Positions 1 through 64,000 of a stretch of DNA of 64,000 nt are shown one piece after another. The first letter of the stretch is position 1. The number at the start of each line of letters is the position of its first letter. The stretch covers positions 3,239,199 through 3,303,198 of the forward strand of contig CP000875.1 of NCBI GenBank assembly GCA_000018565.1, read 5' to 3'. The notes below the pieces were generated by a model. It had not been told where the DNA came from. It saw nothing but the letters and a program-made list of their open reading frames with translations, and searched no databases. The position numbers were made by a program, and so were the translations under genes. Origin of the DNA: Herpetosiphon aurantiacus DSM 785. Lineage in GTDB: Bacteria; Chloroflexota; Chloroflexia; Chloroflexales; Herpetosiphonaceae.

Positions 1-1
1 G

Positions 2-769
2 CCAACCCTGCATTCACGCGCCTTGAATGCCTGTGGAGCTATTGCTTGGAGCCGTGGCGATATTGCAGCAGCCCAAGCGCATTTTAGCCAAAGCCTCGCC
101 CTCTACGATGCCAACAACAACCCAATTGGCGCGGCGATGGTGCGCAATAATCTAGCACTGGTGGCAATTAAACAGCAGGCCTATGCCCAAGCTGAAAGCT
201 TATTTGAGCTGAATGCAGCAGTTTTTGGTAGCACGGTCGAACAAGCTGCAAATTATGCCGCAACCTTGAGCAATTTGGCCATGTTGGCGCGTTATCGTGG
301 CGATTTGGAACGCGCCTATGATTTGGCCCAGCAAACCCTCACCCTACGTCAAACCCTCAATAACCAGTGGGCAACCGCAACGTCATTGACCAATTTGGGT
401 GCGATTAGCCTACAACGCGGCGAATTTCAGCCAGCCCAACGTTATTATCAACAAAGCTTACAGGTGTTGCACCAACTTGGCGAGCGCGAAAGTATCGCCG
501 AATGTTTGGAGGGCTTGGCAATTTTGGCAATTCAAGCAGGCCAATACCAGCTTGGGGCACAGCGCTTGATTGTGGTCGAACACTTACGCGAATCAATCGG
601 CGCACCCCGCTCTGAGCCAGAGCAAGCCCTCCTAGCACCATGGATCAGCCAACTAGAGCAGCAGCTTGACCTAGGCATTCGTCAACAACTCCGCCAACAA
701 ACCAGCCTTGATCGGCTCGAATCCATGATCGAGCAAGCGTTGAACGAGGGGGTAGAGGCTAGGGGTTAG
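2..769 (+). CDS. TPR-repeat protein, C-terminal part (5' end outside window)
   Basis: The reading frame is open from the first bases of the window, so the N-terminus lies upstream. The visible part, about 255 residues, is a run of tetratricopeptide repeats with alternating small and aromatic positions and a 40-residue period typical of the MalT/AfsR-like or kinesin-light-chain TPR type. Known relatives are the C-terminal scaffolds of large bacterial regulators with an N-terminal ATPase or DNA-binding domain; whether such a domain exists here cannot be seen. The last 40 residues are helical and Gln-rich. A GC-rich intergenic repeat follows. Function is inferred from the repeat type only. Confidence 0.75.
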   Translation, partial: PTLHSRALNACGAIAWSRGDIAAAQAHFSQSLALYDANNNPIGAAMVRNNLALVAIKQQAYAQAESLFELNAAVFGSTVEQAANYAATLSNLAMLARYRGDLERAYDLAQQTLTLRQTLNNQWATATSLTNLGAISLQRGEFQPAQRYYQQSLQVLHQLGERESIAECLEGLAILAIQAGQYQLGAQRLIVVEHLRESIGAPRSEPEQALLAPWISQLEQQLDLGIRQQLRQQTSLDRLESMIEQALNEGVEARG

Positions 770-1083
770 GGGTCAGCCGCTAGGAGTCAGACATAGAGCA
801 AAAGATCTGTGGTTTTAACGCAGAGGCGCAGAGGGAACATGGCAATAGGCAGATACGATCCCTCACCCCAACCCCTCTCCCACTGCGGCGGACGAGGGGC
901 TTCTAGATTGGTGGTTCCCCCTCGCCTGCTCGGCGGGAGCGAGGGCTATACGATCCCTCACCCCAACCCCTCTCCCACTGCGGCGGGCGAGGGGCTTCTA
1001 GATTGGTGGTTCCCCTCGCCTCGCGTGCGGGAGAGGGAGCTAGGGGGTGAGGAAAAAAAATTTACTGCCAACCTTATGAGCAC
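770..1083. repeat. Intergenic region with two GC-rich dispersed repeats
   Basis: This stretch holds no credible gene. From about 860 to 1053 there are two adjacent copies of a repeat that starts CCCTCACCCCAACCCCTCTC and ends in its approximate complement (GAGAGGG...GGGGGTGAGG), so each copy can fold into a long hairpin. The same family recurs near 13689, 17551, 31318 and 45956. At 816-836 there is a short motif (AACGCAGAGGCGCAGAG) that recurs at about 13580. A 92-residue reading frame across the repeat is an artefact. Confidence 0.8.
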
Positions 1084-1518
1084 TTAGCTGGAGCGCTTCG
1101 CCCTCACCTCACACGCATCTGCAAACGTCCGCAAGCGATAATCAAGCCGATAATCAAGCTGATAACCACGTCGCAGCGAGCCGTTAATAATTCGCATCGC
1201 AAATTCTTCAGGATCGAACGGAAAAATCATATACTGTTCAAAGATGACGGTTCCATCAAAAACGAGATCGTTCACAAGTGCTTTTGTTATGCGGCGTTGT
1301 CTCAGAATATAGATATTTAACCATTGCTGTTGCTCAATTGATAGTTTAATGGGGTGCTGCCCCATATACCAAATTAATACTTGCACAGATTTAGGCTCAG
1401 AATCAGCAGGAACCGCATCAAGCAGCACTAAATCACCACCTAAGAGCGTGCACACGCTTTGCACAGCTTCGATTAATTCAGTGTCATGACTGCCATACAA
1501 GCCAATGTGCAAACTCAT
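1084..1518 (-). CDS. Conserved hypothetical protein, 144 residues
   Basis: A small soluble protein beginning MSLHIGLYGSHD. I chose this start because the longer reading frame runs into an Arg-rich stretch (1576-1640) that is translation of a dispersed intergenic repeat. The first 60 residues look like an alternating beta/alpha fold, as in receiver-like or nucleotide-handling domains, but no phosphoacceptor or other catalytic motif is convincing. It lies downstream of the KdpD/USP-like gene on the same strand, so a shared role in signalling is possible. No function assigned. Confidence 0.55.
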   Translation of the reverse strand: MSLHIGLYGSHDTELIEAVQSVCTLLGGDLVLLDAVPADSEPKSVQVLIWYMGQHPIKLSIEQQQWLNIYILRQRRITKALVNDLVFDGTVIFEQYMIFPFDPEEFAMRIINGSLRRGYQLDYRLDYRLRTFADACEVRAKRSS

Positions 1519-1575
1519 CGACAACTCGCGAATTCGATAAGAAATTTGCGATAGCCCATAGCCTATTACCCTATT

Positions 1576-1640
1576 TCGCGTTCTTCGTGGCCTTCGCGGT
1601 TTCGCCCTTCGTGTTCCTCGTGCTCTTCGTGGATCAAACA
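1576..1640. repeat. Short dispersed repeat (CTTCGTGG family)
   Basis: An irregular tandem of CTTCG-containing units (TTCTTCGTGG, CCTTCGCGG, CCCTTCGTG) ending in CTTCGTGGATCAAA. Similar stretches occur at 13905-14095, 23344-23400, 23512-23530 and 38606-38670, often just upstream of a gene start. They inflate apparent N-termini when translated. Confidence 0.75.
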
Positions 1641-2696
1641 TTACTGCGGTGCATCGGCGAGCACAAAAATATCTAAATCGCGGTCGCTATTGATCAATTT
1701 GGTTAGCAACGAGCCGCCACGCAGCTCGTCCCAACGTGAGCGCACAGGTCGCCCAATAAAGATCCCAGTTGCATGTTGCTCATGGGCCACTTGCAACATC
1801 GCCGCCGCTACATCTTTTTCCTCGATAATCACCACTTCATGGCACAACTCTTCGGCATAATCGAGATGTTCACGCGCCGCCAAACGATAGCCACTCGAGC
1901 CACCGCCAGGCGGGCGAATATGCACCCCAATCAGCAATGCGCCCATTCCATAGGCCAAGTCGGCGGCGCGTTGCAGCAAATACATCGCACTAGGATTAAA
2001 GCCAATGCCCACCAGCCAACGCGGGCGTTCGGCACTATCGCTCAGTGGGCGGCGAATTTCCAGCAAAGCATGGGTGGCAGCACGGAGTTGATTGAGCACA
2101 TCAAGCCGCAACGCAGTCTGACGGGCCTGCTCAGCATCGGGTGGTGCAAGCAAAATGCCCTCATCCAACTGGCGAATAATATCGGTTGGCTCAGGGTCGA
2201 TCAACACCAGTTCGCTGGCCTGCTCCAAGGCACTTTCAGGGATAATCGGACTAGGCGTGATGTTGGTTAGGCGGGTATAAATTGGCGCAATCGTGGTCAG
2301 ATTATAGGCATAAATTGTTGACCACACCGCAATACCGGCCATGCGCAATTGCTCAACCAACTGCAATGGCTCAATCGGCTGATTGGATAGGCCATGTTGA
2401 TGGGCTAAATTGCCTAGCACAATAATTTGGGGCGGGTCGTTGAGGATTGTCGCTAGATCAAGCGCCTCGATTCGTTGATTGTTCTGGCGCTCATAAATTA
2501 ACGGTAAAGGCCGCAAACCACGGGCAAAATCGCATAGATAGTCGCTCGAAGCATTAAAGGCAATCCCAACATCATAGCCTTGTGCCGCTAACAACTGGGC
2601 ATCGGCCATCAAGCGTCGGGTGCAGCCAATGCCTGGCGCTAAGCTCAAATAAATGCGATGTTCGCCATAACGGTATGAAGCGGAATCAGATCGCAT
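1641..2696 (-). CDS. KdpD N-terminal-like + universal stress protein (USP) domain, no kinase
   Basis: Residues 10-210 match the N-terminal sensor domain of the KdpD potassium-sensing kinase (IYLSLAPGIG near residue 15, then a GYDVGIAF strand). Residues 225-350 match the universal stress protein fold that follows it in KdpD (WLVGIGFNPSA; ATGIFIGRP). The membrane, GAF and histidine kinase parts are absent, so this is a short KdpD-like protein. The Walker A-like loop reads APGIGCT, where KdpD has APGVGKT: the lysine is replaced by cysteine, so ATP binding may be lost. A GAGGT ribosome site precedes the ATG. No kdpFABC genes are nearby; instead it is the fourth gene of the YYY membrane-protein operon. 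Role inferred: cytoplasmic stress or ion signalling without its own kinase. Confidence 0.75.
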   Translation of the reverse strand: MRSDSASYRYGEHRIYLSLAPGIGCTRRLMADAQLLAAQGYDVGIAFNASSDYLCDFARGLRPLPLIYERQNNQRIEALDLATILNDPPQIIVLGNLAHQHGLSNQPIEPLQLVEQLRMAGIAVWSTIYAYNLTTIAPIYTRLTNITPSPIIPESALEQASELVLIDPEPTDIIRQLDEGILLAPPDAEQARQTALRLDVLNQLRAATHALLEIRRPLSDSAERPRWLVGIGFNPSAMYLLQRAADLAYGMGALLIGVHIRPPGGGSSGYRLAAREHLDYAEELCHEVVIIEEKDVAAAMLQVAHEQHATGIFIGRPVRSRWDELRGGSLLTKLINSDRDLDIFVLADAPQ

Positions 2697-2741
2697 GGAG
2701 ACCTCATTGGCATGAATTGAGCTTTAATTATACTCGTTGCG

Positions 2742-3254
2742 TCAATCGCGTGCCAAGAGCATTTCAGGCAAAACTCGGACCACTATCGGGCGGCCTCGCA
2801 AATCGCGTTGGCCATAGAACAAAGCTCGTCCAGCTTCTAACTGCTCAACCTGCTTGGCCAAGGTCGGGTTAGCCAAGCCAAAACCCAGCAAAAACGCCCC
2901 AAAGAAGATCGTAAATGCGCCACCAAAGGTATAGCCGCTGGCAAAAGCCAAGAATGCCCAAATTGCCCAGACCCAAATTGGTAATGGTTTAAGTGTTGGC
3001 AAAGGCTGAAAATCGCGGGCAGTCTCAGCCTTCAGCAAGCGTTCGCGCAGTTTACGCCAATTAATCTTGGTTTGGTAAACATAAATTCCAACTGGAATGA
3101 CCACGCCAATCGCCAGCATGCCCAGCAAATCATTCAGCTTAAAGCCAAATTGGCTAATTTCCGAGCCAAGAAACAGCAGGCCAAGCGCGATCAAAACAGC
3201 ACCAGCAATACTCAGCCAACGCCCAACTTGGCGTAATTGTTCAGTTAAGCGCAT
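2742..3254 (-). CDS. Hypothetical membrane protein, 170 residues
   Basis: Two hydrophobic hairpins (about residues 12-32 and 42-62, then 92-112 and 114-132) are separated by a basic stretch (KINWRKLRERLL), and a polar C-terminal tail of about 40 residues follows. No known domain was recognised. GGAG lies 8 bases before the ATG. The start is 9 bases after the stop of the preceding YYY-domain gene, so it is almost certainly co-transcribed and may be an accessory subunit. Confidence 0.7.
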   Translation of the reverse strand: MRLTEQLRQVGRWLSIAGAVLIALGLLFLGSEISQFGFKLNDLLGMLAIGVVIPVGIYVYQTKINWRKLRERLLKAETARDFQPLPTLKPLPIWVWAIWAFLAFASGYTFGGAFTIFFGAFLLGFGLANPTLAKQVEQLEAGRALFYGQRDLRGRPIVVRVLPEMLLARD

Positions 3255-3263
3255 CGTCTGCTC

Positions 3264-5678
3264 CTATGGTTGTACTTGATAGATGATCCAGCTATCGGCT
3301 TCGTAAACTTTGCTGGCAACCTGTTCGAGCAAGCCAATATTGGCCTGTGGATAGGCTTTTTGCTCGTTTGGCCCCCACACCACATAATCGACCCGCTGGC
3401 GAGCCAAAACTTCGCGCAGTTGATTGATATCGGTGGCATTGTAAATTGCGCTGATATCGCCTTGGCGTTGCGCCACTTGCTGATTTGCATCAGGCTGTTT
3501 GCTGCGCCATAAACCTTCATGCGAGCCGGGCCAAGCTAATAAGGTTGGCCGACCACTCAAGGTTGCTAACTCACCGCCATCTTGATAGCTGCTGCCAGGT
3601 GCAGTCGCCAAAACGCTGTTGCTTGGTGTGTTGGCTTCAAGCCAGGCAGCGGCTTTGCGCATTGGCTCGGAAAAGTGTTGGGAACTTTCTACTGCATCAA
3701 GCTTCGAGCCACTTGCATCCCACGAGGGCGAAGTTGTAGGGTTAAGCACTGAAATTGGGTAGACTAAGCCGCCAGCCAACAAAAGCCCAAATAATGGCAA
3801 CCAAATGCCATTCGTCCAGCGTCGCCATTGGGCATTGCTCAACAAGCCCCAAATACTAGCAGCAGCACCAATTCCCAACAGCATCCAAGCCTGATAATAG
3901 ACCTTGAAAACCGTGTTCATGCGATTATCAAAAATGTCACGCAGATACAGAAAATCGACAACTACAATCAATAAGGCTGCCAAACCAACCACGATCAAGC
4001 TAAAGTTTTGCACATCGCGCTGATTGCGTTGCCAAGCTGTTTGCCAACAGATCACGGCAATCGGCAAAAAGACAATCGCCGGAATGCCGGCAATTAAGCC
4101 AATCAGCAGCACCGCGCCAGTCATAGCCCATAATTGCCAAACCTTGATCGTGCGGCTGAGCCAAGCAATAATCGGCACTAAGAACAAGCCAAAAATCGCC
4201 ACTAAATCAGTCCAGCCAGAGTGATCACGGGCGGGAGCCATAATTTTGCCCAAGCTGCCAATAATTGGAATACTGGCAAATGGGTCGGGCACGGTATCGC
4301 GGCCTGCAAATGAGCTAAATGTGAGCAGGAACGGCATATACAACAATGCCGCCGCCAAGACCACTAAACCAACTTGACCTGCAAGCTGTAGCCAATCGCG
4401 GCGGGTTGGTTGCGGTGTATGCCCACGCCACAAGCCAACCAAACCCAAGGCATACAACACACCAAAGGTCGGGGCATCCCACGAATTGGCTGCATATAAG
4501 CCGCCAATCACCAAGCCAGCTATCGCCAATTCAAGCCAATCGTGCTTTGGGAAACGGACCATCGCTGGCCGGACAAAAATCGCCAAGGCCAAAGCAATCG
4601 CCAACAACGTCAGCGGAATCGACAAAACATGCGGGTGCATATCGGCAAGATAAAAGCTGAAGAAGGGAAACTCGGTGATAATCTCACGCTGAGACATCCC
4701 CATACGTTGCTGATTATCGACAATGATCATGGTTTCTTCGTGATCATCGTAGATTGCACGCGACGATGGCCAAGCTTCAAATTTCTCGCCCATTGGTGGC
4801 AAGGTCGAGCTTTTAGAAATGCCAGTATTTTCTGATTTTAGCGTGGCGGGATCAAGCGTGGCTGGCTCAACCCCCTGAATTGCTTGCCACAAGACTGAAA
4901 CCCGTTGGCTATCGGTTAGTCGATTAACTTCCGCAGAATTGACGATCTTCTGTAAAGCGCCAATTTGGTTGCCTGCAAACAGCACCAATACGCCACCAAA
5001 CAAACCAAGCGCAGCAATTGCGATTAATCGGAGACGGGATAGCAAATACTCACGCCACCACAAACCCGCCATAGTTGTGACTAAACCAACAATCCCAAGG
5101 CTGGCCAAGCCCATAATCGTGGCCAAACCAAGATTAAACGTTTCGCCAAGCGTCGCGCCACTGAGCACGCTCAATACGCTGATCAGCACATAGCCAAAAT
5201 AATAATAATTAACGCTAAATCCGGCCAACCACAAATCGCTTGGTGGATAGCTTGGACTATTCAGCACAGCGCTAAACAGCATTGATTCCATTGGTTTTTC
5301 GGTGCCATGAATCCCTGAGCCAAACATCCCATGGAAGCGCAATTGAATGCCCAGCAAAAAAACCAAAGCAAACAACAACTCATAGGCCAGCCATTGCGGC
5401 CAATATTGGCGAATTGCTGCCAACAAACGGGCTTTATCAAAAGGTTGTTGCACAAACCAACCGAGTGTGCCCAAGCCAATTAAGCCCAAGCCAACCGTCA
5501 CGCCATCGAAGCCCGAAAGATTGAGCATAGCGCCCATCCAAGCGATCCATGCAACAACCAACAAGCCTAGCGCTTTGCTCCATGCCAAGCCCCGCCCTGG
5601 CAAATGCCCAAATAGGCGCATACTCAAAGGCAGCGCGAGAGTTCCAATTAAAACGATGCTTAGCCACCAAGCAATCAT
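3264..5678 (-). CDS. Chlor_Arch_YYY (DUF2298) integral membrane protein, single-domain class
   Basis: An 804-residue, strongly hydrophobic protein with more than a dozen predicted membrane segments. It carries the family's marks in order: GTEKPME near residue 125, the NYYYFG motif near 157, EFPFFSF...ADMHPH near 334, and RMNTVFKVYYQAW near 586, followed by a soluble extracytoplasmic C-terminal domain ending in YQVQP. Family knowledge: DUF2298 proteins occur in Chloroflexota and some archaea and are thought to be GT-C-like membrane glycosyltransferases; the reaction is unproven. The start lies 9 bases after the stop of the giant paralogue, so both architectural classes of the family are made from one transcript. 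Confidence 0.9.
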   Translation of the reverse strand: MIAWWLSIVLIGTLALPLSMRLFGHLPGRGLAWSKALGLLVVAWIAWMGAMLNLSGFDGVTVGLGLIGLGTLGWFVQQPFDKARLLAAIRQYWPQWLAYELLFALVFLLGIQLRFHGMFGSGIHGTEKPMESMLFSAVLNSPSYPPSDLWLAGFSVNYYYFGYVLISVLSVLSGATLGETFNLGLATIMGLASLGIVGLVTTMAGLWWREYLLSRLRLIAIAALGLFGGVLVLFAGNQIGALQKIVNSAEVNRLTDSQRVSVLWQAIQGVEPATLDPATLKSENTGISKSSTLPPMGEKFEAWPSSRAIYDDHEETMIIVDNQQRMGMSQREIITEFPFFSFYLADMHPHVLSIPLTLLAIALALAIFVRPAMVRFPKHDWLELAIAGLVIGGLYAANSWDAPTFGVLYALGLVGLWRGHTPQPTRRDWLQLAGQVGLVVLAAALLYMPFLLTFSSFAGRDTVPDPFASIPIIGSLGKIMAPARDHSGWTDLVAIFGLFLVPIIAWLSRTIKVWQLWAMTGAVLLIGLIAGIPAIVFLPIAVICWQTAWQRNQRDVQNFSLIVVGLAALLIVVVDFLYLRDIFDNRMNTVFKVYYQAWMLLGIGAAASIWGLLSNAQWRRWTNGIWLPLFGLLLAGGLVYPISVLNPTTSPSWDASGSKLDAVESSQHFSEPMRKAAAWLEANTPSNSVLATAPGSSYQDGGELATLSGRPTLLAWPGSHEGLWRSKQPDANQQVAQRQGDISAIYNATDINQLREVLARQRVDYVVWGPNEQKAYPQANIGLLEQVASKVYEADSWIIYQVQP

Positions 5679-5687
5679 AACAACTCA

Positions 5688-8600
5688 CTATGGCAGGTTC
5701 TTCAAGCGCTCCTGCGCCGAACCTACCCACAAGCCCTCGGGCGGGGCAATACTCAAATAGGTTTCGTATTCGCGGCGAGCTTCGGCGTTATTGCCTTGCA
5801 AACGATAGACTTCGGCCAGATGGTAGTGTGGGTCGGCAAATTGGCTATCGGCAATAATCGCTGCACTAAATTGTGCCGCCGCTGCATCAAGTTTGGTGCG
5901 GTCAAGCTCGGCCCAAGCAAAATAGCCTTGACCAAGTTTGGTTTGGTTTTGCGGGGTTGGACCAGCATTATAGGCCTGTTCATAGGCCAATACCACTTGA
6001 TCGTAGCGTTTCAACGAGAGCAATACATCGCCCAAAAGATGGTGCAAGCCAATATCGTTGGGGTGAACATCGGCAGCACGACCCAAAATCGCCGCCGCGC
6101 GATCAGCCTGCCCCGCTTGCCACAATTGCTTGCCTGCCTCGAAAGCATAACCAGCATTGTTAGGGTCGCTCTCATACAAGGCTACCGCTGCTTCAACTTG
6201 GTTACCCGCCTGATCAACTGGCGTATTCGGCACAACTGGCGCTGGTACAACTCCATCACGCCATTGCATCGCCAATTCGCGTAGTTGCGGTGTAGTTTTA
6301 TAAATCGTAACACTATTGTTTTGATAAACTTGCTGCACCCCAGCCATGGTTACAAATTTATCAACGCCCATCGGGTCGCGCAAACGCTCAATCTGGCCAA
6401 CATACACATAATCTACGCCATATTTATTGAGCAACCATTGAGTGCGCAACACATCAAGGCTACTATACATCTCCATCACATCGCGGATGCGTTGATCAAC
6501 CAATGGGCCAGGCCGTTGCTCACCAGCATGCAAGGCGCTGATCACGGTTGGCAAACCAGTGTTGGCGGTGATCCGTACCCCAAAAGCCCGATAAAATTCT
6601 TGCTCCGATTGCAGCAAAATTTCGGTGCCAGTGATGTTTTCGGTGATCCAGCGAATCGCAGTTAAATCGTCGGCCAAATTGACCACACCATTGTTGACGC
6701 TATATTCGGCAGTTTGCATATAGGCCAAACCATCGAGGGTCAAGCCTTGCAAGGGTTTATCGAAGCGCATACCAACACGGCTGAGTGTGCCAAAAATTGG
6801 GAAGAACAGCGCCAATACCACCCCAACACTAACCGCCGTTTGCCAGCTATATTTGGCAACCCGCGAGTTACGTAAAGCTGAGGCAATATGCGGCAAAAGC
6901 AAGGCCGCACTCAACGCCCACAAGACCCAAACTTGATAGCCAAATTTGAAGACTGTGTTCATGCGCTCAGAATCGCCCGGGCCGCCGTCCCACGAGCCTG
7001 GCGCAAGGTGATCGCGGATGAAAATCAGCTCAATACCCAAGGCCACCAATCCGCCAACCAAGCCTAGCACAATCGCCCAACGTGCTGAGGGCGAGGCCAC
7101 ACGGTTGATAAAGCGTCGAATTAAGCCCGCCAACAGCAGGCCAATCAGCAAACGCACCGGAATGCCAGCGCTGAAAATTGGTTTGTAAATCGTCGCTAGA
7201 TCCGGCAAGACCGAAGGCTCAGTAATCGCGCTTTTGGCGGCATCGCTGCGGGTTAAGAAATAGACGATCACGGCGGCGGCGGCCAACCCATAACCAATCA
7301 GCCAGCGCCCGCGTGTCGCCTTAACCCAATCCCAGAATGGCGTTGGCTCGGCTCGTTTGAGCGGCAACAACAACCAGGTTGTGATCATCAGCAAAAAGAG
7401 GCCATAAATCGCCAACCATGGCACTAAAGCCGTGCCCACCCGAATCGGCCAAACCCCGCCAACCGGAGCTTTGTAGCTGCCCAAGAATGGTGCATACAGC
7501 AGCAAACCAAGCGCAACCGTCGCCACGCCCAGCAAACTATAGCCCAGCGTCGCCCACCAACGGCGTTGCGGTGCTTGCCAACCACGCGCCATCAAGCCAA
7601 CAATCAGCACCAAACCATAGGTTGGCACATCCCAGGCATTGGCTGCCGCCAGCGAACCAACTGCCAAAGCCGCCAAACCAAAGGCGGGCAATTGTCGGCG
7701 CAAGCGTCTTCGTCGGCTCACTTCCCACGCCAAGGCCACCACCAGCAAGGTAATTGGCAAAGCAATCAGGTGCGGGTGCAAATCGGCAAAAATCACGCTC
7801 CACAGCGGAAATTCATTAATCGTGTTCAGGCCATCGCTAACCGTGACCCGACTTGGCCCCCAGAACCATGGCACGCCGCCAGCTAAGCGCCGCGTGAAGT
7901 TTTCGCTTGTGCCATTGGCCATCGCATCGCTGATCATCGCAGCTAAGTTGCTGTCGCCATCGAGCGGAGCACAAGCGGTTTCGCGACCTTCGCCGCCCAA
8001 CTCGCAGGCCTGCCAAGCTCGCACCACCCCGCCAATTCCGGTTGAGGTGCCAATTGGCAATACGCCTGCTAAATTACCGAGCAAAGCCACCGCAACCAAG
8101 GCCATCGCCGCGACTTTGAGCCGCCGCGTAACCACCAAGCCCACTGCCCACGCGCCAATCCCGATCAATGCGCCAACCGTGGCAACCGCCAAATTGAAGC
8201 CAATCGCCGAGTTGAGGCCAAAGAGTTTCATCGGCAAGGCCATCAGATACAGGCCATAGTAATAGTAGTTGATCGTGCCTTGCGAATAGAAGGGATCAAG
8301 CGGTGGCATATTGGGCGAACGCAGCACCGCATTCAAGAAGCCAAATTCAAAGGGCTTTTCGCCGCCCCAGTAGGGATGCCACAAATCAGGGTTGGCAGCC
8401 CGAACCAAGGTCCAGACCGCAAATAAGCTGATAAACAGCACTTCGCTGATGATAATTGCTCGCCGTTGTTGCCGCCACGCTTGGCGAATGCGTTGAGCTG
8501 CGCCAAAATACCAAGCCGCCAGCGCCAACGCCGCCAACATTGCCAAACCAACAATCACGCTCAGTCGCGTCCATTGCCAAAAGCCCAAGCTGGTTGGCAA

Positions 8601-11600
8601 CCAAATCAGCCAACCAAGCAGCAAAATACCCGCGATTTTGCTGGCGCTCCAAGCCGCTGCCAACGACGAACGCAAGGCTTGCGCCACAATCGGAAAAGCC
8701 AACAAACCGACAACTTCAAAAAACAGCAACCACAACAGCACTGCCGCCGCTTGATTTTGGTTAATCCAAGCCCAATCGGCGAAGCCATCGACCCGTGGGG
8801 TTTCGACTTTATTGTCAACCGTCGCTTGGGGCAAGGGCTTTTCGGCCATGCTAATTGCCGCAACTGGATTATCGGGCGGAATACCTGGCAACTCGACTGG
8901 TGGCAAGGCGGTTGGCGCTGGCACTTTCGCATCAGTGCGCAGGTAGATTTGGGTTGTGCCGCTATCATAAGCCACGCGCCAGCGCCCCGAAGCTTTGAGT
9001 TGCTCGAAAACTGGCAACAAATCGCCATAGACTGCTCGTTCCAAGCCACCAAGGTAAATCACGCTCACGCCATAGCGATCAAGGTAATTTTGGGCGGTAT
9101 TAGGGTCAAACGCGGTATAAATTTGCTGAATGATATTTTTGCGGTTGGCGATAATGCCTGCTGCTTCGGCGGGCGCACGTTGCTGATTCTGATGCCCATC
9201 CCAACCAATCAAGGTTGGCAGGCCAGTCCATGTCGCAATTCGGCTGTTCCAACGATAGGCTGAGGTACTGGCTTCGAGCACGGTTGGCGTGCCCTCAATG
9301 TTCGCTCGCATCCAACGAATTGCCGCCGCATCATCTTTAATCGCAATTTCGCGATTTTCGACCCACGTCGCGCCTTCCATCCAAGCCATGCCATCAAGCC
9401 CACGCGGCGCGTCGGCCACATAGCGATCCGCAACCTTGGCTTGGGTGGCAGTAATTGGATAGACCAAAGCACCCAGCACCAACAAACTGGTAACGGTTGC
9501 CCACGAAATGCGCAACGGAGCTGCCAATGCCGAACGTACAACGCTACGGAAGGCGCTCAAGGTCAATGGCACAACGCTGGCAGCAGCCAACGCCAAGAGT
9601 GCCCAGGCTTCGTAGCCAAACTTAAAGACCACATTCATGCGGCCAGCACCAGGCAGCACAATCGTTTCGGTCAAGAGCAAGAGCAAAATGCCAGCACTGG
9701 TCAAGGCCAACGGCACAACTTCGCGCCGTCGGGTGCGGCCAGCCAAGGCGCTCCACAACAGGGCAATACTCCATGCCGTCAAGGGCAAAAGAATCACGAT
9801 CGATGCCGCGCGTTGGGCAATTGCCTGTTTGAATAAATTATTAATCAACAGCGCAATTTTACTTGGCTCAACGCTCATATCGAGCAGGGTCACGCGATCT
9901 TGCAGCAAACTAATCACGGCCATCCAAATCAGAGTTGAGCCAACTCCAATCAAGGTGCTGCGAATGCCCCAAATCCGTCGCGCGAGCAGCAGCATCCATG
10001 GAATCAAAATCCAGAACCACAGGCCATAGAGCACGGTAAATTCGCGAATGCTCATGCGTTGGTCGTTAGTCAGCAATTGGGGTTTGCCATAATCGCCGGT
10101 TGCTAAATAGCGGTTGAATGGCGACCAAACCACGGTCATCGCCACAAACAGGGCAATTGGCGGGAGCACAATCCACAGCCAACGCTTGGGCCAAGCCACA
10201 GTGCGGCTTTGTTGCCAGCCGACCACCAACAAGGCAACAGCGGATAATGCGAGGCTCAACGGATAATCCCAAACATTGGTGGCTTTGAGTGCGCCGACCA
10301 AAATGCCTAGCGCTATGCTCCAACCAGCCAACGCTCGGCCTGAAATCGTTGGTGCTTTGTACAAGCCAACTAAGCCGAGCAATAGCAAGACGAGCAGTGA
10401 AAGCCCAATAATGTGGGCATGCAGATCACCATATAAAAATGAGAAGAAGGGGAATTCGCTGATTGTGCTGGGCGGAATTACTCGCGTGGCGTTCCAATAC
10501 GGCCATTCGGGGCGCAAATTGAACGATTCGCCATCGAGCCGTTTAGCAAAGCCCGCAGCGGCATCAGCCACGGGCGAACCACCCTCAAGCCAAATGCCTT
10601 GGCTCGATTGTTCAGGATTCGACCAACTCAATTCGCTATTGCCCAAAACCCGCGCACTGTTGAAATAGAAGACAGGCTGAACTAAATTGCCCAAGAGCAT
10701 CAAGGCTACCGCAGCGCCAACTGCCGTAAAACAAGCACGGCGTTCGATTTTTTTGGCAGCCCGCCCAAGCGTTGAAAGCAAATTATAGCCAAAACTACCA
10801 CTTAATTGGGCCGTCATTGCAAACAAGCTGATTAATGCTAGATTAAAGCCAACCTCAGGCCGAATCGCCAACAATTTCATTGGCGTGCCCATCAGCACAT
10901 AGCCCCAATAGTAGTAATTCATATAGCCGCCCGCAAACCATGGGTCATACGGCGGGAATTGCACCGATTTGAGCGTGGCCGTGAGGTAGGCCAAATTCAT
11001 GGGCTTTTCGCCGCCCATGCCTGGATGCCACAAATCGGGGTTGAGATAGCGAATGGTTAGCAAAATTGCAAAGCCAGCTAAATAAATCGCTTGCGAGGTG
11101 AGAATTGCCGCGCGGCGGGTTTGCCACCACAAGCGTAACTCATGGCGCGAACGTAGCAAACTGAGGCTGCCCAACGCCACCAATACCAGATATACTCCGG
11201 CGATCCAGAAGCGATTGAACGACCACCAATGCCAAGCCGCTGGGAGCCACGCGATCAAAGCGAGGGCAAATAAGCCGACTAGCCGTGCCATGCCCAAACC
11301 GCGATCAGGCAACGGCAATTTCAAGCGCCAGAGCAAGCCAAACGCTGCTAAACCCAAGAGTTCAAGCGCCAGCACCCAAAAGATCAATGGAGCACTATTA
11401 GCAACCCCTTCAAAAACCCAAGCCCATGAGCCAGAAGTCAACTGTTCGCGCCATTCGGCCACAGTTTGCTGAAGCATGGTTGGCATGGGCGTGGCAACTT
11501 TGGGCCGTAGTTTATAAATTTCATCAACATTCACATCGGCCAAAATTTGCTGCCGTGCCGCGTCAATATTCCAGCGTTCAGTGCGCTTCCAAATCGTCAC

Positions 11601-13478
11601 CCGCGGATGATCGTAGACGCTCCAATCTTCGGTGGCGTGATCATCGGCAATCCGAATGCCCAAAAATGAGGGGTAGGATGTGAAATCGGCAACTTTTTCA
11701 TAGCCCAGCGTGCCATCAAAAATGCCTTTGAAGAAATTGAGCGTGGCCGGAAAACGCATCGGCAATTGATCAAGCGAATCGTAGGCACGATTTGAGGTAA
11801 AAGCCAAATAGTTGGCTTGGTTGGCAACTTGCAGAATTTGCTCAATCGAGCCAGCATCATTTTCATTAACAATTGGCAATTGGATATCAGTCCAGATCCA
11901 ATTTTCCATGCCTGGAATGCCAATATCCCACGAATCTGAGGTGTGGGTGCTGCCTGGAGGAATGTTGGCGTGTGCCCATGCTGAGGCCTGAGTGCGGGTA
12001 TGTGGGCGATCATAAATGCGGCTAAAACCCCAGCCCCAAAGCAGGGTTACAATCGCCACCATGCTGGTTAGGCCAACTGCTAAGCCATGCAACGGCACTT
12101 TGCGGAAGAGCAATGGTGTGCCTTCGCGCCGCGCCCAATCGACCAAGCTAATCAAGCCCCATGCCGCAAATAAAATCAATGGGCCATAAATCGGCAGCAA
12201 ATAGCGCATCGGCTTGATCATTAAGCCGCCCTGCCAGAAGAAGTAAATTCCTGTCCAGAGCCAGATTGGCAAAAGCCCCAACAAGCGCTGACGCGATTCT
12301 GAGCGCCACAGCGCAATCCCAAAGGCTAGCCAGCCCAGCCAAGCCGCCACACCCAAAGGTACGCCCATGCCCCAACGAATCATGTTGGTCAATTCGTAGG
12401 TGTAGTTGCTACGGCCTGCCCATTGATGTGATGATGGGGCATCGACCTCGCCCGATGATGTTGCACTAGCATTCGCAATTGCATTGACAAAGCGTTCTTC
12501 AAACCAAAAACCATTGAAGGCATCGGGCATGCTAAATCGCAGGGTGAACCACATTACTAAAAAGGCGAGGACAGCAAATGGCAAGGCATAAATGCCGCTC
12601 CACAAGAGCCGTTGAAAGATTGCTGCTGGCGAATGATCACCGCGCAAATAAGCCGGATTATGCCAATAGGCCACCATCGCGGCAATTGCAATAACCCCGC
12701 CAAGTGGCGCAAGCGTGATTTTGCAGGAGACGGCCAAAGCCAACGCTGCGCCAGCAAATATGGTGTTGAGCAGGGAACTCCACCAGCGCCGCGATTGAGC
12801 TAAACGAGTGCTAGCATATAAAGTCAACAGGCCATACATCGCCGCCTGACCATCGACCACAAAAAAGTGCGCATGTTGAATCAGTGCTGGCGACCAAGCA
12901 AAACAAAAACCCGCCAACAAGCCAATCCGGCGGCTGTTGAGCGTGCGGCCCAGCAAAAACAAGATGACGATTGAAATCAAATCGGCAATTGAGGAAACAC
13001 TACGGCCAACTACAGCAATTGTGCGGCTGGTCAGTTGGTCTGGTTCAATTTCAGGGTAGAATTTTTCGGTTAAGTAGCGCACGGTTGCCACAGGCAATGA
13101 GCCATAGACATAGCCACGATCGACAGTACGCGGGTTGAGTGAGTTACAGCCGCTGGTTGCAGTAGGGCGTTGTTTGCTAACATCAGGTTCTTCAGGGTTA
13201 CGCGCATTTTTGAGTTGGGCCACACCCTGATCGTTCAGCACAATTTCGCATTCAGTGGTGAGATAACTCCAAAACGAATCGGGCACGCGCAAATTGGGCG
13301 TGATCGCATCCTTTAAATAATACTCATCGGGGTGGATCAACGGGGCATAGCCATCCCAATCGGCTCGATGAATCGAGCGAACGCCCCAAGCCATCCAGAG
13401 AATACCCAACAAGCAGAGCAAACTGATCAAATCGGGGAAGCGTCGCCCCAAGGCACGCAGCGCAGCGAAACGTGGCAT
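5688..13478 (-). CDS. Giant membrane protein: GT39-like domain + two Chlor_Arch_YYY domains + TPR
   Basis: 2596 residues. The ATG at 13478 is preferred over an upstream one because it follows an AGGGTGA ribosome site and gives a normal basic N-terminus. Residues 1-640 resemble a dolichol-phosphate-mannose-type (GT39/PMT) glycosyltransferase, with HPDEYY near residue 50 in the first external loop. Two complete YYY domains follow: NYYYWG near 853, EFPFFSF...DLHAH near 1009 and RMNVVFKFGYEAW near 1279; then NYYYYG near 1736, EFPLWS...DLHPH near 1888 and RMNTVFKFGYQVW near 2172. Residues about 2420-2590 are tetratricopeptide repeats. This is the known two-copy architecture of the family. Inferred role: transfer or polymerisation of lipid-linked sugars, with the TPR tail recruiting partners. 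First gene of a five-gene minus-strand operon. Confidence 0.9.
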   Translation of the reverse strand: MPRFAALRALGRRFPDLISLLCLLGILWMAWGVRSIHRADWDGYAPLIHPDEYYLKDAITPNLRVPDSFWSYLTTECEIVLNDQGVAQLKNARNPEEPDVSKQRPTATSGCNSLNPRTVDRGYVYGSLPVATVRYLTEKFYPEIEPDQLTSRTIAVVGRSVSSIADLISIVILFLLGRTLNSRRIGLLAGFCFAWSPALIQHAHFFVVDGQAAMYGLLTLYASTRLAQSRRWWSSLLNTIFAGAALALAVSCKITLAPLGGVIAIAAMVAYWHNPAYLRGDHSPAAIFQRLLWSGIYALPFAVLAFLVMWFTLRFSMPDAFNGFWFEERFVNAIANASATSSGEVDAPSSHQWAGRSNYTYELTNMIRWGMGVPLGVAAWLGWLAFGIALWRSESRQRLLGLLPIWLWTGIYFFWQGGLMIKPMRYLLPIYGPLILFAAWGLISLVDWARREGTPLLFRKVPLHGLAVGLTSMVAIVTLLWGWGFSRIYDRPHTRTQASAWAHANIPPGSTHTSDSWDIGIPGMENWIWTDIQLPIVNENDAGSIEQILQVANQANYLAFTSNRAYDSLDQLPMRFPATLNFFKGIFDGTLGYEKVADFTSYPSFLGIRIADDHATEDWSVYDHPRVTIWKRTERWNIDAARQQILADVNVDEIYKLRPKVATPMPTMLQQTVAEWREQLTSGSWAWVFEGVANSAPLIFWVLALELLGLAAFGLLWRLKLPLPDRGLGMARLVGLFALALIAWLPAAWHWWSFNRFWIAGVYLVLVALGSLSLLRSRHELRLWWQTRRAAILTSQAIYLAGFAILLTIRYLNPDLWHPGMGGEKPMNLAYLTATLKSVQFPPYDPWFAGGYMNYYYWGYVLMGTPMKLLAIRPEVGFNLALISLFAMTAQLSGSFGYNLLSTLGRAAKKIERRACFTAVGAAVALMLLGNLVQPVFYFNSARVLGNSELSWSNPEQSSQGIWLEGGSPVADAAAGFAKRLDGESFNLRPEWPYWNATRVIPPSTISEFPFFSFLYGDLHAHIIGLSLLVLLLLGLVGLYKAPTISGRALAGWSIALGILVGALKATNVWDYPLSLALSAVALLVVGWQQSRTVAWPKRWLWIVLPPIALFVAMTVVWSPFNRYLATGDYGKPQLLTNDQRMSIREFTVLYGLWFWILIPWMLLLARRIWGIRSTLIGVGSTLIWMAVISLLQDRVTLLDMSVEPSKIALLINNLFKQAIAQRAASIVILLPLTAWSIALLWSALAGRTRRREVVPLALTSAGILLLLLTETIVLPGAGRMNVVFKFGYEAWALLALAAASVVPLTLSAFRSVVRSALAAPLRISWATVTSLLVLGALVYPITATQAKVADRYVADAPRGLDGMAWMEGATWVENREIAIKDDAAAIRWMRANIEGTPTVLEASTSAYRWNSRIATWTGLPTLIGWDGHQNQQRAPAEAAGIIANRKNIIQQIYTAFDPNTAQNYLDRYGVSVIYLGGLERAVYGDLLPVFEQLKASGRWRVAYDSGTTQIYLRTDAKVPAPTALPPVELPGIPPDNPVAAISMAEKPLPQATVDNKVETPRVDGFADWAWINQNQAAAVLLWLLFFEVVGLLAFPIVAQALRSSLAAAWSASKIAGILLLGWLIWLPTSLGFWQWTRLSVIVGLAMLAALALAAWYFGAAQRIRQAWRQQRRAIIISEVLFISLFAVWTLVRAANPDLWHPYWGGEKPFEFGFLNAVLRSPNMPPLDPFYSQGTINYYYYGLYLMALPMKLFGLNSAIGFNLAVATVGALIGIGAWAVGLVVTRRLKVAAMALVAVALLGNLAGVLPIGTSTGIGGVVRAWQACELGGEGRETACAPLDGDSNLAAMISDAMANGTSENFTRRLAGGVPWFWGPSRVTVSDGLNTINEFPLWSVIFADLHPHLIALPITLLVVALAWEVSRRRRLRRQLPAFGLAALAVGSLAAANAWDVPTYGLVLIVGLMARGWQAPQRRWWATLGYSLLGVATVALGLLLYAPFLGSYKAPVGGVWPIRVGTALVPWLAIYGLFLLMITTWLLLPLKRAEPTPFWDWVKATRGRWLIGYGLAAAAVIVYFLTRSDAAKSAITEPSVLPDLATIYKPIFSAGIPVRLLIGLLLAGLIRRFINRVASPSARWAIVLGLVGGLVALGIELIFIRDHLAPGSWDGGPGDSERMNTVFKFGYQVWVLWALSAALLLPHIASALRNSRVAKYSWQTAVSVGVVLALFFPIFGTLSRVGMRFDKPLQGLTLDGLAYMQTAEYSVNNGVVNLADDLTAIRWITENITGTEILLQSEQEFYRAFGVRITANTGLPTVISALHAGEQRPGPLVDQRIRDVMEMYSSLDVLRTQWLLNKYGVDYVYVGQIERLRDPMGVDKFVTMAGVQQVYQNNSVTIYKTTPQLRELAMQWRDGVVPAPVVPNTPVDQAGNQVEAAVALYESDPNNAGYAFEAGKQLWQAGQADRAAAILGRAADVHPNDIGLHHLLGDVLLSLKRYDQVVLAYEQAYNAGPTPQNQTKLGQGYFAWAELDRTKLDAAAAQFSAAIIADSQFADPHYHLAEVYRLQGNNAEARREYETYLSIAPPEGLWVGSAQERLKNLP

Positions 13479-14109
13479 AGTTATCACCCTGAACTCAACA
13501 ACGGGCGAATTATAGCGCAAAATTGGCTTGCATGGGGAAACGGGTAAAGGCAAAAGGCAAAAATCAAAAGAGTAAGCGTTTAACGCAGAGGCGCAGAGCA
13601 GAGGATGGCTTTAGGCTATCGGGGATTGTTCCAATAGCTCATAGTCAATAGCTGTAATGGTTCATTAGGTTGGCAACCAGTGCTCGTTCCCTCACCCCCA
13701 ACCCCTCTCCCACGGCGGTGGGCGAGGGGCTTTTAGCGTTACGTTCCCTCACCCCCAACCCCTCTCCCACGGCGGTGGGCGAGGGGCGTTCTACCCATTC
13801 ATGATTAAGGGTTACCCATCGCCTGCTGGGCGGGAGAGGGGGTCAGGGGGTGAGGGGAAAGACGCTCTTGGACTTTCTTATTCCAAGCATCCAACTCACC
13901 CAACATTCGTGCCCTTCGTGTCCTTCGCGGTTAAATCGCATCCTCTATCCTTCGCCTCTCTGCACTAAAGACCGAAACCGCGAAGAACGCGAAGAGCGCT
14001 AAGTTTAGTTACTATTTTTTTTGTGATTATAAACATTCCAAGCATCCAACTCACCCAACATTCGTGCCCTTCGTGTCCTTCGTGGATCGAAACTCTCACG
14101 CCCCGAACT
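13479..14109. repeat. Intergenic region packed with dispersed repeats
   Basis: No gene is supported. 13579-13600 carries the AACGCAGAGGCGCAGAG motif. 13689-13857 holds two and a half copies of the CCCTCACCCCCAACCCCTCT hairpin repeat. 13881-13928 and 14036-14083 are an apparently identical 48-bp direct repeat that ends in the CTTCGTG family. 13966-14002 is the complementary form (CCGCGAAGAACGCGAAG). The region separates the YYY operon from the defence island, and both flanking genes are on the minus strand. Confidence 0.8.
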
Positions 14110-17100
14110 CTATGCATAAATATACTCATAGCACACCAAGGTCAGATCATCGCGGGTAATCATGCTAACGGGGCCACTCGGCTCAAGATTGCTGCGACCT
14201 TGGGTTTGGTAAAGTTCGCGTAGCACCTCAAGCAGCGCAAGCAAATCGTTGTCGGCGTTGTAGCGATTGAGCGTTTTACGCAAACGTTGCACGACCGCGC
14301 CAACTTGGGGTTCTTTGAGCATTTTGCGCAATTCGCGCACTTCGCCGCGATCAACGCCAGGCTGTGCAAGATTGTTGTGGAGCAATTGGGCGATCACGTT
14401 TTGTTCCGGTGCAACGATTTTATCGACCACCGTCGCCGTGACTTGTTGCTGAACATCGCGCAAAATGCTGTTGAGAATGGTGTCGTGGATGGCGAAAATA
14501 TCAACTTCGCTATAGGGCGGGGCAAAGCGTGGCGTATCTGGGCTACAGGCAATCAGCTGCATAATGGTGTAGCGATTATCGGTAATCGTTTGTTTTTCAA
14601 GGTCGTAGTAGCGCCAAAAATGGGCGGTGCTGCCATCACGCGGCGCAGTGAAATAGAAAAACAGGCCTTTGGCATTACGTCGCTCAATCCCCGAATGAAT
14701 CCCATCATCAAGGTCGGTCAGCCAGCGTTGGGCATCGGTCGCCAGCACATTTTGCAATTCGGCAAATAATGATTCGCTGCTCGCTAGCTCCAAAAATGAT
14801 TCTTGTTCCTCGATCACGCTATGATCTTCGTCGGCGATGCGCTTGAGCGTGTTGAAATCGCGCGGCGTAACGACTTCGCCCAACACGCTAGCATCTAAAA
14901 AGCCCGTTTGGTTGATCAAATCGATTTTGCTGGTCAGGCTGCGCACCAAGCCCAGCAAAGCTTCGAGTTCGCGCTCAGGAAACATATTGTACACATGCAG
15001 CAGATCGAAATTCGAGCCAAGCCGATCGATCCGGCCTGCCCGTTGGACCATGCGCGTCGGGTTCCAGTGCAAATCGTAGTTGAGCAAATGGCCGCAATCT
15101 TGCAAATTATGGCCCTCGGAAAGCACATCGGTGGCGATCAAAATTTGTACTTCGTCGCTTGTGCCAACCAATTCGGGTTGGTTGCTGGCGCGTGGCGCAA
15201 AATGGCTCACAATTCGCGTCCGATCGGTCGTTTTGACGCTGCTATCAATGCGCCGAATTGTTGGATTGCCAAGCGTGGCCAGCCATTCAGCATTGCTTGC
15301 CTCAGTCAAGGCTTGATAGACATAGCGGGCTGTATCTTTGTAATAGGTAAAAATCACCACTTTGCAGCCGTTGAGTTGGCTGGCAAGTAGGCTTTGCAAT
15401 TGCAGCAATTTGGCATCGTGGCTGGCTTGAATGTGTTTAATCGCATGCCAAATTTCGTTCAGCGCATCAATATCTGCTTGCAAAGCCCGATGCAAACGCC
15501 GCCGATCGTATTTACTGGCCTCAAGTTTGGGCAGTTTGGCAATAATCAGGCTGGCGGCGGCATGCTCATCAAGCGCCGAGGCCTGCGAACTGGGCGTGCT
15601 ATCGTCGCTATCTTCTTCGTCGGCTTCGAGCAAGCGCATGGCCTGCTGAAACGACACCGAATCGAGCACAATCCCATCTTGCACATATTCGGCAAAGGTT
15701 TTGACAAAGGCCAACGAACGGCGAATTGAAATGCGAAAGGCTTCGATACTCGATTCGAGCCGCTTGAGAAAGCGACTTTTGAAAATACCCACCAGCGCTG
15801 CTTGTCGCCCCAGCTCAAATTCATCTTGGTCGCTGGGGCGCAGTTTGTAGGCCTCAAGGTTGTAGTGAGCGAGATGTAGGCCTTCGATTGAACCAATAAT
15901 ATTTTGATATAAGCCACTGTAGGCCGCTTGTAAATCGTATTCGACGCTGTGCAGTTGGCGGGTTGGCCAGCGAATTGGCTCGCCATGAATCAGCGCTTCG
16001 GGGTAGGCTCGCCGAATAAATTGGCGCGTGCGGCGAATCACCACTTCTTCGAGCAGGTTAAAGATGCGAATCGAACCAGCTTCCAACGATTCGCACCGCG
16101 CTGCCAAGAAATATTTGTATAAATCGCCGATGCCAGCCGAAGCAAAGTAGCTGCGGTCGTTGCCGGTAAACAGATTAATTTGGTTGTATAAATCGAAAAT
16201 ATTGTTGTTAATGGGGGTGGCGGTCAGCAAAATCAGCTTTTTGCGGCTACCGCTGCGCCCGCGTCGCCCATTGGCCGCCAGTAAAAGCTCAAGTTGTTGG
16301 TAGCGTTTGGCGCGTTTGTTGCGAAAGTTGTGGGCTTCATCGACCAAAATCAGATCAACATCGAAAAACTCGCGGCCATCAAATTCGTCGAGGCCCAACC
16401 GTTCTTGGGTCAGCACTTGGGCGGCGATCGTGGCGCTGTGCAATTCACGCTCCCACATGCCACGCAGCGAGGCCGGACAAATCACCAAGGCTTTTTGGCG
16501 CTGATGGTAGGCGTAATCTTCCAGCAGTTTTTTGCCAATCCAAGTTTTGCCCAAGCCCACCGAGTCGGCGACAATCGCGCCATCGTATTGGGCTAAAATG
16601 CGCCGCGCCTTGCGCACTGCATCTTCTTGAAATTCGGCTAGCTCAACCGCCGAACGGGTGGCTGGTTGTTGGTCGCGCTCAGCTAAATCATCTTTAAAAT
16701 AGGTATACAGCGCTTTCATGTAAATTTCGTAGGGGCTATATTCGCGCCCGCCAAATTTGGAGTTTTCCAACAGTTCGATCAATTGTTCTTTATAATCAAG
16801 CGCATGCTGCCATTGTTGCTCATACCAACGCGAAAGATCGAGAATAGCTCGCGTGCCAATTTCGCTTTTGAGCATGCGTTCATGTTCAAGTTCAAGCGGC
16901 GCAGCACTCAGTTGGGCGGCATGCTGGGCAACCGTAGCTTTAGCTTCAGCATCATCAAGCTCAGCGTCGGTGAGCAGGGTTTTGTGCACCAAATTTAGTT
17001 CATGATTGCTGACCAAGCCTGGCCCAGTGAAATTGCTGCTGCCCACAATGCCAACAATCGGCGTGAGCGGATCAAACACATTGGCAGCGGGCAAGCGACC

Positions 17101-17505
17101 ATACAATAAATAGCATTTGGCATGCAAAAATGCGCGGCGGCCTTTTTCGCCAGCCAACAAGCCCGTATACAAACGCACCTCAACCTCGTCGCGGCGCAAA
17201 AAGCGAATCAGCTGTTCGACTAAGCGCAAGGTGCGTTCAGTAAAGGCTTCGGCGTTCAGTTCATGGCGCAAAAACGCGCTCGAATCGGGTCGCATACCCA
17301 AATCATCAGCTGCCACTGGTTTATCGCCCAGCAGTAAACGCACTTGGCCTGTGGTTTCCAGCTCGTGGCGCAGCTGTTCAAAGCCGCGAATGCTGAAATA
17401 GGCCGTGGCAATATCTAGCGATTGGTCGCTCGCTCGGCTCAGTAAGTAGCGCAGCACGTCGGCGAGGCGCTGCTCAATATTATCAATCACATAGGGAATT
17501 TGCAT
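14110..17505 (-). CDS. PLD-like nuclease + SNF2-family helicase (defence-type)
   Basis: 1131 residues. Residues 1-230 form a phospholipase D-like domain with one active-site motif (HAKCYL near residue 128, GSSNFT near 155), as in DNA-cutting PLD enzymes that act as dimers. Residues about 290-900 are a superfamily-2 SNF2-type motor: GLGKT (Walker A), DEAHNFRN (motif II), TATPINN (motif III) and QRAGRIDRLG (motif VI). The rest is helical. Such PLD-helicase fusions accompany DNA methylases in DISARM-like and other restriction-type defence loci, where the helicase probably translocates on invading DNA. AAGGT lies just before the ATG. It follows the methylase locus on the same strand, separated by a GC-rich repeat. 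No drmA/drmB-like genes are present, so it is not a standard DISARM. Confidence 0.88.
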   Translation of the reverse strand: MQIPYVIDNIEQRLADVLRYLLSRASDQSLDIATAYFSIRGFEQLRHELETTGQVRLLLGDKPVAADDLGMRPDSSAFLRHELNAEAFTERTLRLVEQLIRFLRRDEVEVRLYTGLLAGEKGRRAFLHAKCYLLYGRLPAANVFDPLTPIVGIVGSSNFTGPGLVSNHELNLVHKTLLTDAELDDAEAKATVAQHAAQLSAAPLELEHERMLKSEIGTRAILDLSRWYEQQWQHALDYKEQLIELLENSKFGGREYSPYEIYMKALYTYFKDDLAERDQQPATRSAVELAEFQEDAVRKARRILAQYDGAIVADSVGLGKTWIGKKLLEDYAYHQRQKALVICPASLRGMWERELHSATIAAQVLTQERLGLDEFDGREFFDVDLILVDEAHNFRNKRAKRYQQLELLLAANGRRGRSGSRKKLILLTATPINNNIFDLYNQINLFTGNDRSYFASAGIGDLYKYFLAARCESLEAGSIRIFNLLEEVVIRRTRQFIRRAYPEALIHGEPIRWPTRQLHSVEYDLQAAYSGLYQNIIGSIEGLHLAHYNLEAYKLRPSDQDEFELGRQAALVGIFKSRFLKRLESSIEAFRISIRRSLAFVKTFAEYVQDGIVLDSVSFQQAMRLLEADEEDSDDSTPSSQASALDEHAAASLIIAKLPKLEASKYDRRRLHRALQADIDALNEIWHAIKHIQASHDAKLLQLQSLLASQLNGCKVVIFTYYKDTARYVYQALTEASNAEWLATLGNPTIRRIDSSVKTTDRTRIVSHFAPRASNQPELVGTSDEVQILIATDVLSEGHNLQDCGHLLNYDLHWNPTRMVQRAGRIDRLGSNFDLLHVYNMFPERELEALLGLVRSLTSKIDLINQTGFLDASVLGEVVTPRDFNTLKRIADEDHSVIEEQESFLELASSESLFAELQNVLATDAQRWLTDLDDGIHSGIERRNAKGLFFYFTAPRDGSTAHFWRYYDLEKQTITDNRYTIMQLIACSPDTPRFAPPYSEVDIFAIHDTILNSILRDVQQQVTATVVDKIVAPEQNVIAQLLHNNLAQPGVDRGEVRELRKMLKEPQVGAVVQRLRKTLNRYNADNDLLALLEVLRELYQTQGRSNLEPSGPVSMITRDDLTLVCYEYIYA

Positions 17506-17550
17506 GAGCTTACCTTTTGTATGATTTACGAAGGCTATTGGTGTTACGTT

Positions 17551-17660
17551 CCCTCACCCCAACCCCTCTCCCACTGCGGCGGGCGAGGGGCATTCCAATG
17601 ATCATGATTCGGGTGCTTCCCCCTCGCTCGCTTGCGGGAGAGGGGGCTAGGGGGTGAGGG
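17551..17660. repeat. GC-rich hairpin repeat between methylase and helicase genes
   Basis: One copy of the CCCTCACCCCAACCCCTCTC ... GGGGGTGAGGG family. It fills most of the gap between the two defence genes and could fold in the transcript. Confidence 0.75.
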
Positions 17661-17666
17661 CATCGC

Positions 17667-18707
17667 CTAAATCCGCAATAGCTCGAAGGCCCATTCGCGC
17701 AGTTGCTCGGCCTCGCTGCGTGGAATAACTTCGTCGTGGGCGGCTTTGTTGCGCAATTTGAGCATGGCTTGGTTGTTCAGCACTTCAACCAAACCGCCAG
17801 CCCCAAACACATTGCGGTTGCCAAAACGCTGGCTCACAAAACTGCGCAAGGCTTGCTCTTTGTTGCTGCGCAAGATAATCGGGTAGTTGCCCAAGGTTAG
17901 GTGACGCTTGCCCAGCATAAATTCGGCTAAAAAGTCGTTGCGGCATTCGTTGGCTCCATAGCCCGATTCGTCGCGAAAGGGCTTGAAGATTGCTTCATGC
18001 AGCAGGGTTTCGACCGCTTTGGTGAAGGGGATTACGCCGATCGAGAAATCCATGGTTTCGTCGTCGGTCAGCAGGCTATATTCGCCAGTCCGTAAAAATG
18101 TGGGAATATCGGGCGGGAGGTTGCGCCAATCGGGCAGCGCAGCATCAAGCGTCGCTTCAATGCTGATCGGCTCGACCCGTTCGAAGAAGCGTTCAGCTGC
18201 TGGCAGAATTTCTTCGGCAATTTTGTCAATTACGGCATCGGTTTGTTCGTCGCTGGTCGCTGCGCCCAATTCTTTGAGTACGTTGGCTTTGGCTTCGCTC
18301 AGGGCTTGCTCATATTGCGGGCGTTCGATCAGCTCAATCTCGGCGGCGCTCAAGCCATACAAACGATAGACAATTTTGTCGATCAAGGCATCAGTGCGGG
18401 CTAAATCGGCCTTGATTGGCAGTAATTCATCGAGCGATTGGCGGTAGGCTTGGGCAATGCTGGCTTCGATTTCGCTGAGATTGGCGGCAAAACGATTGCG
18501 GTTTTGTTGCAGCCGATACCAGAAGTCGCTCCAACTGACGGCGCGTTGGCCTTTTTGGTAGTCGCCAAGGTAGCCTTGGATGATCGTTTTGCCCGTCAGG
18601 CTGTCGAGGCCAGTTTCGCCTTTTTTGGGCTGAATCCGTAGTTGGCTTTCGAGCCAATTCAAGAAGCGCTTGCTGGCTTGTTGCTTGGCTTTGTTCAGCT
18701 CGATCAT
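17667..18707 (-). CDS. C-terminal part of the Eco57I-class methylase, now out of frame, with HEPN-like end
   Basis: 346 residues from the first ATG, but the frame is open further upstream, through YGDVVHDLLAYLAQQ and into the 5-bp repeat. There is no ribosome site before the ATG, so it is probably not translated alone. The first 100 residues (MIELNKAK..., RLYGLSAAEIELIE) match the usual C-terminal helices of Eco57I/PglX-type methylases, so this belongs to the gene upstream. The last 60 residues carry RNKAAH (an R-x4-H motif) in a helical context, reminiscent of HEPN ribonuclease or nucleotide-binding domains; this is tentative. A gain of one repeat unit or a loss of two would fuse it to the methylase body. 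Confidence 0.7.
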   Translation of the reverse strand: MIELNKAKQQASKRFLNWLESQLRIQPKKGETGLDSLTGKTIIQGYLGDYQKGQRAVSWSDFWYRLQQNRNRFAANLSEIEASIAQAYRQSLDELLPIKADLARTDALIDKIVYRLYGLSAAEIELIERPQYEQALSEAKANVLKELGAATSDEQTDAVIDKIAEEILPAAERFFERVEPISIEATLDAALPDWRNLPPDIPTFLRTGEYSLLTDDETMDFSIGVIPFTKAVETLLHEAIFKPFRDESGYGANECRNDFLAEFMLGKRHLTLGNYPIILRSNKEQALRSFVSQRFGNRNVFGAGGLVEVLNNQAMLKLRNKAAHDEVIPRSEAEQLREWAFELLRI

Positions 18708-21700
18708 TTGTTGGGCGAGGTAGGCTAATAGATCGTGGACAACATCGCCATAGCGGATTGGATTGGATTGGATTGGATTGGATTGGATTGGATTGGATTG
18801 GATTGGATTGGATTGGATTGGATTGGATTGGATTGGATTGGATTGGATTGGATTGGATTGGATTGGATTGGATTGGATTGGATTGGATTGGATTGGATTG
18901 GATTGGATTGGATTGGATTGGATTGGATTGGATTGGATTGGATTGGATTGGATTGGATTGGATTGGATTGGATTGGATTGGATTGGATTGGATTGGATTG
19001 GATTGGATTGGATTCTCAGCGGTGAATAATGTATTGACGAGCGTCAATACATTATTATCATTTTTTTGCGTATACGAATCAATAGCGATCTGCGTTAATT
19101 GCTCCCGTTCGCTTGGCTCGGTCGTGAAGTCGATGCGTGGTATGGGTATTTGTTTCAAATATTGAGTTATATATTCATAATAACCATTTGCAAGCTTTGT
19201 AGATATATCTTTGAACATATAGAAAGAAATAGATGAATTTAAGATAGATGTAATATAATAGGGGTTTTCGACAACATTTTCAAGGTTTATAACATATACT
19301 TTATTAAGACAGTAATAACTTTCGGTATCAACAACAAATGATCCATATCCGGCAATCTCAGGAGTAATTATCTTCAATGGATCAAATTGATAAGTTGATC
19401 TTGGATCAATATATTCATACCATCTAGATTCTCGTTCGTGTATATTTTTTACTTTTTGAATAAATTTCACTCTATTTATTAATAGATCTTTAAATTTAAA
19501 TAAATAATTTTTAACATTTGGGTATTTATTTATATCAATTACAGACATTTTATTATTATATAATTCGTATGGATAGATAATATATAGTTTTTCATGCAAA
19601 ACCTCCCATCTTTTCACATCTTGTCCTCTTAATAAAGGTTTTAATATATCTCTCTCAAGTTCATAATTAAATATATCACTTTCACTCACAACAAAAGCAT
19701 CATTTAATCCCGTAAAAAGACAATAATGAGGATGAGCAATCTCTCCCAAATCTCTACCTGCCACTTTTTTAATTTTTTCATTTAATTCATTATTTACACC
19801 AAAATACCATTTATTATTAATCAAATTATCAATATTAAATTTAATAACTTTATTATTTTCTATATTAATGTAATCTTTTACAGAAATAACAGGAATATCT
19901 AATGTACGATTATTATTTTTACATAAAAATACTAAACAGCAATACGTAGTAGCTCCTTCAAATAATTGATAATCGCCAAAATCAACTAAACGAAAAAGAT
20001 TTCTACTTTCTCCAATTATATTCCTAATTTTATCCCCATATGCATTTGTCATAAACTTATTAGGACATATATATCCACTAATTCCGTTAATATTTAATAA
20101 TTCAATACTTTTTTCAATGAATAATATATATATATCATATGAACCATTAGGAGAGAGATATATATTATTAAAATAATCAACATCACTTTTATCTAGAAAT
20201 TGAATTCTAATATACGGCGGATTACCCACCACCGCATCGAAGCCACCGTTGGGATTGAGCTGCACATCTTGACCGCCAGGCGTGCTGGGCGCAAAAAAGA
20301 TTTCGGGAAACTCAAGCTCCCAATGGAAAAAGTGCTTGCTGCTAGCGGCTTCAAGCGCAATCTGGCCAATCTTGGTAGCCTCAATCAAGCTATCATCTAA
20401 TTTAACTGTGGAATCGTGCAACCAAGGCTTGATGCTGGGCATGCGCAAAAAGATGTTGACCCAATCGCTTTTGCTTTTTTTGGCGGGCTGATTGCCAAAC
20501 CAACGCGAGGTATAAACATCGAGCATACGCTTGAAGGGCGCGAGATGCTGGTCGGCATCGCGAAAAGCCACCGCGCTTTGTTGCGCTTGTTCAACCGTGT
20601 TATCGCTCAAAAAACTGACTTGGCGCATCAAATCGGTGGCCAGGCTCAGGCCTGCAAACTCGTTGCCCGCCAACATATGGCTTTGGCGGCCACCAACATC
20701 AAGGTAGGTTTGCACCTCGGCAACCCGCGCCCCAATCAGGCTATTGCCATGCTTCAAGTGATGGTCGAGAAAACTCAAGGGAGCGCCAAGGGTAAAGGCA
20801 TCGAGCCACAAACTGACCTTAGCCAACTCCACCGCCATCGCATTCAGGTCAACCCCGTAGATGCAGCGTTTGAGCACCGCCCGTTTGAGCAGCGCCACCC
20901 GCGTAAGCCGTTCGGGGTCAATCGTCACCCCTTGGCGCTCCATATCGGCCACAATTTCGCTGCGGGTGCGGTCGATCATCGCCCAAACGGGGTTTTCGCT
21001 CCAGGCATTCAAAAAGTGAATCAAGCGATTGCTAATAAAATCGACGACTTCAACCAAAAAATGGCCGCTGCCCATAGCTGGGTCAAGCACCCGCAGATTC
21101 AAACAATCGTCGAGCAACTGGCCCATGGCACCATTCGGGTCAGTCCAAAACACCGCCGGATTTTCGGGGCGCTTGCTCGATTTGGCCCGAGCAGCGACCA
21201 AATTAGCATAATTGCGATATTGTTTCTGGGCCTCGTGCAAACGCGGAGCCAAGGCCTTAAATTTCTGATCAAGCACCGCGCCAACCGTCTGCTGCACAAT
21301 ATATTTCACAATATAATCGGGCGTGTAATAGCTGCCCGTGGCCTTGCGCTCCTTTTTATCGTTGACCAAATAGGCCATGCCCCGCTCGATAATTGCCAGT
21401 GGTTTGGCAACTTTAGCGGCTGGCTGATAAACCTCTTTGCCTTTCTCCTTAGTCACGGCCAAGCATTCGCTGGCGATGTGCAACTTAAATTCCAGCAAAC
21501 CTTCGTAAATGCTCCCAAGCTGGCGCACGCCCAACGACTTAAAATCAATCAATACTAATGCTTGGCTCCGATCATCAAGATCGCGGGCAAGCCGATCCAA
21601 GCCCAAGGCCAAGTAGCGATCGGGTACGGCGTAGCGTTGCAAAAACTGGCCGCTCGTGCTAGTTGCGCTAAACAAACCACCGTTGTAGGTTGGCATATTC

Positions 21701-23265
21701 AAATCGGGCGAGCCACGATCGATCACCGCACACAAATCGAGGATGCGCTGATAAAGCGCGGTTGAAGTGGCGCTGTAGTGGGCTTGCAAATTGGCCGCCC
21801 GCTGATCGAGCAAGCTACCAGCAATCTCAGCGATCTCACGTTTGAGCGTGTACAAGCTGCGTTCGCGATAGCCGTTATGTTCATTCAGCGGCAGCAAATC
21901 CAGGCTTTCGGCATACAACACAAACATCAATCGATACAAAAAGGTCAACGTACCTTCAAAAACCGGGTTGAGTTGCTGCTCAGAAACGTCGTTAGCACCT
22001 TGGCGGCGCATGTCGGCAATAAAACCTTGGGCAAATTGGGGAAAAATCTCAGTAAACACCCGATCTTTCAAGCGTTCGCCCAAGCCCTTGGCATACTCCG
22101 CCGATTGTTTGAGCAAGCGCTCCAAAAATCCGCCGAACGCCTGAGCACGAAAAAACAACCACCAATATTTGAGTGCAACCAGCGCATCCTGCGCCCCGAA
22201 AGCCTCTTCTAAATCAACCTCGTAGTAGTTGGTAGCCTTATTGCTGGCAGTGGTTGAATATAAGCGCCAATATTTGCCATTGCTCACAATCACCCATGGC
22301 ACCGTGCCAGCCTCAAGCGTCGAAACCACCTCGGCCCCAGGAATGATCAGCGGCGTAGCGGGATCGCGCTGGCTATCTTGATCGTCTAAATTACGATTCC
22401 AAACATAGCCAAAAAAAGCAGCGACTGGTTGGGGATTATTGGGCAAGGCCAAATCGTAGCGATAGGCTGGCTCACCCGCGACCGCTTGCAGCACAAAGCC
22501 CAAATCCGCCAAGATTGGCGCATAAAATTGCTTTTGCATCGTCGCAAGAGGCTGATCAGTTAATTGTTGACGGGCAGTTTTGAGCAGCGGGTTGATTTTG
22601 CGGCCAATTGGCAACACATCTTCATTCCATTCAGCATTTAATTTGGCATCAGTCAAACGATGTTTCAAATAATAATCCGAGAACAGCGCCCGATTATTAA
22701 AATATTGCTCGCTCCACTCGGCCAACACAAAGGCCGAGCGCAGCTTATCCCACTGATACAGCGCATCGGGTTCGGTCATGGTAAAGCGTTTGAGCACGCG
22801 CAACGCTACATCCGAAACATGCAAACGATTGATCGTGAGTGGCACAGGCCGCAACATTTGGCGAATCGCCGCGCCACGCTGGGTATTTTGCGCCAACTCG
22901 CGCAGCAAGATCACAAACTCAAAGCTCTCATAATCTTTGGTCAAAATAACCAACGCCAACTCAGGCCGATCGCGAAACGCGCGGGCGATAGCATTGCGTA
23001 AAGCAGCGGTGAGTGAGCGCACTTCTAACAAATAAATTTTTATTTCTTGATCGTGGGGATCGGTTGCCAACAACTCCAGATGCTTAATTTCTTGGCGCAA
23101 ATAGGCGCTATCGAGGCCAACCTGAGCATACGAATCGATCGTTGTGCGCACATCGATCGCATACTGCAAACGCGCCAAAAAGCCCGCCAACGCATCGGCA
23201 TTTTGCAATTGACGAATATCGCCTTTGTTCAATTGAATATCATTGGAATCGAAATCAAGCGTCAT
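18427..23265 (-). CDS. Eco57I-class adenine-N6 DNA methylase / type IIG-like enzyme (phase-variable)
   Basis: The product is 1612 residues as read in the present repeat phase. The ATG at 23265 follows GGGAGA at good spacing; the longer frame to 23379 translates an intergenic repeat. Residues 1-600 are an N-terminal region that may include a nuclease-like domain. Residue 728 starts the SAM-binding motif DPAMGSGHF and 1015 the catalytic NPPY, the order seen in Eco57I and PglX enzymes that methylate adenine. Residues 1020-1405 are the expected target-recognition domain and are far richer in A+T than the rest. Then come about 87 residues of the pentapeptide NPIQS, encoded by the 5-bp repeat, and an out-of-frame tail of 109 residues rich in Arg, Pro and Gln. 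The natural C-terminus is the next segment, in another frame, so the gene is probably in an OFF or truncated state. Confidence 0.85.
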   Translation of the reverse strand: MTLDFDSNDIQLNKGDIRQLQNADALAGFLARLQYAIDVRTTIDSYAQVGLDSAYLRQEIKHLELLATDPHDQEIKIYLLEVRSLTAALRNAIARAFRDRPELALVILTKDYESFEFVILLRELAQNTQRGAAIRQMLRPVPLTINRLHVSDVALRVLKRFTMTEPDALYQWDKLRSAFVLAEWSEQYFNNRALFSDYYLKHRLTDAKLNAEWNEDVLPIGRKINPLLKTARQQLTDQPLATMQKQFYAPILADLGFVLQAVAGEPAYRYDLALPNNPQPVAAFFGYVWNRNLDDQDSQRDPATPLIIPGAEVVSTLEAGTVPWVIVSNGKYWRLYSTTASNKATNYYEVDLEEAFGAQDALVALKYWWLFFRAQAFGGFLERLLKQSAEYAKGLGERLKDRVFTEIFPQFAQGFIADMRRQGANDVSEQQLNPVFEGTLTFLYRLMFVLYAESLDLLPLNEHNGYRERSLYTLKREIAEIAGSLLDQRAANLQAHYSATSTALYQRILDLCAVIDRGSPDLNMPTYNGGLFSATSTSGQFLQRYAVPDRYLALGLDRLARDLDDRSQALVLIDFKSLGVRQLGSIYEGLLEFKLHIASECLAVTKEKGKEVYQPAAKVAKPLAIIERGMAYLVNDKKERKATGSYYTPDYIVKYIVQQTVGAVLDQKFKALAPRLHEAQKQYRNYANLVAARAKSSKRPENPAVFWTDPNGAMGQLLDDCLNLRVLDPAMGSGHFLVEVVDFISNRLIHFLNAWSENPVWAMIDRTRSEIVADMERQGVTIDPERLTRVALLKRAVLKRCIYGVDLNAMAVELAKVSLWLDAFTLGAPLSFLDHHLKHGNSLIGARVAEVQTYLDVGGRQSHMLAGNEFAGLSLATDLMRQVSFLSDNTVEQAQQSAVAFRDADQHLAPFKRMLDVYTSRWFGNQPAKKSKSDWVNIFLRMPSIKPWLHDSTVKLDDSLIEATKIGQIALEAASSKHFFHWELEFPEIFFAPSTPGGQDVQLNPNGGFDAVVGNPPYIRIQFLDKSDVDYFNNIYLSPNGSYDIYILFIEKSIELLNINGISGYICPNKFMTNAYGDKIRNIIGESRNLFRLVDFGDYQLFEGATTYCCLVFLCKNNNRTLDIPVISVKDYINIENNKVIKFNIDNLINNKWYFGVNNELNEKIKKVAGRDLGEIAHPHYCLFTGLNDAFVVSESDIFNYELERDILKPLLRGQDVKRWEVLHEKLYIIYPYELYNNKMSVIDINKYPNVKNYLFKFKDLLINRVKFIQKVKNIHERESRWYEYIDPRSTYQFDPLKIITPEIAGYGSFVVDTESYYCLNKVYVINLENVVENPYYITSILNSSISFYMFKDISTKLANGYYEYITQYLKQIPIPRIDFTTEPSEREQLTQIAIDSYTQKNDNNVLTLVNTLFTAENPIQSNPIQSNPIQSNPIQSNPIQSNPIQSNPIQSNPIQSNPIQSNPIQSNPIQSNPIQSNPIQSNPIQSNPIQSNPIQSNPIQSNPLWRCCPRSISLPRPTNDRAEQSQATSQQALLELARKPTTDSAQKRRNWPRQPDGQNDHPRLPWRLPKRPTRRQLERLLVSAATKPQSFCRQSQRNRSQHCPSLPPIAR
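18755..19014. repeat. 52 perfect tandem copies of GGATT (simple sequence repeat in a coding region)
   Basis: The 260 bases are exactly 52 GGATT units with no mismatch. Read on the minus strand, all three frames are open and give the same NPIQS repeat, so slippage changes only the frame that follows. Downstream frames: the present one runs 109 codons to a stop at 18427; one leads into the methylase C-terminal part; the third stops after about 11 codons (TAG at 18725-18727). The copy number is high enough for frequent slippage, and may also be misassembled. Confidence 0.95.
19025..19056. repeat. Perfect inverted repeat beside the GGATT tract
   Basis: 15-base arms (AATAATGTATTGACG and its complement) separated by two bases, lying inside the methylase reading frame 10 bases from the repeat tract. 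It could form a DNA cruciform or RNA hairpin and may influence slippage or transcription. No T-run follows on either strand, so it is not a typical terminator. Confidence 0.75.
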
Positions 23266-23598
23266 CGCACAATCTCCCACAAACCACAACATGGCATCGA
23301 GTGTTAGCGTAGTGTAGCATATTTTAGCGCTGGGGGATCGGAAAGTTTGATCCACGAAGGGCACGAAGGACGAAACCACGCAGAACGCGCAGAACGCGAA
23401 GTGCTATTTTTTAACCACAGATTGCCCAGATTTGTTTGATTATTTTCCTCTGCCTTCTAATTTTTGATTTGGCATTTCACCCCTCATCCTTTATCCTTCA
23501 TCCTTTCAGTTGCCCTTCGTGGATCAAATTCAGTGAACCTTCCGCCTCCCTGAATATTCTGTTTTAGGCTATGTCCTTCGATTTGCGTTTAGTTATTG
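23266..23598. repeat. Intergenic region with CTTCGTGG-family repeats
   Basis: No gene seen. 23344-23400 holds the dispersed repeat (GATCCACGAAGGGCACGAAGG then CGCAGAACGCG units), with a second short piece (GCCCTTCGTGGATCAAA) near 23512. The 60 bases just upstream of the methylase should contain its promoter; I could not pick out convincing hexamers. Confidence 0.65.
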
Positions 23599-24615
23599 TT
23601 ACCAACCATTCATAATATCATCGGCATAGCGCCCCAAAAATTGCTCAATATTATAAAACACAAACTCATTGAAGTAACGAACAAGATTCTTATCATCAAA
23701 TAAATCATTTTTCATACTATCAATACAAATAACCCCATTCAATTTATCACTAACATTAATATATTGGGCATAGATCATTAAGTATTCTAATATACCTTTC
23801 TCTTCTTGCTCGATTGGCAAGAAAATATGATGTTGAGCATCAGGATTCTTCTTTATAGGTTTATCATTAGACATACTAAACTGAGCATAAACTACTCTTT
23901 TTTCAATATAAGCAATCCCTGCTACCCCTGATTTCTCTTTACGTTTCTCAAGATCTTCGCCTATATAAAATTCAACATCATAAATACTAACATTTCCTAT
24001 TTCAAAATAAGCATACACACGTAAATACTCTTTCAATAAATCTAAATTTTCAATTTTAGGAAATAAAATTGTTGTTCTAAGTTTGATTTTTTCATTATAA
24101 TATTTACTCAACCCTTGTTCAATATCAAAAAATAGCTTATAAATGTAATTACTAATCATCTTTCTATTATCACTTTCATTACCGTGATATTTTCTATATT
24201 TATTATTTATTTCAATAAATAAATCAAATAAAATCATTTTTGCCCTTAATTTCTCGATCAATACATTCTTTTTATTAAATTCTATGTTCATTTGATTATA
24301 CAACTCAATCAGCATTTGATATTCTAATTCATATTTATTGATTTTCTTATCACTTAATATATTAGCTTTTTTGCTATTAATTATTTCATTTTTATGCAAT
24401 GTTAGCTGATTATTATCTAAAACTAATTCATTATTAATCATTATTAATTCATGATATTTTTCATTTAAACTATTCAATTCCAATCTAATTTTCTTATTTT
24501 CCTCTCTAACTTCCTTATTTTTAAGGTATACAATTCCATATTTTCTAATTTCAAATGTCAATATTACCAGCATTATAATAATAGATCCTGAGAAAATTAT
24601 ATTAATACTATTCAT
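23599..24615 (-). CDS. Membrane-anchored coiled-coil protein with GAF-like C-terminal domain
   Basis: 338 residues, AT-rich codon use (many Ile, Asn, Lys). Residues 5-23 form one membrane segment, 30-110 a heptad-rich coiled coil, and about 190-330 an alpha/beta domain (SGVAGIAYIEKRVVYAQF, HHIFLPI, LNGVICIDS) that looks like a GAF domain, a fold that often binds cyclic nucleotides. It is the third gene of the DAC-patatin operon: TAAGGAT, overlapping the patatin stop, is its ribosome site and the ATG lies 9 bases after that stop. Inferred role: membrane sensor, regulator or accessory effector of the system. It has no recognised enzymatic motif. Confidence 0.7.
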   Translation of the reverse strand: MNSINIIFSGSIIIMLVILTFEIRKYGIVYLKNKEVREENKKIRLELNSLNEKYHELIMINNELVLDNNQLTLHKNEIINSKKANILSDKKINKYELEYQMLIELYNQMNIEFNKKNVLIEKLRAKMILFDLFIEINNKYRKYHGNESDNRKMISNYIYKLFFDIEQGLSKYYNEKIKLRTTILFPKIENLDLLKEYLRVYAYFEIGNVSIYDVEFYIGEDLEKRKEKSGVAGIAYIEKRVVYAQFSMSNDKPIKKNPDAQHHIFLPIEQEEKGILEYLMIYAQYINVSDKLNGVICIDSMKNDLFDDKNLVRYFNEFVFYNIEQFLGRYADDIMNGW

Positions 24616-24624
24616 AATATATCC

Positions 24625-25605
24625 TTATTCGTTAAAAAACCCCGATAACTTATTCCGAATCTCAGCCTCACAAGCTTTTTCAAAGCCAATATTGCGTAAT
24701 GCTCTGGTTGCGCTTTCGTTAGCAATATCGAGAGCAACCGTCTGAGGCTGAGGTAGGGTAATCCGTACATAGCGCGATTGCATTGCAGGTTGCCAAGCAA
24801 ACACACGCCTGAGTGTTTCATGGGCAATCATCGAGGTCGCATCAATTGCAATACTAGCGATCGAATCACTCCAAGAAATAACCCCTCGACTCAAGACGGT
24901 CTGTTGCCAGCGGCTCAATTTCACAAAATTTTGTCCCAACTCAGCCCGCGGAGTAGCGATCGACAAAATCTTTAGGGATTGCGGATCTTGGGCTAAGTGT
25001 GATACTGCTTCAGCATAGCCCAACAAGGCTGGATGATTGGCAAAAACCCCACCATCACAGAATCGTTCTTCAACTCCTGTGTGCGGGTTTTGCAGAGTCA
25101 CAATTGGTAAGTAAATTGGGGCCGCCGAACTCGCTAAGGCAATATCGCGAAGATAATAACGATCATCACGATTTAAATCGGCTGAATGATCAGTTTTAAA
25201 AACTCTTGGCTTGCCATTGCTCAAATTAAAAGCCGTAATAATAACCCGTTTGCCTTGAGCTTTAATATCACCCAAAGTAATATCGCCAAAAAAATCTTTG
25301 AGCAATTTCCGTAAGGCAGTATTCGAATATTGCGCTAAGAAAAAGCCACGGATCAAACGAAATTTGCGCATCCAAAATAATCGATTATTAAATACCAAAG
25401 AACCAAATTTCGTATAGATCTGCATTAATTCTTTGCCAGTTTTACCAGAAGCCAAACCAAGCGCAATAATTGCCCCAGTGCTTGTTCCGCAAAACAGCGT
25501 AAATGTTTGATGGAAACTTGTATGATAAAAACGTTCGATTTCTTCGATAAATGCCAATGAAGCAACACCCAAATAGCCCCCACCATCAATGCTTACAATA
25601 TTCAT
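24625..25605 (-). CDS. Patatin-like phospholipase, likely membrane-degrading immune effector (CapV-like)
   Basis: 326 residues from the ATG that follows AGGAG; an upstream in-frame start has no ribosome site. It has all patatin catalytic marks: oxyanion loop DGGGYLG (7-13), nucleophile elbow GTSTG with Ser42, and the catalytic Asp in DGG (Asp184). Residues 185-326 form a helical tail in which nucleotide binding occurs in CapV-type CBASS effectors. Known role of the family: hydrolysis of membrane phospholipids; in CBASS, activation by a cyclic nucleotide kills the infected cell. The gene sits between a DAC cyclase-like gene and a GAF-like gene, with ribosome sites overlapping stop codons at both junctions. 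Its base composition is closer to the chromosome average than that of its two AT-rich neighbours, suggesting a mosaic origin. Confidence 0.88.
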   Translation of the reverse strand: MNIVSIDGGGYLGVASLAFIEEIERFYHTSFHQTFTLFCGTSTGAIIALGLASGKTGKELMQIYTKFGSLVFNNRLFWMRKFRLIRGFFLAQYSNTALRKLLKDFFGDITLGDIKAQGKRVIITAFNLSNGKPRVFKTDHSADLNRDDRYYLRDIALASSAAPIYLPIVTLQNPHTGVEERFCDGGVFANHPALLGYAEAVSHLAQDPQSLKILSIATPRAELGQNFVKLSRWQQTVLSRGVISWSDSIASIAIDATSMIAHETLRRVFAWQPAMQSRYVRITLPQPQTVALDIANESATRALRNIGFEKACEAEIRNKLSGFFNE

Positions 25606-25615
25606 ACTTATTCTC

Positions 25616-27181
25616 CTATTTTTCAGGTTCAGGAAAAAAGTCAATATATCCATCCTCTGAGATAACAACTACAAAGCGCGAATTTTTCTCTTTCGCCTTC
25701 TCAGAATAAGCTTTTGCAGCATGATAGCGTGATCCGCGAGCCGGATCATTTTGTTCAGAAGAGCCATATTGTAAAATTGCCCCAATTGCATAACATCGAC
25801 CTTCTTTATCCATTAATATTCCTCCATCGATAGTAAGTAGAGAGTTTATTGATTTAAAAATATCTCTAATTGACCTAACTTCAATTTTAATACAAACAAT
25901 ATTATTATTAGCGATCTCTTCTTGTACATCGTTACCAAAAATTAATGTAATCCCTTTTCGTTCTTTTAGTGCAACTTCTATGACATCTAAAATAAATCTA
26001 TGTATATCATCTATGTATTCTTGCCTAAATTCAGCGTTGATAATACGATTACGAATTTCATCCTGATTAATTCCTGTTATTATCCTTGGTATACTATATT
26101 CAACATACATCAACATCCATTTATTATAATACAATTCCCATTTACTTTGTCCAATAATTTTTATAATGAATACATCTTTTAATTGCTCAATTATGTTTTT
26201 ATAATACAATCCATAGATGAATATTGAATCTGTAGCTAATACAATATTATTTCTTGCCATTTGAATTAATTTTCTCGTGGTTTTACTTTTATTAATTCTA
26301 TAATCTTTATGATCTTTTAACTTAAATATATATTGCATATTCTTTAATTTATCATCATTAATCAATACTAAATATCCATTAATATACGTATTTTCATAGC
26401 TCATTTGTGATATAGAATTAATCAAATCAAACATATCTATTTGTACTTCATCATCCTTCTTATCGATATCTAATATTTCAATAACCCCTTTCAATAAAGA
26501 TTCCCCTGATGAGATTAGTATCTTATTTGAAATTGATATTATTTCATTATTTTTATAAACTATTTCGTCTTTAAATAATGATTCTAAAACGGAAACGCAT
26601 TTATTAAGGTATGAATAGATAACTGCATCAATAAATGATCGTATTTCACCTCGCCCAACTTCCCTAGGGTCATGAAATTTATGATAATTTGATGATGATT
26701 TTTTATCTAGATTAAATATTATATAAACATCGTAACCTAAAATATCCCTGACTTGCGAGAAATATGCAAAACATTTATTATTTTTATTAAATAATTTATA
26801 TGTATCTAAATTATATTTTCTTCTATATTTTATATTTTTATTTTGTAAATTAAATTTCTTCTTAGCATTTAAAAATGAATTTATCATAGCTCTATGCGAA
26901 ATATCATTTGAATCAAGATTTGTACTACGTTTTTCAGGGATTACTCCTTTTTTAATTCCCTTGTTACTAGACATTAATTTCTTTTTTATCATTTCAGATA
27001 AAATAATATTATTTTTATTATCTGGGTATAATATTACTGAACATTGATTTCTATCATGATACTTAACACCAAATATCAATATTTCATAAATAATATTTGA
27101 GTCCTTAAAAATATTATCAGCAATTTTCTTAATATATGTATAATATTGATCTTGGGTTGTCCAAATTTCGTTCATACTCAT
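25616..27181 (-). CDS. DisA_N/DAC-domain nucleotide cyclase-like protein with N-terminal sensor region
   Basis: 521 residues, strongly AT-rich. The C-terminal 75 residues match the diadenylate cyclase (DAC) core: IDGGILMDKEGR (residues 451-462; canonical DGA), then GSRYHAA (483-489; canonical G-RHRAA) and VVISEDGYIDFF. The two signatures are changed (DGG, RYH) but in the right order and spacing. Residues 1-440 are not a known CD-NTase; 240-340 (ISSGE..., RKLIQMAR, IYGLY) resemble the sensor-like domains found before DAC domains in predicted conflict systems. Inferred: on phage or stress sensing it makes a cyclic nucleotide that activates the patatin encoded next. AAAGGA precedes the ATG. Alternative: a degenerate, nucleotide-binding but inactive DAC. 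Confidence 0.75.
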   Translation of the reverse strand: MSMNEIWTTQDQYYTYIKKIADNIFKDSNIIYEILIFGVKYHDRNQCSVILYPDNKNNIILSEMIKKKLMSSNKGIKKGVIPEKRSTNLDSNDISHRAMINSFLNAKKKFNLQNKNIKYRRKYNLDTYKLFNKNNKCFAYFSQVRDILGYDVYIIFNLDKKSSSNYHKFHDPREVGRGEIRSFIDAVIYSYLNKCVSVLESLFKDEIVYKNNEIISISNKILISSGESLLKGVIEILDIDKKDDEVQIDMFDLINSISQMSYENTYINGYLVLINDDKLKNMQYIFKLKDHKDYRINKSKTTRKLIQMARNNIVLATDSIFIYGLYYKNIIEQLKDVFIIKIIGQSKWELYYNKWMLMYVEYSIPRIITGINQDEIRNRIINAEFRQEYIDDIHRFILDVIEVALKERKGITLIFGNDVQEEIANNNIVCIKIEVRSIRDIFKSINSLLTIDGGILMDKEGRCYAIGAILQYGSSEQNDPARGSRYHAAKAYSEKAKEKNSRFVVVISEDGYIDFFPEPEK

Positions 27182-27520
27182 AGCAGTATCCTTTAAAAAG
27201 TCAGTTAAAATAAATTCAACAGCTATCCTAAGCAGGTTTTAGATCATAGTACGCAACACTGAGTTAGCTATAAATATTAAATAAATCAATAAATGTATTA
27301 GTGGGTGATTGAAGGGGAAGTCATTGGCTGGAATTACAAAAAGTGTTAGGCAAAATATATACTTCAAATCATCGATTGTCAATAATCAATTGTTAGGCAA
27401 TTAGCAATCAGGGGCAGGTTTATCACCAAAGATTCTGAGGTAAAGGCAGCTCGCTTGATTCGGCTACAACTCCATGGTTCAATAAGTCTATAGTGATTAA
27501 TCGCTCGCTGTTTTGCTACC

Positions 27521-27549
27521 TTTGATTTTTCGCTAAGATTTGCTATACT
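27521..27549 (+). promoter_or_regulatory. Promoter of the metH riboswitch transcript
   Basis: TTTGAT (-35) and TATACT (-10) separated by 17 bases, ending about 15 bases before the SAM riboswitch. Good match to the housekeeping sigma consensus. Confidence 0.65.
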
Positions 27550-27564
27550 GCCCATAATTGAATA

Positions 27565-27665
27565 CCTCATCACGAGGAGTCGAGGGATCTGGCCCGATGA
27601 CACTCCAGCAACCGTCTCGCTGAGAAAGGTGCTTCTTCCAGCAGCAATCGCGCTGATAGATGAGT
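27565..27665 (+). ncRNA. SAM-I (S-box) riboswitch
   Basis: The aptamer core is recognisable: closing helix CTCATC/GATGAG (27566-27571 with 27659-27664), the conserved GGATCTGGCCCGATGA segment, CAGCAACC, and GAAAGGTGC. Known function: SAM binding favours a downstream terminator, shutting off methionine synthesis genes when SAM is plentiful. It is followed by an intrinsic terminator and the B12-dependent methionine synthase. Confidence 0.92.
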
Positions 27666-27682
27666 GGCAACTCAATGATTGA

Positions 27683-27715
27683 AGCCCTCGCCAGTGTGCG
27701 AGGAGTTTTTTTTAA
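27683..27715 (+). terminator. Riboswitch-controlled intrinsic terminator
   Basis: Stem CCTCGC/GCGAGG with a 6-base loop followed by a run of eight T. It lies between the SAM aptamer and metH, so it is the expression platform. Confidence 0.85.
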
Positions 27716-27767
27716 CCTTGGTTTTGCGCTTTGGCAGCGCAGGCCATACAAAATAAGGGAATGCGTC

Positions 27768-30700
27768 ATGACCAGCATAAAACCTTACATCGCCGAATTG
27801 GCGAAACGTGTTCTGATTTACGACGGCGCAATGGGTACTAGCTTGGATTTGTACGATCTCAAGCCTGAGGATTTTGGCGGCGAACAGTACTTCGGCGCAC
27901 GCGATTATCTCGCCTTGACGCGCCCCGACATTATCGAACAAATTCATAGCTCGTTTATGGAAGCTGGGGTTGATGTGTTGGAAACCAATACCTTCCAATC
28001 AACCCGCATTCGCTTGCATGAATGGGGCTTGGCCGATAAAACCTACGAGCAAAATTTTAAAGCTGCCCAACTGGCCCGCAAGGTCGCCGACCGCTACCAA
28101 GCCCAAGATGGACGCAAACGTTTTGTGGCTGGCTCGATGGGGCCAACTGGCTTTTTGCCTTCATCCGACGACCCAACCCTTTCAAATATTACCTGGGATG
28201 CGCTTTCCGATACTTTTAAAGAGCAAACCATCGCCTTGGTCGAAGGTGGGGTTGATGTGCTCTTGGTTGAAACCAGCGTTGATATTCTCGAAGTCAAAGC
28301 GGCAATCGATGGTATTCGGCGCGGCTTGGCCGAACTCAAACGCCCTGATATTGCGATTCAAGCCCAAGTCTTTTTGGATCTCTCAGGGCGTATGTTGCTA
28401 GGCACGGATATTCAGGCCACCATGGTCACGCTCGAAGCCTTGGCCGATGTTGATGTGATTGGATTGAATTGCTCGACTGGCCCTGAACACATGCGGCCAG
28501 CGATCACCTACCTCGCCGCTAACTCCAAATTGCCAATTTCGTGTATTCCCAACGCTGGCTTGCCGATGGAAGTCAATGGCGAAACCGTGTTTCCGTTGGA
28601 GCCAGCAGGCTTTGCCAAGAGCTTGACTGAGTTTGTGCAAGATTTGGGTGTGCGCGTCGTTGGTGGTTGTTGTGGCACAACTCCGGCCCACCTTCGCGCG
28701 TTGGTCGATTCAATTGGCAATAATTGCCCACCCAAACCGAACCAAGCTCCAATTGTTCCACAAGTTTCATCGGCCATGCGTTCCTTGGCGCTCCACCAAG
28801 ATCCAGGCCCATTTATCATTGGCGAACGGGTCAACTCGGTTGGTTCGCGTAAAGTTAAAAAATTGTTGCTCAAAGATGATTATGATGGTGTGTTGCAAAT
28901 TGCTCGTGAGCAGGCCGATAGTGGCTCGCACGCGCTCGATGTATGTGTTGCCATGACCGAGCGCCCCGATGAAAAAGAGCAAATGCAAAAGCTGCTCAAA
29001 AAATTAACCATGGGCGTTGAATTACCACTCGTCATCGACTCAACTGAGTATGAAGTGATCGACGCAGCGCTGCAAATCTATCCAGGCCGCGCGATTATCA
29101 ACTCAACCTCGCTCGAAGGCGGGCGTGAACAGAAATTCGACAAAACCATGCCCTTGGTTGCTCGTTATGGCGCAGCAATTATCGCCTTGACGATCGATGA
29201 AGAAGGCATGGCCCATACTGCTGAAGCCAAAGTTGCGATCGCCAAACGTATGGCCGAAATGGGCCGCCAAGAATATGGCGTGCAAAATGATGCTTGGCTC
29301 TTTGATGCATTGACCTTTCCATTAACCACGGGCCAAGCCGAATTGCGCGAATCAGCCAAAGAAACCATGGAAGGCATTCGCCGGATCAAGGCCGAAATTC
29401 CAGGCGCAATGACGGTGCTTGGGGTTTCGAATCTCTCATTCGGGATTCAGCCCCATGCCCGTTCAGCCCTCAACTCGGTCTTTTTATATCACGCCGTCAA
29501 GGCTGGGCTTGATGCAGCGATCATCAATCCAACCCACGTTATGCCATTTGCCGAAATCTCCGCCGAAACCCGCAAAGTTTGTGAAGATGTAATTTTTAAC
29601 AGCGACGAAGAAGCCTTGCCGCGCTTCATCCAATATTTCGAAGCCAATACAGCGGTTGCTGGCGAAGCCAAAGTTGACCCAACCGCCACCATGAATGCCG
29701 AAGAGCGAATTCACTGGAAGATTCTGCATCGCAAAAAAGATGGCATCGAAGCCGATATCGACGAATCGCGGGCATGGCGCGAAGCTGGCGGCCAAACCCA
29801 AGGCGAAGCAGCGATTGATATTCTCAATGGTGTGATGCTGCCAGCCATGAAAGAAGTTGGCGATAAATTCGGCGCTGGTGAATTGATTCTGCCCTATGTG
29901 CTGCAATCTGCCGAAGTGATGAAACGTGCCGTCGCCCATCTCGAACAATTCCTTGATCGGGTCGAAGGCACAACCAAGGGTAAAGTTGTGCTAGCCACGG
30001 TCTATGGCGATGTGCACGACATTGGCAAAAACTTGGTTTACACGATTTTGTCGAATAACGGCTACACCGTTTACGACCTTGGCAAGCAAGTTCCAGTCAA
30101 TACAATCATCGAAAAAGCGCTTGAAGTTGGGGCCGATGCAATTGGGCTTTCGGCTTTGTTGGTCAGCACATCCAAGCAAATGCCATTGTGTGTGCAGGAG
30201 TTGCACAAGCGTAATTTGGCTTTCCCAGTGCTGGTTGGTGGCGCGGCAATCAATCGCCAATATGGCCAACGTATTCTCTTCCCTGAGCCAGAAGTGGCCT
30301 ACACTGGTGGGGTTTTCTATTGCAAAGATGCCTTTGAAGGCCTCGAAACCATGGATAAACTCTCCGACCCAACTGTGCGCGAAGAATATTTGAGCGTGAT
30401 GGAAGATGCTGCCCGCGAATCGTTGAAAGCGCCAGAGCGAGGTCGCACCCTGTTGGAAAAACTGGGCAAAAATAATCCTAGCGGTGTGCGTTCAACCACT
30501 CGCAACGATAATCCAGTGCCAACTCCACCGTTCTGGGGCGTACAAGTTGCCAAAAAAATTCGGCTCGATGATGTTACGCCATATCTTGACCTGAATACGC
30601 TTTGGCGTTTGGGTTGGGGCATCAAAAACCTCAAGGGCGCTGAATACGATCGAGTGGTCAATGATGAGTTCAAACCACGGTTGCGCCGCATGATCGACGA

Positions 30701-31310
30701 TGCCAAGCGCAATGGTTGGCTGCAACCACAAGCAGTCTATGGCTATTTCCCAGCTCAAGCCGCTGGCGAAGAGTTGGTGGTCTATGATCCTAAGGATCGC
30801 AAAACCGTGCTGACGCGCTTTGCCTTCCCGCGCCAACCAAGCCGTGAACGCTTATGTCTAGCTGATTACTTCCGACCTGTTGAAAGCGGCGAATTCGATG
30901 TGGTTGGCTTGCAAATCGTCACCATGGGCCATGTTGCAGCTGAGCGCGTTGAAAGCTTGCAAAAAGCCAACGATTATAGCGAATCGTTCTTTAGCCATGG
31001 CTTGAGCACAACCTACGCCGAAGCACTCGCCGAATTTACCAACAAAATTATCAGCCAAGGCTTAGGTTTGAGTTATCAGGCTAAACGCTACTCGTGGGGC
31101 TACCCAGCCTGCCCCGATCTTGAGGAGCATACCAAGCTGTTTAGTGTTTTGCCCGCCAAAGAGATCGATGTCAGTTTGACCTCGGCCTTCCAACTAGACC
31201 CTGAGCAAAGCACCGCCGCCATCGTCGTGCATCACCCTGATGCTAAATATTTCTCAATTGGCTCAGTCGCCGAACGCGCCGAAAGTGATGTCGCCGAGCT
31301 GACCAGTTAA
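27768..31310 (+). CDS. metH: Cobalamin-dependent methionine synthase
   Basis: 1180 residues, the normal full length. It transfers a methyl group from methyltetrahydrofolate via B12 to homocysteine. Domains in order: homocysteine-binding barrel (1-330) with zinc cysteines in GLNCSTG and GGCCGTTP; pterin-binding barrel (345-610); B12-binding cap and Rossmann domain with GDVHDIGKN near 746, LSALLVST and VGGAA; and the SAM-dependent reactivation domain with GYPACPD near 1100. The ATG at 27768 follows AAGGGA; the longer frame would start inside the riboswitch. Regulated by the SAM-I riboswitch upstream. metE, the B12-independent counterpart, lies 27 kb downstream on the other strand. Confidence 0.97.
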   Translation: MTSIKPYIAELAKRVLIYDGAMGTSLDLYDLKPEDFGGEQYFGARDYLALTRPDIIEQIHSSFMEAGVDVLETNTFQSTRIRLHEWGLADKTYEQNFKAAQLARKVADRYQAQDGRKRFVAGSMGPTGFLPSSDDPTLSNITWDALSDTFKEQTIALVEGGVDVLLVETSVDILEVKAAIDGIRRGLAELKRPDIAIQAQVFLDLSGRMLLGTDIQATMVTLEALADVDVIGLNCSTGPEHMRPAITYLAANSKLPISCIPNAGLPMEVNGETVFPLEPAGFAKSLTEFVQDLGVRVVGGCCGTTPAHLRALVDSIGNNCPPKPNQAPIVPQVSSAMRSLALHQDPGPFIIGERVNSVGSRKVKKLLLKDDYDGVLQIAREQADSGSHALDVCVAMTERPDEKEQMQKLLKKLTMGVELPLVIDSTEYEVIDAALQIYPGRAIINSTSLEGGREQKFDKTMPLVARYGAAIIALTIDEEGMAHTAEAKVAIAKRMAEMGRQEYGVQNDAWLFDALTFPLTTGQAELRESAKETMEGIRRIKAEIPGAMTVLGVSNLSFGIQPHARSALNSVFLYHAVKAGLDAAIINPTHVMPFAEISAETRKVCEDVIFNSDEEALPRFIQYFEANTAVAGEAKVDPTATMNAEERIHWKILHRKKDGIEADIDESRAWREAGGQTQGEAAIDILNGVMLPAMKEVGDKFGAGELILPYVLQSAEVMKRAVAHLEQFLDRVEGTTKGKVVLATVYGDVHDIGKNLVYTILSNNGYTVYDLGKQVPVNTIIEKALEVGADAIGLSALLVSTSKQMPLCVQELHKRNLAFPVLVGGAAINRQYGQRILFPEPEVAYTGGVFYCKDAFEGLETMDKLSDPTVREEYLSVMEDAARESLKAPERGRTLLEKLGKNNPSGVRSTTRNDNPVPTPPFWGVQVAKKIRLDDVTPYLDLNTLWRLGWGIKNLKGAEYDRVVNDEFKPRLRRMIDDAKRNGWLQPQAVYGYFPAQAAGEELVVYDPKDRKTVLTRFAFPRQPSRERLCLADYFRPVESGEFDVVGLQIVTMGHVAAERVESLQKANDYSESFFSHGLSTTYAEALAEFTNKIISQGLGLSYQAKRYSWGYPACPDLEEHTKLFSVLPAKEIDVSLTSAFQLDPEQSTAAIVVHHPDAKYFSIGSVAERAESDVAELTS

Positions 31311-31317
31311 TAATATG

Positions 31318-31423
31318 CCCTCACCCCAACCCCTCGCCCACTGCGGCGGGCGAGGGGCGATCGAATAATCATGGTAGCGCGGTTCCCCCTCGCCTCGCGT
31401 GCGGGAGAGGGGGTCAGGGGGTG
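31318..31423. repeat. GC-rich dispersed repeat downstream of metH
   Basis: One copy of the CCCTCACCCCAACCCCTCGCC ... GAGAGGGGGTCAGGGGGTG family. Its last part is split by the insertion described next and continues after it (31612-31628). Confidence 0.75.
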
Positions 31424-31611
31424 CTTACAAGGGTAGGTTTTAACCGTTTTCCGGTTTGAACCACCAATCCCGTGGTTCATCGCTGGATGGATGACGACCC
31501 TGATTGTGATTGAGGGGGTGCAGGGGGATTAAAGCCCCCTGCGTCTCCCGCCTTGAGGCGGGACGGAAGGGTGGTGATCCGCAATCATTGTTAAAAACCT
31601 ACCCTTGTAAG
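31424..31611. mobile_element. MITE-like element with 18-bp terminal inverted repeats
   Basis: 188 bases bounded by CTTACAAGGGTAGGTTTT and its exact complement, flanked by an 11-bp direct duplication (GTCAGGGGGTG at 31413-31423 and 31612-31622). The interior has no reading frame but three further hairpins (GAACCAC/GTGGTTC, GCAGGGGG/CCCCCTGC, TCCCGCC/GGCGGGA). It is inserted in the GC-rich dispersed repeat. A second, half copy of the terminus lies at 31661-31677. The total gap to the next gene contains nothing else. Confidence 0.65.
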
Positions 31612-31756
31612 GTCAGGGGGTGAGGGCATGAACATCGACTCCAGATCCCACTCAATCATTAAACCTACCCTTGTAAGGCTAGGGGGTGAGGGCGCATTAC
31701 AATTGGTTTTAACTCAATGAACCATTACATCTATATTCTATATTCTCCATTCATGC

Positions 31757-34114
31757 TTACAACTGCACCTCAAGCGTGTGTGCCAAGCCATCATCAGCAA
31801 AACTCACGGTCGTTGCGCCTTCAGCGTAGACCCATTCGATTGCATTTGTATCAAACAAAACCGCTTTGGGCGGCAGCGAATGCAGATTGACCACGATTGT
31901 GCGCAGGGCAGGTTGCCAACTACCTTGGCGGGCGGCAATCATCAACGTAATTGTTTGCTCAGTTTCAACACAGCTAAACGTTGTGGTCGCTGCTTGGCCC
32001 TGTTCGTAATCGAACGAGATGCCATCGTCCTCGTAGAGCGTCCATTCGCTTGTGCCACTGGGGTAAACATCGAGGGTTAAAGGATCAAGTGGGGCTTCGC
32101 TGGTGTAGTTGAGTACTGGGCCGAGAGTCAAAATCGCCCCACCACGCACATACAGCGGTAACCGTTCAAGCGGCGCATGCACCAAAATATGCTGCGAACC
32201 CTTGATCCGCTCACCCGTCCACCAATCGTACCACTCGCCAGCGGGCAAATAAACCGAACGATATTCAGTCCCAGGCCGTACAATCGGCGCAAGCATTAAT
32301 TGCGAGCCACACAACACCTGATCGTGCAAGGCGTGAGTGGTCGGATCAGCCGCAAATTCATACACCAATGGACGAATAATTGGCGCACCTGTGGTTGAAG
32401 CTTGATAAAACAACGTATACAAGTAGGGCAATAAACGATAGCGCAGACTAAGGTAGGCCCGCGCAATTGCTTCGGTGCGTTCGCCAAACGCCCACGGCTC
32501 AGCCGGACGTGTGCCCGAACACGAGTGCCCACGACAGAACGGCAGAAATGCCCCAACTTGAACCCAACGTGCCCATAATTCTGGCGACGCATTGCCAAAA
32601 AATCCACCAATATCCACGCCAACAAAGGGAATTCCTGAAAGCCCCAAGTTAGCAATTTGCGGCAACATCATTTCTAAATGTTCCCACAACGCCGAATTAT
32701 CACCAGTCCAGAGAGTCGCCCATCGTGATAAACCAGCAAAACCTGAGCGAGTTAATACAAATGGTCGTTCATTAGGGCGCAATTGTCGCAAGCCTTCATA
32801 AGTTGAGCGAGCCATCAACAAACCATACAAATTATGTACTTCGGCGTGAGTTGTACGCTCATCGGCAGATCCTTGCGGCGCATTCAGATCGATCGTACCA
32901 CCATTGCCACCACCTTCGCTAAAAGGTCGGTCAAACACGGTTGGTTCATTCATATCATCCCAAATGCCGCGTACCCCAGCATCGATCAATTTCTTATGTA
33001 AATTTCCCCACCATTCACGTACATCAGCACGGGTAAAATCAGCAAATGCGCTATCATCAGGCCAAACATAACCACTGAATAACGTTCCATCAGCCCGCTT
33101 GATAAAATAATCGTTGGCGATTCCTTCGGCAAATACTGCATAATTTGGGTCAGTTTTGACCCCAGGATCAATGATTGTTACCACATTGAAGCCATCACGA
33201 GCCAAATTTTGCAACAATTGAGCTGGCTGGGCAAAACGTTCAGGATGCCAAGTAAAAACCCGATAACCATCCATATAATCAATATCAAAATGAATCGCAT
33301 CGCACGGAATATTGCGAGCACGTAATTCATCAGCAATTGCCTGCATCGTCATGCTTGAATCGTAGCCCCAGCGACTTTGATGATAACCAAGCGCCCAATA
33401 GGCCGGTAAAGGCATTGCTCCCAATAATTCACGCCAAGTAGCGGTAATTTCGGCAGGTGTTGTACCCAAAACCACATAATAATCGAGATCTGGGCCTTGG
33501 GTTTTTAAGCTCAACAATGCAGCATCAGCCGCCCCAACATCAATACTTGAGCGAAATGATGTATTGAAAAACACGCCATAGCAGAGATTAGGCTGCAATC
33601 CCATAAAAACTGGCATTGTTGCATACATATTATCAATACGCGGGCTATGATGTGGTTCAGGATCGAGCGTCCAATTTAAAAAATGCTGACCTGTTTTTTC
33701 AAGCCAGCCAGTGCGTTCACCAAAACCATAAAAATGCTCAGAATTATAAATTTGCTTACGAACAACCCATCCATCGGCGTTGTAGCTTGCTGGCGTAACG
33801 TCACTAAAAAATGGCTGCTGCTCCAGATTGTTAAATGTAATTCGGCCATCAGCATGTGCAACATTTACTTGTAGCTTTGTCGTCTCAATCCTCGTTGAAT
33901 CTGAATTTTCTGAAACCGACCATGCAAGTGCCTCCCATGCATCATCAGCGCGATTAACCGCCCATGAACGCCGTGCTAATGGTGCATCATTACTAATACA
34001 AACCCGAATAAGCTGTTCGCTACAGATGCTGATGCGAATTTGCTGATTTGCTCGTTTAAACAGACAGCTACGGGCATCACGTTGATCAAGTGTAAACATT
34101 GATGAATGTTCCAT
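31757..34114 (-). CDS. Alpha-glucosidase, glycoside hydrolase family 31
   Basis: 785 residues. The start at 34114 follows GGAGGA. Domains: N-terminal beta-sandwich (1-230), the catalytic barrel (about 235-590) with the nucleophile in WDDMNEP, then two beta domains. Further GH31 marks are FGFGERTG upstream of the barrel, HFDIDYMDGY, and FVGVDIGGF. It releases glucose or related sugars from the non-reducing ends of alpha-glucans. No signal peptide, so it is probably cytoplasmic. It is divergently placed to the 34258 gene and has no sugar-transport neighbours. Confidence 0.92.
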   Translation of the reverse strand: MEHSSMFTLDQRDARSCLFKRANQQIRISICSEQLIRVCISNDAPLARRSWAVNRADDAWEALAWSVSENSDSTRIETTKLQVNVAHADGRITFNNLEQQPFFSDVTPASYNADGWVVRKQIYNSEHFYGFGERTGWLEKTGQHFLNWTLDPEPHHSPRIDNMYATMPVFMGLQPNLCYGVFFNTSFRSSIDVGAADAALLSLKTQGPDLDYYVVLGTTPAEITATWRELLGAMPLPAYWALGYHQSRWGYDSSMTMQAIADELRARNIPCDAIHFDIDYMDGYRVFTWHPERFAQPAQLLQNLARDGFNVVTIIDPGVKTDPNYAVFAEGIANDYFIKRADGTLFSGYVWPDDSAFADFTRADVREWWGNLHKKLIDAGVRGIWDDMNEPTVFDRPFSEGGGNGGTIDLNAPQGSADERTTHAEVHNLYGLLMARSTYEGLRQLRPNERPFVLTRSGFAGLSRWATLWTGDNSALWEHLEMMLPQIANLGLSGIPFVGVDIGGFFGNASPELWARWVQVGAFLPFCRGHSCSGTRPAEPWAFGERTEAIARAYLSLRYRLLPYLYTLFYQASTTGAPIIRPLVYEFAADPTTHALHDQVLCGSQLMLAPIVRPGTEYRSVYLPAGEWYDWWTGERIKGSQHILVHAPLERLPLYVRGGAILTLGPVLNYTSEAPLDPLTLDVYPSGTSEWTLYEDDGISFDYEQGQAATTTFSCVETEQTITLMIAARQGSWQPALRTIVVNLHSLPPKAVLFDTNAIEWVYAEGATTVSFADDGLAHTLEVQL

Positions 34115-34154
34115 CACAATTCCTCCAAAATTGGCCAAATTGAAACAAAAAAAC

Positions 34155-34183
34155 TTGACACAAAGCAGAAATCTATATACGAT
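34155..34183 (+). promoter_or_regulatory. Promoter of the 34258 gene
   Basis: TTGACA and TACGAT separated by 17 bases, about 70 bases before the start codon. Confidence 0.55.
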
Positions 34184-34257
34184 AAGGCTATACAGAGCAA
34201 GAATATTGAGAATGGCGTGTCGTCACGAGCATAGTATCATTTTCGGAGGCTAAAACC

Positions 34258-34596
34258 ATGGCAGAATTTACACTCTGGTCACCAGAAGAAATGCAAGAAC
34301 GGGCAAAACCAAAGCGTGCCGTTCAGCGCGAAACCCGCGAACGCATTATTGCCGAGTATACCAATTATTTCCAAAACGCTAAAGCTGGTTTTGGTGGTCA
34401 AGTGGTATTAGGCGATGACGAAGACAAACGCAAGTTGCGGGCACTTGTACGCGAAGCTGCTAGCCGCAGCAACCTTGTATTACGTTTTCGCCCAATCAAA
34501 GATAAAAACCGGATTGAATTTTTGGTGATCGACCCACAAAGCCAACCAGCCCGTAAAACTGGCGCTCGCCGTGGCCGCCCCAAAAAGAAAAGCTAA
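34258..34596 (+). CDS. Small basic protein with AT-hook-like tail, 112 residues
   Basis: A soluble protein with a helical N-terminal half and an alpha/beta C-terminal part that ends in GARRGRPKKKS. The RGRPKKK tail resembles an AT-hook and suggests DNA or RNA binding. GGAGG precedes the start. It has its own promoter and a strong terminator, so it is a single-gene unit. No family recognised. Confidence 0.7.
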   Translation: MAEFTLWSPEEMQERAKPKRAVQRETRERIIAEYTNYFQNAKAGFGGQVVLGDDEDKRKLRALVREAASRSNLVLRFRPIKDKNRIEFLVIDPQSQPARKTGARRGRPKKKS

Positions 34597-34603
34597 ATAG
34601 ATT

Positions 34604-34638
34604 AAAAAAGGATGTGGCATACACCACATCCTTTTTTT
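34604..34638 (+). terminator. Intrinsic terminator
   Basis: 14-base stem AAAAAAGGATGTGG with its complement, loop of 6, ending in a T-run. The A-run on the other side would let it act on the minus strand too. Confidence 0.85.
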
Positions 34639-34644
34639 GGATTT

Positions 34645-34674
34645 AAAAAACCCCTATGGATTAATCCACAGGGG
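34645..34674 (-). terminator. Terminator of rplY
   Basis: Read on the minus strand, CCCCTGTGGA-TTAA-TCCATAGGGG is followed by six T, just downstream of the rplY stop. Confidence 0.85.
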
Positions 34675-34681
34675 CATTTAA

Positions 34682-35281
34682 TTATTCAGCAGCAGTTTCA
34701 GCGGCTGGAGCTTCTTCAGCTTGTGGATAACCCAAGGTCAAAATCAAAGTTTCAACATCATCGAGAATTTCCACGGTAGCTGGCAAGCTCAAATCTTTAA
34801 CCAAGATTTGTTGACCAATTTCGGTCAGGCTGCTTGCATCAATATCAATTTGATGTGGCACATCGCCTGGCAAAGCTCGCACCCGAATCACTGATTGAAC
34901 CAAGTTCAATACAGCGTTGCCACGGCTCACCATATCGTTTTCGCCTTGCAAAGCAACGTGAATATCCAATTCGACTGGTGCGTTGGCATCAACCACCCGC
35001 AAGTCGGCATGAATGATGCGATTGGTGACTGAGTTGCGTTGGACTTCCAACAAGAAGGCAACTTGGCGTTTTTGGCCAGGGATGCTCAACTCGATCAAGC
35101 CGCTATAGCCAGCTTGGTTGATCACTTTGTTAAATTCACGTTCGTCAACTTGGGCTGAGTAGGGTTCGATCCCACGGCCACAAATACCGATTGGCAAAAT
35201 ACCTTGGTCGCGCAAGCTTTGAACCTTTTTGCCGGTAATTTCACGCGGCTGGAGTGCCAACCGTAGAGTTTCGTTCGCCAT
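34682..35281 (-). CDS. rplY: 50S ribosomal protein L25 / general stress protein Ctc
   Basis: 199 residues, the long (CTC) form. It binds 5S rRNA in the large subunit. The N-terminal L25 domain (1-90; LQPREITGKKVQSLRDQG, then LLEVQRN) is followed by the TL5-type C-terminal beta domain and a short acidic Ala/Glu tail. It follows sigA on the same strand but a terminator separates the two. Confidence 0.95.
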   Translation of the reverse strand: MANETLRLALQPREITGKKVQSLRDQGILPIGICGRGIEPYSAQVDEREFNKVINQAGYSGLIELSIPGQKRQVAFLLEVQRNSVTNRIIHADLRVVDANAPVELDIHVALQGENDMVSRGNAVLNLVQSVIRVRALPGDVPHQIDIDASSLTEIGQQILVKDLSLPATVEILDDVETLILTLGYPQAEEAPAAETAAE

Positions 35282-35364
35282 TGCTATGCTACTCCATGTA
35301 GAGTTAAAATAATCTTAGATCGCTGCAAAACTGCGATAGTGTACCATAAAACAGGTTGTTACGC

Positions 35365-35403
35365 AAAAAATCAACCCAACGCCACGTTAAATGTGCGCTG
35401 GGT
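35365..35403 (-). terminator. Terminator of sigA
   Basis: On the minus strand ACCCAGCGC pairs with GCGTTGGGT (one wobble), followed by TGATTTTTT. It lies 22 bases after the sigA stop codon. Confidence 0.75.
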
Positions 35404-35424
35404 CGGTAGTTTTAGCGCCATTCG

Positions 35425-36585
35425 TTAATCAAGATAGCCACGTAATTTCTTGCCAAGGTGGGGGTGACGCAGTTTACGCAAGGCCACCGCTTCGATTTGG
35501 CGAATCCGTTCGCGAGTAATGCCAAATTCAAGGCCAACTTCTTCGAGGGTACGGTAGCGGCCATCTTTAAGGCCATAGCGCAATTGAATTATTTTGCGTT
35601 CGCGCTCAGGCAATTTTTGCAAAACTTCTTCAATTTGTTCGCGCAACATGGTCATGGCCGCAGCATCAACTGGGGTTGAAACTCGATCATCCTCGATGAA
35701 ATCGCCCATGCGGCCTTCGCCTTCTTGACCAACCGGCATTTCCAACGAAAGTGGGTGCATCGAGGCTTCCAAGGTGCGACGCACTTTCGAGGCGGTAATG
35801 CCCATGGCTTCGGCTATTTCTTCGGGCGTTGGTTCGCGCTGCATGGTTTGTTGCAACTTATGCGACGTTCGCTTAACTTGGCTAATTGCCTCGCCCATGT
35901 GCACAGGCAAGCGGATGGTGCGGCTTTGGTCGGCGATCGCTCGCGTAATTGCTTGGCGAATCCACCACGTCGCGTAGGTCGAGAACTTATGGCCTTTGGT
36001 GTAATCGAATTTCTCGACTGCCCGCATCAAGCCAATATTGCCCTCTTGCACCAGATCCATCATGGTCAAGCCATACGAGGTATATTTTTTGGCAATCGAA
36101 ACCACCAAGCGCAAGTTAGCCTGAATCAAATGTTGGCGGGCTGCTCGGCCAGTATCGATATGGCGTTTTAACGAAATTCGATCACTATGTTCAAGCATGC
36201 CATCATCTTGCAGCAAGGTATCGTTGGCGGCGTGAGCCACTTCCATCTTCTTGGCCAGATCGACTTCTTCCGCCGCAGTCAGCAAGGGTACTTGACCAAT
36301 TTCTTGCAAGTACATGCGCACTGGGTCGTCGAGCGCAATATCCGAAAGATCAGGCAAGGCTCCGTCGAGGTCGTGATCACTATCAAGATCTAAATCGAGA
36401 TCGAGGTCGGCAACGTTGGGCGCTTCATCTGCATCAACAACCTCGATCCCCGCTTCTTCGATTTGTTCGTAGAGGCTTTCGAGGGCTTCGATATTCGTTT
36501 CTGGCTCTGGCAACACGCTGAGAATGTCTTCGCGTTTGATGCGGTTTTGATTTTTTGCCGCAAGCTCCAGTAGCTTGTCAATCAT
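35425..36585 (-). CDS. sigA: Primary RNA polymerase sigma factor
   Basis: 386 residues; the start follows GGAGGAG. Region 1.1 is short (1-60) and then an acidic run of Asp-Leu repeats ([11 protein letters not shown]) precedes region 1.2 ([11 protein letters not shown], near 86). Region 2 contains [12 protein letters not shown] and [17 protein letters not shown], the -10 recognition helix. Region 4 has [15 protein letters not shown] and the helix-turn-helix [10 protein letters not shown] for the -35 box. It is the housekeeping sigma of the sigma-70 group 1 type. A leader of about 210 bases lies between its promoter and start. Confidence 0.96.
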
Positions 36586-36892
36586 TGAAATGGCTCCTCC
36601 GAGGTTGAGTCGCAGGCAAGATGTTTCTATCTAAACTAATGATCGAACGCCGCCCCCCAAGCATCGGCACGAGGCGCGGCGACAGTTTATCTATACATGC
36701 CTGAATGCTAAGGCAAATTGTGGCAATCTCATCGCGGTATTGTGCGTGCTGTGATGCCGTTGCTCGTAAGAACAACAGCATTTAGCCACTCGTTTCACTA
36801 TAGCATTGTTCCTAGTTGATCGTCAACCCTCTCGAAGTACTTTTTAACTAGCAATCTCCATCTTTTGACTGATCACGTTTAGGAAGAATGGT
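36586..36892. other. Intergenic region upstream of sigA
   Basis: 307 bases without a gene. It holds the sigA promoter (36797-36826) and a long leader. A 67-residue reading frame inside it has no ribosome site. Confidence 0.6.
36797..36826 (-). promoter_or_regulatory. Promoter of sigA
   Basis: On the minus strand TTGACG and TATAGT separated by 18 bases. Confidence 0.6.
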
Positions 36893-38521
36893 TTATTGCC
36901 TTGATCCAAATAAATCATCATTAGCATCGTCATCGGTAATTGGAATAGGCTTAGGCCGTCGTCGATTACCCTGCATCATCGCTTCATAAAAAGCTTTATC
37001 ATAGGCTCGGGTACGCATCACCACTGGCATCGGCACGGCATGGCCCAACATCATGGCTTGCTGGCGCGAATCAAGCGAGGCCAACACGGTTTTCAAGCCT
37101 TTCGAGCCACCAACACCCATAAATACCGCATCAATATCACGATCATCGTTAAGCAAAGCAGTAATCCGCGAGCCAAGTTGGCTCATCACTTCGTTATCAA
37201 TCGACGATGGCCGTTGATCAACCACCAACAACGTGACCGAATATTTGCGTAATTCGCGGGCAATTTTGCCAAAAATGGTTTGTTTGGCCAGGCTGGGCGT
37301 AAGAAAATTATGCGCTTCTTCAATCGTAATCATCAGTTGCGGCGGTTTATCGCTCGATTTTTTTGTGGCTAGAAAGGTTTCGGTACGCCGTACCCATTCA
37401 TCATAAATCAGGCGCGTCAGAATATTTGAAACCAACATATAGGCCAATTCACTGCGATATTGACCAAACTCTACCACTACATTTTTACCAGCCAACAAGG
37501 CATCAATAATTTGACGAATTGATGATTGGCTCGATTTGCGAGTGACAAATTTGAGTTGCTCAAGCTGAGCTAGTTTGCGCGAAAGTGCTGACATCGACGA
37601 CATATTTGCGCCTGTCGATTCGACAAACTCTTTGAGTTGTTCGGTATCTAATTCACGCAGTTTTTGAATCCAATCGTCGCCAAAACGCTGAGCACAAATA
37701 AAGGCCGATTCTGCCGCAGTCGGATTGAGATTAAGCGCATCTTGCAATAATAAAATATCATCAACCCGAATTTCATTCAGGCCAATCGTAATATCACCAT
37801 CGTATTTTACTCCGCGCCGCCGCGACGACTCAGGATCAAGCGTGTAGATATAGACTTGGCCAGGAAAAAGCTGCGCTAAGCCCTTAACTTCTTGAATCTT
37901 ATCCTCGGTTGTGCCGCTCCAACCATATTCGGAGTGCATATCAAAAATCAAATTACTCGCAGCATTATGTTTAATCACGCCGCATAATAATAAACGCGTT
38001 AAGAATGATTTACCTGTGCCCGATTTACCAAACACACCATTCGAGCGCTCAACAAAGCGCTCAAGATCGATACAGACTGGTACATCCATATCCAGCGGCG
38101 TGCCCATTTGAAACTTACCATCGCCCTCAGCCCCAAACACCAAGCCAAAATCATCTTCGCTGGCCTCGTAAATTGGCGCAAAATGGGCAGGAATAGTCTT
38201 AACTGGGCGAGGTGTTTCGAGTGAATCTTCGGGCAACATCAATTGAGGGGTTAATTTAAATGTGCCATAGGTGTTACGCCCAGCCAAAATCTCACGCAAC
38301 AACGGGTGCTCATCATCTGGCGGATCGGCCAAAATCGAAAGGCTGGTAGCGGCCAGTTGCACATCGGTCAACATTGAAAAAAAGCGGTTTTGGCGGCCTT
38401 GCACCACCATAAATTGACCAACGCGCAAACGCTCAATTTCGTAGCGTTCATCTAAACGGGCAGTTAAGCCTTCCAATAACGAGCCACTGGTTACTAGCCC
38501 AATCCGTGTTGCATGTGCCAT
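36893..38521 (-). CDS. HerA-like FtsK/HerA-superfamily ATPase
   Basis: 542 residues from MAHATRIG; the GGAG at suitable distance supports this start, and the longer frame translates a dispersed repeat. The N-terminal HAS-barrel-like domain (1-110) is typical of HerA. Walker A is GKSGTGKSF (near 168) and Walker B is LMITIEEAHNFL (near 398), followed by the sensor VVDQRPSSID. Known HerA proteins are hexameric DNA translocases that work with the NurA nuclease in end resection or with other nucleases in defence. No NurA or Sir2/DUF4297 partner is next to it. A Ser/Asp-rich tail follows the core. Confidence 0.85.
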   Translation of the reverse strand: MAHATRIGLVTSGSLLEGLTARLDERYEIERLRVGQFMVVQGRQNRFFSMLTDVQLAATSLSILADPPDDEHPLLREILAGRNTYGTFKLTPQLMLPEDSLETPRPVKTIPAHFAPIYEASEDDFGLVFGAEGDGKFQMGTPLDMDVPVCIDLERFVERSNGVFGKSGTGKSFLTRLLLCGVIKHNAASNLIFDMHSEYGWSGTTEDKIQEVKGLAQLFPGQVYIYTLDPESSRRRGVKYDGDITIGLNEIRVDDILLLQDALNLNPTAAESAFICAQRFGDDWIQKLRELDTEQLKEFVESTGANMSSMSALSRKLAQLEQLKFVTRKSSQSSIRQIIDALLAGKNVVVEFGQYRSELAYMLVSNILTRLIYDEWVRRTETFLATKKSSDKPPQLMITIEEAHNFLTPSLAKQTIFGKIARELRKYSVTLLVVDQRPSSIDNEVMSQLGSRITALLNDDRDIDAVFMGVGGSKGLKTVLASLDSRQQAMMLGHAVPMPVVMRTRAYDKAFYEAMMQGNRRRPKPIPITDDDANDDLFGSRQ

Positions 38522-38906
38522 ACTCAAAAACTCCGTACAAACTCGGTACCTCATTTTAGCACATCTGCGCGACTGCAACAATGCAGGTTTGCTGGTCAGG
38601 TTTTGATCCACGAAGGACACAAAGGGCACGAAGGCTTGAAACCACGAAGAACACCAAGATCGCGAAGGGTTCTATTCCGAAAGCTTCATCCCTAATCCCT
38701 CATCCCCAATCCCTCATTCCTTTTATGTCTCTGGGTTACTCCTTTTTTGCCTTTTGATTGCTGCCTTTTGCCTTTACTTGGCTTACATCTTGCTAGAAGC
38801 GTGGAGCCTTTTTCAAACTACGGTTGATCGCTAGGATACAATAGAGCCAAAGCCGATCAACAAGTTAAGAGCAGTATCGCCGCTTGGTGCAAGGAGCAAT
38901 GAGCTT
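38522..38906. repeat. Intergenic region with a CTTCGTGG-family repeat
   Basis: 385 bases without a gene between divergent genes. 38606-38670 is the dispersed repeat (GATCCACGAAGGACAC..., CCACGAAGAACACC). A possible -10 box TACAAT lies at 38837-38842, 65 bases before the ABC gene; no clear -35 is at the right distance. Confidence 0.6.
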
Positions 38907-39899
38907 ATGCAAGCACATGCCGGTCAATCGCTGATTCAACTTCAGCAGGTGACAAAGCGTTTTGGCGATCGCGACGTGGTGCGCGATGTTTCATGGAATA
39001 TTCAGCCTGGCGAGATTTTTGGCATCGTCGGGCCATCGGGCTGTGGCAAAACCACCACAGTGCGCTTGATGACGGGCGTTTATATCCCAACAACTGGCTC
39101 AGTCAGCGTGCTTGGCAAAAATCCCGCTACATTCAATGCCCACGATCGTGAGCAACTGGGTTATATGCCTCAATTATTTGTGCTCTACCCCAACTTGAAT
39201 GTGGTTGAAAATATGCGCTTTGCCGCCTCGATGTATGGCGTTTCGTTAACTAAACGCCGCAAACGAATTGATGAATTATTGGATTTTGTTGAGCTGGATC
39301 AGGCTCGCCGCACGTTAGCTGGCAATATTTCTGGTGGCATGCAACGGCGTTTGCAATTAGCTGCTGCGTTAGTACATGAGCCAGAATTATTATTTGTTGA
39401 TGAGCCAACCGCTGGCATCGACCCAGTGCTACGTGGCCGCTTCTGGGATCAGTTCAAAGAACTCAAAGCCATGGGCAAATCGTTAGTTGTCACCACTCAA
39501 TATGTTAACGAGGTCGCCTATTGCGATCGGGTGGCAGTGATGCGCGATGGTCAATTATTGCTGGTCGATACGCCCGATGGCTTGCGCCGCCGCGCCTTGG
39601 GCAGCGATGTGCTGACAATACGGGTTGATGCCGAAGATCTGCGTAACGCCGTGCGAATTTTAAGTCGTCATCAATTGGTGTTAGGCATCGAACGCCCTCA
39701 CAATGCTCCGTTGGGCAGCATGATGGTCTATGTCGATGATGCTAGCACGGCCTTGCCTGAACTGCTGGCCGCCCTGGCCACCGATCCCACCATCGATACG
39801 CGCCAAGTTGGTGAATATAATCCGCCATTCGACGATATTTTTATTACCTTGATGGAGCGGCTTGAGCAACCAGAGAGCAAGGAGCAGATCAATGCTTAA
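38907..39899 (+). CDS. ABC exporter ATP-binding subunit (ABC-2 type)
   Basis: 330 residues. Walker A is GPSGCGKTT, the signature is SGGMQRRL, and Walker B is LLFVDEPTAGID; H-loop-like TTQYVNEV replaces the usual histidine with Gln. Residues 235-330 form an extra C-terminal domain with a ferredoxin-like pattern. The protein energises the permease that follows, with which it overlaps by 8 bases (ATGCTTAA). AAGGAG precedes the start. Substrate unknown. Confidence 0.92.
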   Translation: MQAHAGQSLIQLQQVTKRFGDRDVVRDVSWNIQPGEIFGIVGPSGCGKTTTVRLMTGVYIPTTGSVSVLGKNPATFNAHDREQLGYMPQLFVLYPNLNVVENMRFAASMYGVSLTKRRKRIDELLDFVELDQARRTLAGNISGGMQRRLQLAAALVHEPELLFVDEPTAGIDPVLRGRFWDQFKELKAMGKSLVVTTQYVNEVAYCDRVAVMRDGQLLLVDTPDGLRRRALGSDVLTIRVDAEDLRNAVRILSRHQLVLGIERPHNAPLGSMMVYVDDASTALPELLAALATDPTIDTRQVGEYNPPFDDIFITLMERLEQPESKEQINA

Positions 39900-41418
39900 A
39901 GATTTAGTACGCATTTTTGCGTTCTGTGCCAAAGAATTAAATGCAATCCGGCGACAACCCTTGCTTTTAGTTGGCTTGATCATCGGGCCATTTCTGATTC
40001 TCTCATTGTTTGGAGTTGGCTATCAAGGTGAGCAACCAAAATTGCGCACGGGCATCGTTGTACCGCCAGGCCATCGCGACGATCCCCAAGTAACTGAATT
40101 GATCAAGCGCATCAGCAATACTTTTGTGATCGATGCGGAGCGGCATATTTATGAGAGTGAGGAGCCAGCCGTCGCGGCGCTCAACAACGACGAGCTAGAT
40201 TTGGTCGAAATTTTCCCATTGGAGATGACCACGGTCTACTCTACGGGCAAGGCGGTTGATATTCGCTTTATCTATAGCGAAGTTGACCCATTGCTACGCT
40301 CGTGGATCGAATATCTCTCGTATACCCAAATTAACGAATTGAACAAAGGCATGTTGTTTAGCGTGGTTGGCCAGAGTCAGCAGCAAATTGGCACATTACG
40401 CGATTATGTCAGCGATGCACGCCAGCAAATTAGCCAATTGCGCGAACAACTCAATAGCAACAAACGTGACGAAGCTCGCCAAACTATCAAAACATTACGC
40501 GAATCGGGAGCCTTGCAATTAATTGCCTTATCGATGACCCAAAATGGAGCCAGCGAAACCAGTAGTTCAACCCAAAGCCTTAGCTCATTCCAAGCTTCGC
40601 TTGATGGGCTTGATCGCGATTTGGCCGCAGGCGGAACCTTGGAGCAGCAAGATCAAAAATTAGCCGAGCTTGATACGCGGCTCGGCGAACTTGATCAACA
40701 GGCTGATCGGGTACAAACAATCGATCCAGCGGTGGTTGTTTCACCATTACGCTCGGTGGCTAGCAACCTTGCACCAATCGAAAGCCTTGGCGATATCACC
40801 AAAGATCCCGCGACCGCCTATGTACGTTTTTATACCCCAGCGGTGCTAGCACTCTTGCTGCAACATATGATGGTGACCTTGGCAGGATTATCGCTAGTGC
40901 GTGAGTTGCAACAAGGCACGTTGGAGATGTTTCGGGTCTCGCCACTTTCGGCCTTTCAAACCTTGGTTGGCAAATATGCCAGCTACACGATTTTATCGGC
41001 AGTCATTGTCAGTGTTTTGGTCTCGTTAATGGTCTTTGGATTGGGCGTGCCCTTTTACACAGGCCAATTGCTCAATTTTGCCTTGTTGACATTTATGTTG
41101 ACCATCGCATCGCTTGGCATTGGCTTTTTGATCTCGTCGGTAGTCAGCACCGATAGCCAAGCGGTACAATTCTCGATGTTGGTATTGTTGATGTCGGTGT
41201 TCTTCAGCGGTTTCTTCATCTCGCTAAAATCGTTTTTGCCGTTTGTGCAGAATATTGCCCGCGGCTTGCCCGTTACCCATGGCATCGCCAATTATCAACA
41301 AATTATGTTGCTCAACCGTGCACCCGAGGCCAGCACCTATATCTGGCTTGGTGGAATAGCCTTGGTATCCTTTTTGCTTAGTTGGTTGATATTCGGTCGT
41401 CAATTTCAACGCAAATAG
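39892..41418 (+). CDS. ABC-2 type exporter permease
   Basis: 508 residues from the ATG that follows AAGGAG and overlaps the ATPase stop. One membrane segment near the N-terminus (PLLLVGLIIGPFLIL) is followed by a large extracytoplasmic domain (40-310) with Gln-rich coiled-coil stretches, and then six membrane segments containing RELQQGTLEMFRVSPL, the usual ABC-2 coupling motif. The large external domain resembles that of YhgE/Pip and LPS-type exporters. Substrate is unknown. Confidence 0.9.
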   Translation: MLKDLVRIFAFCAKELNAIRRQPLLLVGLIIGPFLILSLFGVGYQGEQPKLRTGIVVPPGHRDDPQVTELIKRISNTFVIDAERHIYESEEPAVAALNNDELDLVEIFPLEMTTVYSTGKAVDIRFIYSEVDPLLRSWIEYLSYTQINELNKGMLFSVVGQSQQQIGTLRDYVSDARQQISQLREQLNSNKRDEARQTIKTLRESGALQLIALSMTQNGASETSSSTQSLSSFQASLDGLDRDLAAGGTLEQQDQKLAELDTRLGELDQQADRVQTIDPAVVVSPLRSVASNLAPIESLGDITKDPATAYVRFYTPAVLALLLQHMMVTLAGLSLVRELQQGTLEMFRVSPLSAFQTLVGKYASYTILSAVIVSVLVSLMVFGLGVPFYTGQLLNFALLTFMLTIASLGIGFLISSVVSTDSQAVQFSMLVLLMSVFFSGFFISLKSFLPFVQNIARGLPVTHGIANYQQIMLLNRAPEASTYIWLGGIALVSFLLSWLIFGRQFQRK

Positions 41419-41457
41419 CGACACCGTTTATCAAGCACATAAGTTGGAGGAACCGCA

Positions 41458-41709
41458 ATGTTTAGACATTTCTTCAAAACGATCTGGATGGCTGCCAAAT
41501 ATTTTCTGTTAGGGCTAGCAACCGCCGCCCTAACCGCGCCCCAAACTGGCGCTGAAAGCCGCCAACTCTTGAAAAAACGCATCTTAGGCTTGTTTGATCA
41601 AACGCTGCCAACCACACCCAGCAGCAACGATCATACAGAAGATGGTGCAGCATCGCTCGATAAACAAGAATATTGGCAAAATGGTGCTGAAAAATATAGC
41701 GTGTTATAG
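41458..41709 (+). CDS. Small hypothetical protein, 83 residues
   Basis: GGAGG lies 8 bases before the ATG. Residues 8-28 are hydrophobic (IWMAAKYFLLGLATAALTA); the rest is polar and acidic. It stands between the exporter and the rhomboid gene, 9 bases before the latter, so the two are co-transcribed. It may be a rhomboid partner or substrate; no family was recognised. Confidence 0.65.
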   Translation: MFRHFFKTIWMAAKYFLLGLATAALTAPQTGAESRQLLKKRILGLFDQTLPTTPSSNDHTEDGAASLDKQEYWQNGAEKYSVL

Positions 41710-41718
41710 GGAGGGGCT

Positions 41719-42408
41719 ATGTTTCCACTAGGCGACGATAACTCCAAACTACGGCGACGCGGCTATGTAACCTATGGCCTGATTGCCCTCAACGTGCTGG
41801 TATTCTTATACGAATTTTCGTTGGGCAGCGAAAGCCAAGCCTTGCAAGATTTTATTATGACCTGGGGCGCAGTGCCCGAACGGATCGCTGCTGGCGATGG
41901 CCTGATCACCTTATTGACTTCGATGTTTTTGCATGGTGGTTGGGCACACTTAATTGGTAATATGCTGTTTCTGTTTGTTTTTGGTGATAATGTTGAAGAT
42001 GCCTTTGGCCATGGCAAATACTTAGCTTTTTATCTAATTACTGGATTAATTGCCACGGCGGCACACATTCTGCTTAATCTCAATTCAGCCAGCGCTGGAA
42101 TTCCCAGCGTCGGTGCATCAGGGGCAATTTCGGGCGTGCTCGGAGCCTATATCGTAATGTTTCGCAGCAATTCGGTCAAAGTATTGCTCGGACGTTTCGT
42201 TCAAACGGTTCCAGCTTGGATGATGATTGGTTTATGGGCAGTACAGCAATTTGTTGCAACCTTTGCCACAATTACCACAACCAGCCAAACCAGCGGCGGT
42301 GTCGCCTATGCTGCTCACGCTGGCGGGTTTATCGCTGGGGTTGTACTTGGCTTTGTACTAAGCCGCATCCAACCAGCTCCGCAATTAGCCCAGCGCCGTA
42401 AAGCCTAA
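41719..42408 (+). CDS. Rhomboid-family intramembrane serine protease
   Basis: 229 residues, six membrane segments. Catalytic Ser is in GASGAISG (near 137) and catalytic His in AHAGGF (near 196); HGGWAHLIGNM, the conserved second-helix motif, is near 75. Known enzymes cut single-pass membrane proteins within the bilayer. GGGAGGGG precedes the start. The short flanking genes on both sides look like operon partners. Confidence 0.93.
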   Translation: MFPLGDDNSKLRRRGYVTYGLIALNVLVFLYEFSLGSESQALQDFIMTWGAVPERIAAGDGLITLLTSMFLHGGWAHLIGNMLFLFVFGDNVEDAFGHGKYLAFYLITGLIATAAHILLNLNSASAGIPSVGASGAISGVLGAYIVMFRSNSVKVLLGRFVQTVPAWMMIGLWAVQQFVATFATITTTSQTSGGVAYAAHAGGFIAGVVLGFVLSRIQPAPQLAQRRKA

Positions 42409-42429
42409 TTAATATTGGAGGAATTGATA

Positions 42430-42792
42430 ATGAGTAATCAAGAAAACAATCATGATGAACGCGGTTTTGGCGAAAAAGCCAAAGATTTTATTCAAAATTT
42501 GTTTGATCGCGATGAAACGCCAAATCAGCAACCAACGACCGAAGAATCACATAAACCACGCGATCGTGGAATTACTGAATACACCAAAGATTTTGTTAGC
42601 AATGTTTTTGGCAATGATCGCGCTCACGAACGCCGCGAAGAAGGTGAAGCTAACACCCCTCACGATCGTGGTATCGTTGAATATACCAAAGATTTTGTGG
42701 GTGGCTTAGTTGGTCGTGATCGCGATGAAGATCCAACCAACACCGCAGTTGAAAAAGCTCGTGAGCAAAACGAACGTCAACAAGGCCAATAA
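42430..42792 (+). CDS. Small hydrophilic protein with three 20-residue repeats
   Basis: 120 residues from the ATG after GGAGGA. Three repeats share the pattern [D/H]xRGxxEYxKDFV: DERGFGEKAKDFIQNLF, DRGITEYTKDFVSNVF and DRGIVEYTKDFVGGLV, linked by Asp/Asn/Glu-rich stretches. Each could form an amphipathic helix; the composition is that of a disordered or desiccation/stress-type protein. It follows the rhomboid gene by about 20 bases. No family recognised. Confidence 0.7.
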   Translation: MSNQENNHDERGFGEKAKDFIQNLFDRDETPNQQPTTEESHKPRDRGITEYTKDFVSNVFGNDRAHERREEGEANTPHDRGIVEYTKDFVGGLVGRDRDEDPTNTAVEKAREQNERQQGQ

Positions 42793-42811
42793 ATTTAATT
42801 GAGCCAAAAAG

Positions 42812-42846
42812 CAACGCAATCGGTTAATACGATTGCGTTGTTTATT
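42812..42846 (+). terminator. Intrinsic terminator of the rhomboid operon
   Basis: 11-base stem CAACGCAATCG, loop of 7, then TTTATTT. It overlaps the end of the TetR gene, so it may also act on the minus strand. Confidence 0.8.
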
Positions 42847-43463
42847 TAATGCTGTAAGAGCAGATCAATTACCTGCACCGCCATTGCTTCGTGTAATGGC
42901 TCGCCCGTCACGAGTAAGCGTAGAAAAAATGGCCCAATCAACATCTCCAGAAAAATTTGGGCATTGATTGTTGCTGGCAACTCACCGCGAGCGATCGCTC
43001 GCTCAACCAATACTCCAAATTGATCGACCCAAATGCCCCAGACTGCTTGACGCGCCTCAGCCGCCTCGGCCAAATTTGAAACATCAACACAAGCCCGACC
43101 AAGCGCTTCACCCTCTGGCGATTGTAAATAGCGCACCAAACTGGGCAAAAAGCTCAATACATCCTCGCGAAACGAGCCAGTATCGGGGTTTGGCACATGC
43201 TGATCAAACAAGGCTAGCACGGTATCCGCCACCAGCATGGCCTTAGTTTTCCAGCGCCGATAAATTGAGGTTTCATGCACCCCTGCGCGTTGAGCTACAT
43301 CAGCAATCCGCAACTGGGCATAGCCTTGCTCGAACAATAATTCGCCAGTGGCTTGCAACACCGCCGCATGCACCTTAGCACTGCGCCCGCCTGGACGTTG
43401 GCGATGCAACAACGATTGATACACATTCGGCTCATCAGATCCCTCGGATGGCTCAGATTTCAT
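42846..43463 (-). CDS. TetR-family transcriptional regulator
   Basis: 205 residues from the ATG after GGAAGGA. The DNA-binding part (residues 35-80) shows the TetR pattern: ATGELLFEQGYAQLRIADVAQRAGVHETSIYRRWKTK. The C-terminal ligand domain (TetR_C_11-like) is hydrophobic. It is divergent to the alpha/beta hydrolase gene, and palindromic operator-like sites lie between the two, so it probably represses the hydrolase and itself. Confidence 0.9.
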   Translation of the reverse strand: MKSEPSEGSDEPNVYQSLLHRQRPGGRSAKVHAAVLQATGELLFEQGYAQLRIADVAQRAGVHETSIYRRWKTKAMLVADTVLALFDQHVPNPDTGSFREDVLSFLPSLVRYLQSPEGEALGRACVDVSNLAEAAEARQAVWGIWVDQFGVLVERAIARGELPATINAQIFLEMLIGPFFLRLLVTGEPLHEAMAVQVIDLLLQH

Positions 43464-43483
43464 GGGTTCGATCCTTCCGCAGC

Positions 43484-43504
43484 TAATGCAAGAGACTTGC
43501 ATTA
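43484..43504. promoter_or_regulatory. Palindromic operator for the TetR regulator
   Basis: 9-base arms TAATGCAAG and its exact complement with a 3-base centre. A second, imperfect copy with the same left arm lies at 43532-43552. Both flank the TTGCAT/TATAGT promoter (43498-43525, spacer 16) of the hydrolase gene, as expected for repression. Confidence 0.6.
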
Positions 43505-43591
43505 AGCCAAAAAGTACTCTATAGTAAAGCATAATGCAAGAGAGTTGCGTTTACAGGCGCAAACAATTCATGGCGATAAAGGGAGCATACC

Positions 43592-44467
43592 ATGGATGAA
43601 TACACGATCAGCGTTCAAGGGACGGTTGGCCAAGAGGCGATTCGGGTTTTGCAACGCAGCACTGGCGCTGAACAATTTATCGCATGGCATGGCATCACTG
43701 CCGTTAATCGATTTTGGTTGTGGGATGCCCTTTGGCCGCATGGCGAGGTGCAATTGGTTGGCTTGCCTGGCCATGGAGCCGTGCCCAACCAACCCAACCA
43801 ACAATGGAGCCGCTGGACCCAAGAACACCTGATTGAAACTGGAATTGCCAGCCTCAAAAAGCTTAATAACGGCAAGCCAGCCACGATCATCGGCCACTCA
43901 ACTGGTGGCTTGATCGCCTTGGGAATTGCCCACCGAGCGCCTGAATTGGTCAAACGCCTGATCGTGCTTTCGCCCGTGGTTTGGTCGGAATTGACTGGGA
44001 TTGTCAACGTATGGCAACGGTTTGTCGGCCAGCCCAGCTTGCTCAAAGCGATTATTCATAGCTCGCTGGGCTTAGGCCGCTGTAGCCATTGGGCTTTTTC
44101 CAAATCACTGGTAGCCTTCATCAAAGATCGCCAAGGCTTTTATAGTAATCCCAAAGTGGTTAAAACGATTCGCGATGGCTACGAGCAAATGCAACAAACC
44201 CCAATTGCTGGCATCGCAGGCATCACCACCGTGCTCAAACAGGCTGATATTCGTCCGTTGATTATGGCCAAACCAACCACCGTCCCAACATTAATTGTGC
44301 ATGGCCAGCACGACCCAATTGTTCCATTTAAGCAGGCCCAATGGCTTAAACTCAATATTCCCCAAGCCAATCTCTTGGCGATTCCCCATGTTGGTCATTT
44401 ACCGTATGCCGAACAAGAAACTTATGTCAACAAAGAAGTAACTAATTGGGTCGAAAAAACTGCCTAG
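43592..44467 (+). CDS. Alpha/beta hydrolase
   Basis: 291 residues. The nucleophile elbow is GHSTGG (near 109), the acid is in VHGQHDPIVPF (near 244), and the His in HVGHLPY (near 270): a complete triad. Residues 150-210 form the cap. GGGAG precedes the ATG. It is divergent to the TetR gene and preceded by the operator-like palindromes, so its expression is probably induced by a small molecule. Substrate unknown; the family includes esterases and dehalogenases. Confidence 0.88.
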   Translation: MDEYTISVQGTVGQEAIRVLQRSTGAEQFIAWHGITAVNRFWLWDALWPHGEVQLVGLPGHGAVPNQPNQQWSRWTQEHLIETGIASLKKLNNGKPATIIGHSTGGLIALGIAHRAPELVKRLIVLSPVVWSELTGIVNVWQRFVGQPSLLKAIIHSSLGLGRCSHWAFSKSLVAFIKDRQGFYSNPKVVKTIRDGYEQMQQTPIAGIAGITTVLKQADIRPLIMAKPTTVPTLIVHGQHDPIVPFKQAQWLKLNIPQANLLAIPHVGHLPYAEQETYVNKEVTNWVEKTA

Positions 44468-44531
44468 CATGCATCCACTTCGCAGGTCATTGGCTATAAT
44501 ACGCTAGATTGAGCAAGCATCAGGAGCGTTT

Positions 44532-44828
44532 ATGCGTTGGCTTATGCGTTTATCGGTGTGGGAATGGATTGCCCTGATTACACTCGTGGGTTGGCTATGG
44601 CAACGAATCAGCAGTCGCAGTAGTTATCAAACATCGCCGCAACAGCGGTGGTTAATTGATGCTTGCGTTATCATCACCGTATTGGCCTTGCTCGGCAGCG
44701 CGATCTGGCAAATTCGCTGGCTGGGGTTAGTGGCGTTTGGGGCGGCGGCGCTTGGGCTAGGGTTGGGCATTCGTAATTGGCTTTTGACCTTGCGCGGCTG
44801 GTTTGGCAATCTATTTAGTCGCAAATAA
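44532..44828 (+). CDS. Small membrane protein, 98 residues
   Basis: Three membrane segments (about 10-27, 45-60, 67-85) and a basic tail. GGAG lies 8 bases before the ATG; a TATAAT box (44495-44500) lies 35 bases upstream. No family recognised. Confidence 0.6.
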   Translation: MRWLMRLSVWEWIALITLVGWLWQRISSRSSYQTSPQQRWLIDACVIITVLALLGSAIWQIRWLGLVAFGAAALGLGLGIRNWLLTLRGWFGNLFSRK

Positions 44829-44874
44829 TTGAGATTTGGCTATAATACAGCAGGTCTTTTATTGGAGATACGTT

Positions 44875-45552
44875 GTGAAGCGCTTTTTGGCTGGCCTGCG
44901 CCCCTTGATTCAGCAATTGCCCTATAAATTTCCGCGTGCCTATGATCTGCTGGTGCATCATGGGATTTTTCGCTGGCTGGGCATGGCTGGCTCTGAACAA
45001 ACTGCACTAGTCGCCAAAGCCTTGCAACATGAGGGTTGGGCAATCGAAGCGCCAATCGGTACAGGTCGATTAACCATCGATTTATATGCGCAACGCCCCA
45101 ATTTACAGGTGGTTGGGATCGATTTGGCAATGCCAATGCTGCGAACAGCCCAAGCCGAATTAGCCAAAAAAGGCATTATCAACGTACATTTAATTTGTGC
45201 CGATATGACTGCCTTACCTTTTCATGCTGATCAATTCATTCAAATTGTGACATTAAATGGCTTGCAAGTTGTGCCGCATGCCGAAACATTAATCGATGAA
45301 TTATTGCGTGTCGCTGAAGATGGTTGCGCAATTGCAGGCGCTGCCACGGTTGATATTGGGCTAGAGCCACGGGGCGGCGTGCAACGCTTGCTTGTCCGCA
45401 GTGGCATGATCAACAAATTGAATCCTGAGCAATTGCACGAAATTATTAGCCTGACCTGGAGCAAACTGAGCGCCAATCGGCGTGGCGCGGTCTACAATTT
45501 TCTACGGCCTCGGCTTGATCGCGCAACCGGCGAGCCAATTGTCAAAGAATAG
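44875..45552 (+). CDS. SAM-dependent methyltransferase, class I
   Basis: 225 residues from the GTG at 44875, which has GGAG at 7 bases. The longer frame begins with TTG inside TTGGCTATAATA, which looks like a promoter -10 box. SAM-binding motif I is APIGTGRLT, then VVGIDLAMPML (motif II acidic residue), ICADMTALPF, and TLNGLQVVPH. It methylates an unknown substrate. The motif-I glycines are partly replaced (APIGTG for E-GxGxG), as in UbiE-like relatives. Confidence 0.82.
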   Translation: MKRFLAGLRPLIQQLPYKFPRAYDLLVHHGIFRWLGMAGSEQTALVAKALQHEGWAIEAPIGTGRLTIDLYAQRPNLQVVGIDLAMPMLRTAQAELAKKGIINVHLICADMTALPFHADQFIQIVTLNGLQVVPHAETLIDELLRVAEDGCAIAGAATVDIGLEPRGGVQRLLVRSGMINKLNPEQLHEIISLTWSKLSANRRGAVYNFLRPRLDRATGEPIVKE

Positions 45553-45630
45553 GTCGCAAGGTTGATGATTTTCCGCTTCCGCTATGGTCAAATAGCGCGA
45601 TAACCCCTGTTTTGTGAGAGGGAGAACAAC

Positions 45631-45951
45631 ATGATTATTCTTGGGACGCGTGGTAATGCGGTGGACACGTTAAAAACTGCTTGGCATGTCTGCCCTAGCT
45701 GCCAAATGAATGTACCGTTTAACGTTCAACTGATCTATCGGTATTTTCATCTTTATTTTATTTTTGGCGTAATCACCAGTCATCAATATGTTGAAACCTG
45801 CCCTAATTGTTTGCGCCGTCAAATTGTGCCAAAAGAAGCTTTGCCGCTGGAAATTCGCCAAGGCCGTTATGCCAATATCACCCATCAATTTGGGATGGCA
45901 GCCTTAGCCGTGTTTATTATCGTCATGATTTTGATCAACGCGATTAAGTAG
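45631..45951 (+). CDS. Zinc-ribbon membrane protein, 106 residues
   Basis: Two CPxC pairs (CPSC near 22, CPNC near 58) form a zinc ribbon that surrounds a hydrophobic aromatic stretch, and a membrane segment (AALAVFIIVMILINA) closes the protein. GAGGGAG lies before the ATG. A GC-rich repeat follows. No function known. Confidence 0.72.
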   Translation: MIILGTRGNAVDTLKTAWHVCPSCQMNVPFNVQLIYRYFHLYFIFGVITSHQYVETCPNCLRRQIVPKEALPLEIRQGRYANITHQFGMAALAVFIIVMILINAIK

Positions 45952-45955
45952 GGTT

Positions 45956-46056
45956 CCCTCACCCCAACCCCTCGCCCACTGCGGCGGGCGAGGGGCTTTT
46001 CGTTTCGTGGTTCCCCTCGCCTCGCGCGGCGGGAGAGGGGGCTTAGGGGGTGAGGG
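45956..46056. repeat. GC-rich dispersed hairpin repeat
   Basis: One copy of the CCCTCACCCCAACCCCTCGC family between two convergent genes. Confidence 0.75.
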
Positions 46057-46063
46057 ATATTAC

Positions 46064-46858
46064 CTATGGCAAAATTGGTACAGCAACCACACGGAAGGTT
46101 TGCTCGCCCGATTTGACCAAGGTTGGAGCGCCCGCAAAGGCCACGAGCGCAGCGGCTTCGCTATCGGTTACCACATTGCCTTCACGCAACTCAGCCTTGA
46201 ACGTCCATTCTTGGGCGGTTGCAATTTCTTCAGCGCCTGCTGGCTCCAAGTAAATCGTTGCACCTTGGGCTTGATAGGGCTTGGTTTCCACTTGCATCAA
46301 GGCTTCAACCGTGGTTAAAGCTTTGCGAAATTGGACAAAACGGCGTTGACCATCAGCATTCAGGCCTGAGCGTTGTTCGGCAAAGGCGGCGTAGGCTTGA
46401 GCGCTGCATGAACGTTCGCTCAAATTCACGGTCAAGGTCGTTACATTGGCATCTGAGATCATTGGCTCAGGATCACCCAATGGAGTGTCGAGACAGAAAG
46501 CTTGCTCGGCCCCAAGCAGATCGTTCAGCAATTGCTGAATTTGAGTTTCAGTTAATGTGGTTTGTTGCCACAGCAATTTACCGTCGGCATTAAAATATTG
46601 GTAAATCAGCTCGCCATTGCCATATAAGCGAAACTGTGGCACAGACAATAATTTGTTGTATAACGGGGTGACAAAGCCGCCCTCATTGCGCATTTCTACG
46701 ATAGTTACCGCTGCACTCGTGTCATAAGCAAAGCCGCTGGCAACTGCCGAAGTAGCAGTTACGCTCGTTTGGACGGTGGGAACGTTGGTTGCAGTGGTTT
46801 GGTTACCACAGGCAGCCAAAACTAAAAGGGCAACAATTGCCGTAATTCGTCGAAGCAC
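46064..46858 (-). CDS. Lipoprotein of unknown function
   Basis: 264 residues beginning at GTG after AAAGGA. The N-terminus is a lipoprotein signal: MLRRITAIVALLVLAAC with the lipobox LAAC (Cys17). The mature part is extracytoplasmic, Thr/Ala-rich at first and then a beta-rich fold. No enzyme motif was recognised. Confidence 0.82.
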   Translation of the reverse strand: MLRRITAIVALLVLAACGNQTTATNVPTVQTSVTATSAVASGFAYDTSAAVTIVEMRNEGGFVTPLYNKLLSVPQFRLYGNGELIYQYFNADGKLLWQQTTLTETQIQQLLNDLLGAEQAFCLDTPLGDPEPMISDANVTTLTVNLSERSCSAQAYAAFAEQRSGLNADGQRRFVQFRKALTTVEALMQVETKPYQAQGATIYLEPAGAEEIATAQEWTFKAELREGNVVTDSEAAALVAFAGAPTLVKSGEQTFRVVAVPILP

Positions 46859-46953
46859 TGGAAGATTCCTTTCAAATGATTTGTTTATGCTAGACTAACG
46901 ACAGGTGAATCGTAAAAGTTCCCAGAACGAAATCTGGTACAATCGAGGCAGCA

Positions 46954-47130
46954 ATGGCAAAACCTAAATCGCAGCCAAATCGGCTGGGGTATGCAATCGG
47001 TAGTGGAATTTTCAGTGGCATGATGGCAAGTATGGTTGGTTGGGTGCTCAAAATCGATCAACCAGTGCTGATCGTCGTGCTATTGCTCTCGGTCATCGGC
47101 GGGGCAATAATGGGCTACCGTTCACGCTAG
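46954..47130 (+). CDS. Short membrane protein, 58 residues
   Basis: MAKPKSQPNRLGYAIGSG opens a frame with two hydrophobic helices (18-33, 38-54) and a basic end (GYRSR). GAGG precedes the ATG, and the stop lies 19 bases before gatC, so it is probably co-transcribed with it. It resembles small two-helix membrane proteins of unknown role. Confidence 0.6.
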   Translation: MAKPKSQPNRLGYAIGSGIFSGMMASMVGWVLKIDQPVLIVVLLLSVIGGAIMGYRSR

Positions 47131-47149
47131 TAGTAATTGTGAGGATGCT

Positions 47150-47440
47150 ATGTCGTTAACTCCTGAACAAGTGCGCCAAGTGGCTCACTTAGCTCGTTTG
47201 AAATTGGATGAGGATGAGATGGAACGTATGCGCTTGCAGCTTTCCTCGATTCTTGATCATATTGAGATGTTGCAAGCAATTGATGTGACCGATGTGCCGA
47301 TTACCGCGCAAGTGACCGATTTGACCAATGTCACGCGAATTGATGCAGTCACATCGAGTTTGCCAGTTGATGCAGCGCTGGCCAACGCGCCCGATCGTCA
47401 AGGCGATTATTTCCGCGTGAAAGCTGTGTTTGAGGAATAA
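47150..47440 (+). CDS. gatC: Asp/Glu-tRNA amidotransferase subunit C
   Basis: 96 residues, the family length. VRQVAHLARLKLDEDE at the start and APDRQGDYFRVKAVFE at the end are diagnostic. It is the small stabilising subunit of GatCAB, which converts misacylated Glu-tRNA(Gln) or Asp-tRNA(Asn). GAGG lies before the ATG. gatA and gatB are not in the window. Confidence 0.95.
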   Translation: MSLTPEQVRQVAHLARLKLDEDEMERMRLQLSSILDHIEMLQAIDVTDVPITAQVTDLTNVTRIDAVTSSLPVDAALANAPDRQGDYFRVKAVFEE

Positions 47441-47456
47441 TCGTTAGCTCAACCTA

Positions 47457-47490
47457 CCCCTCTCTTGTCAGCAAACAGGAGAGGGGCTTT
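47457..47490 (+). terminator. Intrinsic terminator after gatC
   Basis: CCCCTCTC pairs with GAGAGGGG, followed by CTTTACTTT. The stem matches a core of the GC-rich repeat family, so it may be a worn copy of that repeat. Confidence 0.65.
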
Positions 47491-47510
47491 ACTTTATATG
47501 GGAGCAGCCT

Positions 47511-48146
47511 ATGTTTGATGCTCAGTTAATTGGTTACACGCTCGCCGTCGCCTTATTAACCATCACGCCTGGCGCTGATACGCTGTTGGTTATGCGCAAC
47601 GTTTTGGCGCGTGGCCGCAAAGCTGGAATACTAGCGACGCTCGGCGTTAGTTCAGGCTTGTTCATCCATGCACTGCTCTCAGGCCTTGGCTTATCGCTGA
47701 TTTTAACTCGCTCGGCGCTGGCATTTAGCGTGGTCAAATGGGCAGGAGCGCTCTACTTATGCTATCTTGGGGTGCAATCGCTACGCAGCGCCCTCAAACC
47801 CAATCTAGTAACCAACGAAATATCAAGCACTGCTGAGCCAAGCCTCAACCCGTGGCATGCCTACCGCGAAGGCTTGATCACCAACGTCTTGAACCCCAAA
47901 GTTGCCCTATTTTATCTGGCCTTCCTGCCCCAATTCATTCGCCCGAATGATCCAGTGATGCTGCGCTCATTGCTATTAACCTCGATTCATTTTGTGCTCG
48001 GCATCGTTTGGTTAGGCCTGATTACCCTAAGTTTGGATAAAATGCGCAGTTGGATGCTCAAACCACGGGTGCGGGCTTGGATCGAAGGCAGTACGGGGCT
48101 TATTCTATTTGGATTTGGCATCCGCTTGGCGCTATCCAAACGTTAA
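47511..48146 (+). CDS. LysE/RhtB-family amino-acid exporter
   Basis: 211 residues, six membrane segments. The family signature TPGADTLLVMRNVLARGRKAG is near 20, and GVSSGLFIHALLSGLGL follows. Known members export amino acids such as homoserine, threonine or leucine. GGGAG precedes the start. Confidence 0.92.
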   Translation: MFDAQLIGYTLAVALLTITPGADTLLVMRNVLARGRKAGILATLGVSSGLFIHALLSGLGLSLILTRSALAFSVVKWAGALYLCYLGVQSLRSALKPNLVTNEISSTAEPSLNPWHAYREGLITNVLNPKVALFYLAFLPQFIRPNDPVMLRSLLLTSIHFVLGIVWLGLITLSLDKMRSWMLKPRVRAWIEGSTGLILFGFGIRLALSKR

Positions 48147-48221
48147 CGCAACAATTCAGAGCTGGCTGCCGTATCATCCACAGCAAACCAAACGGGGGTT
48201 TACCCGTTCTAGGAGGTTCTG

Positions 48222-48809
48222 ATGAAAAATCAACGCGATACCATGATGACCGTTGGAACGGTAGTCGTTGTTGTGGTTGCGATCGTATTACTGATTATGA
48301 TTGCCAATATTGCTGCCAATGTTGTGGGAGCGCTCGTGCCACTGGTTACTGGCAGCTTACTGTTATTTGGCAATCGCACCGAATTAATGAGCTTGTTACG
48401 AACTCGTAACTTGGGGCTTAATTCGCTCAATGTATTGATTGGGATTTCGCTCGTGCTCTTTGGAGCTGGGCAGACACTCTTTGGCGAAACGTTCTTACGC
48501 GTTCTGTTCTACATTCCAGCCGTGATCTGTTTAGCCCTAGCAGCTCCGTTAGCCTTTGGCAAAACCGATACTAGCGCAACCTACCGCGCTTGGTGGAATA
48601 GCATTCGCAGCAAAGTGCGCCGCAAACCAAGCACGCCTAGCGTGATCAACACCGGTTTTGAGCCAGCGGTCAACAACACGCCGCCAACCAGCCAAGCGCC
48701 AAATTACAATCCTGCGCCAAGCCCACAGGCCAATTTCGATCCAATGACCGGCCAGCGCACAGTCAAGCTTGATCCCAACGAGATCAATAACTCTGGCGTT
48801 CGCCAATAA
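48222..48809 (+). CDS. Hypothetical membrane protein with disordered tail
   Basis: 195 residues. Membrane segments at about 9-50 (one long hydrophobic stretch, probably two helices), 65-82 and 88-108; then a Pro/Asn/Gln-rich, probably disordered cytoplasmic or external tail of 80 residues. AGGAGG precedes the ATG. A hairpin (GAACCTGA/TCAGGTTC, 48836-48861) follows. No family recognised. Confidence 0.65.
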   Translation: MKNQRDTMMTVGTVVVVVVAIVLLIMIANIAANVVGALVPLVTGSLLLFGNRTELMSLLRTRNLGLNSLNVLIGISLVLFGAGQTLFGETFLRVLFYIPAVICLALAAPLAFGKTDTSATYRAWWNSIRSKVRRKPSTPSVINTGFEPAVNNTPPTSQAPNYNPAPSPQANFDPMTGQRTVKLDPNEINNSGVRQ

Positions 48810-48835
48810 CATCCTCGGATCATTCCTGTCACGTA

Positions 48836-48868
48836 GAACCTGATGAGCAATCGTCAGGTTCTCGACGT
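48836..48868 (+). terminator. Possible terminator
   Basis: Eight-base perfect stem with a 10-base loop, followed by a weak T-run (TCGACGTTT). Confidence 0.35.
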
Positions 48869-48883
48869 TTAATAAAGGATTTA

Positions 48884-49693
48884 ATGATGCAAAAGATCGC
48901 TTTGATCACCGGGGCAAGCGGTGGAATTGGGCAAGCTATCACGCAAGGACTCGCCGAAGATGGCTGGCAGACGGTTTTGATCGCCCGTGAGCCAACCAAA
49001 CTCAATCAAACAGTCCAAGCTTTACAAAGCCAAGGCCATTGCAGTGTTGGTTTTAGTGCTGATGTCCGCGACCCCGAAGCAGTCCAACAGGTAGTTGCAA
49101 CCGTTATAGATGAGGTGGGAACACCAAATGCCATGATCAATCTTGCGGGAGTGCTTGGGCCATTTGGCCAATTCCATGATCTCGATCTGGATCAACTACG
49201 GTTAATGTGCGATACGATCTGGTGGGGCACGCTCAATCTCTGTCATGCGGTTATTCCAGTAATGATTGAGCGTGGCGGTGGCTCAATTATTAATATTGCT
49301 GGCTATGGCGCGGTTGAAGCATCGCCACGGCTGGCGGCGTATGGGGCAATCAAGGCCGCAATTGTGCGCTTGAGCGAAACGCTGGCAATGGAATTGAAGC
49401 GCCAAAAGATTCGGGTTAATTGTATTGGGCCAGGGCTTGTTGCCACCAAATTGAGCACCGAGCTTGAAAGCACACCCGAGGCCCAACGCTTTGCTGATGG
49501 GATGGTCAAAATGGCTCAAACCAAAGGGGTTTCTGGGCAGGAGGCCGCCAAATTAGTGCGCTGGCTGCTTGCTGAGGATAATCCACTCACTGGACGGTTG
49601 ATTACAGTCCACGATGCCTATGAACAATTAAGTTCGCAACTAGTGGAAATCAACCATAGCAGTCGTTATACTTTACGCCGTATTAATGATTAA
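48884..49693 (+). CDS. Short-chain dehydrogenase/reductase (SDR)
   Basis: 269 residues. The NAD(P) loop is TGASGGIG (near 10) and the catalytic Tyr-Lys pair is YGAIK (near 154). In the strand before it, where SDRs have Ser-Ser, this one reads INIAGYGA, so the usual catalytic Ser appears to be replaced by Gly. The protein may use another residue or be a divergent reductase. AAAGGA lies before the start. Substrate unknown. It is convergent to the threonine dehydrogenase gene. Confidence 0.85.
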   Translation: MMQKIALITGASGGIGQAITQGLAEDGWQTVLIAREPTKLNQTVQALQSQGHCSVGFSADVRDPEAVQQVVATVIDEVGTPNAMINLAGVLGPFGQFHDLDLDQLRLMCDTIWWGTLNLCHAVIPVMIERGGGSIINIAGYGAVEASPRLAAYGAIKAAIVRLSETLAMELKRQKIRVNCIGPGLVATKLSTELESTPEAQRFADGMVKMAQTKGVSGQEAAKLVRWLLAEDNPLTGRLITVHDAYEQLSSQLVEINHSSRYTLRRIND

Positions 49694-49699
49694 GTGAGC

Positions 49700-49733
49700 A
49701 GGCCGCTCAGTTGGCGTACTGAACGGCCTTTGG
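49700..49733. terminator. Bidirectional terminator between SDR and tdh
   Basis: AGGCCG...CGGCCT with an inner TCAG/CTGA pairing, followed by TTTGGGTTT. It lies between two convergent genes. Confidence 0.7.
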
Positions 49734-49739
49734 GTTTAA

Positions 49740-50804
49740 TTACCAAGCACCATCAAGCCCATGCGGATACAAAGCCACTTTGGCAGCCTCGCCACGCAGC
49801 ATCAATTCAAACGCGGTTTCAAATTCTTCCAAAGGCAAGTGATGAGTGATAATCGGACGCAAATCGACCTTATTGCCCGCCACCAAGGCTTGGGTTTGAT
49901 ACCAGGTTTCAAACATTTTGCGGCCTGAAACGCCATACACGGTCGCACCTTTGAACACCACATGGTTGGCAAGGTCGAAATCGGGCAAGCCGTTGGGTGG
50001 TAAACCCAGCAATGAGGCAAAACCACCATAACGCAACGATCGAAAGCCCTGATCAATTGCACTAGGATGGCCCGACATTTCGAGCAGCACATCAACGCCT
50101 TCGCCTTCGGTCGCCGCCAGCACATGATGCACCACATCGTCGCGTGAATCCAAAGCATGGGTTGCACCCATGGTTCGCGCCATTTCTAAGCGCTTGGGGT
50201 TGATATCGGTGGCGAAAATTTGCTTGGCTCCTGCTGCGTGCGCGATCCCCACCGCAAACAAGCCAATCGGGCCACAACCAGTCACCAAGACATTGCGAGT
50301 TGAAAGGTTGGTTGCCAAGGCGGTATGCACCGCATTGCCAAATGGCTCTTGAGCCGCAGCCAAGGCTGGTGGCATATTTGGGTCGTTGCGCCAAACATTG
50401 ACCGCCGGAACCGCAATATATTCAGCGAAACAGCCAGGCCGATCAACCCCAATAATTTCGACGTTGCGGCAAATATGGGCTGCGCCAGTGCGACACTGGT
50501 AGCAATAACCACAGACAATATGGGTTTCGGCGGAGACAAAATCGCCAACCTTGACCATCGTCACATCGCTGCCAACCTCGACCACATCGCCAGCCAATTC
50601 ATGGCCGAAAATCATCGGCGCTTTGAAGCGGCTTTGTGCCCACGGGTCCCATTTATAAATATGCAAGTCGGTGCCACAAATCGTCGAAGCTCGCACTCGA
50701 ATCAGCACTTCATCACGCTTTGGCTGAGGAATCGGCGCAGTGATCAGCTTGGCTCCTGGAGCTGCCGATGGTTTTTGCACCGCCCGCATCGTATTATTTG
50801 CCAT
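49740..50804 (-). CDS. tdh: L-threonine 3-dehydrogenase
   Basis: 354 residues; GAGGAG precedes the ATG. It is a zinc-dependent medium-chain dehydrogenase: CGTDLHIYKWDPW (catalytic zinc Cys and the Tdh-specific HIYKWD), GHELAGDVVEVG, the structural zinc cluster (CGYCYQC...C), and the NAD fold GCGPIGLFAV. It oxidises threonine to 2-amino-3-oxobutyrate, the first step to glycine. No kbl partner is adjacent. Confidence 0.93.
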   Translation of the reverse strand: MANNTMRAVQKPSAAPGAKLITAPIPQPKRDEVLIRVRASTICGTDLHIYKWDPWAQSRFKAPMIFGHELAGDVVEVGSDVTMVKVGDFVSAETHIVCGYCYQCRTGAAHICRNVEIIGVDRPGCFAEYIAVPAVNVWRNDPNMPPALAAAQEPFGNAVHTALATNLSTRNVLVTGCGPIGLFAVGIAHAAGAKQIFATDINPKRLEMARTMGATHALDSRDDVVHHVLAATEGEGVDVLLEMSGHPSAIDQGFRSLRYGGFASLLGLPPNGLPDFDLANHVVFKGATVYGVSGRKMFETWYQTQALVAGNKVDLRPIITHHLPLEEFETAFELMLRGEAAKVALYPHGLDGAW

Positions 50805-50857
50805 AGTTTGGTCTCCTCGTTGAAACCCATGGACGATCGTTTATTGTTTGCATTGTT

Positions 50858-51364
50858 TCACCCAAATAGCATTTGATTCATTGGCACGAAGGTTTCGGGC
50901 AGGAGGTTGACAATCACCAACACCACTGGCCCCCAATATTCTGCCAAGCTTGATTGTTGAATTGCATCGATGATCCCGATTTGGGGTAATCCAACGCAGC
51001 CTGCCAAGCAAGCTCCAATTAGTACAATCCCTTGCACCAACCCCAACAGCGCCCCAATCACATGATCAGCGCGGCCCAAAAACAACAGCCCAACTTTGAG
51101 ACGTAGCCACGTTGCTATCGCACTAACGAGGGCTGTTACTGCCAACAAACTCAGCAAAAACGCAAAAACGCTAATAAAGCCCGGCGCGGTCGCAGGAATC
51201 AAGCTGATCAGCAGATCGGTCACGCCTGGATAGATTCGTCCAGCAATCGCAATTGCGGTAATCAACCCCGCCAATGCCAGCAACTGACGAATTGTGCCCC
51301 AGTAAAAACCAAGCACGCTATACCACAGCAATATGCCGATCAAAACCCAATCAAGAATCGTCAA
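50858..51364 (-). CDS. CvpA-family membrane protein
   Basis: 168 residues from TTG at 51364, which has AAGGAGG at 5 bases; a GTG two codons earlier would overlap that site. Four membrane segments and the family pattern LDWVLIGILLWYSVLGFYWGTIRQL at the start. CvpA-type proteins are linked to colicin V secretion and envelope integrity. It begins 21 bases after the phosphohexomutase stop, so both belong to one unit. Confidence 0.88.
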   Translation of the reverse strand: MTILDWVLIGILLWYSVLGFYWGTIRQLLALAGLITAIAIAGRIYPGVTDLLISLIPATAPGFISVFAFLLSLLAVTALVSAIATWLRLKVGLLFLGRADHVIGALLGLVQGIVLIGACLAGCVGLPQIGIIDAIQQSSLAEYWGPVVLVIVNLLPETFVPMNQMLFG

Positions 51365-51384
51365 ACGCACCTCCTTGGGCTATT

Positions 51385-52851
51385 TTAGCCAACTGCCACC
51401 AGATTGGTCAATTGCTGATTGGCAAATTGTACGCCAGCTTGCAACAAGGCTTGCACTTGCTCAGCATTGGCTGCTTCGGCGTAAATGCGCAGCACAGGCT
51501 CGGTGCCTGAGGGTCGAATCAAAAGCCAGCTTTGATCAGCCAACAAATATTTGACTCCATCGCGATCATTAATTGATTGCAAGGCCACTCCGGCAATTTC
51601 TTGGGGCGCTTCGGCTTTGAGCGCATGCACTAAATCGGCCTTTTTAAATGGTTGCACGCGCTGATCAATCCGATCATAGGCGAATGGACCATATTGGTGT
51701 TGCAACTCATCAATTAATTCATGCAACGGTTTGCCAGCACGGGCGACAATTTCGAGCAACAACAAGCCCATCAAAATGCCATCGCCCTCGGGCACATGAC
51801 CCAAAATCGAGATGCCGCCTGATTCTTCGCCACCAATTAACACTGGTTCAGCCAACATCAGATCGCAAATATGGTTAAAACCCACTGGCGTTTCTTCCAC
51901 CCGCAAATTGTAGGCCGCAGCCAAGCGATTGATCAATTGGGTGGTTGAAATCGTTTTGACGACCAAACCGCGTTGGCCTTTGGTTTCGATCAAGTGGCGC
52001 AAGGCAAGCGCAAAAATTTGATGTGGGCTAACAAACTCGCCGCGTGAATCCATTGCCCCAATCCGATCTGCATCGCCATCGGTTGCCAGCCCCAAATCGT
52101 AGCCGTCGCGGCGAATCATGTCGGCCAACGGTTGTAAGTTGCGGCCAATTGGCTCAGGGTGTAAGCGGCCAAAACCAGGGTTCATATCGCCATGAATTTC
52201 GGCTACCATCACGCCCAATTCACGCAACCAACGGGCAATATAGCCGCGCCCAGCGCCATACATTGGGTCGATTGCCACGCGCAACGAGCTACGGGCAATC
52301 GCTGAAAAATCAATTAATGTGCGCAAATGGGCCAAATAGGCTGGCAATGGATCGAAGCGCACGACCTCACCCGCTTGGGCAGTGGTGTTTTCTTGCCAAA
52401 CTGGTTCAGCATACAAGGCTGCTCGCCCCGAGGCTTGCAAATCGCTAATTCGGGCCTCGATTTGCTTCATGGTTGCGGGCAAGGCCGAGCCACCAAACGC
52501 TGCTTTAACTTTAATCCCGTTGTAGCGCGGTGGATTATGGCTGGCGGTAATCATTACGCCGCCTTGAGCCGCCAACTGTTTAACTGCAAACGACAAAGCC
52601 GGAGTTGGACAATCGGCTTTGCTTAAATAGACCGCCAAACCATTGGCAGCCAACACATTTGAAACTGTAATCGCATAGCGATCGGAAAGAAAGCGCGTAT
52701 CGAAGCCCACCACCGCTCGCGTAACCTCGCCAGCAGGAGTTTCAGCCAGCAACTGCTCAGCGATTGCTTGAGCCACTAAACGCACATTTTCAAAGGTAAA
52801 TTCTTCACTGATGACAGCACGCCAGCCATCAGTACCAAAGTGAATTGCCAC
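51385..52851 (-). CDS. Phosphoglucomutase/phosphomannomutase (alpha-D-phosphohexomutase)
   Basis: 488 residues from GTG at 52851, nine bases after AAGGAG; an upstream ATG (52869) would place that ribosome site inside the gene. Four diagnostic motifs are present: FGTDGWR at the start, TASHNP with the phosphoserine (near 96), DGDADR (metal, near 232), GGEESGG (sugar, near 326) and RPSGTEP (phosphate, near 453). It interconverts hexose 1- and 6-phosphates for glycan synthesis. Confidence 0.94.
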   Translation of the reverse strand: MAIHFGTDGWRAVISEEFTFENVRLVAQAIAEQLLAETPAGEVTRAVVGFDTRFLSDRYAITVSNVLAANGLAVYLSKADCPTPALSFAVKQLAAQGGVMITASHNPPRYNGIKVKAAFGGSALPATMKQIEARISDLQASGRAALYAEPVWQENTTAQAGEVVRFDPLPAYLAHLRTLIDFSAIARSSLRVAIDPMYGAGRGYIARWLRELGVMVAEIHGDMNPGFGRLHPEPIGRNLQPLADMIRRDGYDLGLATDGDADRIGAMDSRGEFVSPHQIFALALRHLIETKGQRGLVVKTISTTQLINRLAAAYNLRVEETPVGFNHICDLMLAEPVLIGGEESGGISILGHVPEGDGILMGLLLLEIVARAGKPLHELIDELQHQYGPFAYDRIDQRVQPFKKADLVHALKAEAPQEIAGVALQSINDRDGVKYLLADQSWLLIRPSGTEPVLRIYAEAANAEQVQALLQAGVQFANQQLTNLVAVG

Positions 52852-53100
52852 AGGTTTCGGCTCCTTCATTGGAATTCAATGCCTGTTACACAGACAATTA
52901 CGCCATTGTACCGCGAATTTGGCACTTGTTGAGATGCGGAATTTCAAGCCAAATTTGAGCTTGGGCAGCCGCTTTACAGGCTATTTTGGTAATGTTGTTC
53001 AATACCAGCAAAGCAGGTGGCACGCTTTTTGCTTTATAAGTAATCAGGAAATCGGAATAATGATTGTAAATATCAGTTAGGCAACAAAGGAGTTAATTGT

Positions 53101-54366
53101 ATGACAACCACAGTTATAGGTGTATTCAATTCAGACGCACAAGCTCAAGCCGCTGTTCGCGATTTACAAGCACTTGGTATCACCAATGATGCTATTTCAG
53201 TTGTTGCTCGCGATACTAGCCGCGCCGTTGATGCCGATGGTAACTTGGTCACCGTCAGTGACGATCATATGACTGCTGGCGAAGGCTTAACTGTTGGAGC
53301 AGTTTGGGGCGGGTTGGTTGGCTTGGCCGCTTTGGCAATTCCTGGCATCGGGCCATTGATTGGTGCTGGCGCATTGGTATCGGCCTTGACCGGCGCAGTT
53401 GCAGGCGCAGCCACTGGCGGGATTGCCGGCGCATTGATCAACGCCGCTAGCGTTCCCGAAGATCAAGCGAATGTCTACGAAGATCGGGTCAAAGCTGGGA
53501 GCACCTTGGTCACGGTGCACGCCAACGATCACATGGCGGCCCAAGTAAGAACTACCTTGCGTCAAGCAGGAGCCGAACGCTTCCAGTGGGATAGCGATAC
53601 CGATTACGACCAAAGCAATGAGCAAGCCTATGCCGATAGCAGCAAAGTTGGCACAGTTGGCGGTGGTGCTGCTGGCGCGGTAACTGGTGCAAGCATCGGT
53701 GCTGCTGGTGGCCCAGTTGGCGCGGTGATCGGCGGGGTAACTGGCGCTGTGGTTGGTGGAGCAATTGGCGCTGCTGGCGATACCACAGGCGAAAAAATGA
53801 ATGATCGCACGCATGATAGCGATTATCCGCATAGCACCGCCTATGATACGACCAATGCCTACTCTAGCAATGCTACCTATGATCAAATGACTACCGTCGA
53901 TACAACTCGCGAAGCGATTGCTAATCGCGATTACAGCACCACCAACGATACGCCTGTGAGCAATCGGATTGAAAACGCTGTGCGCGATGTGACCACCGAT
54001 GATCAAGGCCATGATACCTTCCGTGCTGCCGACCAAGCCTACGATAACAGTAGCAAAGTTGGCACTGCTGGTGGTGGCGCTGCTGGTGCAGTAACTGGCG
54101 CAGCCATCGGTGCTGTTGGTGGCCCAGTCGGCGCAGTCGTTGGTGGCGTGGTTGGTGGAGTCACTGGCGCAGCAATTGGCGCAGTTGGTGATACCGTTGG
54201 AGAACAAGCTGATACCGAAACAGGTGCATTCAGCCATGATAATCAAGCACAATATCGAGGCACCGCCAACGCAGTCGGTGATAAGTTACGCGATGCTGGC
54301 AATAGCGTCGAACGCAAACTTGACCGTGATATCGACCGCGATGGCGATGTAGGTCGCCGGGGCTAA
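53101..54366 (+). CDS. YflT/general stress 17M-like protein with glycine-zipper segments
   Basis: 421 residues. Residues 1-60 match the YflT/GSP17M domain (VIGVFNSDAQAQAAVRDLQALG). A glycine-rich hydrophobic segment (70-115) follows, then an Asp-rich domain, and two nearly identical glycine-zipper blocks (about 183-225 and 320-365) with SSKVGT, GGAAGAVTGA and GGPVGAV. These repeats suggest membrane insertion or pore-like assembly. AAGGAG precedes the ATG and a strong terminator follows. The region between the zippers is disordered. The large minus-strand frame opposite is a shadow. Confidence 0.85.
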   Translation: MTTTVIGVFNSDAQAQAAVRDLQALGITNDAISVVARDTSRAVDADGNLVTVSDDHMTAGEGLTVGAVWGGLVGLAALAIPGIGPLIGAGALVSALTGAVAGAATGGIAGALINAASVPEDQANVYEDRVKAGSTLVTVHANDHMAAQVRTTLRQAGAERFQWDSDTDYDQSNEQAYADSSKVGTVGGGAAGAVTGASIGAAGGPVGAVIGGVTGAVVGGAIGAAGDTTGEKMNDRTHDSDYPHSTAYDTTNAYSSNATYDQMTTVDTTREAIANRDYSTTNDTPVSNRIENAVRDVTTDDQGHDTFRAADQAYDNSSKVGTAGGGAAGAVTGAAIGAVGGPVGAVVGGVVGGVTGAAIGAVGDTVGEQADTETGAFSHDNQAQYRGTANAVGDKLRDAGNSVERKLDRDIDRDGDVGRRG

Positions 54367-54390
54367 AGCCCAATTCCTCCAGGTGCTTGG

Positions 54391-54424
54391 GCAGCGGAGC
54401 AACCTTGCTCCGCTGCTATTTTTG
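54391..54424 (+). terminator. Intrinsic terminator of the stress-protein gene
   Basis: 12-base stem GCAGCGGAGCAA and its complement, followed by TATTTTTG. It overlaps the end of the convergent aminotransferase gene. Confidence 0.8.
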
Positions 54425-55744
54425 CTGTTCAGCAACCGTGAGCAAGGCTTGTTGCAACACATTCAACCCATATTCAACTTGAGCTTGATCGAGGATAAAC
54501 GGCGGTGTAAGGATCAGCACATTGCCATGCATCCCGCCGCCAAGCACCAAAACCCCTTGGGCTTGGCACAAACTCACCACCTGCATAACGGCTGCGGGAT
54601 TGGGCGTAATGCCATCAGCTTGTACCAGCTCTAGCCCGATCATCAAGCCACGCCCGCGCACATCACCCACTAAGGCGCAGTTTTCGGCAATCGCCTCTAA
54701 ACCACGGAGTAAGTTTTGGCTTAATTGATTGACCTGATCTAATGTATTATGTTCAGTTAATACCCGAATTGCGGCGGCGGCCCCAGCGCATGCCAAGGGA
54801 TGACCCATAAATGTGCCAGTATGCAAGGGTTCGCCATTGACCTGCCAATAGGCCATATGCTCAGCACGGCCAACACAGGCGGCAATTTGCAAACCACCAG
54901 TCATGCCCTTGCCCATACAAATCAAATCTGGCTCGATTCCATCGTGATTCACGCCCCACCACTTGCCAGTGCGTCCCCAACCAGTAAAAATTTCATCAGC
55001 AATCAACAAAATATTGTATTGATCACACAGTTGGCGCAAGCCGCGCAACCAGCCATCAGGCGGCACAATTTCGCCTTCACGGCCTTGAACTGGCTCGACA
55101 ATTAATGCCCCAATTGAGCTAGCACTGGTTTTGATCGCCTGCTCAGTAGTGGTTAATGCCCAATCCAAACAATCACCAGCCTCACGCCAACGAAATGGAT
55201 AGGGATACGGTGCACGTTGAATATGGCTCGATAATTGCGGCAAGAATGGTTGGCGAAAATCAGCCCGATTGGTTGCCGCCAATGCCCCATAACTCAAACC
55301 ATGATAACCACCAGTAAATGCAATGACTCCAGGTTTTTGGGTTGCAAGCATGGCAGTTTTAAGGGCAATTTCAATACTTTCAGCGCCACTACCTGCTAAA
55401 AACACCCGTCCATCAGCAATTGGCGCATGCTGTTTAATTAATTGAACCAACTCGATCCGCGCTTCATGGGCAAACACATCGCCCATTCCGTGAATCAAGC
55501 GCTGGCTTTGAGCTTGAATCGCCGCCAACACCGCTGGATGGCGATGGCCAATCCCGACCACCCCAAAGGCTGCCGCAAAATCAAGATAGCGATTGCCATC
55601 AACATCAGTCACCAGCGCACCCTCGGCCTCGGCCCATACAATGCCGCCAGGCAAGGTTAAACTCGGTGCTTCACTGGATGCCAATTGCGCTAAGAGCGCT
55701 TGGCTACGTGGCCCAGGCACAGCACTCACAATTTTGGGTAACAT
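54416..55744 (-). CDS. Class-III aminotransferase (4-aminobutyrate-type)
   Basis: 442 residues. PLP enzyme of the ornithine/GABA aminotransferase family: GSGAESIEIALKTA (near 118), EPVQGREGE, IADEIFTGWGRTGKWW with the PLP Asp, and the Schiff-base Lys in CMGKGMTGG (near 282). It moves amino groups from omega-amino acids to a 2-oxo acid. The exact substrate is uncertain. No operon partner. Confidence 0.92.
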   Translation of the reverse strand: MLPKIVSAVPGPRSQALLAQLASSEAPSLTLPGGIVWAEAEGALVTDVDGNRYLDFAAAFGVVGIGHRHPAVLAAIQAQSQRLIHGMGDVFAHEARIELVQLIKQHAPIADGRVFLAGSGAESIEIALKTAMLATQKPGVIAFTGGYHGLSYGALAATNRADFRQPFLPQLSSHIQRAPYPYPFRWREAGDCLDWALTTTEQAIKTSASSIGALIVEPVQGREGEIVPPDGWLRGLRQLCDQYNILLIADEIFTGWGRTGKWWGVNHDGIEPDLICMGKGMTGGLQIAACVGRAEHMAYWQVNGEPLHTGTFMGHPLACAGAAAAIRVLTEHNTLDQVNQLSQNLLRGLEAIAENCALVGDVRGRGLMIGLELVQADGITPNPAAVMQVVSLCQAQGVLVLGGGMHGNVLILTPPFILDQAQVEYGLNVLQQALLTVAEQQK

Positions 55745-55775
55745 GCTCTATTCCATTCTTAACTATTTTCAGGAT

Positions 55776-55809
55776 CAAAAAACCCATGGCTGCCAAAGCA
55801 ACCATGGGT
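55776..55809 (-). terminator. Terminator of the zinc-ribbon gene
   Basis: On the minus strand ACCCATGG pairs with CCATGGGT, followed by six T. Confidence 0.8.
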
Positions 55810-55830
55810 ATTGTAGCAAGCTTCAAGTTT

Positions 55831-56376
55831 TTACAAACGAGCGCCGCATTCAGGGCAGAACACCGCTTGACCAGCCACTTTAAAGCCACAACTTGGACAC
55901 AACCGCTCGATCGGAATCGCCCCGCTATCGACTGGTGGTGCAGCAGGAGCTTCACTTGGCGGTGCATAGCTGGTTGGTGGCACATAATTTTGGGCCTCAA
56001 CTGGCGGTGCATACGGCGCTTGTTGGGGTGGGACTGATGGCGCATACGGCTGAGGATAGGCTGGTGGTGGCGGGGTTTGCACTGCCACAAATTGCTCGTT
56101 TTGGGCACGCTCTAATTCAGCTTGGGCTGAAGTCAAACGCGCTTGCAAATCGTTGATCAAATTGACCAAGCTCGTAACTTCGGGGGCAGTTAGCACACCT
56201 TGTTGGTGCAGTTCGTAAGCGCGTTGGCCCAACAAACCATAATTCGTGGCAATTTGCTGCTGCATATCGCCAATATCGCTGCGAACGCGACTGGTACGTT
56301 GTAATTTGTCGGCCTCGAACTTGGCGCGATCAACACCTTGCGAGAGTGTTCCTTTAAGATTGTCGAGAAATCCCAT
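55831..56376 (-). CDS. Coiled-coil, proline-rich protein with C-terminal zinc ribbon
   Basis: 181 residues; AGGAGG before the ATG. Helical coiled-coil region 20-95, a Pro/Ala/Tyr-rich linker 98-155, then a zinc ribbon (CPSCG ... CPECG) at the C-terminus. Single-gene unit. Such proteins are common in Chloroflexota; the role is unknown. Confidence 0.78.
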   Translation of the reverse strand: MGFLDNLKGTLSQGVDRAKFEADKLQRTSRVRSDIGDMQQQIATNYGLLGQRAYELHQQGVLTAPEVTSLVNLINDLQARLTSAQAELERAQNEQFVAVQTPPPPAYPQPYAPSVPPQQAPYAPPVEAQNYVPPTSYAPPSEAPAAPPVDSGAIPIERLCPSCGFKVAGQAVFCPECGARL

Positions 56377-56511
56377 ATATTCCTCCTACAATAGCCTGGA
56401 AACCATGGCTATAAGCCTATTCTAGCGGAAATACAGCTCAAATGCTACCTTCCGCAAGCCTTAGGCCATGGGTTGGTTTAACGTTGCCACATGATCACAA
56501 GTTGCAGCAGT

Positions 56512-57273
56512 TTAGACCCCAGTTGGCACATCAACAAAGAAGGTTTTTACCCGAAAAGTTTGCTCTAGATGTGCGCCCAATGCCTTAACACCCAACGTTT
56601 CAGTGTGATAATGGCCGGCACAAATCAAGGGCATATCGGCCTCGATCGAGGGAAAAACCGCTGCATAATTAACTTCGCCAGTCAGCAAGGCATCGCAGCC
56701 ATCACGCAGCGCTTGCTCCAATTCGCTGGCCCCATCGCCCGAAACGACCCCAACCCGTTTAATTCCACGCGATGTTTGACCCCAAACTTTGATCTCGTTT
56801 TCGGGAATTGCCAAGGTGCTTTTGACATGGGCAACTAAGCCTTCAATACTTAATGGCGTGGTTAGTTGGCCGATAAAGCCCAACATTTGGCCACGATAAT
56901 CGCCAAATGGCTGAACCATTTCCCAACCTAGAAGCTTGAGTAATTGGGCATTATTGCCAACTTCGCCATGAGCATCAAGCGGCAAATGCGAGGTATACAG
57001 CGAACAATCAGCTGCCATCAAGCGTTTGATTCGTCGCCCAAGCCAGCCAACTAAGGGCTGAGCATTGCCCCAAAACAAGCCATGATGGGTCAGCAACAAA
57101 TCGGCATTGCCAGCAATTGCTGCTTCAATCGCCTGCAACGAAGCATCAACCGCCAGCGCGATGGTTTTAACCTCGTCACGCCCTTCAACTTGCAAGCCAT
57201 TTAAGCTTGCATCGCGAAATTTGGCGGTTTGCAAATAGCTATCCAAATAGCGCACCAACTCTGTTAGTTGCAT
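56512..57273 (-). CDS. Nif3-like dinuclear metal-binding protein
   Basis: 253 residues. Metal ligands: LLTHHGLFWG (near 60), SHLPLDAHGEVGNN (near 95) and GHYHTE near the C-terminus. The family forms hexamers with a di-iron or di-zinc site; some act as GTP cyclohydrolase-like proteins, others are of unknown function. It starts 8 bases after the TerC gene and has GGAG; the two genes form a unit. Confidence 0.92.
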   Translation of the reverse strand: MQLTELVRYLDSYLQTAKFRDASLNGLQVEGRDEVKTIALAVDASLQAIEAAIAGNADLLLTHHGLFWGNAQPLVGWLGRRIKRLMAADCSLYTSHLPLDAHGEVGNNAQLLKLLGWEMVQPFGDYRGQMLGFIGQLTTPLSIEGLVAHVKSTLAIPENEIKVWGQTSRGIKRVGVVSGDGASELEQALRDGCDALLTGEVNYAAVFPSIEADMPLICAGHYHTETLGVKALGAHLEQTFRVKTFFVDVPTGV

Positions 57274-57281
57274 GATTGCTC

Positions 57282-58169
57282 CTATTCACCTTGCATGCGA
57301 GCAGCAACCCGTTGGCGAAATGGCGCAAACAACAAGCCAAACAACCAACGAATTGGCCATAAAAGCCAGCCAACCAGCGTATCAACGATCGAAGCCAACG
57401 GCAAACCTAAACGTAAGAATTTTTTGAGTGGCTTCAAGAATGGCAAACGTGAAAGTGCTACAGTTAACGCCAAAATTGTCATCGAAATTGCAAATTTCAG
57501 CCAATGCGGTGTTTCAAGATGCCAAACAATTTTGATCACCGATTCGGTGCCAATTGCTAGCAACAAAGCAAACGCGGCATGTTCAAGGTTTGGTTCCCAT
57601 TCAATCAAGCTAGTGAAGATTTGGGCCGCGAACCGCATCACCAAAATTCCAATCGCTACGCCTAAGCCAATCACCCAAAAGCGCTTTTGTGGATCAGCAT
57701 TGACTGCTACGACCACATTATCAAGGCTAAACGCCAAATCGATCATTTCAATAATCAAGACGGTTTGCCAAAAACCGGTCGTTCGTTGTTTGACTTCACT
57801 ATGCTCATCAATTTGATCGCGGCGATGCATATGGGCAAAGTGATTGACACTCAACCAAACCAAATAGCCTGAGCCAATCGCCAAAACCCATGGATTTTCG
57901 GTAATAATGAAGGCCACCGCCAACATTAACCCACGTCCAACATAGGCTCCAATCAAGCCAACTTTTAATGCGGCTGCCTGTTGCATACCCAAAAAGCGCT
58001 CACCATGGCCTTGCATCCATTGCAGCCACTTGGGCCATGGAATCGGCTGATCTTGCGGCAAATGCGCCACCATCGCGCCTAAAACTGCGGCATTATCGAT
58101 CGAAAGAATCCCTTCGAGAAACACTAAAAGAAACACAATTTGCAGAATATCAAAAATGTCTTGCCACAC
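57282..58169 (-). CDS. TerC-family membrane protein
   Basis: 295 residues starting at GTG after AAAGGA. Membrane segments carry the TerC motifs EGILSIDNAAVLG (near 19) and DLAFSLDNVVVAV (near 143). TerC proteins are linked to manganese export and tellurite tolerance, and to metal loading of exported proteins. It precedes the Nif3-like gene. Confidence 0.9.
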   Translation of the reverse strand: MWQDIFDILQIVFLLVFLEGILSIDNAAVLGAMVAHLPQDQPIPWPKWLQWMQGHGERFLGMQQAAALKVGLIGAYVGRGLMLAVAFIITENPWVLAIGSGYLVWLSVNHFAHMHRRDQIDEHSEVKQRTTGFWQTVLIIEMIDLAFSLDNVVVAVNADPQKRFWVIGLGVAIGILVMRFAAQIFTSLIEWEPNLEHAAFALLLAIGTESVIKIVWHLETPHWLKFAISMTILALTVALSRLPFLKPLKKFLRLGLPLASIVDTLVGWLLWPIRWLFGLLFAPFRQRVAARMQGE

Positions 58170-58286
58170 GTCGTCGGTATCCTTTCATGATAACTGATTG
58201 ATTCACTAGCATTAATTATACGTCACCTGCACGAATTCGATATGAATAGAATGTTGATTATTGATTAACCAACATAGCCCTAAAAC

Positions 58287-58313
58287 CAAAGATGCCAGCG
58301 AAGGCTAGCATCT
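58287..58313. terminator. Possible bidirectional terminator
   Basis: AAGATGCCAGC pairs with GCTAGCATCTT (one mismatch) around GAAG. It lies between the metE stop and the TerC gene. There is no clear T-run. Confidence 0.4.
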
Positions 58314-58360
58314 TCGTTCGTACACGTTGATCAGGTCGGATTGATCAAAAATACGTTAAT

Positions 58361-60607
58361 TTAGCTGATTTGGTTACGCACTTGTTTGGTTGCGGTAACC
58401 ATCGCCTGTAATGCCGCCGCAACTTCAGCATAGGTGCGAGTTTTCAAGCCACAATCAGGGTTGATCCACAATTGCTCGGCAGGCAAATAGTTGAGCAATT
58501 GCCGCATTCGCGCAACCAATTGTTCAACTGTTGGAATATTTGGGCTGTGAATATCATACACGCCAGGCCCAATTTGTTGGGTGTAGCGGCCTTCTAAGCC
58601 AGCTAACAGCGAGCCAGCACTGCGGGCATCTTCAATGCTAATCACATCAGCATCAAGCGCGGCAATTGCGGCAATAATATCGTTGAAATCGCTATAGCAC
58701 ATATGGGTATGAATTTGGGTGCTCGGTTTGGCATCGCTGGTCGCAATTCGAAAAGCTCGCACCGCCCAATCAAGGTAGTTTTGCCAATCGTTGCGACGTA
58801 ACGGTAAGCCCTCACGGAAGGCAGGCTCGTCAATTTGAATGATGTTAATGCCTGCTGCCTCTAAATCAGTTACTTCATCGCGCAAGGCTAAGCCAATTTG
58901 GGCAGCAACGGCGCTACGCGGCAAATCATCGCGCACAAAGCTCCATTGCAACATCGTCACTGGCCCAGTCAACATGCCCTTGACAGGTCGCTTGGTCAGC
59001 GATTGAGCATAGGCAGTTTCGGCAACACTCAAAGCCGCCGTGCGATAAACATCACCAGCAATCACTGGCGGGCGCACACAGCGACTACCATAACTTTGTA
59101 CCCAACCTTCTTGAGTGGCTACGTAACCTGCCAAATGCTCGGCGAAAAATTGCACCATATCGTTGCGCTCTGGCTCGCCATGCACCAACACATCAATTCC
59201 CCACTGTTCTTGCAGCGCAATCACATGGGCAATTTCGGCATTGATTGTTTCGGCATAGCCAGTTGGGTTGCGCTTGGCTTCAGCGCGAGCTTTGCGCAAA
59301 GCCGCAGTTTGCGGGAACGAGCCAATTGTGGTGGTTGGCAACAGTGGCAAGTTCAATTTGGCTTGTTGCAATGGCACACGTTCAGCATAGGCCAAACGTG
59401 CTGGTGTTTCAGTACCCAAGGCAGCAGTGCGCTCACGTACCGCTGGCACAATTCGGCCAACGCCATCAAGCCATTGCTGACGCGAGGCCAGCGCTGCATC
59501 CCAAGTTGGTTGCACGCTTGCAATGCCATCGCGTAAGGCGTTAGCTAATAATTCTAGTTCGGCCAAACGTTCTTGGGCAAAGGCCAAACCACTGCTAACC
59601 GCAACAGGCAAATTACGTTCAGCAGTTACGGTTTCGGGCAGGTGTAACAATGAACATGAGCTGCTCAAGATCAAGCGTTCGGGTGCGACAAATTCGCTTA
59701 ATCCAGTAATTTTGGTATACAAATCGGCTAAATCGCTCCGCCAAACGTTGCGCCCATTAACCACCCCAGCGACTAAAATTTTGTCCTGCGGAAAGCCATG
59801 ATATTGAATCGCAGCCCAATTGGCGTGGCCTTGCACCAAATCCAAGCCTAAGCCATGGATTGGTAAGCGACACAGTTCGCGATACCACGGCGTAACATCA
59901 CCATAATAGGTTTGCACCACGATCTTGCCGTGCTTGCTCAGCTCGCGATAGCAGGCGGCAAAGGCTTGCCATTCTTCTTCAGTCACATCGCCAACCAAAG
60001 CAGGCTCGTCACATTGAATAAATGCTACATTACAATCATTCAATTCGCGCACAATTTGGGCATACATTGCAGTTAATTGTTGTAGATGTTGGGCTAATTC
60101 GGCTCCCGCCAAGCGAGCCAAGCGCAAGAATGTCCAAGGCCCAAGCAACACCGGGCGAGCTTTTGCTCCAACCACATTCTGGGCAAAACGCACTTGTTCC
60201 AGCACCAAATTGGCTTGCAGTTCCCAACGCTCAGGAATTTCCGGCACTAAATAATGATAGTTTGTATCAAACCATTTGGTCATTTCCAAGGCTGGCAGGC
60301 CATCACGACCTCGCGCCAGTGCAAAATAGCCCTGTAAATTATGCGCATCGACCTTGCCAAAGCGTGCTGGCACAGCTCCCAACATCAGCGCCGTATCCAA
60401 TACATGGTCGTACAAACTAAAATCGCCAACGGGCACAAGATCCAAGCGCTGGGCTTGGGTCGCCAACCGATCGTGGCATAATTCGTTGATCGCCGCCCGA
60501 AAACCAGTTTCATCGAGTTTGCCACTCCAAAAGCGTTCCAAAGCCTGCTTGTATGGCCGGCCAACGCCAACCCGTGGATAACCCACAACTGTTGTTTGAA
60601 AATTCAT
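58361..60607 (-). CDS. metE: Cobalamin-independent methionine synthase
   Basis: 748 residues from ATG 60607. It is the two-barrel form: N-terminal barrel (1-380; VGYPRVGVGRPYKQALERFW) and catalytic C-terminal barrel (about 400-748) with zinc ligands in QIHTHMCYSDF, and NPDCGLKTR. It transfers the methyl group of methyltetrahydropteroyl-triglutamate to homocysteine without B12. It starts two bases after the nrdB stop, so it is read from the nrdA-nrdB transcript. The genome also has MetH, so this is a backup when B12 is scarce. Confidence 0.96.
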   Translation of the reverse strand: MNFQTTVVGYPRVGVGRPYKQALERFWSGKLDETGFRAAINELCHDRLATQAQRLDLVPVGDFSLYDHVLDTALMLGAVPARFGKVDAHNLQGYFALARGRDGLPALEMTKWFDTNYHYLVPEIPERWELQANLVLEQVRFAQNVVGAKARPVLLGPWTFLRLARLAGAELAQHLQQLTAMYAQIVRELNDCNVAFIQCDEPALVGDVTEEEWQAFAACYRELSKHGKIVVQTYYGDVTPWYRELCRLPIHGLGLDLVQGHANWAAIQYHGFPQDKILVAGVVNGRNVWRSDLADLYTKITGLSEFVAPERLILSSSCSLLHLPETVTAERNLPVAVSSGLAFAQERLAELELLANALRDGIASVQPTWDAALASRQQWLDGVGRIVPAVRERTAALGTETPARLAYAERVPLQQAKLNLPLLPTTTIGSFPQTAALRKARAEAKRNPTGYAETINAEIAHVIALQEQWGIDVLVHGEPERNDMVQFFAEHLAGYVATQEGWVQSYGSRCVRPPVIAGDVYRTAALSVAETAYAQSLTKRPVKGMLTGPVTMLQWSFVRDDLPRSAVAAQIGLALRDEVTDLEAAGINIIQIDEPAFREGLPLRRNDWQNYLDWAVRAFRIATSDAKPSTQIHTHMCYSDFNDIIAAIAALDADVISIEDARSAGSLLAGLEGRYTQQIGPGVYDIHSPNIPTVEQLVARMRQLLNYLPAEQLWINPDCGLKTRTYAEVAAALQAMVTATKQVRNQIS

Positions 60608-60609
60608 GC

Positions 60610-61638
60610 TTAATCCCATTCTAGACTGGCCGCTGATTGATATTCAGTGACCCGCGTCTCAAAGAAATTCTTCTCCTTGGTCAAATCGATCGTTTCACTC
60701 ATCCATGGAAATGGATTTTGTGAGCCATATTGAATCGCTAAACCAATCCGTTGCAGACGGCGGTCGGCGATATATTGCACATAATCGCGGAACATTGCTG
60801 CATGCAAGCCCATTACTCCACGCGGCAAGCATTCAGCAGCATATTGAGCTTCTAATTCAACTGATTGGCGAATTAATTGCACAATCTCAGCTTGAAATTC
60901 GTTTGTCCAAATTGCTGGGTTTTCAGCTTTGATTCCATTAATCAAATCGACCCCAAAATTCAGGTGAATTGTTTCATCGCGTAAAATATATTGAATTTGC
61001 TCACCAATGCCCGTCAGTACATTGCGGCGATGTAATGAAAGCAGCATTGCAAAACCGCTATAGAAGAAAATCCCTTCCATAATCACATAATAGCCAATTA
61101 GATTTTTAACGAAGGTTTGCATCCCTGTGAGCGTTTCAGTGCTAAATTGTGGGTCGAGCACCGCCGCAGTTAATTGCATCTCAAACTGATCTTTTTGGCT
61201 AATAACTGGAATTTCATGATACATATTGAAGATTTCACGTTCATTCAGGCCCAAGCTTTCGACAATATGCAAAAATGCGTGGGTATGAATCGCTTCTTCA
61301 AAAGCTTGGCGTAATAAATATTGACGACATTCGGCGTTGGTAATATGTCGAAAAATCGCCAAAACAATATTGTTGCCAACTAAACTTTCTGCTGTCGCAA
61401 AAAAGCCTAAATTGCGCAATACCATCAAGCGTTCATCAGCTGATAGACTCGTTGAGCGCCAAATTGCAATATCACCAGTCATCGAAACTTCGTTGGGCAT
61501 CCAGTGGTTCGCACAACCATTCAGATAATGCTCCCAAGCCCAGCCATAGCGCAACGGCATTAATTGGTTTACATCAACTTGATTACAATTGATCAGGCGT
61601 TTATCGCTGGCATTAAAGCGGCCAAATTGTTCAGTCAT
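60610..61638 (-). CDS. nrdB: Ribonucleotide reductase small subunit, class Ic-like (no radical Tyr)
   Basis: 342 residues from the ATG after GAGGA. Metal ligands in E. coli-like numbering: Glu84 (FATAES), Glu115 and His118 ([10 protein letters not shown]), Glu188 (VIMEG), Glu222 and His225 (DETIH). The radical Tyr122 position is Phe (HTHAF), and the first ligand is Glu, not Asp. Both changes are the signature of class Ic enzymes such as that of Chlamydia, which use a Mn/Fe centre instead of a tyrosyl radical. The Chlamydia residues sit five positions higher, in the same pattern. It partners the nrdA product 13 bases upstream. Confidence 0.93.
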
Positions 61639-61651
61639 GCAACATTCCTCG

Positions 61652-64000
61652 CTACTCACAGGCTTCGCAACTAGGGTCATCGATTGGACAAACGTTATCG
61701 CTCAGCACGCTGGCCGATTCGCTGCGGTTGCGCATCCAGCGTGGTTGCACCCCAAAACGATTGATATCCAAGGTCGATTTTTCAATTTGGGTCGCGGCTA
61801 GCGTGCGCAGGTAATAGGTGGTTTTTAATCCCATACGCCACGCCGTCAGATAAATCTCATTCAAGCGTTTGCCGCTGGTTTCAGCCACATACAAATTGAG
61901 CGATTGACCCATATCGATCCATTTTTGGCGACGAGCAGCGCAGGCAATCAGCCATTCGGGGGCAATCTCGAAGGCAGTCAAAAATTGAGTTTTGAGTTCA
62001 GCAGGAATTCGTTCGATTTGGCTGATTGCGCCATCGTAATATTTCAATTCGGCCAGCAGATCAACATCCCACAAACCGCGAGCTTTGAGCGCATCGACCA
62101 AAGCCCGATTGACCGTGGTGAAATCACCCGAAAGATTGCTTTTGACGTACAAATGGCGATAGGTTGGCTCAATTGATTGACTTGTGCCAACGATATTGGC
62201 AATCGTAGCGGTCGGAGCAATTGCCAACAAATTGCTATTACGAATGCCATATTGAGCCAAAGCCTCGCGCAGCGGCTGCCAATCGTAATGGCTGCTGTGA
62301 TCAAGTTCGGGCTTGCTGTCGCGCTGCTCGGCTAAAATTGCCAAACTATCGATCGGCAACATGCCGCGATCCCATTTTGAGCCACGAAAACTAGGGTATG
62401 CCCCGCGTTCCCGCGCCAACTCAATTGAGGCAGCAACCGCAAAATAGGCAATGGCTTCCATCGAACGATCGGAAAATTCGACCGCTGCTTGGCTGGCATA
62501 GCCAATCTTCAATGCATACAAAGCATCCTGAAAACCCATCAAACCCAAGCCAATTGGGCGATGGCGGGCATTGGCTTGAGCCGCTTGGGGACGCGGATAA
62601 AAATTAATATCGATCACGTTATCGAGCATGCGCACTGCGGTCGTAACCGTGGTACGCAATTTTTCAAGGTCAAGTGAACCATCACGAATATGCGCCGCCA
62701 AATTAATCGAGCCAAGATTACAAACTGCAATCTCATCTGCCGAGGTATTCAGCAGAATTTCGGTGCATAAATTACTGCTATGAATCACCCCAACATGATC
62801 TTGGGGCGAGCGCACATTGGCAGCATCCTTCCAAGTAATCCAAGGATGGCCGGTTTCAAACAGGCGCGTCAAGACTTTGCGCCAGAGTGCTACCGCCTCA
62901 ACCTGACGTGCTGAACGCATCAAGCCTTGAGCCGCTAGCGCCTCATATTCGGCGTAGCGCACCGCAAAGTCTTGACCATACAAATCGTGCAAATCGGGGA
63001 CTTCATCGGGCGAAAACAAGCTCCATGAGCCATTGCTCAACACCCGTTCCATCAACAAATCGGGAACCCACAAGGCCGTGTGCATATCGTGGGTACGGCG
63101 GCGTTCATCGCCAGTTGGCTTGCGCAAATCGAGAAAATCTTCAAGATCAGCGTGCCATGCTTCGAGATAGGCGCAAACCGCACCTTTACGTTTGCCGCCT
63201 TGATTAACCGCAATCGCCGTATCATTGACAATTTTGAGAAAGGGAATTACCCCTTGGCTCACACCATTTGTGCCATGAATTGGTGCGCCAAGGGCGCGAA
63301 CCGGAGTCCAATCGTTACCCAAACCGCCCGCCCATTTTGAAAGCATAGCGTTATCGCTGATCGCCCCGAAGATTGCCTCAAGATCATCGCCGACCGTCGA
63401 GAGATAGCACGACGATAATTGGGGATGGGTAGTGGCAGCATTGAACAAGGTTGGGGTAGCCGAAGTAAAGTGGAATTGCGACAGCACCTCGTAAAAACGC
63501 AAGGTTTGGGCTTCACGATCAGCCTCATTCAAGGCCAAACCCATTGCAACACGCATCCAAAAGATTTGCGGCAACTCACGGCGCAAGCCCTGCCACTGAA
63601 TAAAATAGCGGTCATACAGGGTTTGCAGGCCAGGATAAGCCAAAAGAGCATCGCGCTCGGGCACAATTGCCGCTGCTAAACGAGCCAAATCGAAGCTAGC
63701 CAGTTTGGGGTCGAGCAAGCCTTGGGCAATTCCAGCCTGAATATAATCAACAAAAGCACTCGCATAGCGTGGCACAACCGCTGGAGTCGCCAAATATTCG
63801 CCAAGCACCTCAAAGTGCAGTTGGCTGGCCAAGAGCGCGGCGGCCACAAAACTATAATCCGGCTCCTGCTCAATCCAGCTTCGAGCGGTTAAGCAACAGG
63901 CCTGCAATTGCTCGGCAACCGCCATATTGGGATAAAAGCCCAAACTCGCCGCCTGCCAGAGCGTATTCGCGTCAGTTGTTTGGGGATAAGCAGCACAAGC
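61652..64000 (-). CDS. nrdA: Ribonucleotide reductase large subunit (5' end outside window)
   Basis: At least 782 residues; the frame is open to the window edge, so the N-terminal ATP-cone is not visible. Marks: [16 protein letters not shown] (active-site Cys), NLCTEI (NxCxE radical relay), and Cys pairs in the tail [12 protein letters not shown] for thioredoxin-type reduction. It makes deoxyribonucleotides from ribonucleoside diphosphates, oxygen-dependent and B12-independent. First visible gene of the nrdA-nrdB-metE unit; its promoter lies outside. Confidence 0.94.

Follow-up and report, generated by a model that had tools for sequence, protein, structure and literature searches.

Predicted GT-C glycosyltransferase units in a giant YYY (DUF2298) protein of Herpetosiphon aurantiacus and its stand-alone neighbor

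In Herpetosiphon aurantiacus DSM 785, a 2596-residue membrane chain and an 804-residue relative encoded next to it raise the question of what a string of membrane modules ending in TPRs might do in the cell envelope. The neighbor and two modules of the giant belong to the same family, DUF2298 (PF10060)/Chlor_Arch_YYY (TIGR03662), which is annotated as function unknown. The NCBI record for TIGR03662 already covers both proteins with a single copy and proteins that combine two copies with an N-terminal region and TPRs, and the record for TIGR03663 mentions the link with TIGR03662. A literature search with DUF2298, the YYY names, and TIGR03662/TIGR03663 returned no functional work or demonstrated enzyme activity, and one on Chloroflexi envelope glycosylation had nothing about this locus among the papers listed. 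A passage of PMC8756737 names DUF2298 only as an entry beside a PMT2 gene. What is added here to the knowledge of DUF2298 is its fold, its topology, the origin of the giant, and a wider gene module.

Gene organization and domain architecture

Both genes are real. In the window, by which we mean the whole stretch of 64,000 nucleotides that was analyzed, the ORF of the giant is counted from an ATG at 13478 that is preceded by an AGGGTG-like site, and the reading frame stays open upstream to a TTG at 13553, which would yield 2621 aa. As originally predicted, the paralog is only 9 bases away: this is the gap that the ORF coordinates leave between the giant's stop codon and the start ATG of the downstream 804-aa gene. 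The two genes and their modules are as follows.

5688..13478, minus strand: giant 2596-aa protein, PMT/ArnT-like GT-C module, YYY1, YYY2, and TPRs (ORF; PF10060, TIGR03662, and TPR matches; HMM domain limits)
11412..13478, minus strand: GT module, residues 1-689, PMT/PMT_2-type GT-C with a predicted extracytoplasmic C-terminal domain (Pfam scores; model; fold matches)
9000..11411, minus strand: YYY1, residues 690-1493, DUF2298/Chlor_Arch_YYY module (HMM, 794 bits; motifs)
6345..8756, minus strand: YYY2, residues 1575-2378, DUF2298/Chlor_Arch_YYY module (HMM, 783 bits; motifs)
5691..6344, minus strand: C-terminal tail, residues 2379-2596, TPRs, predicted extracytoplasmic (TPR matches; hydrophobicity)
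3264..5678, minus strand: stand-alone YYY (DUF2298) protein, 804 aa (ORF; HMMs; AlphaFold model; predicted GT-C fold)

With curated cutoffs of 27.8 bits for PF10060 and 300.25 bits for TIGR03662, the 804-aa protein scored far above both (303.2 and 435.1 bits, respectively), and the giant reached 635.5 and 974.1 bits, each over two stretches. The original prediction had described three related membrane modules in the chain and a fourth YYY copy next to it. This was a miscount: two YYY modules lie in the chain and one in the neighbor, and a fourth copy is ruled out by PF10060, which finds exactly three places in the entire 6.79-Mb genome. The motifs NYYYxG, EFPxxS, DxHxH, and RMNxVFK, said to be kept by all copies, were found in each of the three. 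In YYY1, EKP lies at 824, YYY at 855, DLHAH at 1018, and RMNVVFK at 1280, and the corresponding positions in YYY2 are EKP 1707, YYY 1738, DLHPH 1899, and RMNTVFK 2172.

Predicted fold, membrane topology, and conserved residues of YYY modules

The AlphaFold model of the 804-aa protein (pLDDT 82.9, pTM 0.90) matched Pmt4 (Z 17.8), DPY19 (16.4), yeast OST (16.1), and AglB (15.2), and the best-matching solved structures were all GT-C enzymes. Its best Foldseek match was AglB (E 7.5e-7), and residues 667-803 alone resembled the C-terminal domain of AglB (3vu0; Z 9.8, 2.6 A, 114 residues). Judged by this model, the stand-alone YYY protein has a predicted GT-C fold with an extracytoplasmic C-terminal domain. 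The models cover the 804-aa protein and the GT module.

Membrane sides were assigned for YYY only, by applying the positive-inside rule to an alignment of 24 YYY domains. Loops assigned to the inside contained 0.177 K+R per residue versus 0.074 for those outside (0.058 when the C-terminal domain is left out). The YYY domains share 34 invariant residues, of which 29 were located outside the membrane, 5 in helices, and none inside. The conserved residues of the 804-aa protein that may form an active site are the following.

5298..5300, minus strand: E127 in GxEKPM, first-loop acid (invariant in 24/24)
5199..5207, minus strand: Y158-Y160, YYYxG motif, first extracytoplasmic loop (invariant in 24/24; side by positive-inside test)
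4629..4643, minus strand: D346-x-H348-x-H350 (DMHPH), putative metal site where the second large extracytoplasmic loop ends (invariant in 24/24; compare AglB D161/H163)
3903..3923, minus strand: RMNTVFK, residues 586-592, with basic residues that may bind phosphate, at the extracytoplasmic end of the penultimate helix (invariance; position)

Within the last motif, R586, M587, N588, F591, and K592 were invariant in all 24 aligned domains. The active-site set was conserved across 169 YYY domains, 18 of them archaeal, with E127 being present in 92-100% of the members of the seven classes into which these domains fall. E127, D346, and H348 compare with D47, D161, and H163 of AglB, and E127 and D346-x-H348 resemble the AglB metal site, a putative assignment matched by position. 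Searching the PDB with a YYY profile gave no relative, the single match being to an unrelated designed protein (E 0.51); because the PDB holds no sequence relative, the candidate catalytic residues were matched by position and analogy.

The N-terminal GT module

The AlphaFold model of the GT module (pLDDT 86, pTM 0.88) likewise has a predicted GT-C glycosyltransferase fold. ArnT (Z 27.9), AglB (27.2), and yeast OST (27.2) tied as its top matches, with Pmt4 slightly lower (25.3). Scanned alone, the module scored above the gathering cutoffs for both PMT (27.0 bits; cutoff, 22.7) and PMT_2 (30.9 bits; cutoff, 26.1), and a PMT match was obtained for 22/26 GT modules at E <= 0.01. The GT39 label of the original prediction stood in so far as these two families pass; neither is listed when the full giant chain is scanned. 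The label is therefore only fair, and these data do not set GT39 apart from other PMT/ArnT-like GT-C families. No MIR domain was found in the module by the Pfam scan. Its first loop carries an acidic pair:

13323..13334, minus strand: HPDE, residues 49-52, acidic pair in the first loop of the GT module (no variation at D51 or E52 across an alignment of 26 modules)

The wider HPD[EA] pattern was not found at one locus (L131). A first-loop acidic residue is thus present in both module types, as E127 in YYY and D51/E52 in the GT module. A profile-profile comparison aligned the C-terminal part alone (probability, 13.9%), and for this reason the kinship of YYY and the GT module rests on fold. The original prediction had read the modules as GT-C-like with loop-facing motifs and had named structure prediction as the check; a GT-C core was present in the models of both module types, and the invariant YYY motifs lay outside by the positive-inside test.

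TPR tail, distribution, and origin of the giant

The C terminus of the giant matched TPR_19 (45.0 bits) and TPR_16 (41.3 bits), and no hydrophobic segment was found after residue 2232, which places the tail at the predicted outer face. TPR tails were present in 14 of the 15 long-tailed proteins and absent in the other 144, the tails of which are 81 aa or shorter. The L098 tail is out of frame owing to a run of N.

Strong YYY matches occurred in 133/201 sampled Chloroflexota genomes and in 96/196 genomes of an archaeal phylum. The giant itself was found in 19/19 genomes sampled from its order. At one locus (L132), a split version consists of a 619-aa GT gene adjoining a 793-aa YYY gene. A FastTree phylogeny was calculated for 169 YYY domains after incomplete ones had been removed; the program cautioned that branches were long and the composition uneven. 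The stand-alone copy fell outside a 64-row group that contains both in-chain modules. The two YYY modules of the giant originated within the chain, the 804-aa neighbor being an older paralog. A recent duplication of an in-chain module as the source of the neighbor is ruled out by this placement and by the 25.0-29.9% identity among the three copies in the window. Two loci labeled outside Chloroflexota and Archaea, from an Acidobacteria bin (L078) and a Bacteroidetes bin (L095), were retained and may be misbinned.

The in-chain copies differ in their integrity. YYY2 retained E127, D346, H348, H350, R586, and K592 in 14/14 cases. YYY1 was recognizably complete in 13 of 15 giants; it is not always a transferase, since it is degenerate in the remaining two (L035 and L118). 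L126 has two YYY copies, and E127, D346, and H350 are missing from one of them.

Partner genes

The Agl23 family (TIGR03663, flippase activity-associated protein) gave strong matches in 130/201 Chloroflexota genomes, all within the 133 that have strong YYY. Among the 196 archaeal genomes, 95 contained both, 1 contained YYY only, and 3 contained TIGR03663 only; all of these counts take genomes singly, ignoring relatedness. Haloferax volcanii likewise gave matches to both families. YYY thus almost always co-occurs with the Agl23 family, and its gene is often next to those for a GT2, a flavin enzyme, and a flippase-like protein. One archaeal locus (L182) has the order TIGR03663-FAD oxidase-GT2-flippase-like-YYY, which recurs with members missing or rearranged at four others (L183, L167, L181, and L168), and the order in SAR202/Dehalococcoidia is YYY-TIGR03663-flippase-like-FAD oxidase. 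TIGR03663 was a neighbor in 43/61 and 11/19 Chloroflexota loci versus only 4/21 archaeal windows, whereas GT2 was a neighbor in 11/21 archaeal windows and only 1/80 Chloroflexota loci. GT4 glycosyltransferases were present in 11 Chloroflexota loci. ORF picking missed the YYY gene in 4 of the 21 archaeal windows (L171, L173, L176, and L177), and the very loci scanned supplied the sequences for the partner HMMs. TIGR03663, the flippase, or the FAD family was found in 0/20 control regions of 16 kb each, which are the sole background and were chosen places rather than random draws.

All partner families are present in the H. aurantiacus genome. They are dispersed over at least three other places, so the linkage with YYY in this organism is one of co-occurrence only. 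TIGR03663, the constant genomic partner, is GT-C-like by Pfam (PMT_2) and separate from the GT module of the giant, residues 1-640 of which scored 23.0 bits against it, below the cutoff of 126.25. Flipping of a lipid-linked glycan has been demonstrated with purified Haloarcula hispanica Agl23 (PMC11182771). The H. aurantiacus genome gave no match to PF02516 in a search for STT3, the sensitivity of which for bacterial PglB is uncontrolled, and strong STT3 matches (E < 1e-15) occurred in only 4/201 Chloroflexota genomes. The proposed tie to lipid-linked glycans thus gained support, as the conserved YYY neighbors belong to lipid-linked sugar pathways.

Proposed function and alternatives

Several known systems resemble parts of this locus. 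AglB/STT3/PglB share with YYY the GT-C fold, the AglB-like C-terminal domain, and an Asp-x-His in the second large loop, but YYY has other loop motifs and lacks WWDYG in 169/169 domains; together with the lack of a PF02516 match genome-wide, this led us to reject oligosaccharyltransferase membership. The GT module has the PMT/PMT_2 scores, first-loop DE pair, and fold in common with PMT (GT39) and ArnT but differs in its fusion to two YYY modules and in having no detected MIR domain. The mycobacterial Emb/Aft arabinosyltransferases, which are GT-C enzymes making envelope glycan from polyprenyl-phosphate sugar, gave fold matches to both models; they are separate chains with a glycan acceptor, and they carry carbohydrate-binding modules where the giant has TPRs. 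In PMC11292533, TMTC1-4 and TMEM260 (GT105 and GT117) are, like the giant, a GT-C module followed by extracytoplasmic TPRs, which are proposed to bind the acceptor protein, although each has a single GT-C unit. No TMTC family match was among the 14 Pfam families listed for the giant at E <= 0.1.

We consider it probable that the pair are extracytoplasmic GT-C enzymes that use polyprenyl-phosphate sugars and, with no need for an oligosaccharyltransferase, build or attach a glycan of the envelope. This proposal starts from what the analysis shows, namely, predicted fold, positive-inside topology, conservation, co-occurrence, gene order, and order-wide fusion. The recurrence of the same kind of enzyme beside sugar-lipid genes in bacteria and archaea suggests a role in building or attaching cell-surface sugars. 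From these neighbor genes we infer a polyprenyl-phosphate-linked sugar as the donor. A cytoplasmic GT2 would make this sugar-lipid, which would then cross the membrane, perhaps via the Agl23-like or the LPG_synthase_TM-like partner. Each GT-C unit (GT module, YYY1, YYY2, and the stand-alone YYY) would move the donor sugar to an acceptor at an extracytoplasmic site comprising the first-loop acid and, in YYY, also D-x-H-x-H and the basic residues of RMNxVFK; how the units would divide this labor is likewise conjectural. The acceptor, which is most plausibly a protein, may be bound by the outer-face TPRs, in the way suggested for TMTC1-4, the O-mannosyltransferases of animals; several transfers could then take place on one scaffold. 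A protein acceptor is the weakest step and slightly doubtful. The full picture of an extracytoplasmic glycosylation assembly line, in which a protein bound by the TPR arm of the same chain receives one sugar after another from three tandem GT-C sites, the next gene supplies a fourth unit, and the bacteria lack oligosaccharyltransferase, we regard as unlikely.

The same enzymes could instead extend a growing envelope polysaccharide or glycolipid as a GT-C polymerase array like that of Emb/Aft, with TPRs organizing the complex, a tentative but serious possibility. The fold matches include AftA, AftB, AftD, and Emb enzymes, several GT-C genes adjoin one another, and GT4 genes accompany them in the 11 Chloroflexota loci mentioned above. 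The DolP-glucuronic acid produced by the Haloarcula GT2 enzyme AepG serves an exopolysaccharide rather than protein glycosylation (PMC9943897). The extracytoplasmic TPR tail, similar to that of protein-acceptor GT-C enzymes, and the AglB-like YYY C-terminal domain speak against a polysaccharide acceptor and are not decisive. It is also conceivable, if rather unlikely, that catalysis is confined to some of the units, with additional YYY modules serving as scaffolds or acceptor binders and the fusion meaning nothing beyond stoichiometry; the degenerate YYY1 and L126 copies fit this, but the 13 complete YYY1 modules and the fully retained YYY2 residues do not.

Two further readings we consider very improbable. 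That YYY proteins are flippases or scramblases of lipid-linked sugars that merely retain a GT-C fold would fit the shown flippase activity of their constant partner Agl23 (PMC11182771), but the invariant residues are concentrated on a single face, the extracytoplasmic one, with none inside, the acid/DxHxH/Arg-Lys set is like a GT-C site, and the module already has a separate flippase-like family. That YYY is an oligosaccharyltransferase replacing STT3 for en-bloc N-glycosylation would agree with the AglB matches of fold and C-terminal domain and with the scarcity of STT3 in Chloroflexota. Against it stands the missing WWDYG, and YYY is not simply an STT3 replacement because Haloferax volcanii and Methanosarcina acetivorans carry both.

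DUF2298/YYY, an abundant membrane family of no assigned function, is placed by predicted fold in the GT-C superfamily. This placement, along with specific residues proposed for the active site, a constant partner known to act as a flippase, and a gene module that spans bacteria and archaea, makes it a testable enzyme. If the assembly-line reading were true, the fused three-unit GT-C chain with its TPR arm would be a natural membrane glycan assembly line and a bacterial counterpart of animal TPR-guided O-glycosylation. The giant would then derive from an ancient polyprenyl-phosphate-sugar module common to Archaea and Chloroflexota, comprising GT2, an Agl23-like protein, a flippase-like protein, a flavin enzyme, and YYY, and would represent, alongside STT3/AglB, a second route of surface glycosylation that crosses the domains of life.

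The gene pair and its domains

A 2596-residue protein and a smaller paralogue beside it had been proposed in the original prediction, and the two genes were confirmed as real open reading frames (ORFs) on the same strand.

3264-5678, minus strand: stand-alone YYY ORF, 804 residues
5688-13478, minus strand: giant ORF, 2596 residues counted from the ATG; the frame is open to a TTG at 13553

Nine bases separate the giant's stop from the ATG of the 804-residue gene, and an AGGGTG-like site is located upstream of the giant's ATG at 13478. The closest named relative found was Herpetosiphon giganteus (86% identity). PF10060 (DUF2298) and TIGR03662 (Chlor_Arch_YYY) matched the 804-residue protein once and the giant twice, in all cases far over cut-off. 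With a profile HMM of 24 YYY domains, the giant's modules were placed at residues 690 to 1493 (YYY1) and 1575 to 2378 (YYY2). Residues 1 to 689 form a different module, which exceeded the PMT_2 and PMT gathering scores when scanned alone and for which neither family was listed in the whole-chain scan; the final 218 residues contain TPRs. The motifs previously named for the YYY copies were present in each of the three. The supposed fourth copy was a miscount, as a PF10060 search of the entire genome (6,785,430 bases in three contigs, the largest 6,346,587) returned three places.

Downstream of the YYY gene, again 9 bases away, lies a gene for a 170-residue protein (2742-3254, minus strand) without a Pfam match at an E value of 0.001; the same gene order was observed in H. 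giganteus. Two genes downstream, 1641-2696 (minus strand) encodes KdpD sensor and Usp domains without the kinase part, the product type being a KdpD-like non-kinase potassium sensor. The region directly upstream of the giant (14110-27181, minus strand) resembles a defence island.

14110-17505, minus strand: PLD (HKD) and SNF2 helicase (PADLOC HKD+Snf2, 212.6 bits)
18427-23379, minus strand: DrmMI/type IIG-like methyltransferase (290 bits)
24625-25668, minus strand: phospholipase effector (275 bits)

Predicted fold, topology, and candidate active site

No sequence relatives of YYY were found among PDB chains. Structure prediction yielded the anticipated GT-C core in the models of both the 804-residue protein and the giant's N-terminal module. 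The AlphaFold2 model of the former, computed from its sequence and 23 relatives, had a pLDDT of 82.9 and a pTM of 0.90. Its top ten Foldseek PDB matches were GT-C enzymes without exception, and matches included AglB (7e9s; E value, 7.5e-7), DPY19 (8.5e-7), OST, AftA, and PglB. VIA-align gave Z scores of 17.8 for Pmt4 (361 residues, 4.8 Å), 16.4 for DPY19 (481 residues, 8.2 Å), 16.1 for yeast OST, 15.8 for ALG12, 15.2 for AglB, and 12.8 for ArnT. Residues 667 to 803 by themselves resembled the C-terminal domain of archaeal AglB (3vu0; Z score, 9.8; 114 residues, 2.6 Å). The N-terminal module (26 sequences; pLDDT, 86.0; pTM, 0.88) scored 27.9 against ArnT, 27.2 against both AglB and yeast OST, and 25.3 against Pmt4. 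By homology to the modelled 804-residue protein, YYY1 and YYY2 are predicted to share the GT-C fold.

Topology was assigned by taking helices from the model, alternating sides, and counting Lys and Arg in loops over 24 sequences. Inside loops contained 0.177 Lys+Arg per residue versus 0.074 outside, or 0.058 when the C-terminal domain is left out. All eight inside loops reached at least 0.145, and none of the nine outside stretches exceeded 0.118. Under this test, 29 of the 34 residues invariant among the 24 sequences were outside, 5 in helices, and 0 inside, in keeping with the original prediction that the DxHxH and YYY motifs face membrane loops, as in GT-C active sites. Among the 34, E127 and YYYxG lie in the first loop, and the second large loop carries R307, E336, and D346-x-H348-x-H350. 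Further members are N398/W400/D401 and R586-M-N..F-K592, together with H720/R725 of the C-terminal domain. In AglB, D47, D161, H163, and R154 are among the residues for metal binding and catalysis, according to the review PMC7226087. By position and analogy, AglB's Asp and Asp-x-His resemble E127 and D346-x-H348, the candidate GT-C site residues here.

E127, D346, H348, H350, R586, and K592 were 92 to 100% conserved in every class of 169 YYY domains, 18 archaeal ones included. Two or more of these six were altered only in YYY1 of locus L035 and in one copy at locus L126, where one of the two YYY genes (4273-6465, minus strand; genome G162) carries E127D, D346T, and H350F. Giants with a degenerate first and an intact second YYY were seen in two genomes (L035:2571-9908 and L118:7989-14990); YYY1 of L118, recovered by the HMM as fragments only, was outside the 169-domain count.

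Origin of the giant

Among 201 Chloroflexota genomes, a YYY frame of more than 2000 residues was present in all 19 of the same order, the Herpetosiphon genome counted (range, 2113 to 2774; the shortest, in G070, ends at a contig edge). Outside the order, frames among the matches listed were at most 1858 residues, and a GT-YYY fusion (about 1400 to 1900 residues) with a stand-alone YYY after it is the usual arrangement. At locus L132, the GT module (619 residues) and YYY (793 residues) are adjoining genes, a split counterpart of this fusion. The TPR tail was found in 14 of 15 long-tailed proteins, the fifteenth (L098) being out of frame past an N run; tails of the other 144 were at most 81 residues.

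In a FastTree phylogeny of the 169 domains, first in-chain modules lay on one side of a branch (14/14; support, 99), and second modules grouped likewise (14 plus one extra row; support, 100). Both sets, 33 GT-YYY modules, and 3 others formed a 64-row group (support, 100). The stand-alone YYY next to the giant was not among these rows; it belonged to a separate group of 16 rows consisting of stand-alone copies. Given these branch positions, the giant would most simply derive from YYY duplication within a GT-YYY fusion, with gain of the TPRs, and its neighbour would be an older paralogue. By sequence look, GT4-like and methyltransferase-like proteins lie near the giants of two loci in the order (L118 and L119), and L118 is also flanked by another large membrane protein.

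Gene neighbourhood and co-occurrence

Flanking proteins of the named loci were clustered, with each cluster's family set from one or two representatives. The clusters comprised TIGR03663/Agl23-like proteins (44 loci), FAD amine-oxidase-like enzymes (14), LPG_synthase_TM flippase-like proteins (12), and GT4 (11). The SAR202/Dehalococcoidia order is YYY-TIGR03663-flippase-like-FAD enzyme; an archaeal locus (L182) reads TIGR03663-FAD enzyme-GT2-flippase-like-YYY, with partial or rearranged archaeal versions at L167, L168, L181, and L183. Two adjoining stand-alone YYY genes were noticed at L167:3709-13346 (plus strand; Agl23-FAD enzyme-GT2-YYY-YYY-flippase-like-GT2). Partner HMMs were then scanned against archaeal loci, control regions, and those Chloroflexota loci that were 10 kb or longer.

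YYY loci and control regions containing each partner family
Family: named Chloroflexota (n=61); unnamed Chloroflexota (n=19); archaeal (n=21); control regions (n=20)
TIGR03663: 43; 11; 4; 0
Flippase-like: 17; 7; 6; 0
FAD enzyme: 14; 3; 10; 0
GT2: 0; 1; 11; 2

Archaeal counts are partly low, as ORF picking dropped YYY itself in 4 of 21 loci, and those for TIGR03663 partly because it often lies about 8 kb off, at or past the edge of the locus.

Co-occurrence with lipid-linked glycan genes, a check named in the original prediction, was counted at the genome level (E values, <1e-50 for YYY and <1e-25 for TIGR03663). YYY occurred in 133 and TIGR03663 in 130 of 201 Chloroflexota genomes, all 130 having both; in the archaeal phylum of a Methanoperedens (n=196), the counts were 96, 98, and 95, respectively (Fisher P = 1e-50 and 5e-51, relatedness ignored). 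Purified Haloarcula hispanica Agl23 is reported to transport lipid-linked glycan across membranes (PMC11182771). In the Herpetosiphon genome the partner families are present but dispersed and unlinked. The TIGR03663 genes map to 4.85 Mb, a flippase-like gene is paired with an FAD enzyme gene at 3.551 to 3.554 Mb, and a GT2 mapping to 5.088 Mb is 51% identical to the YYY-adjacent GT2 of L126.

Profile search found no STT3 in this genome; positive controls were archaeal only, which makes the absence of PglB-type enzymes less sure. Of the 201 Chloroflexota genomes, 4 had strong STT3 matches (E <1e-15), and G162 was the only one sampled that combined such a match with strong YYY. Weak matches in 54 others may be cross-hits from other GT-C proteins.

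Proposed function and acceptor

NCBI's entries for TIGR03662 and TIGR03663 already cover the family, both architectures, and the link between the two families. A literature search on DUF2298, the YYY names, and TIGR03662/TIGR03663 found no placement of YYY among GT-C enzymes that covers its topology and active site, nothing on the giant's origin, and neither the wider cross-domain module nor the dispersed Herpetosiphon form.

The GT-C fold and outward-facing active site were computed from predicted models. The family and its neighbours suggest a polyprenyl-phosphate sugar as donor, and we infer glycosyl transfer itself, as well as the number of active units. No hydrophobic segment separates YYY2's extracytoplasmic C-terminal domain from the TPR arm, so the arm should be outside. 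The main rival acceptor is a polysaccharide, in the manner of Emb/Aft enzymes. In its favour, the Haloarcula enzyme AepG makes DolP-glucuronic acid for an exopolysaccharide rather than for S-layer glycosylation (PMC9943897). In TMTC1-4 and TMEM260, outer TPRs follow the GT-C module, as predicted for the giant, and are proposed in PMC11292533 to recruit the protein acceptor. Because of this equivalent placing, a protein acceptor is preferred, although this is the weakest step. On our reading, the system would transfer glycosyl groups from polyprenyl-phosphate sugars on the extracytoplasmic side.
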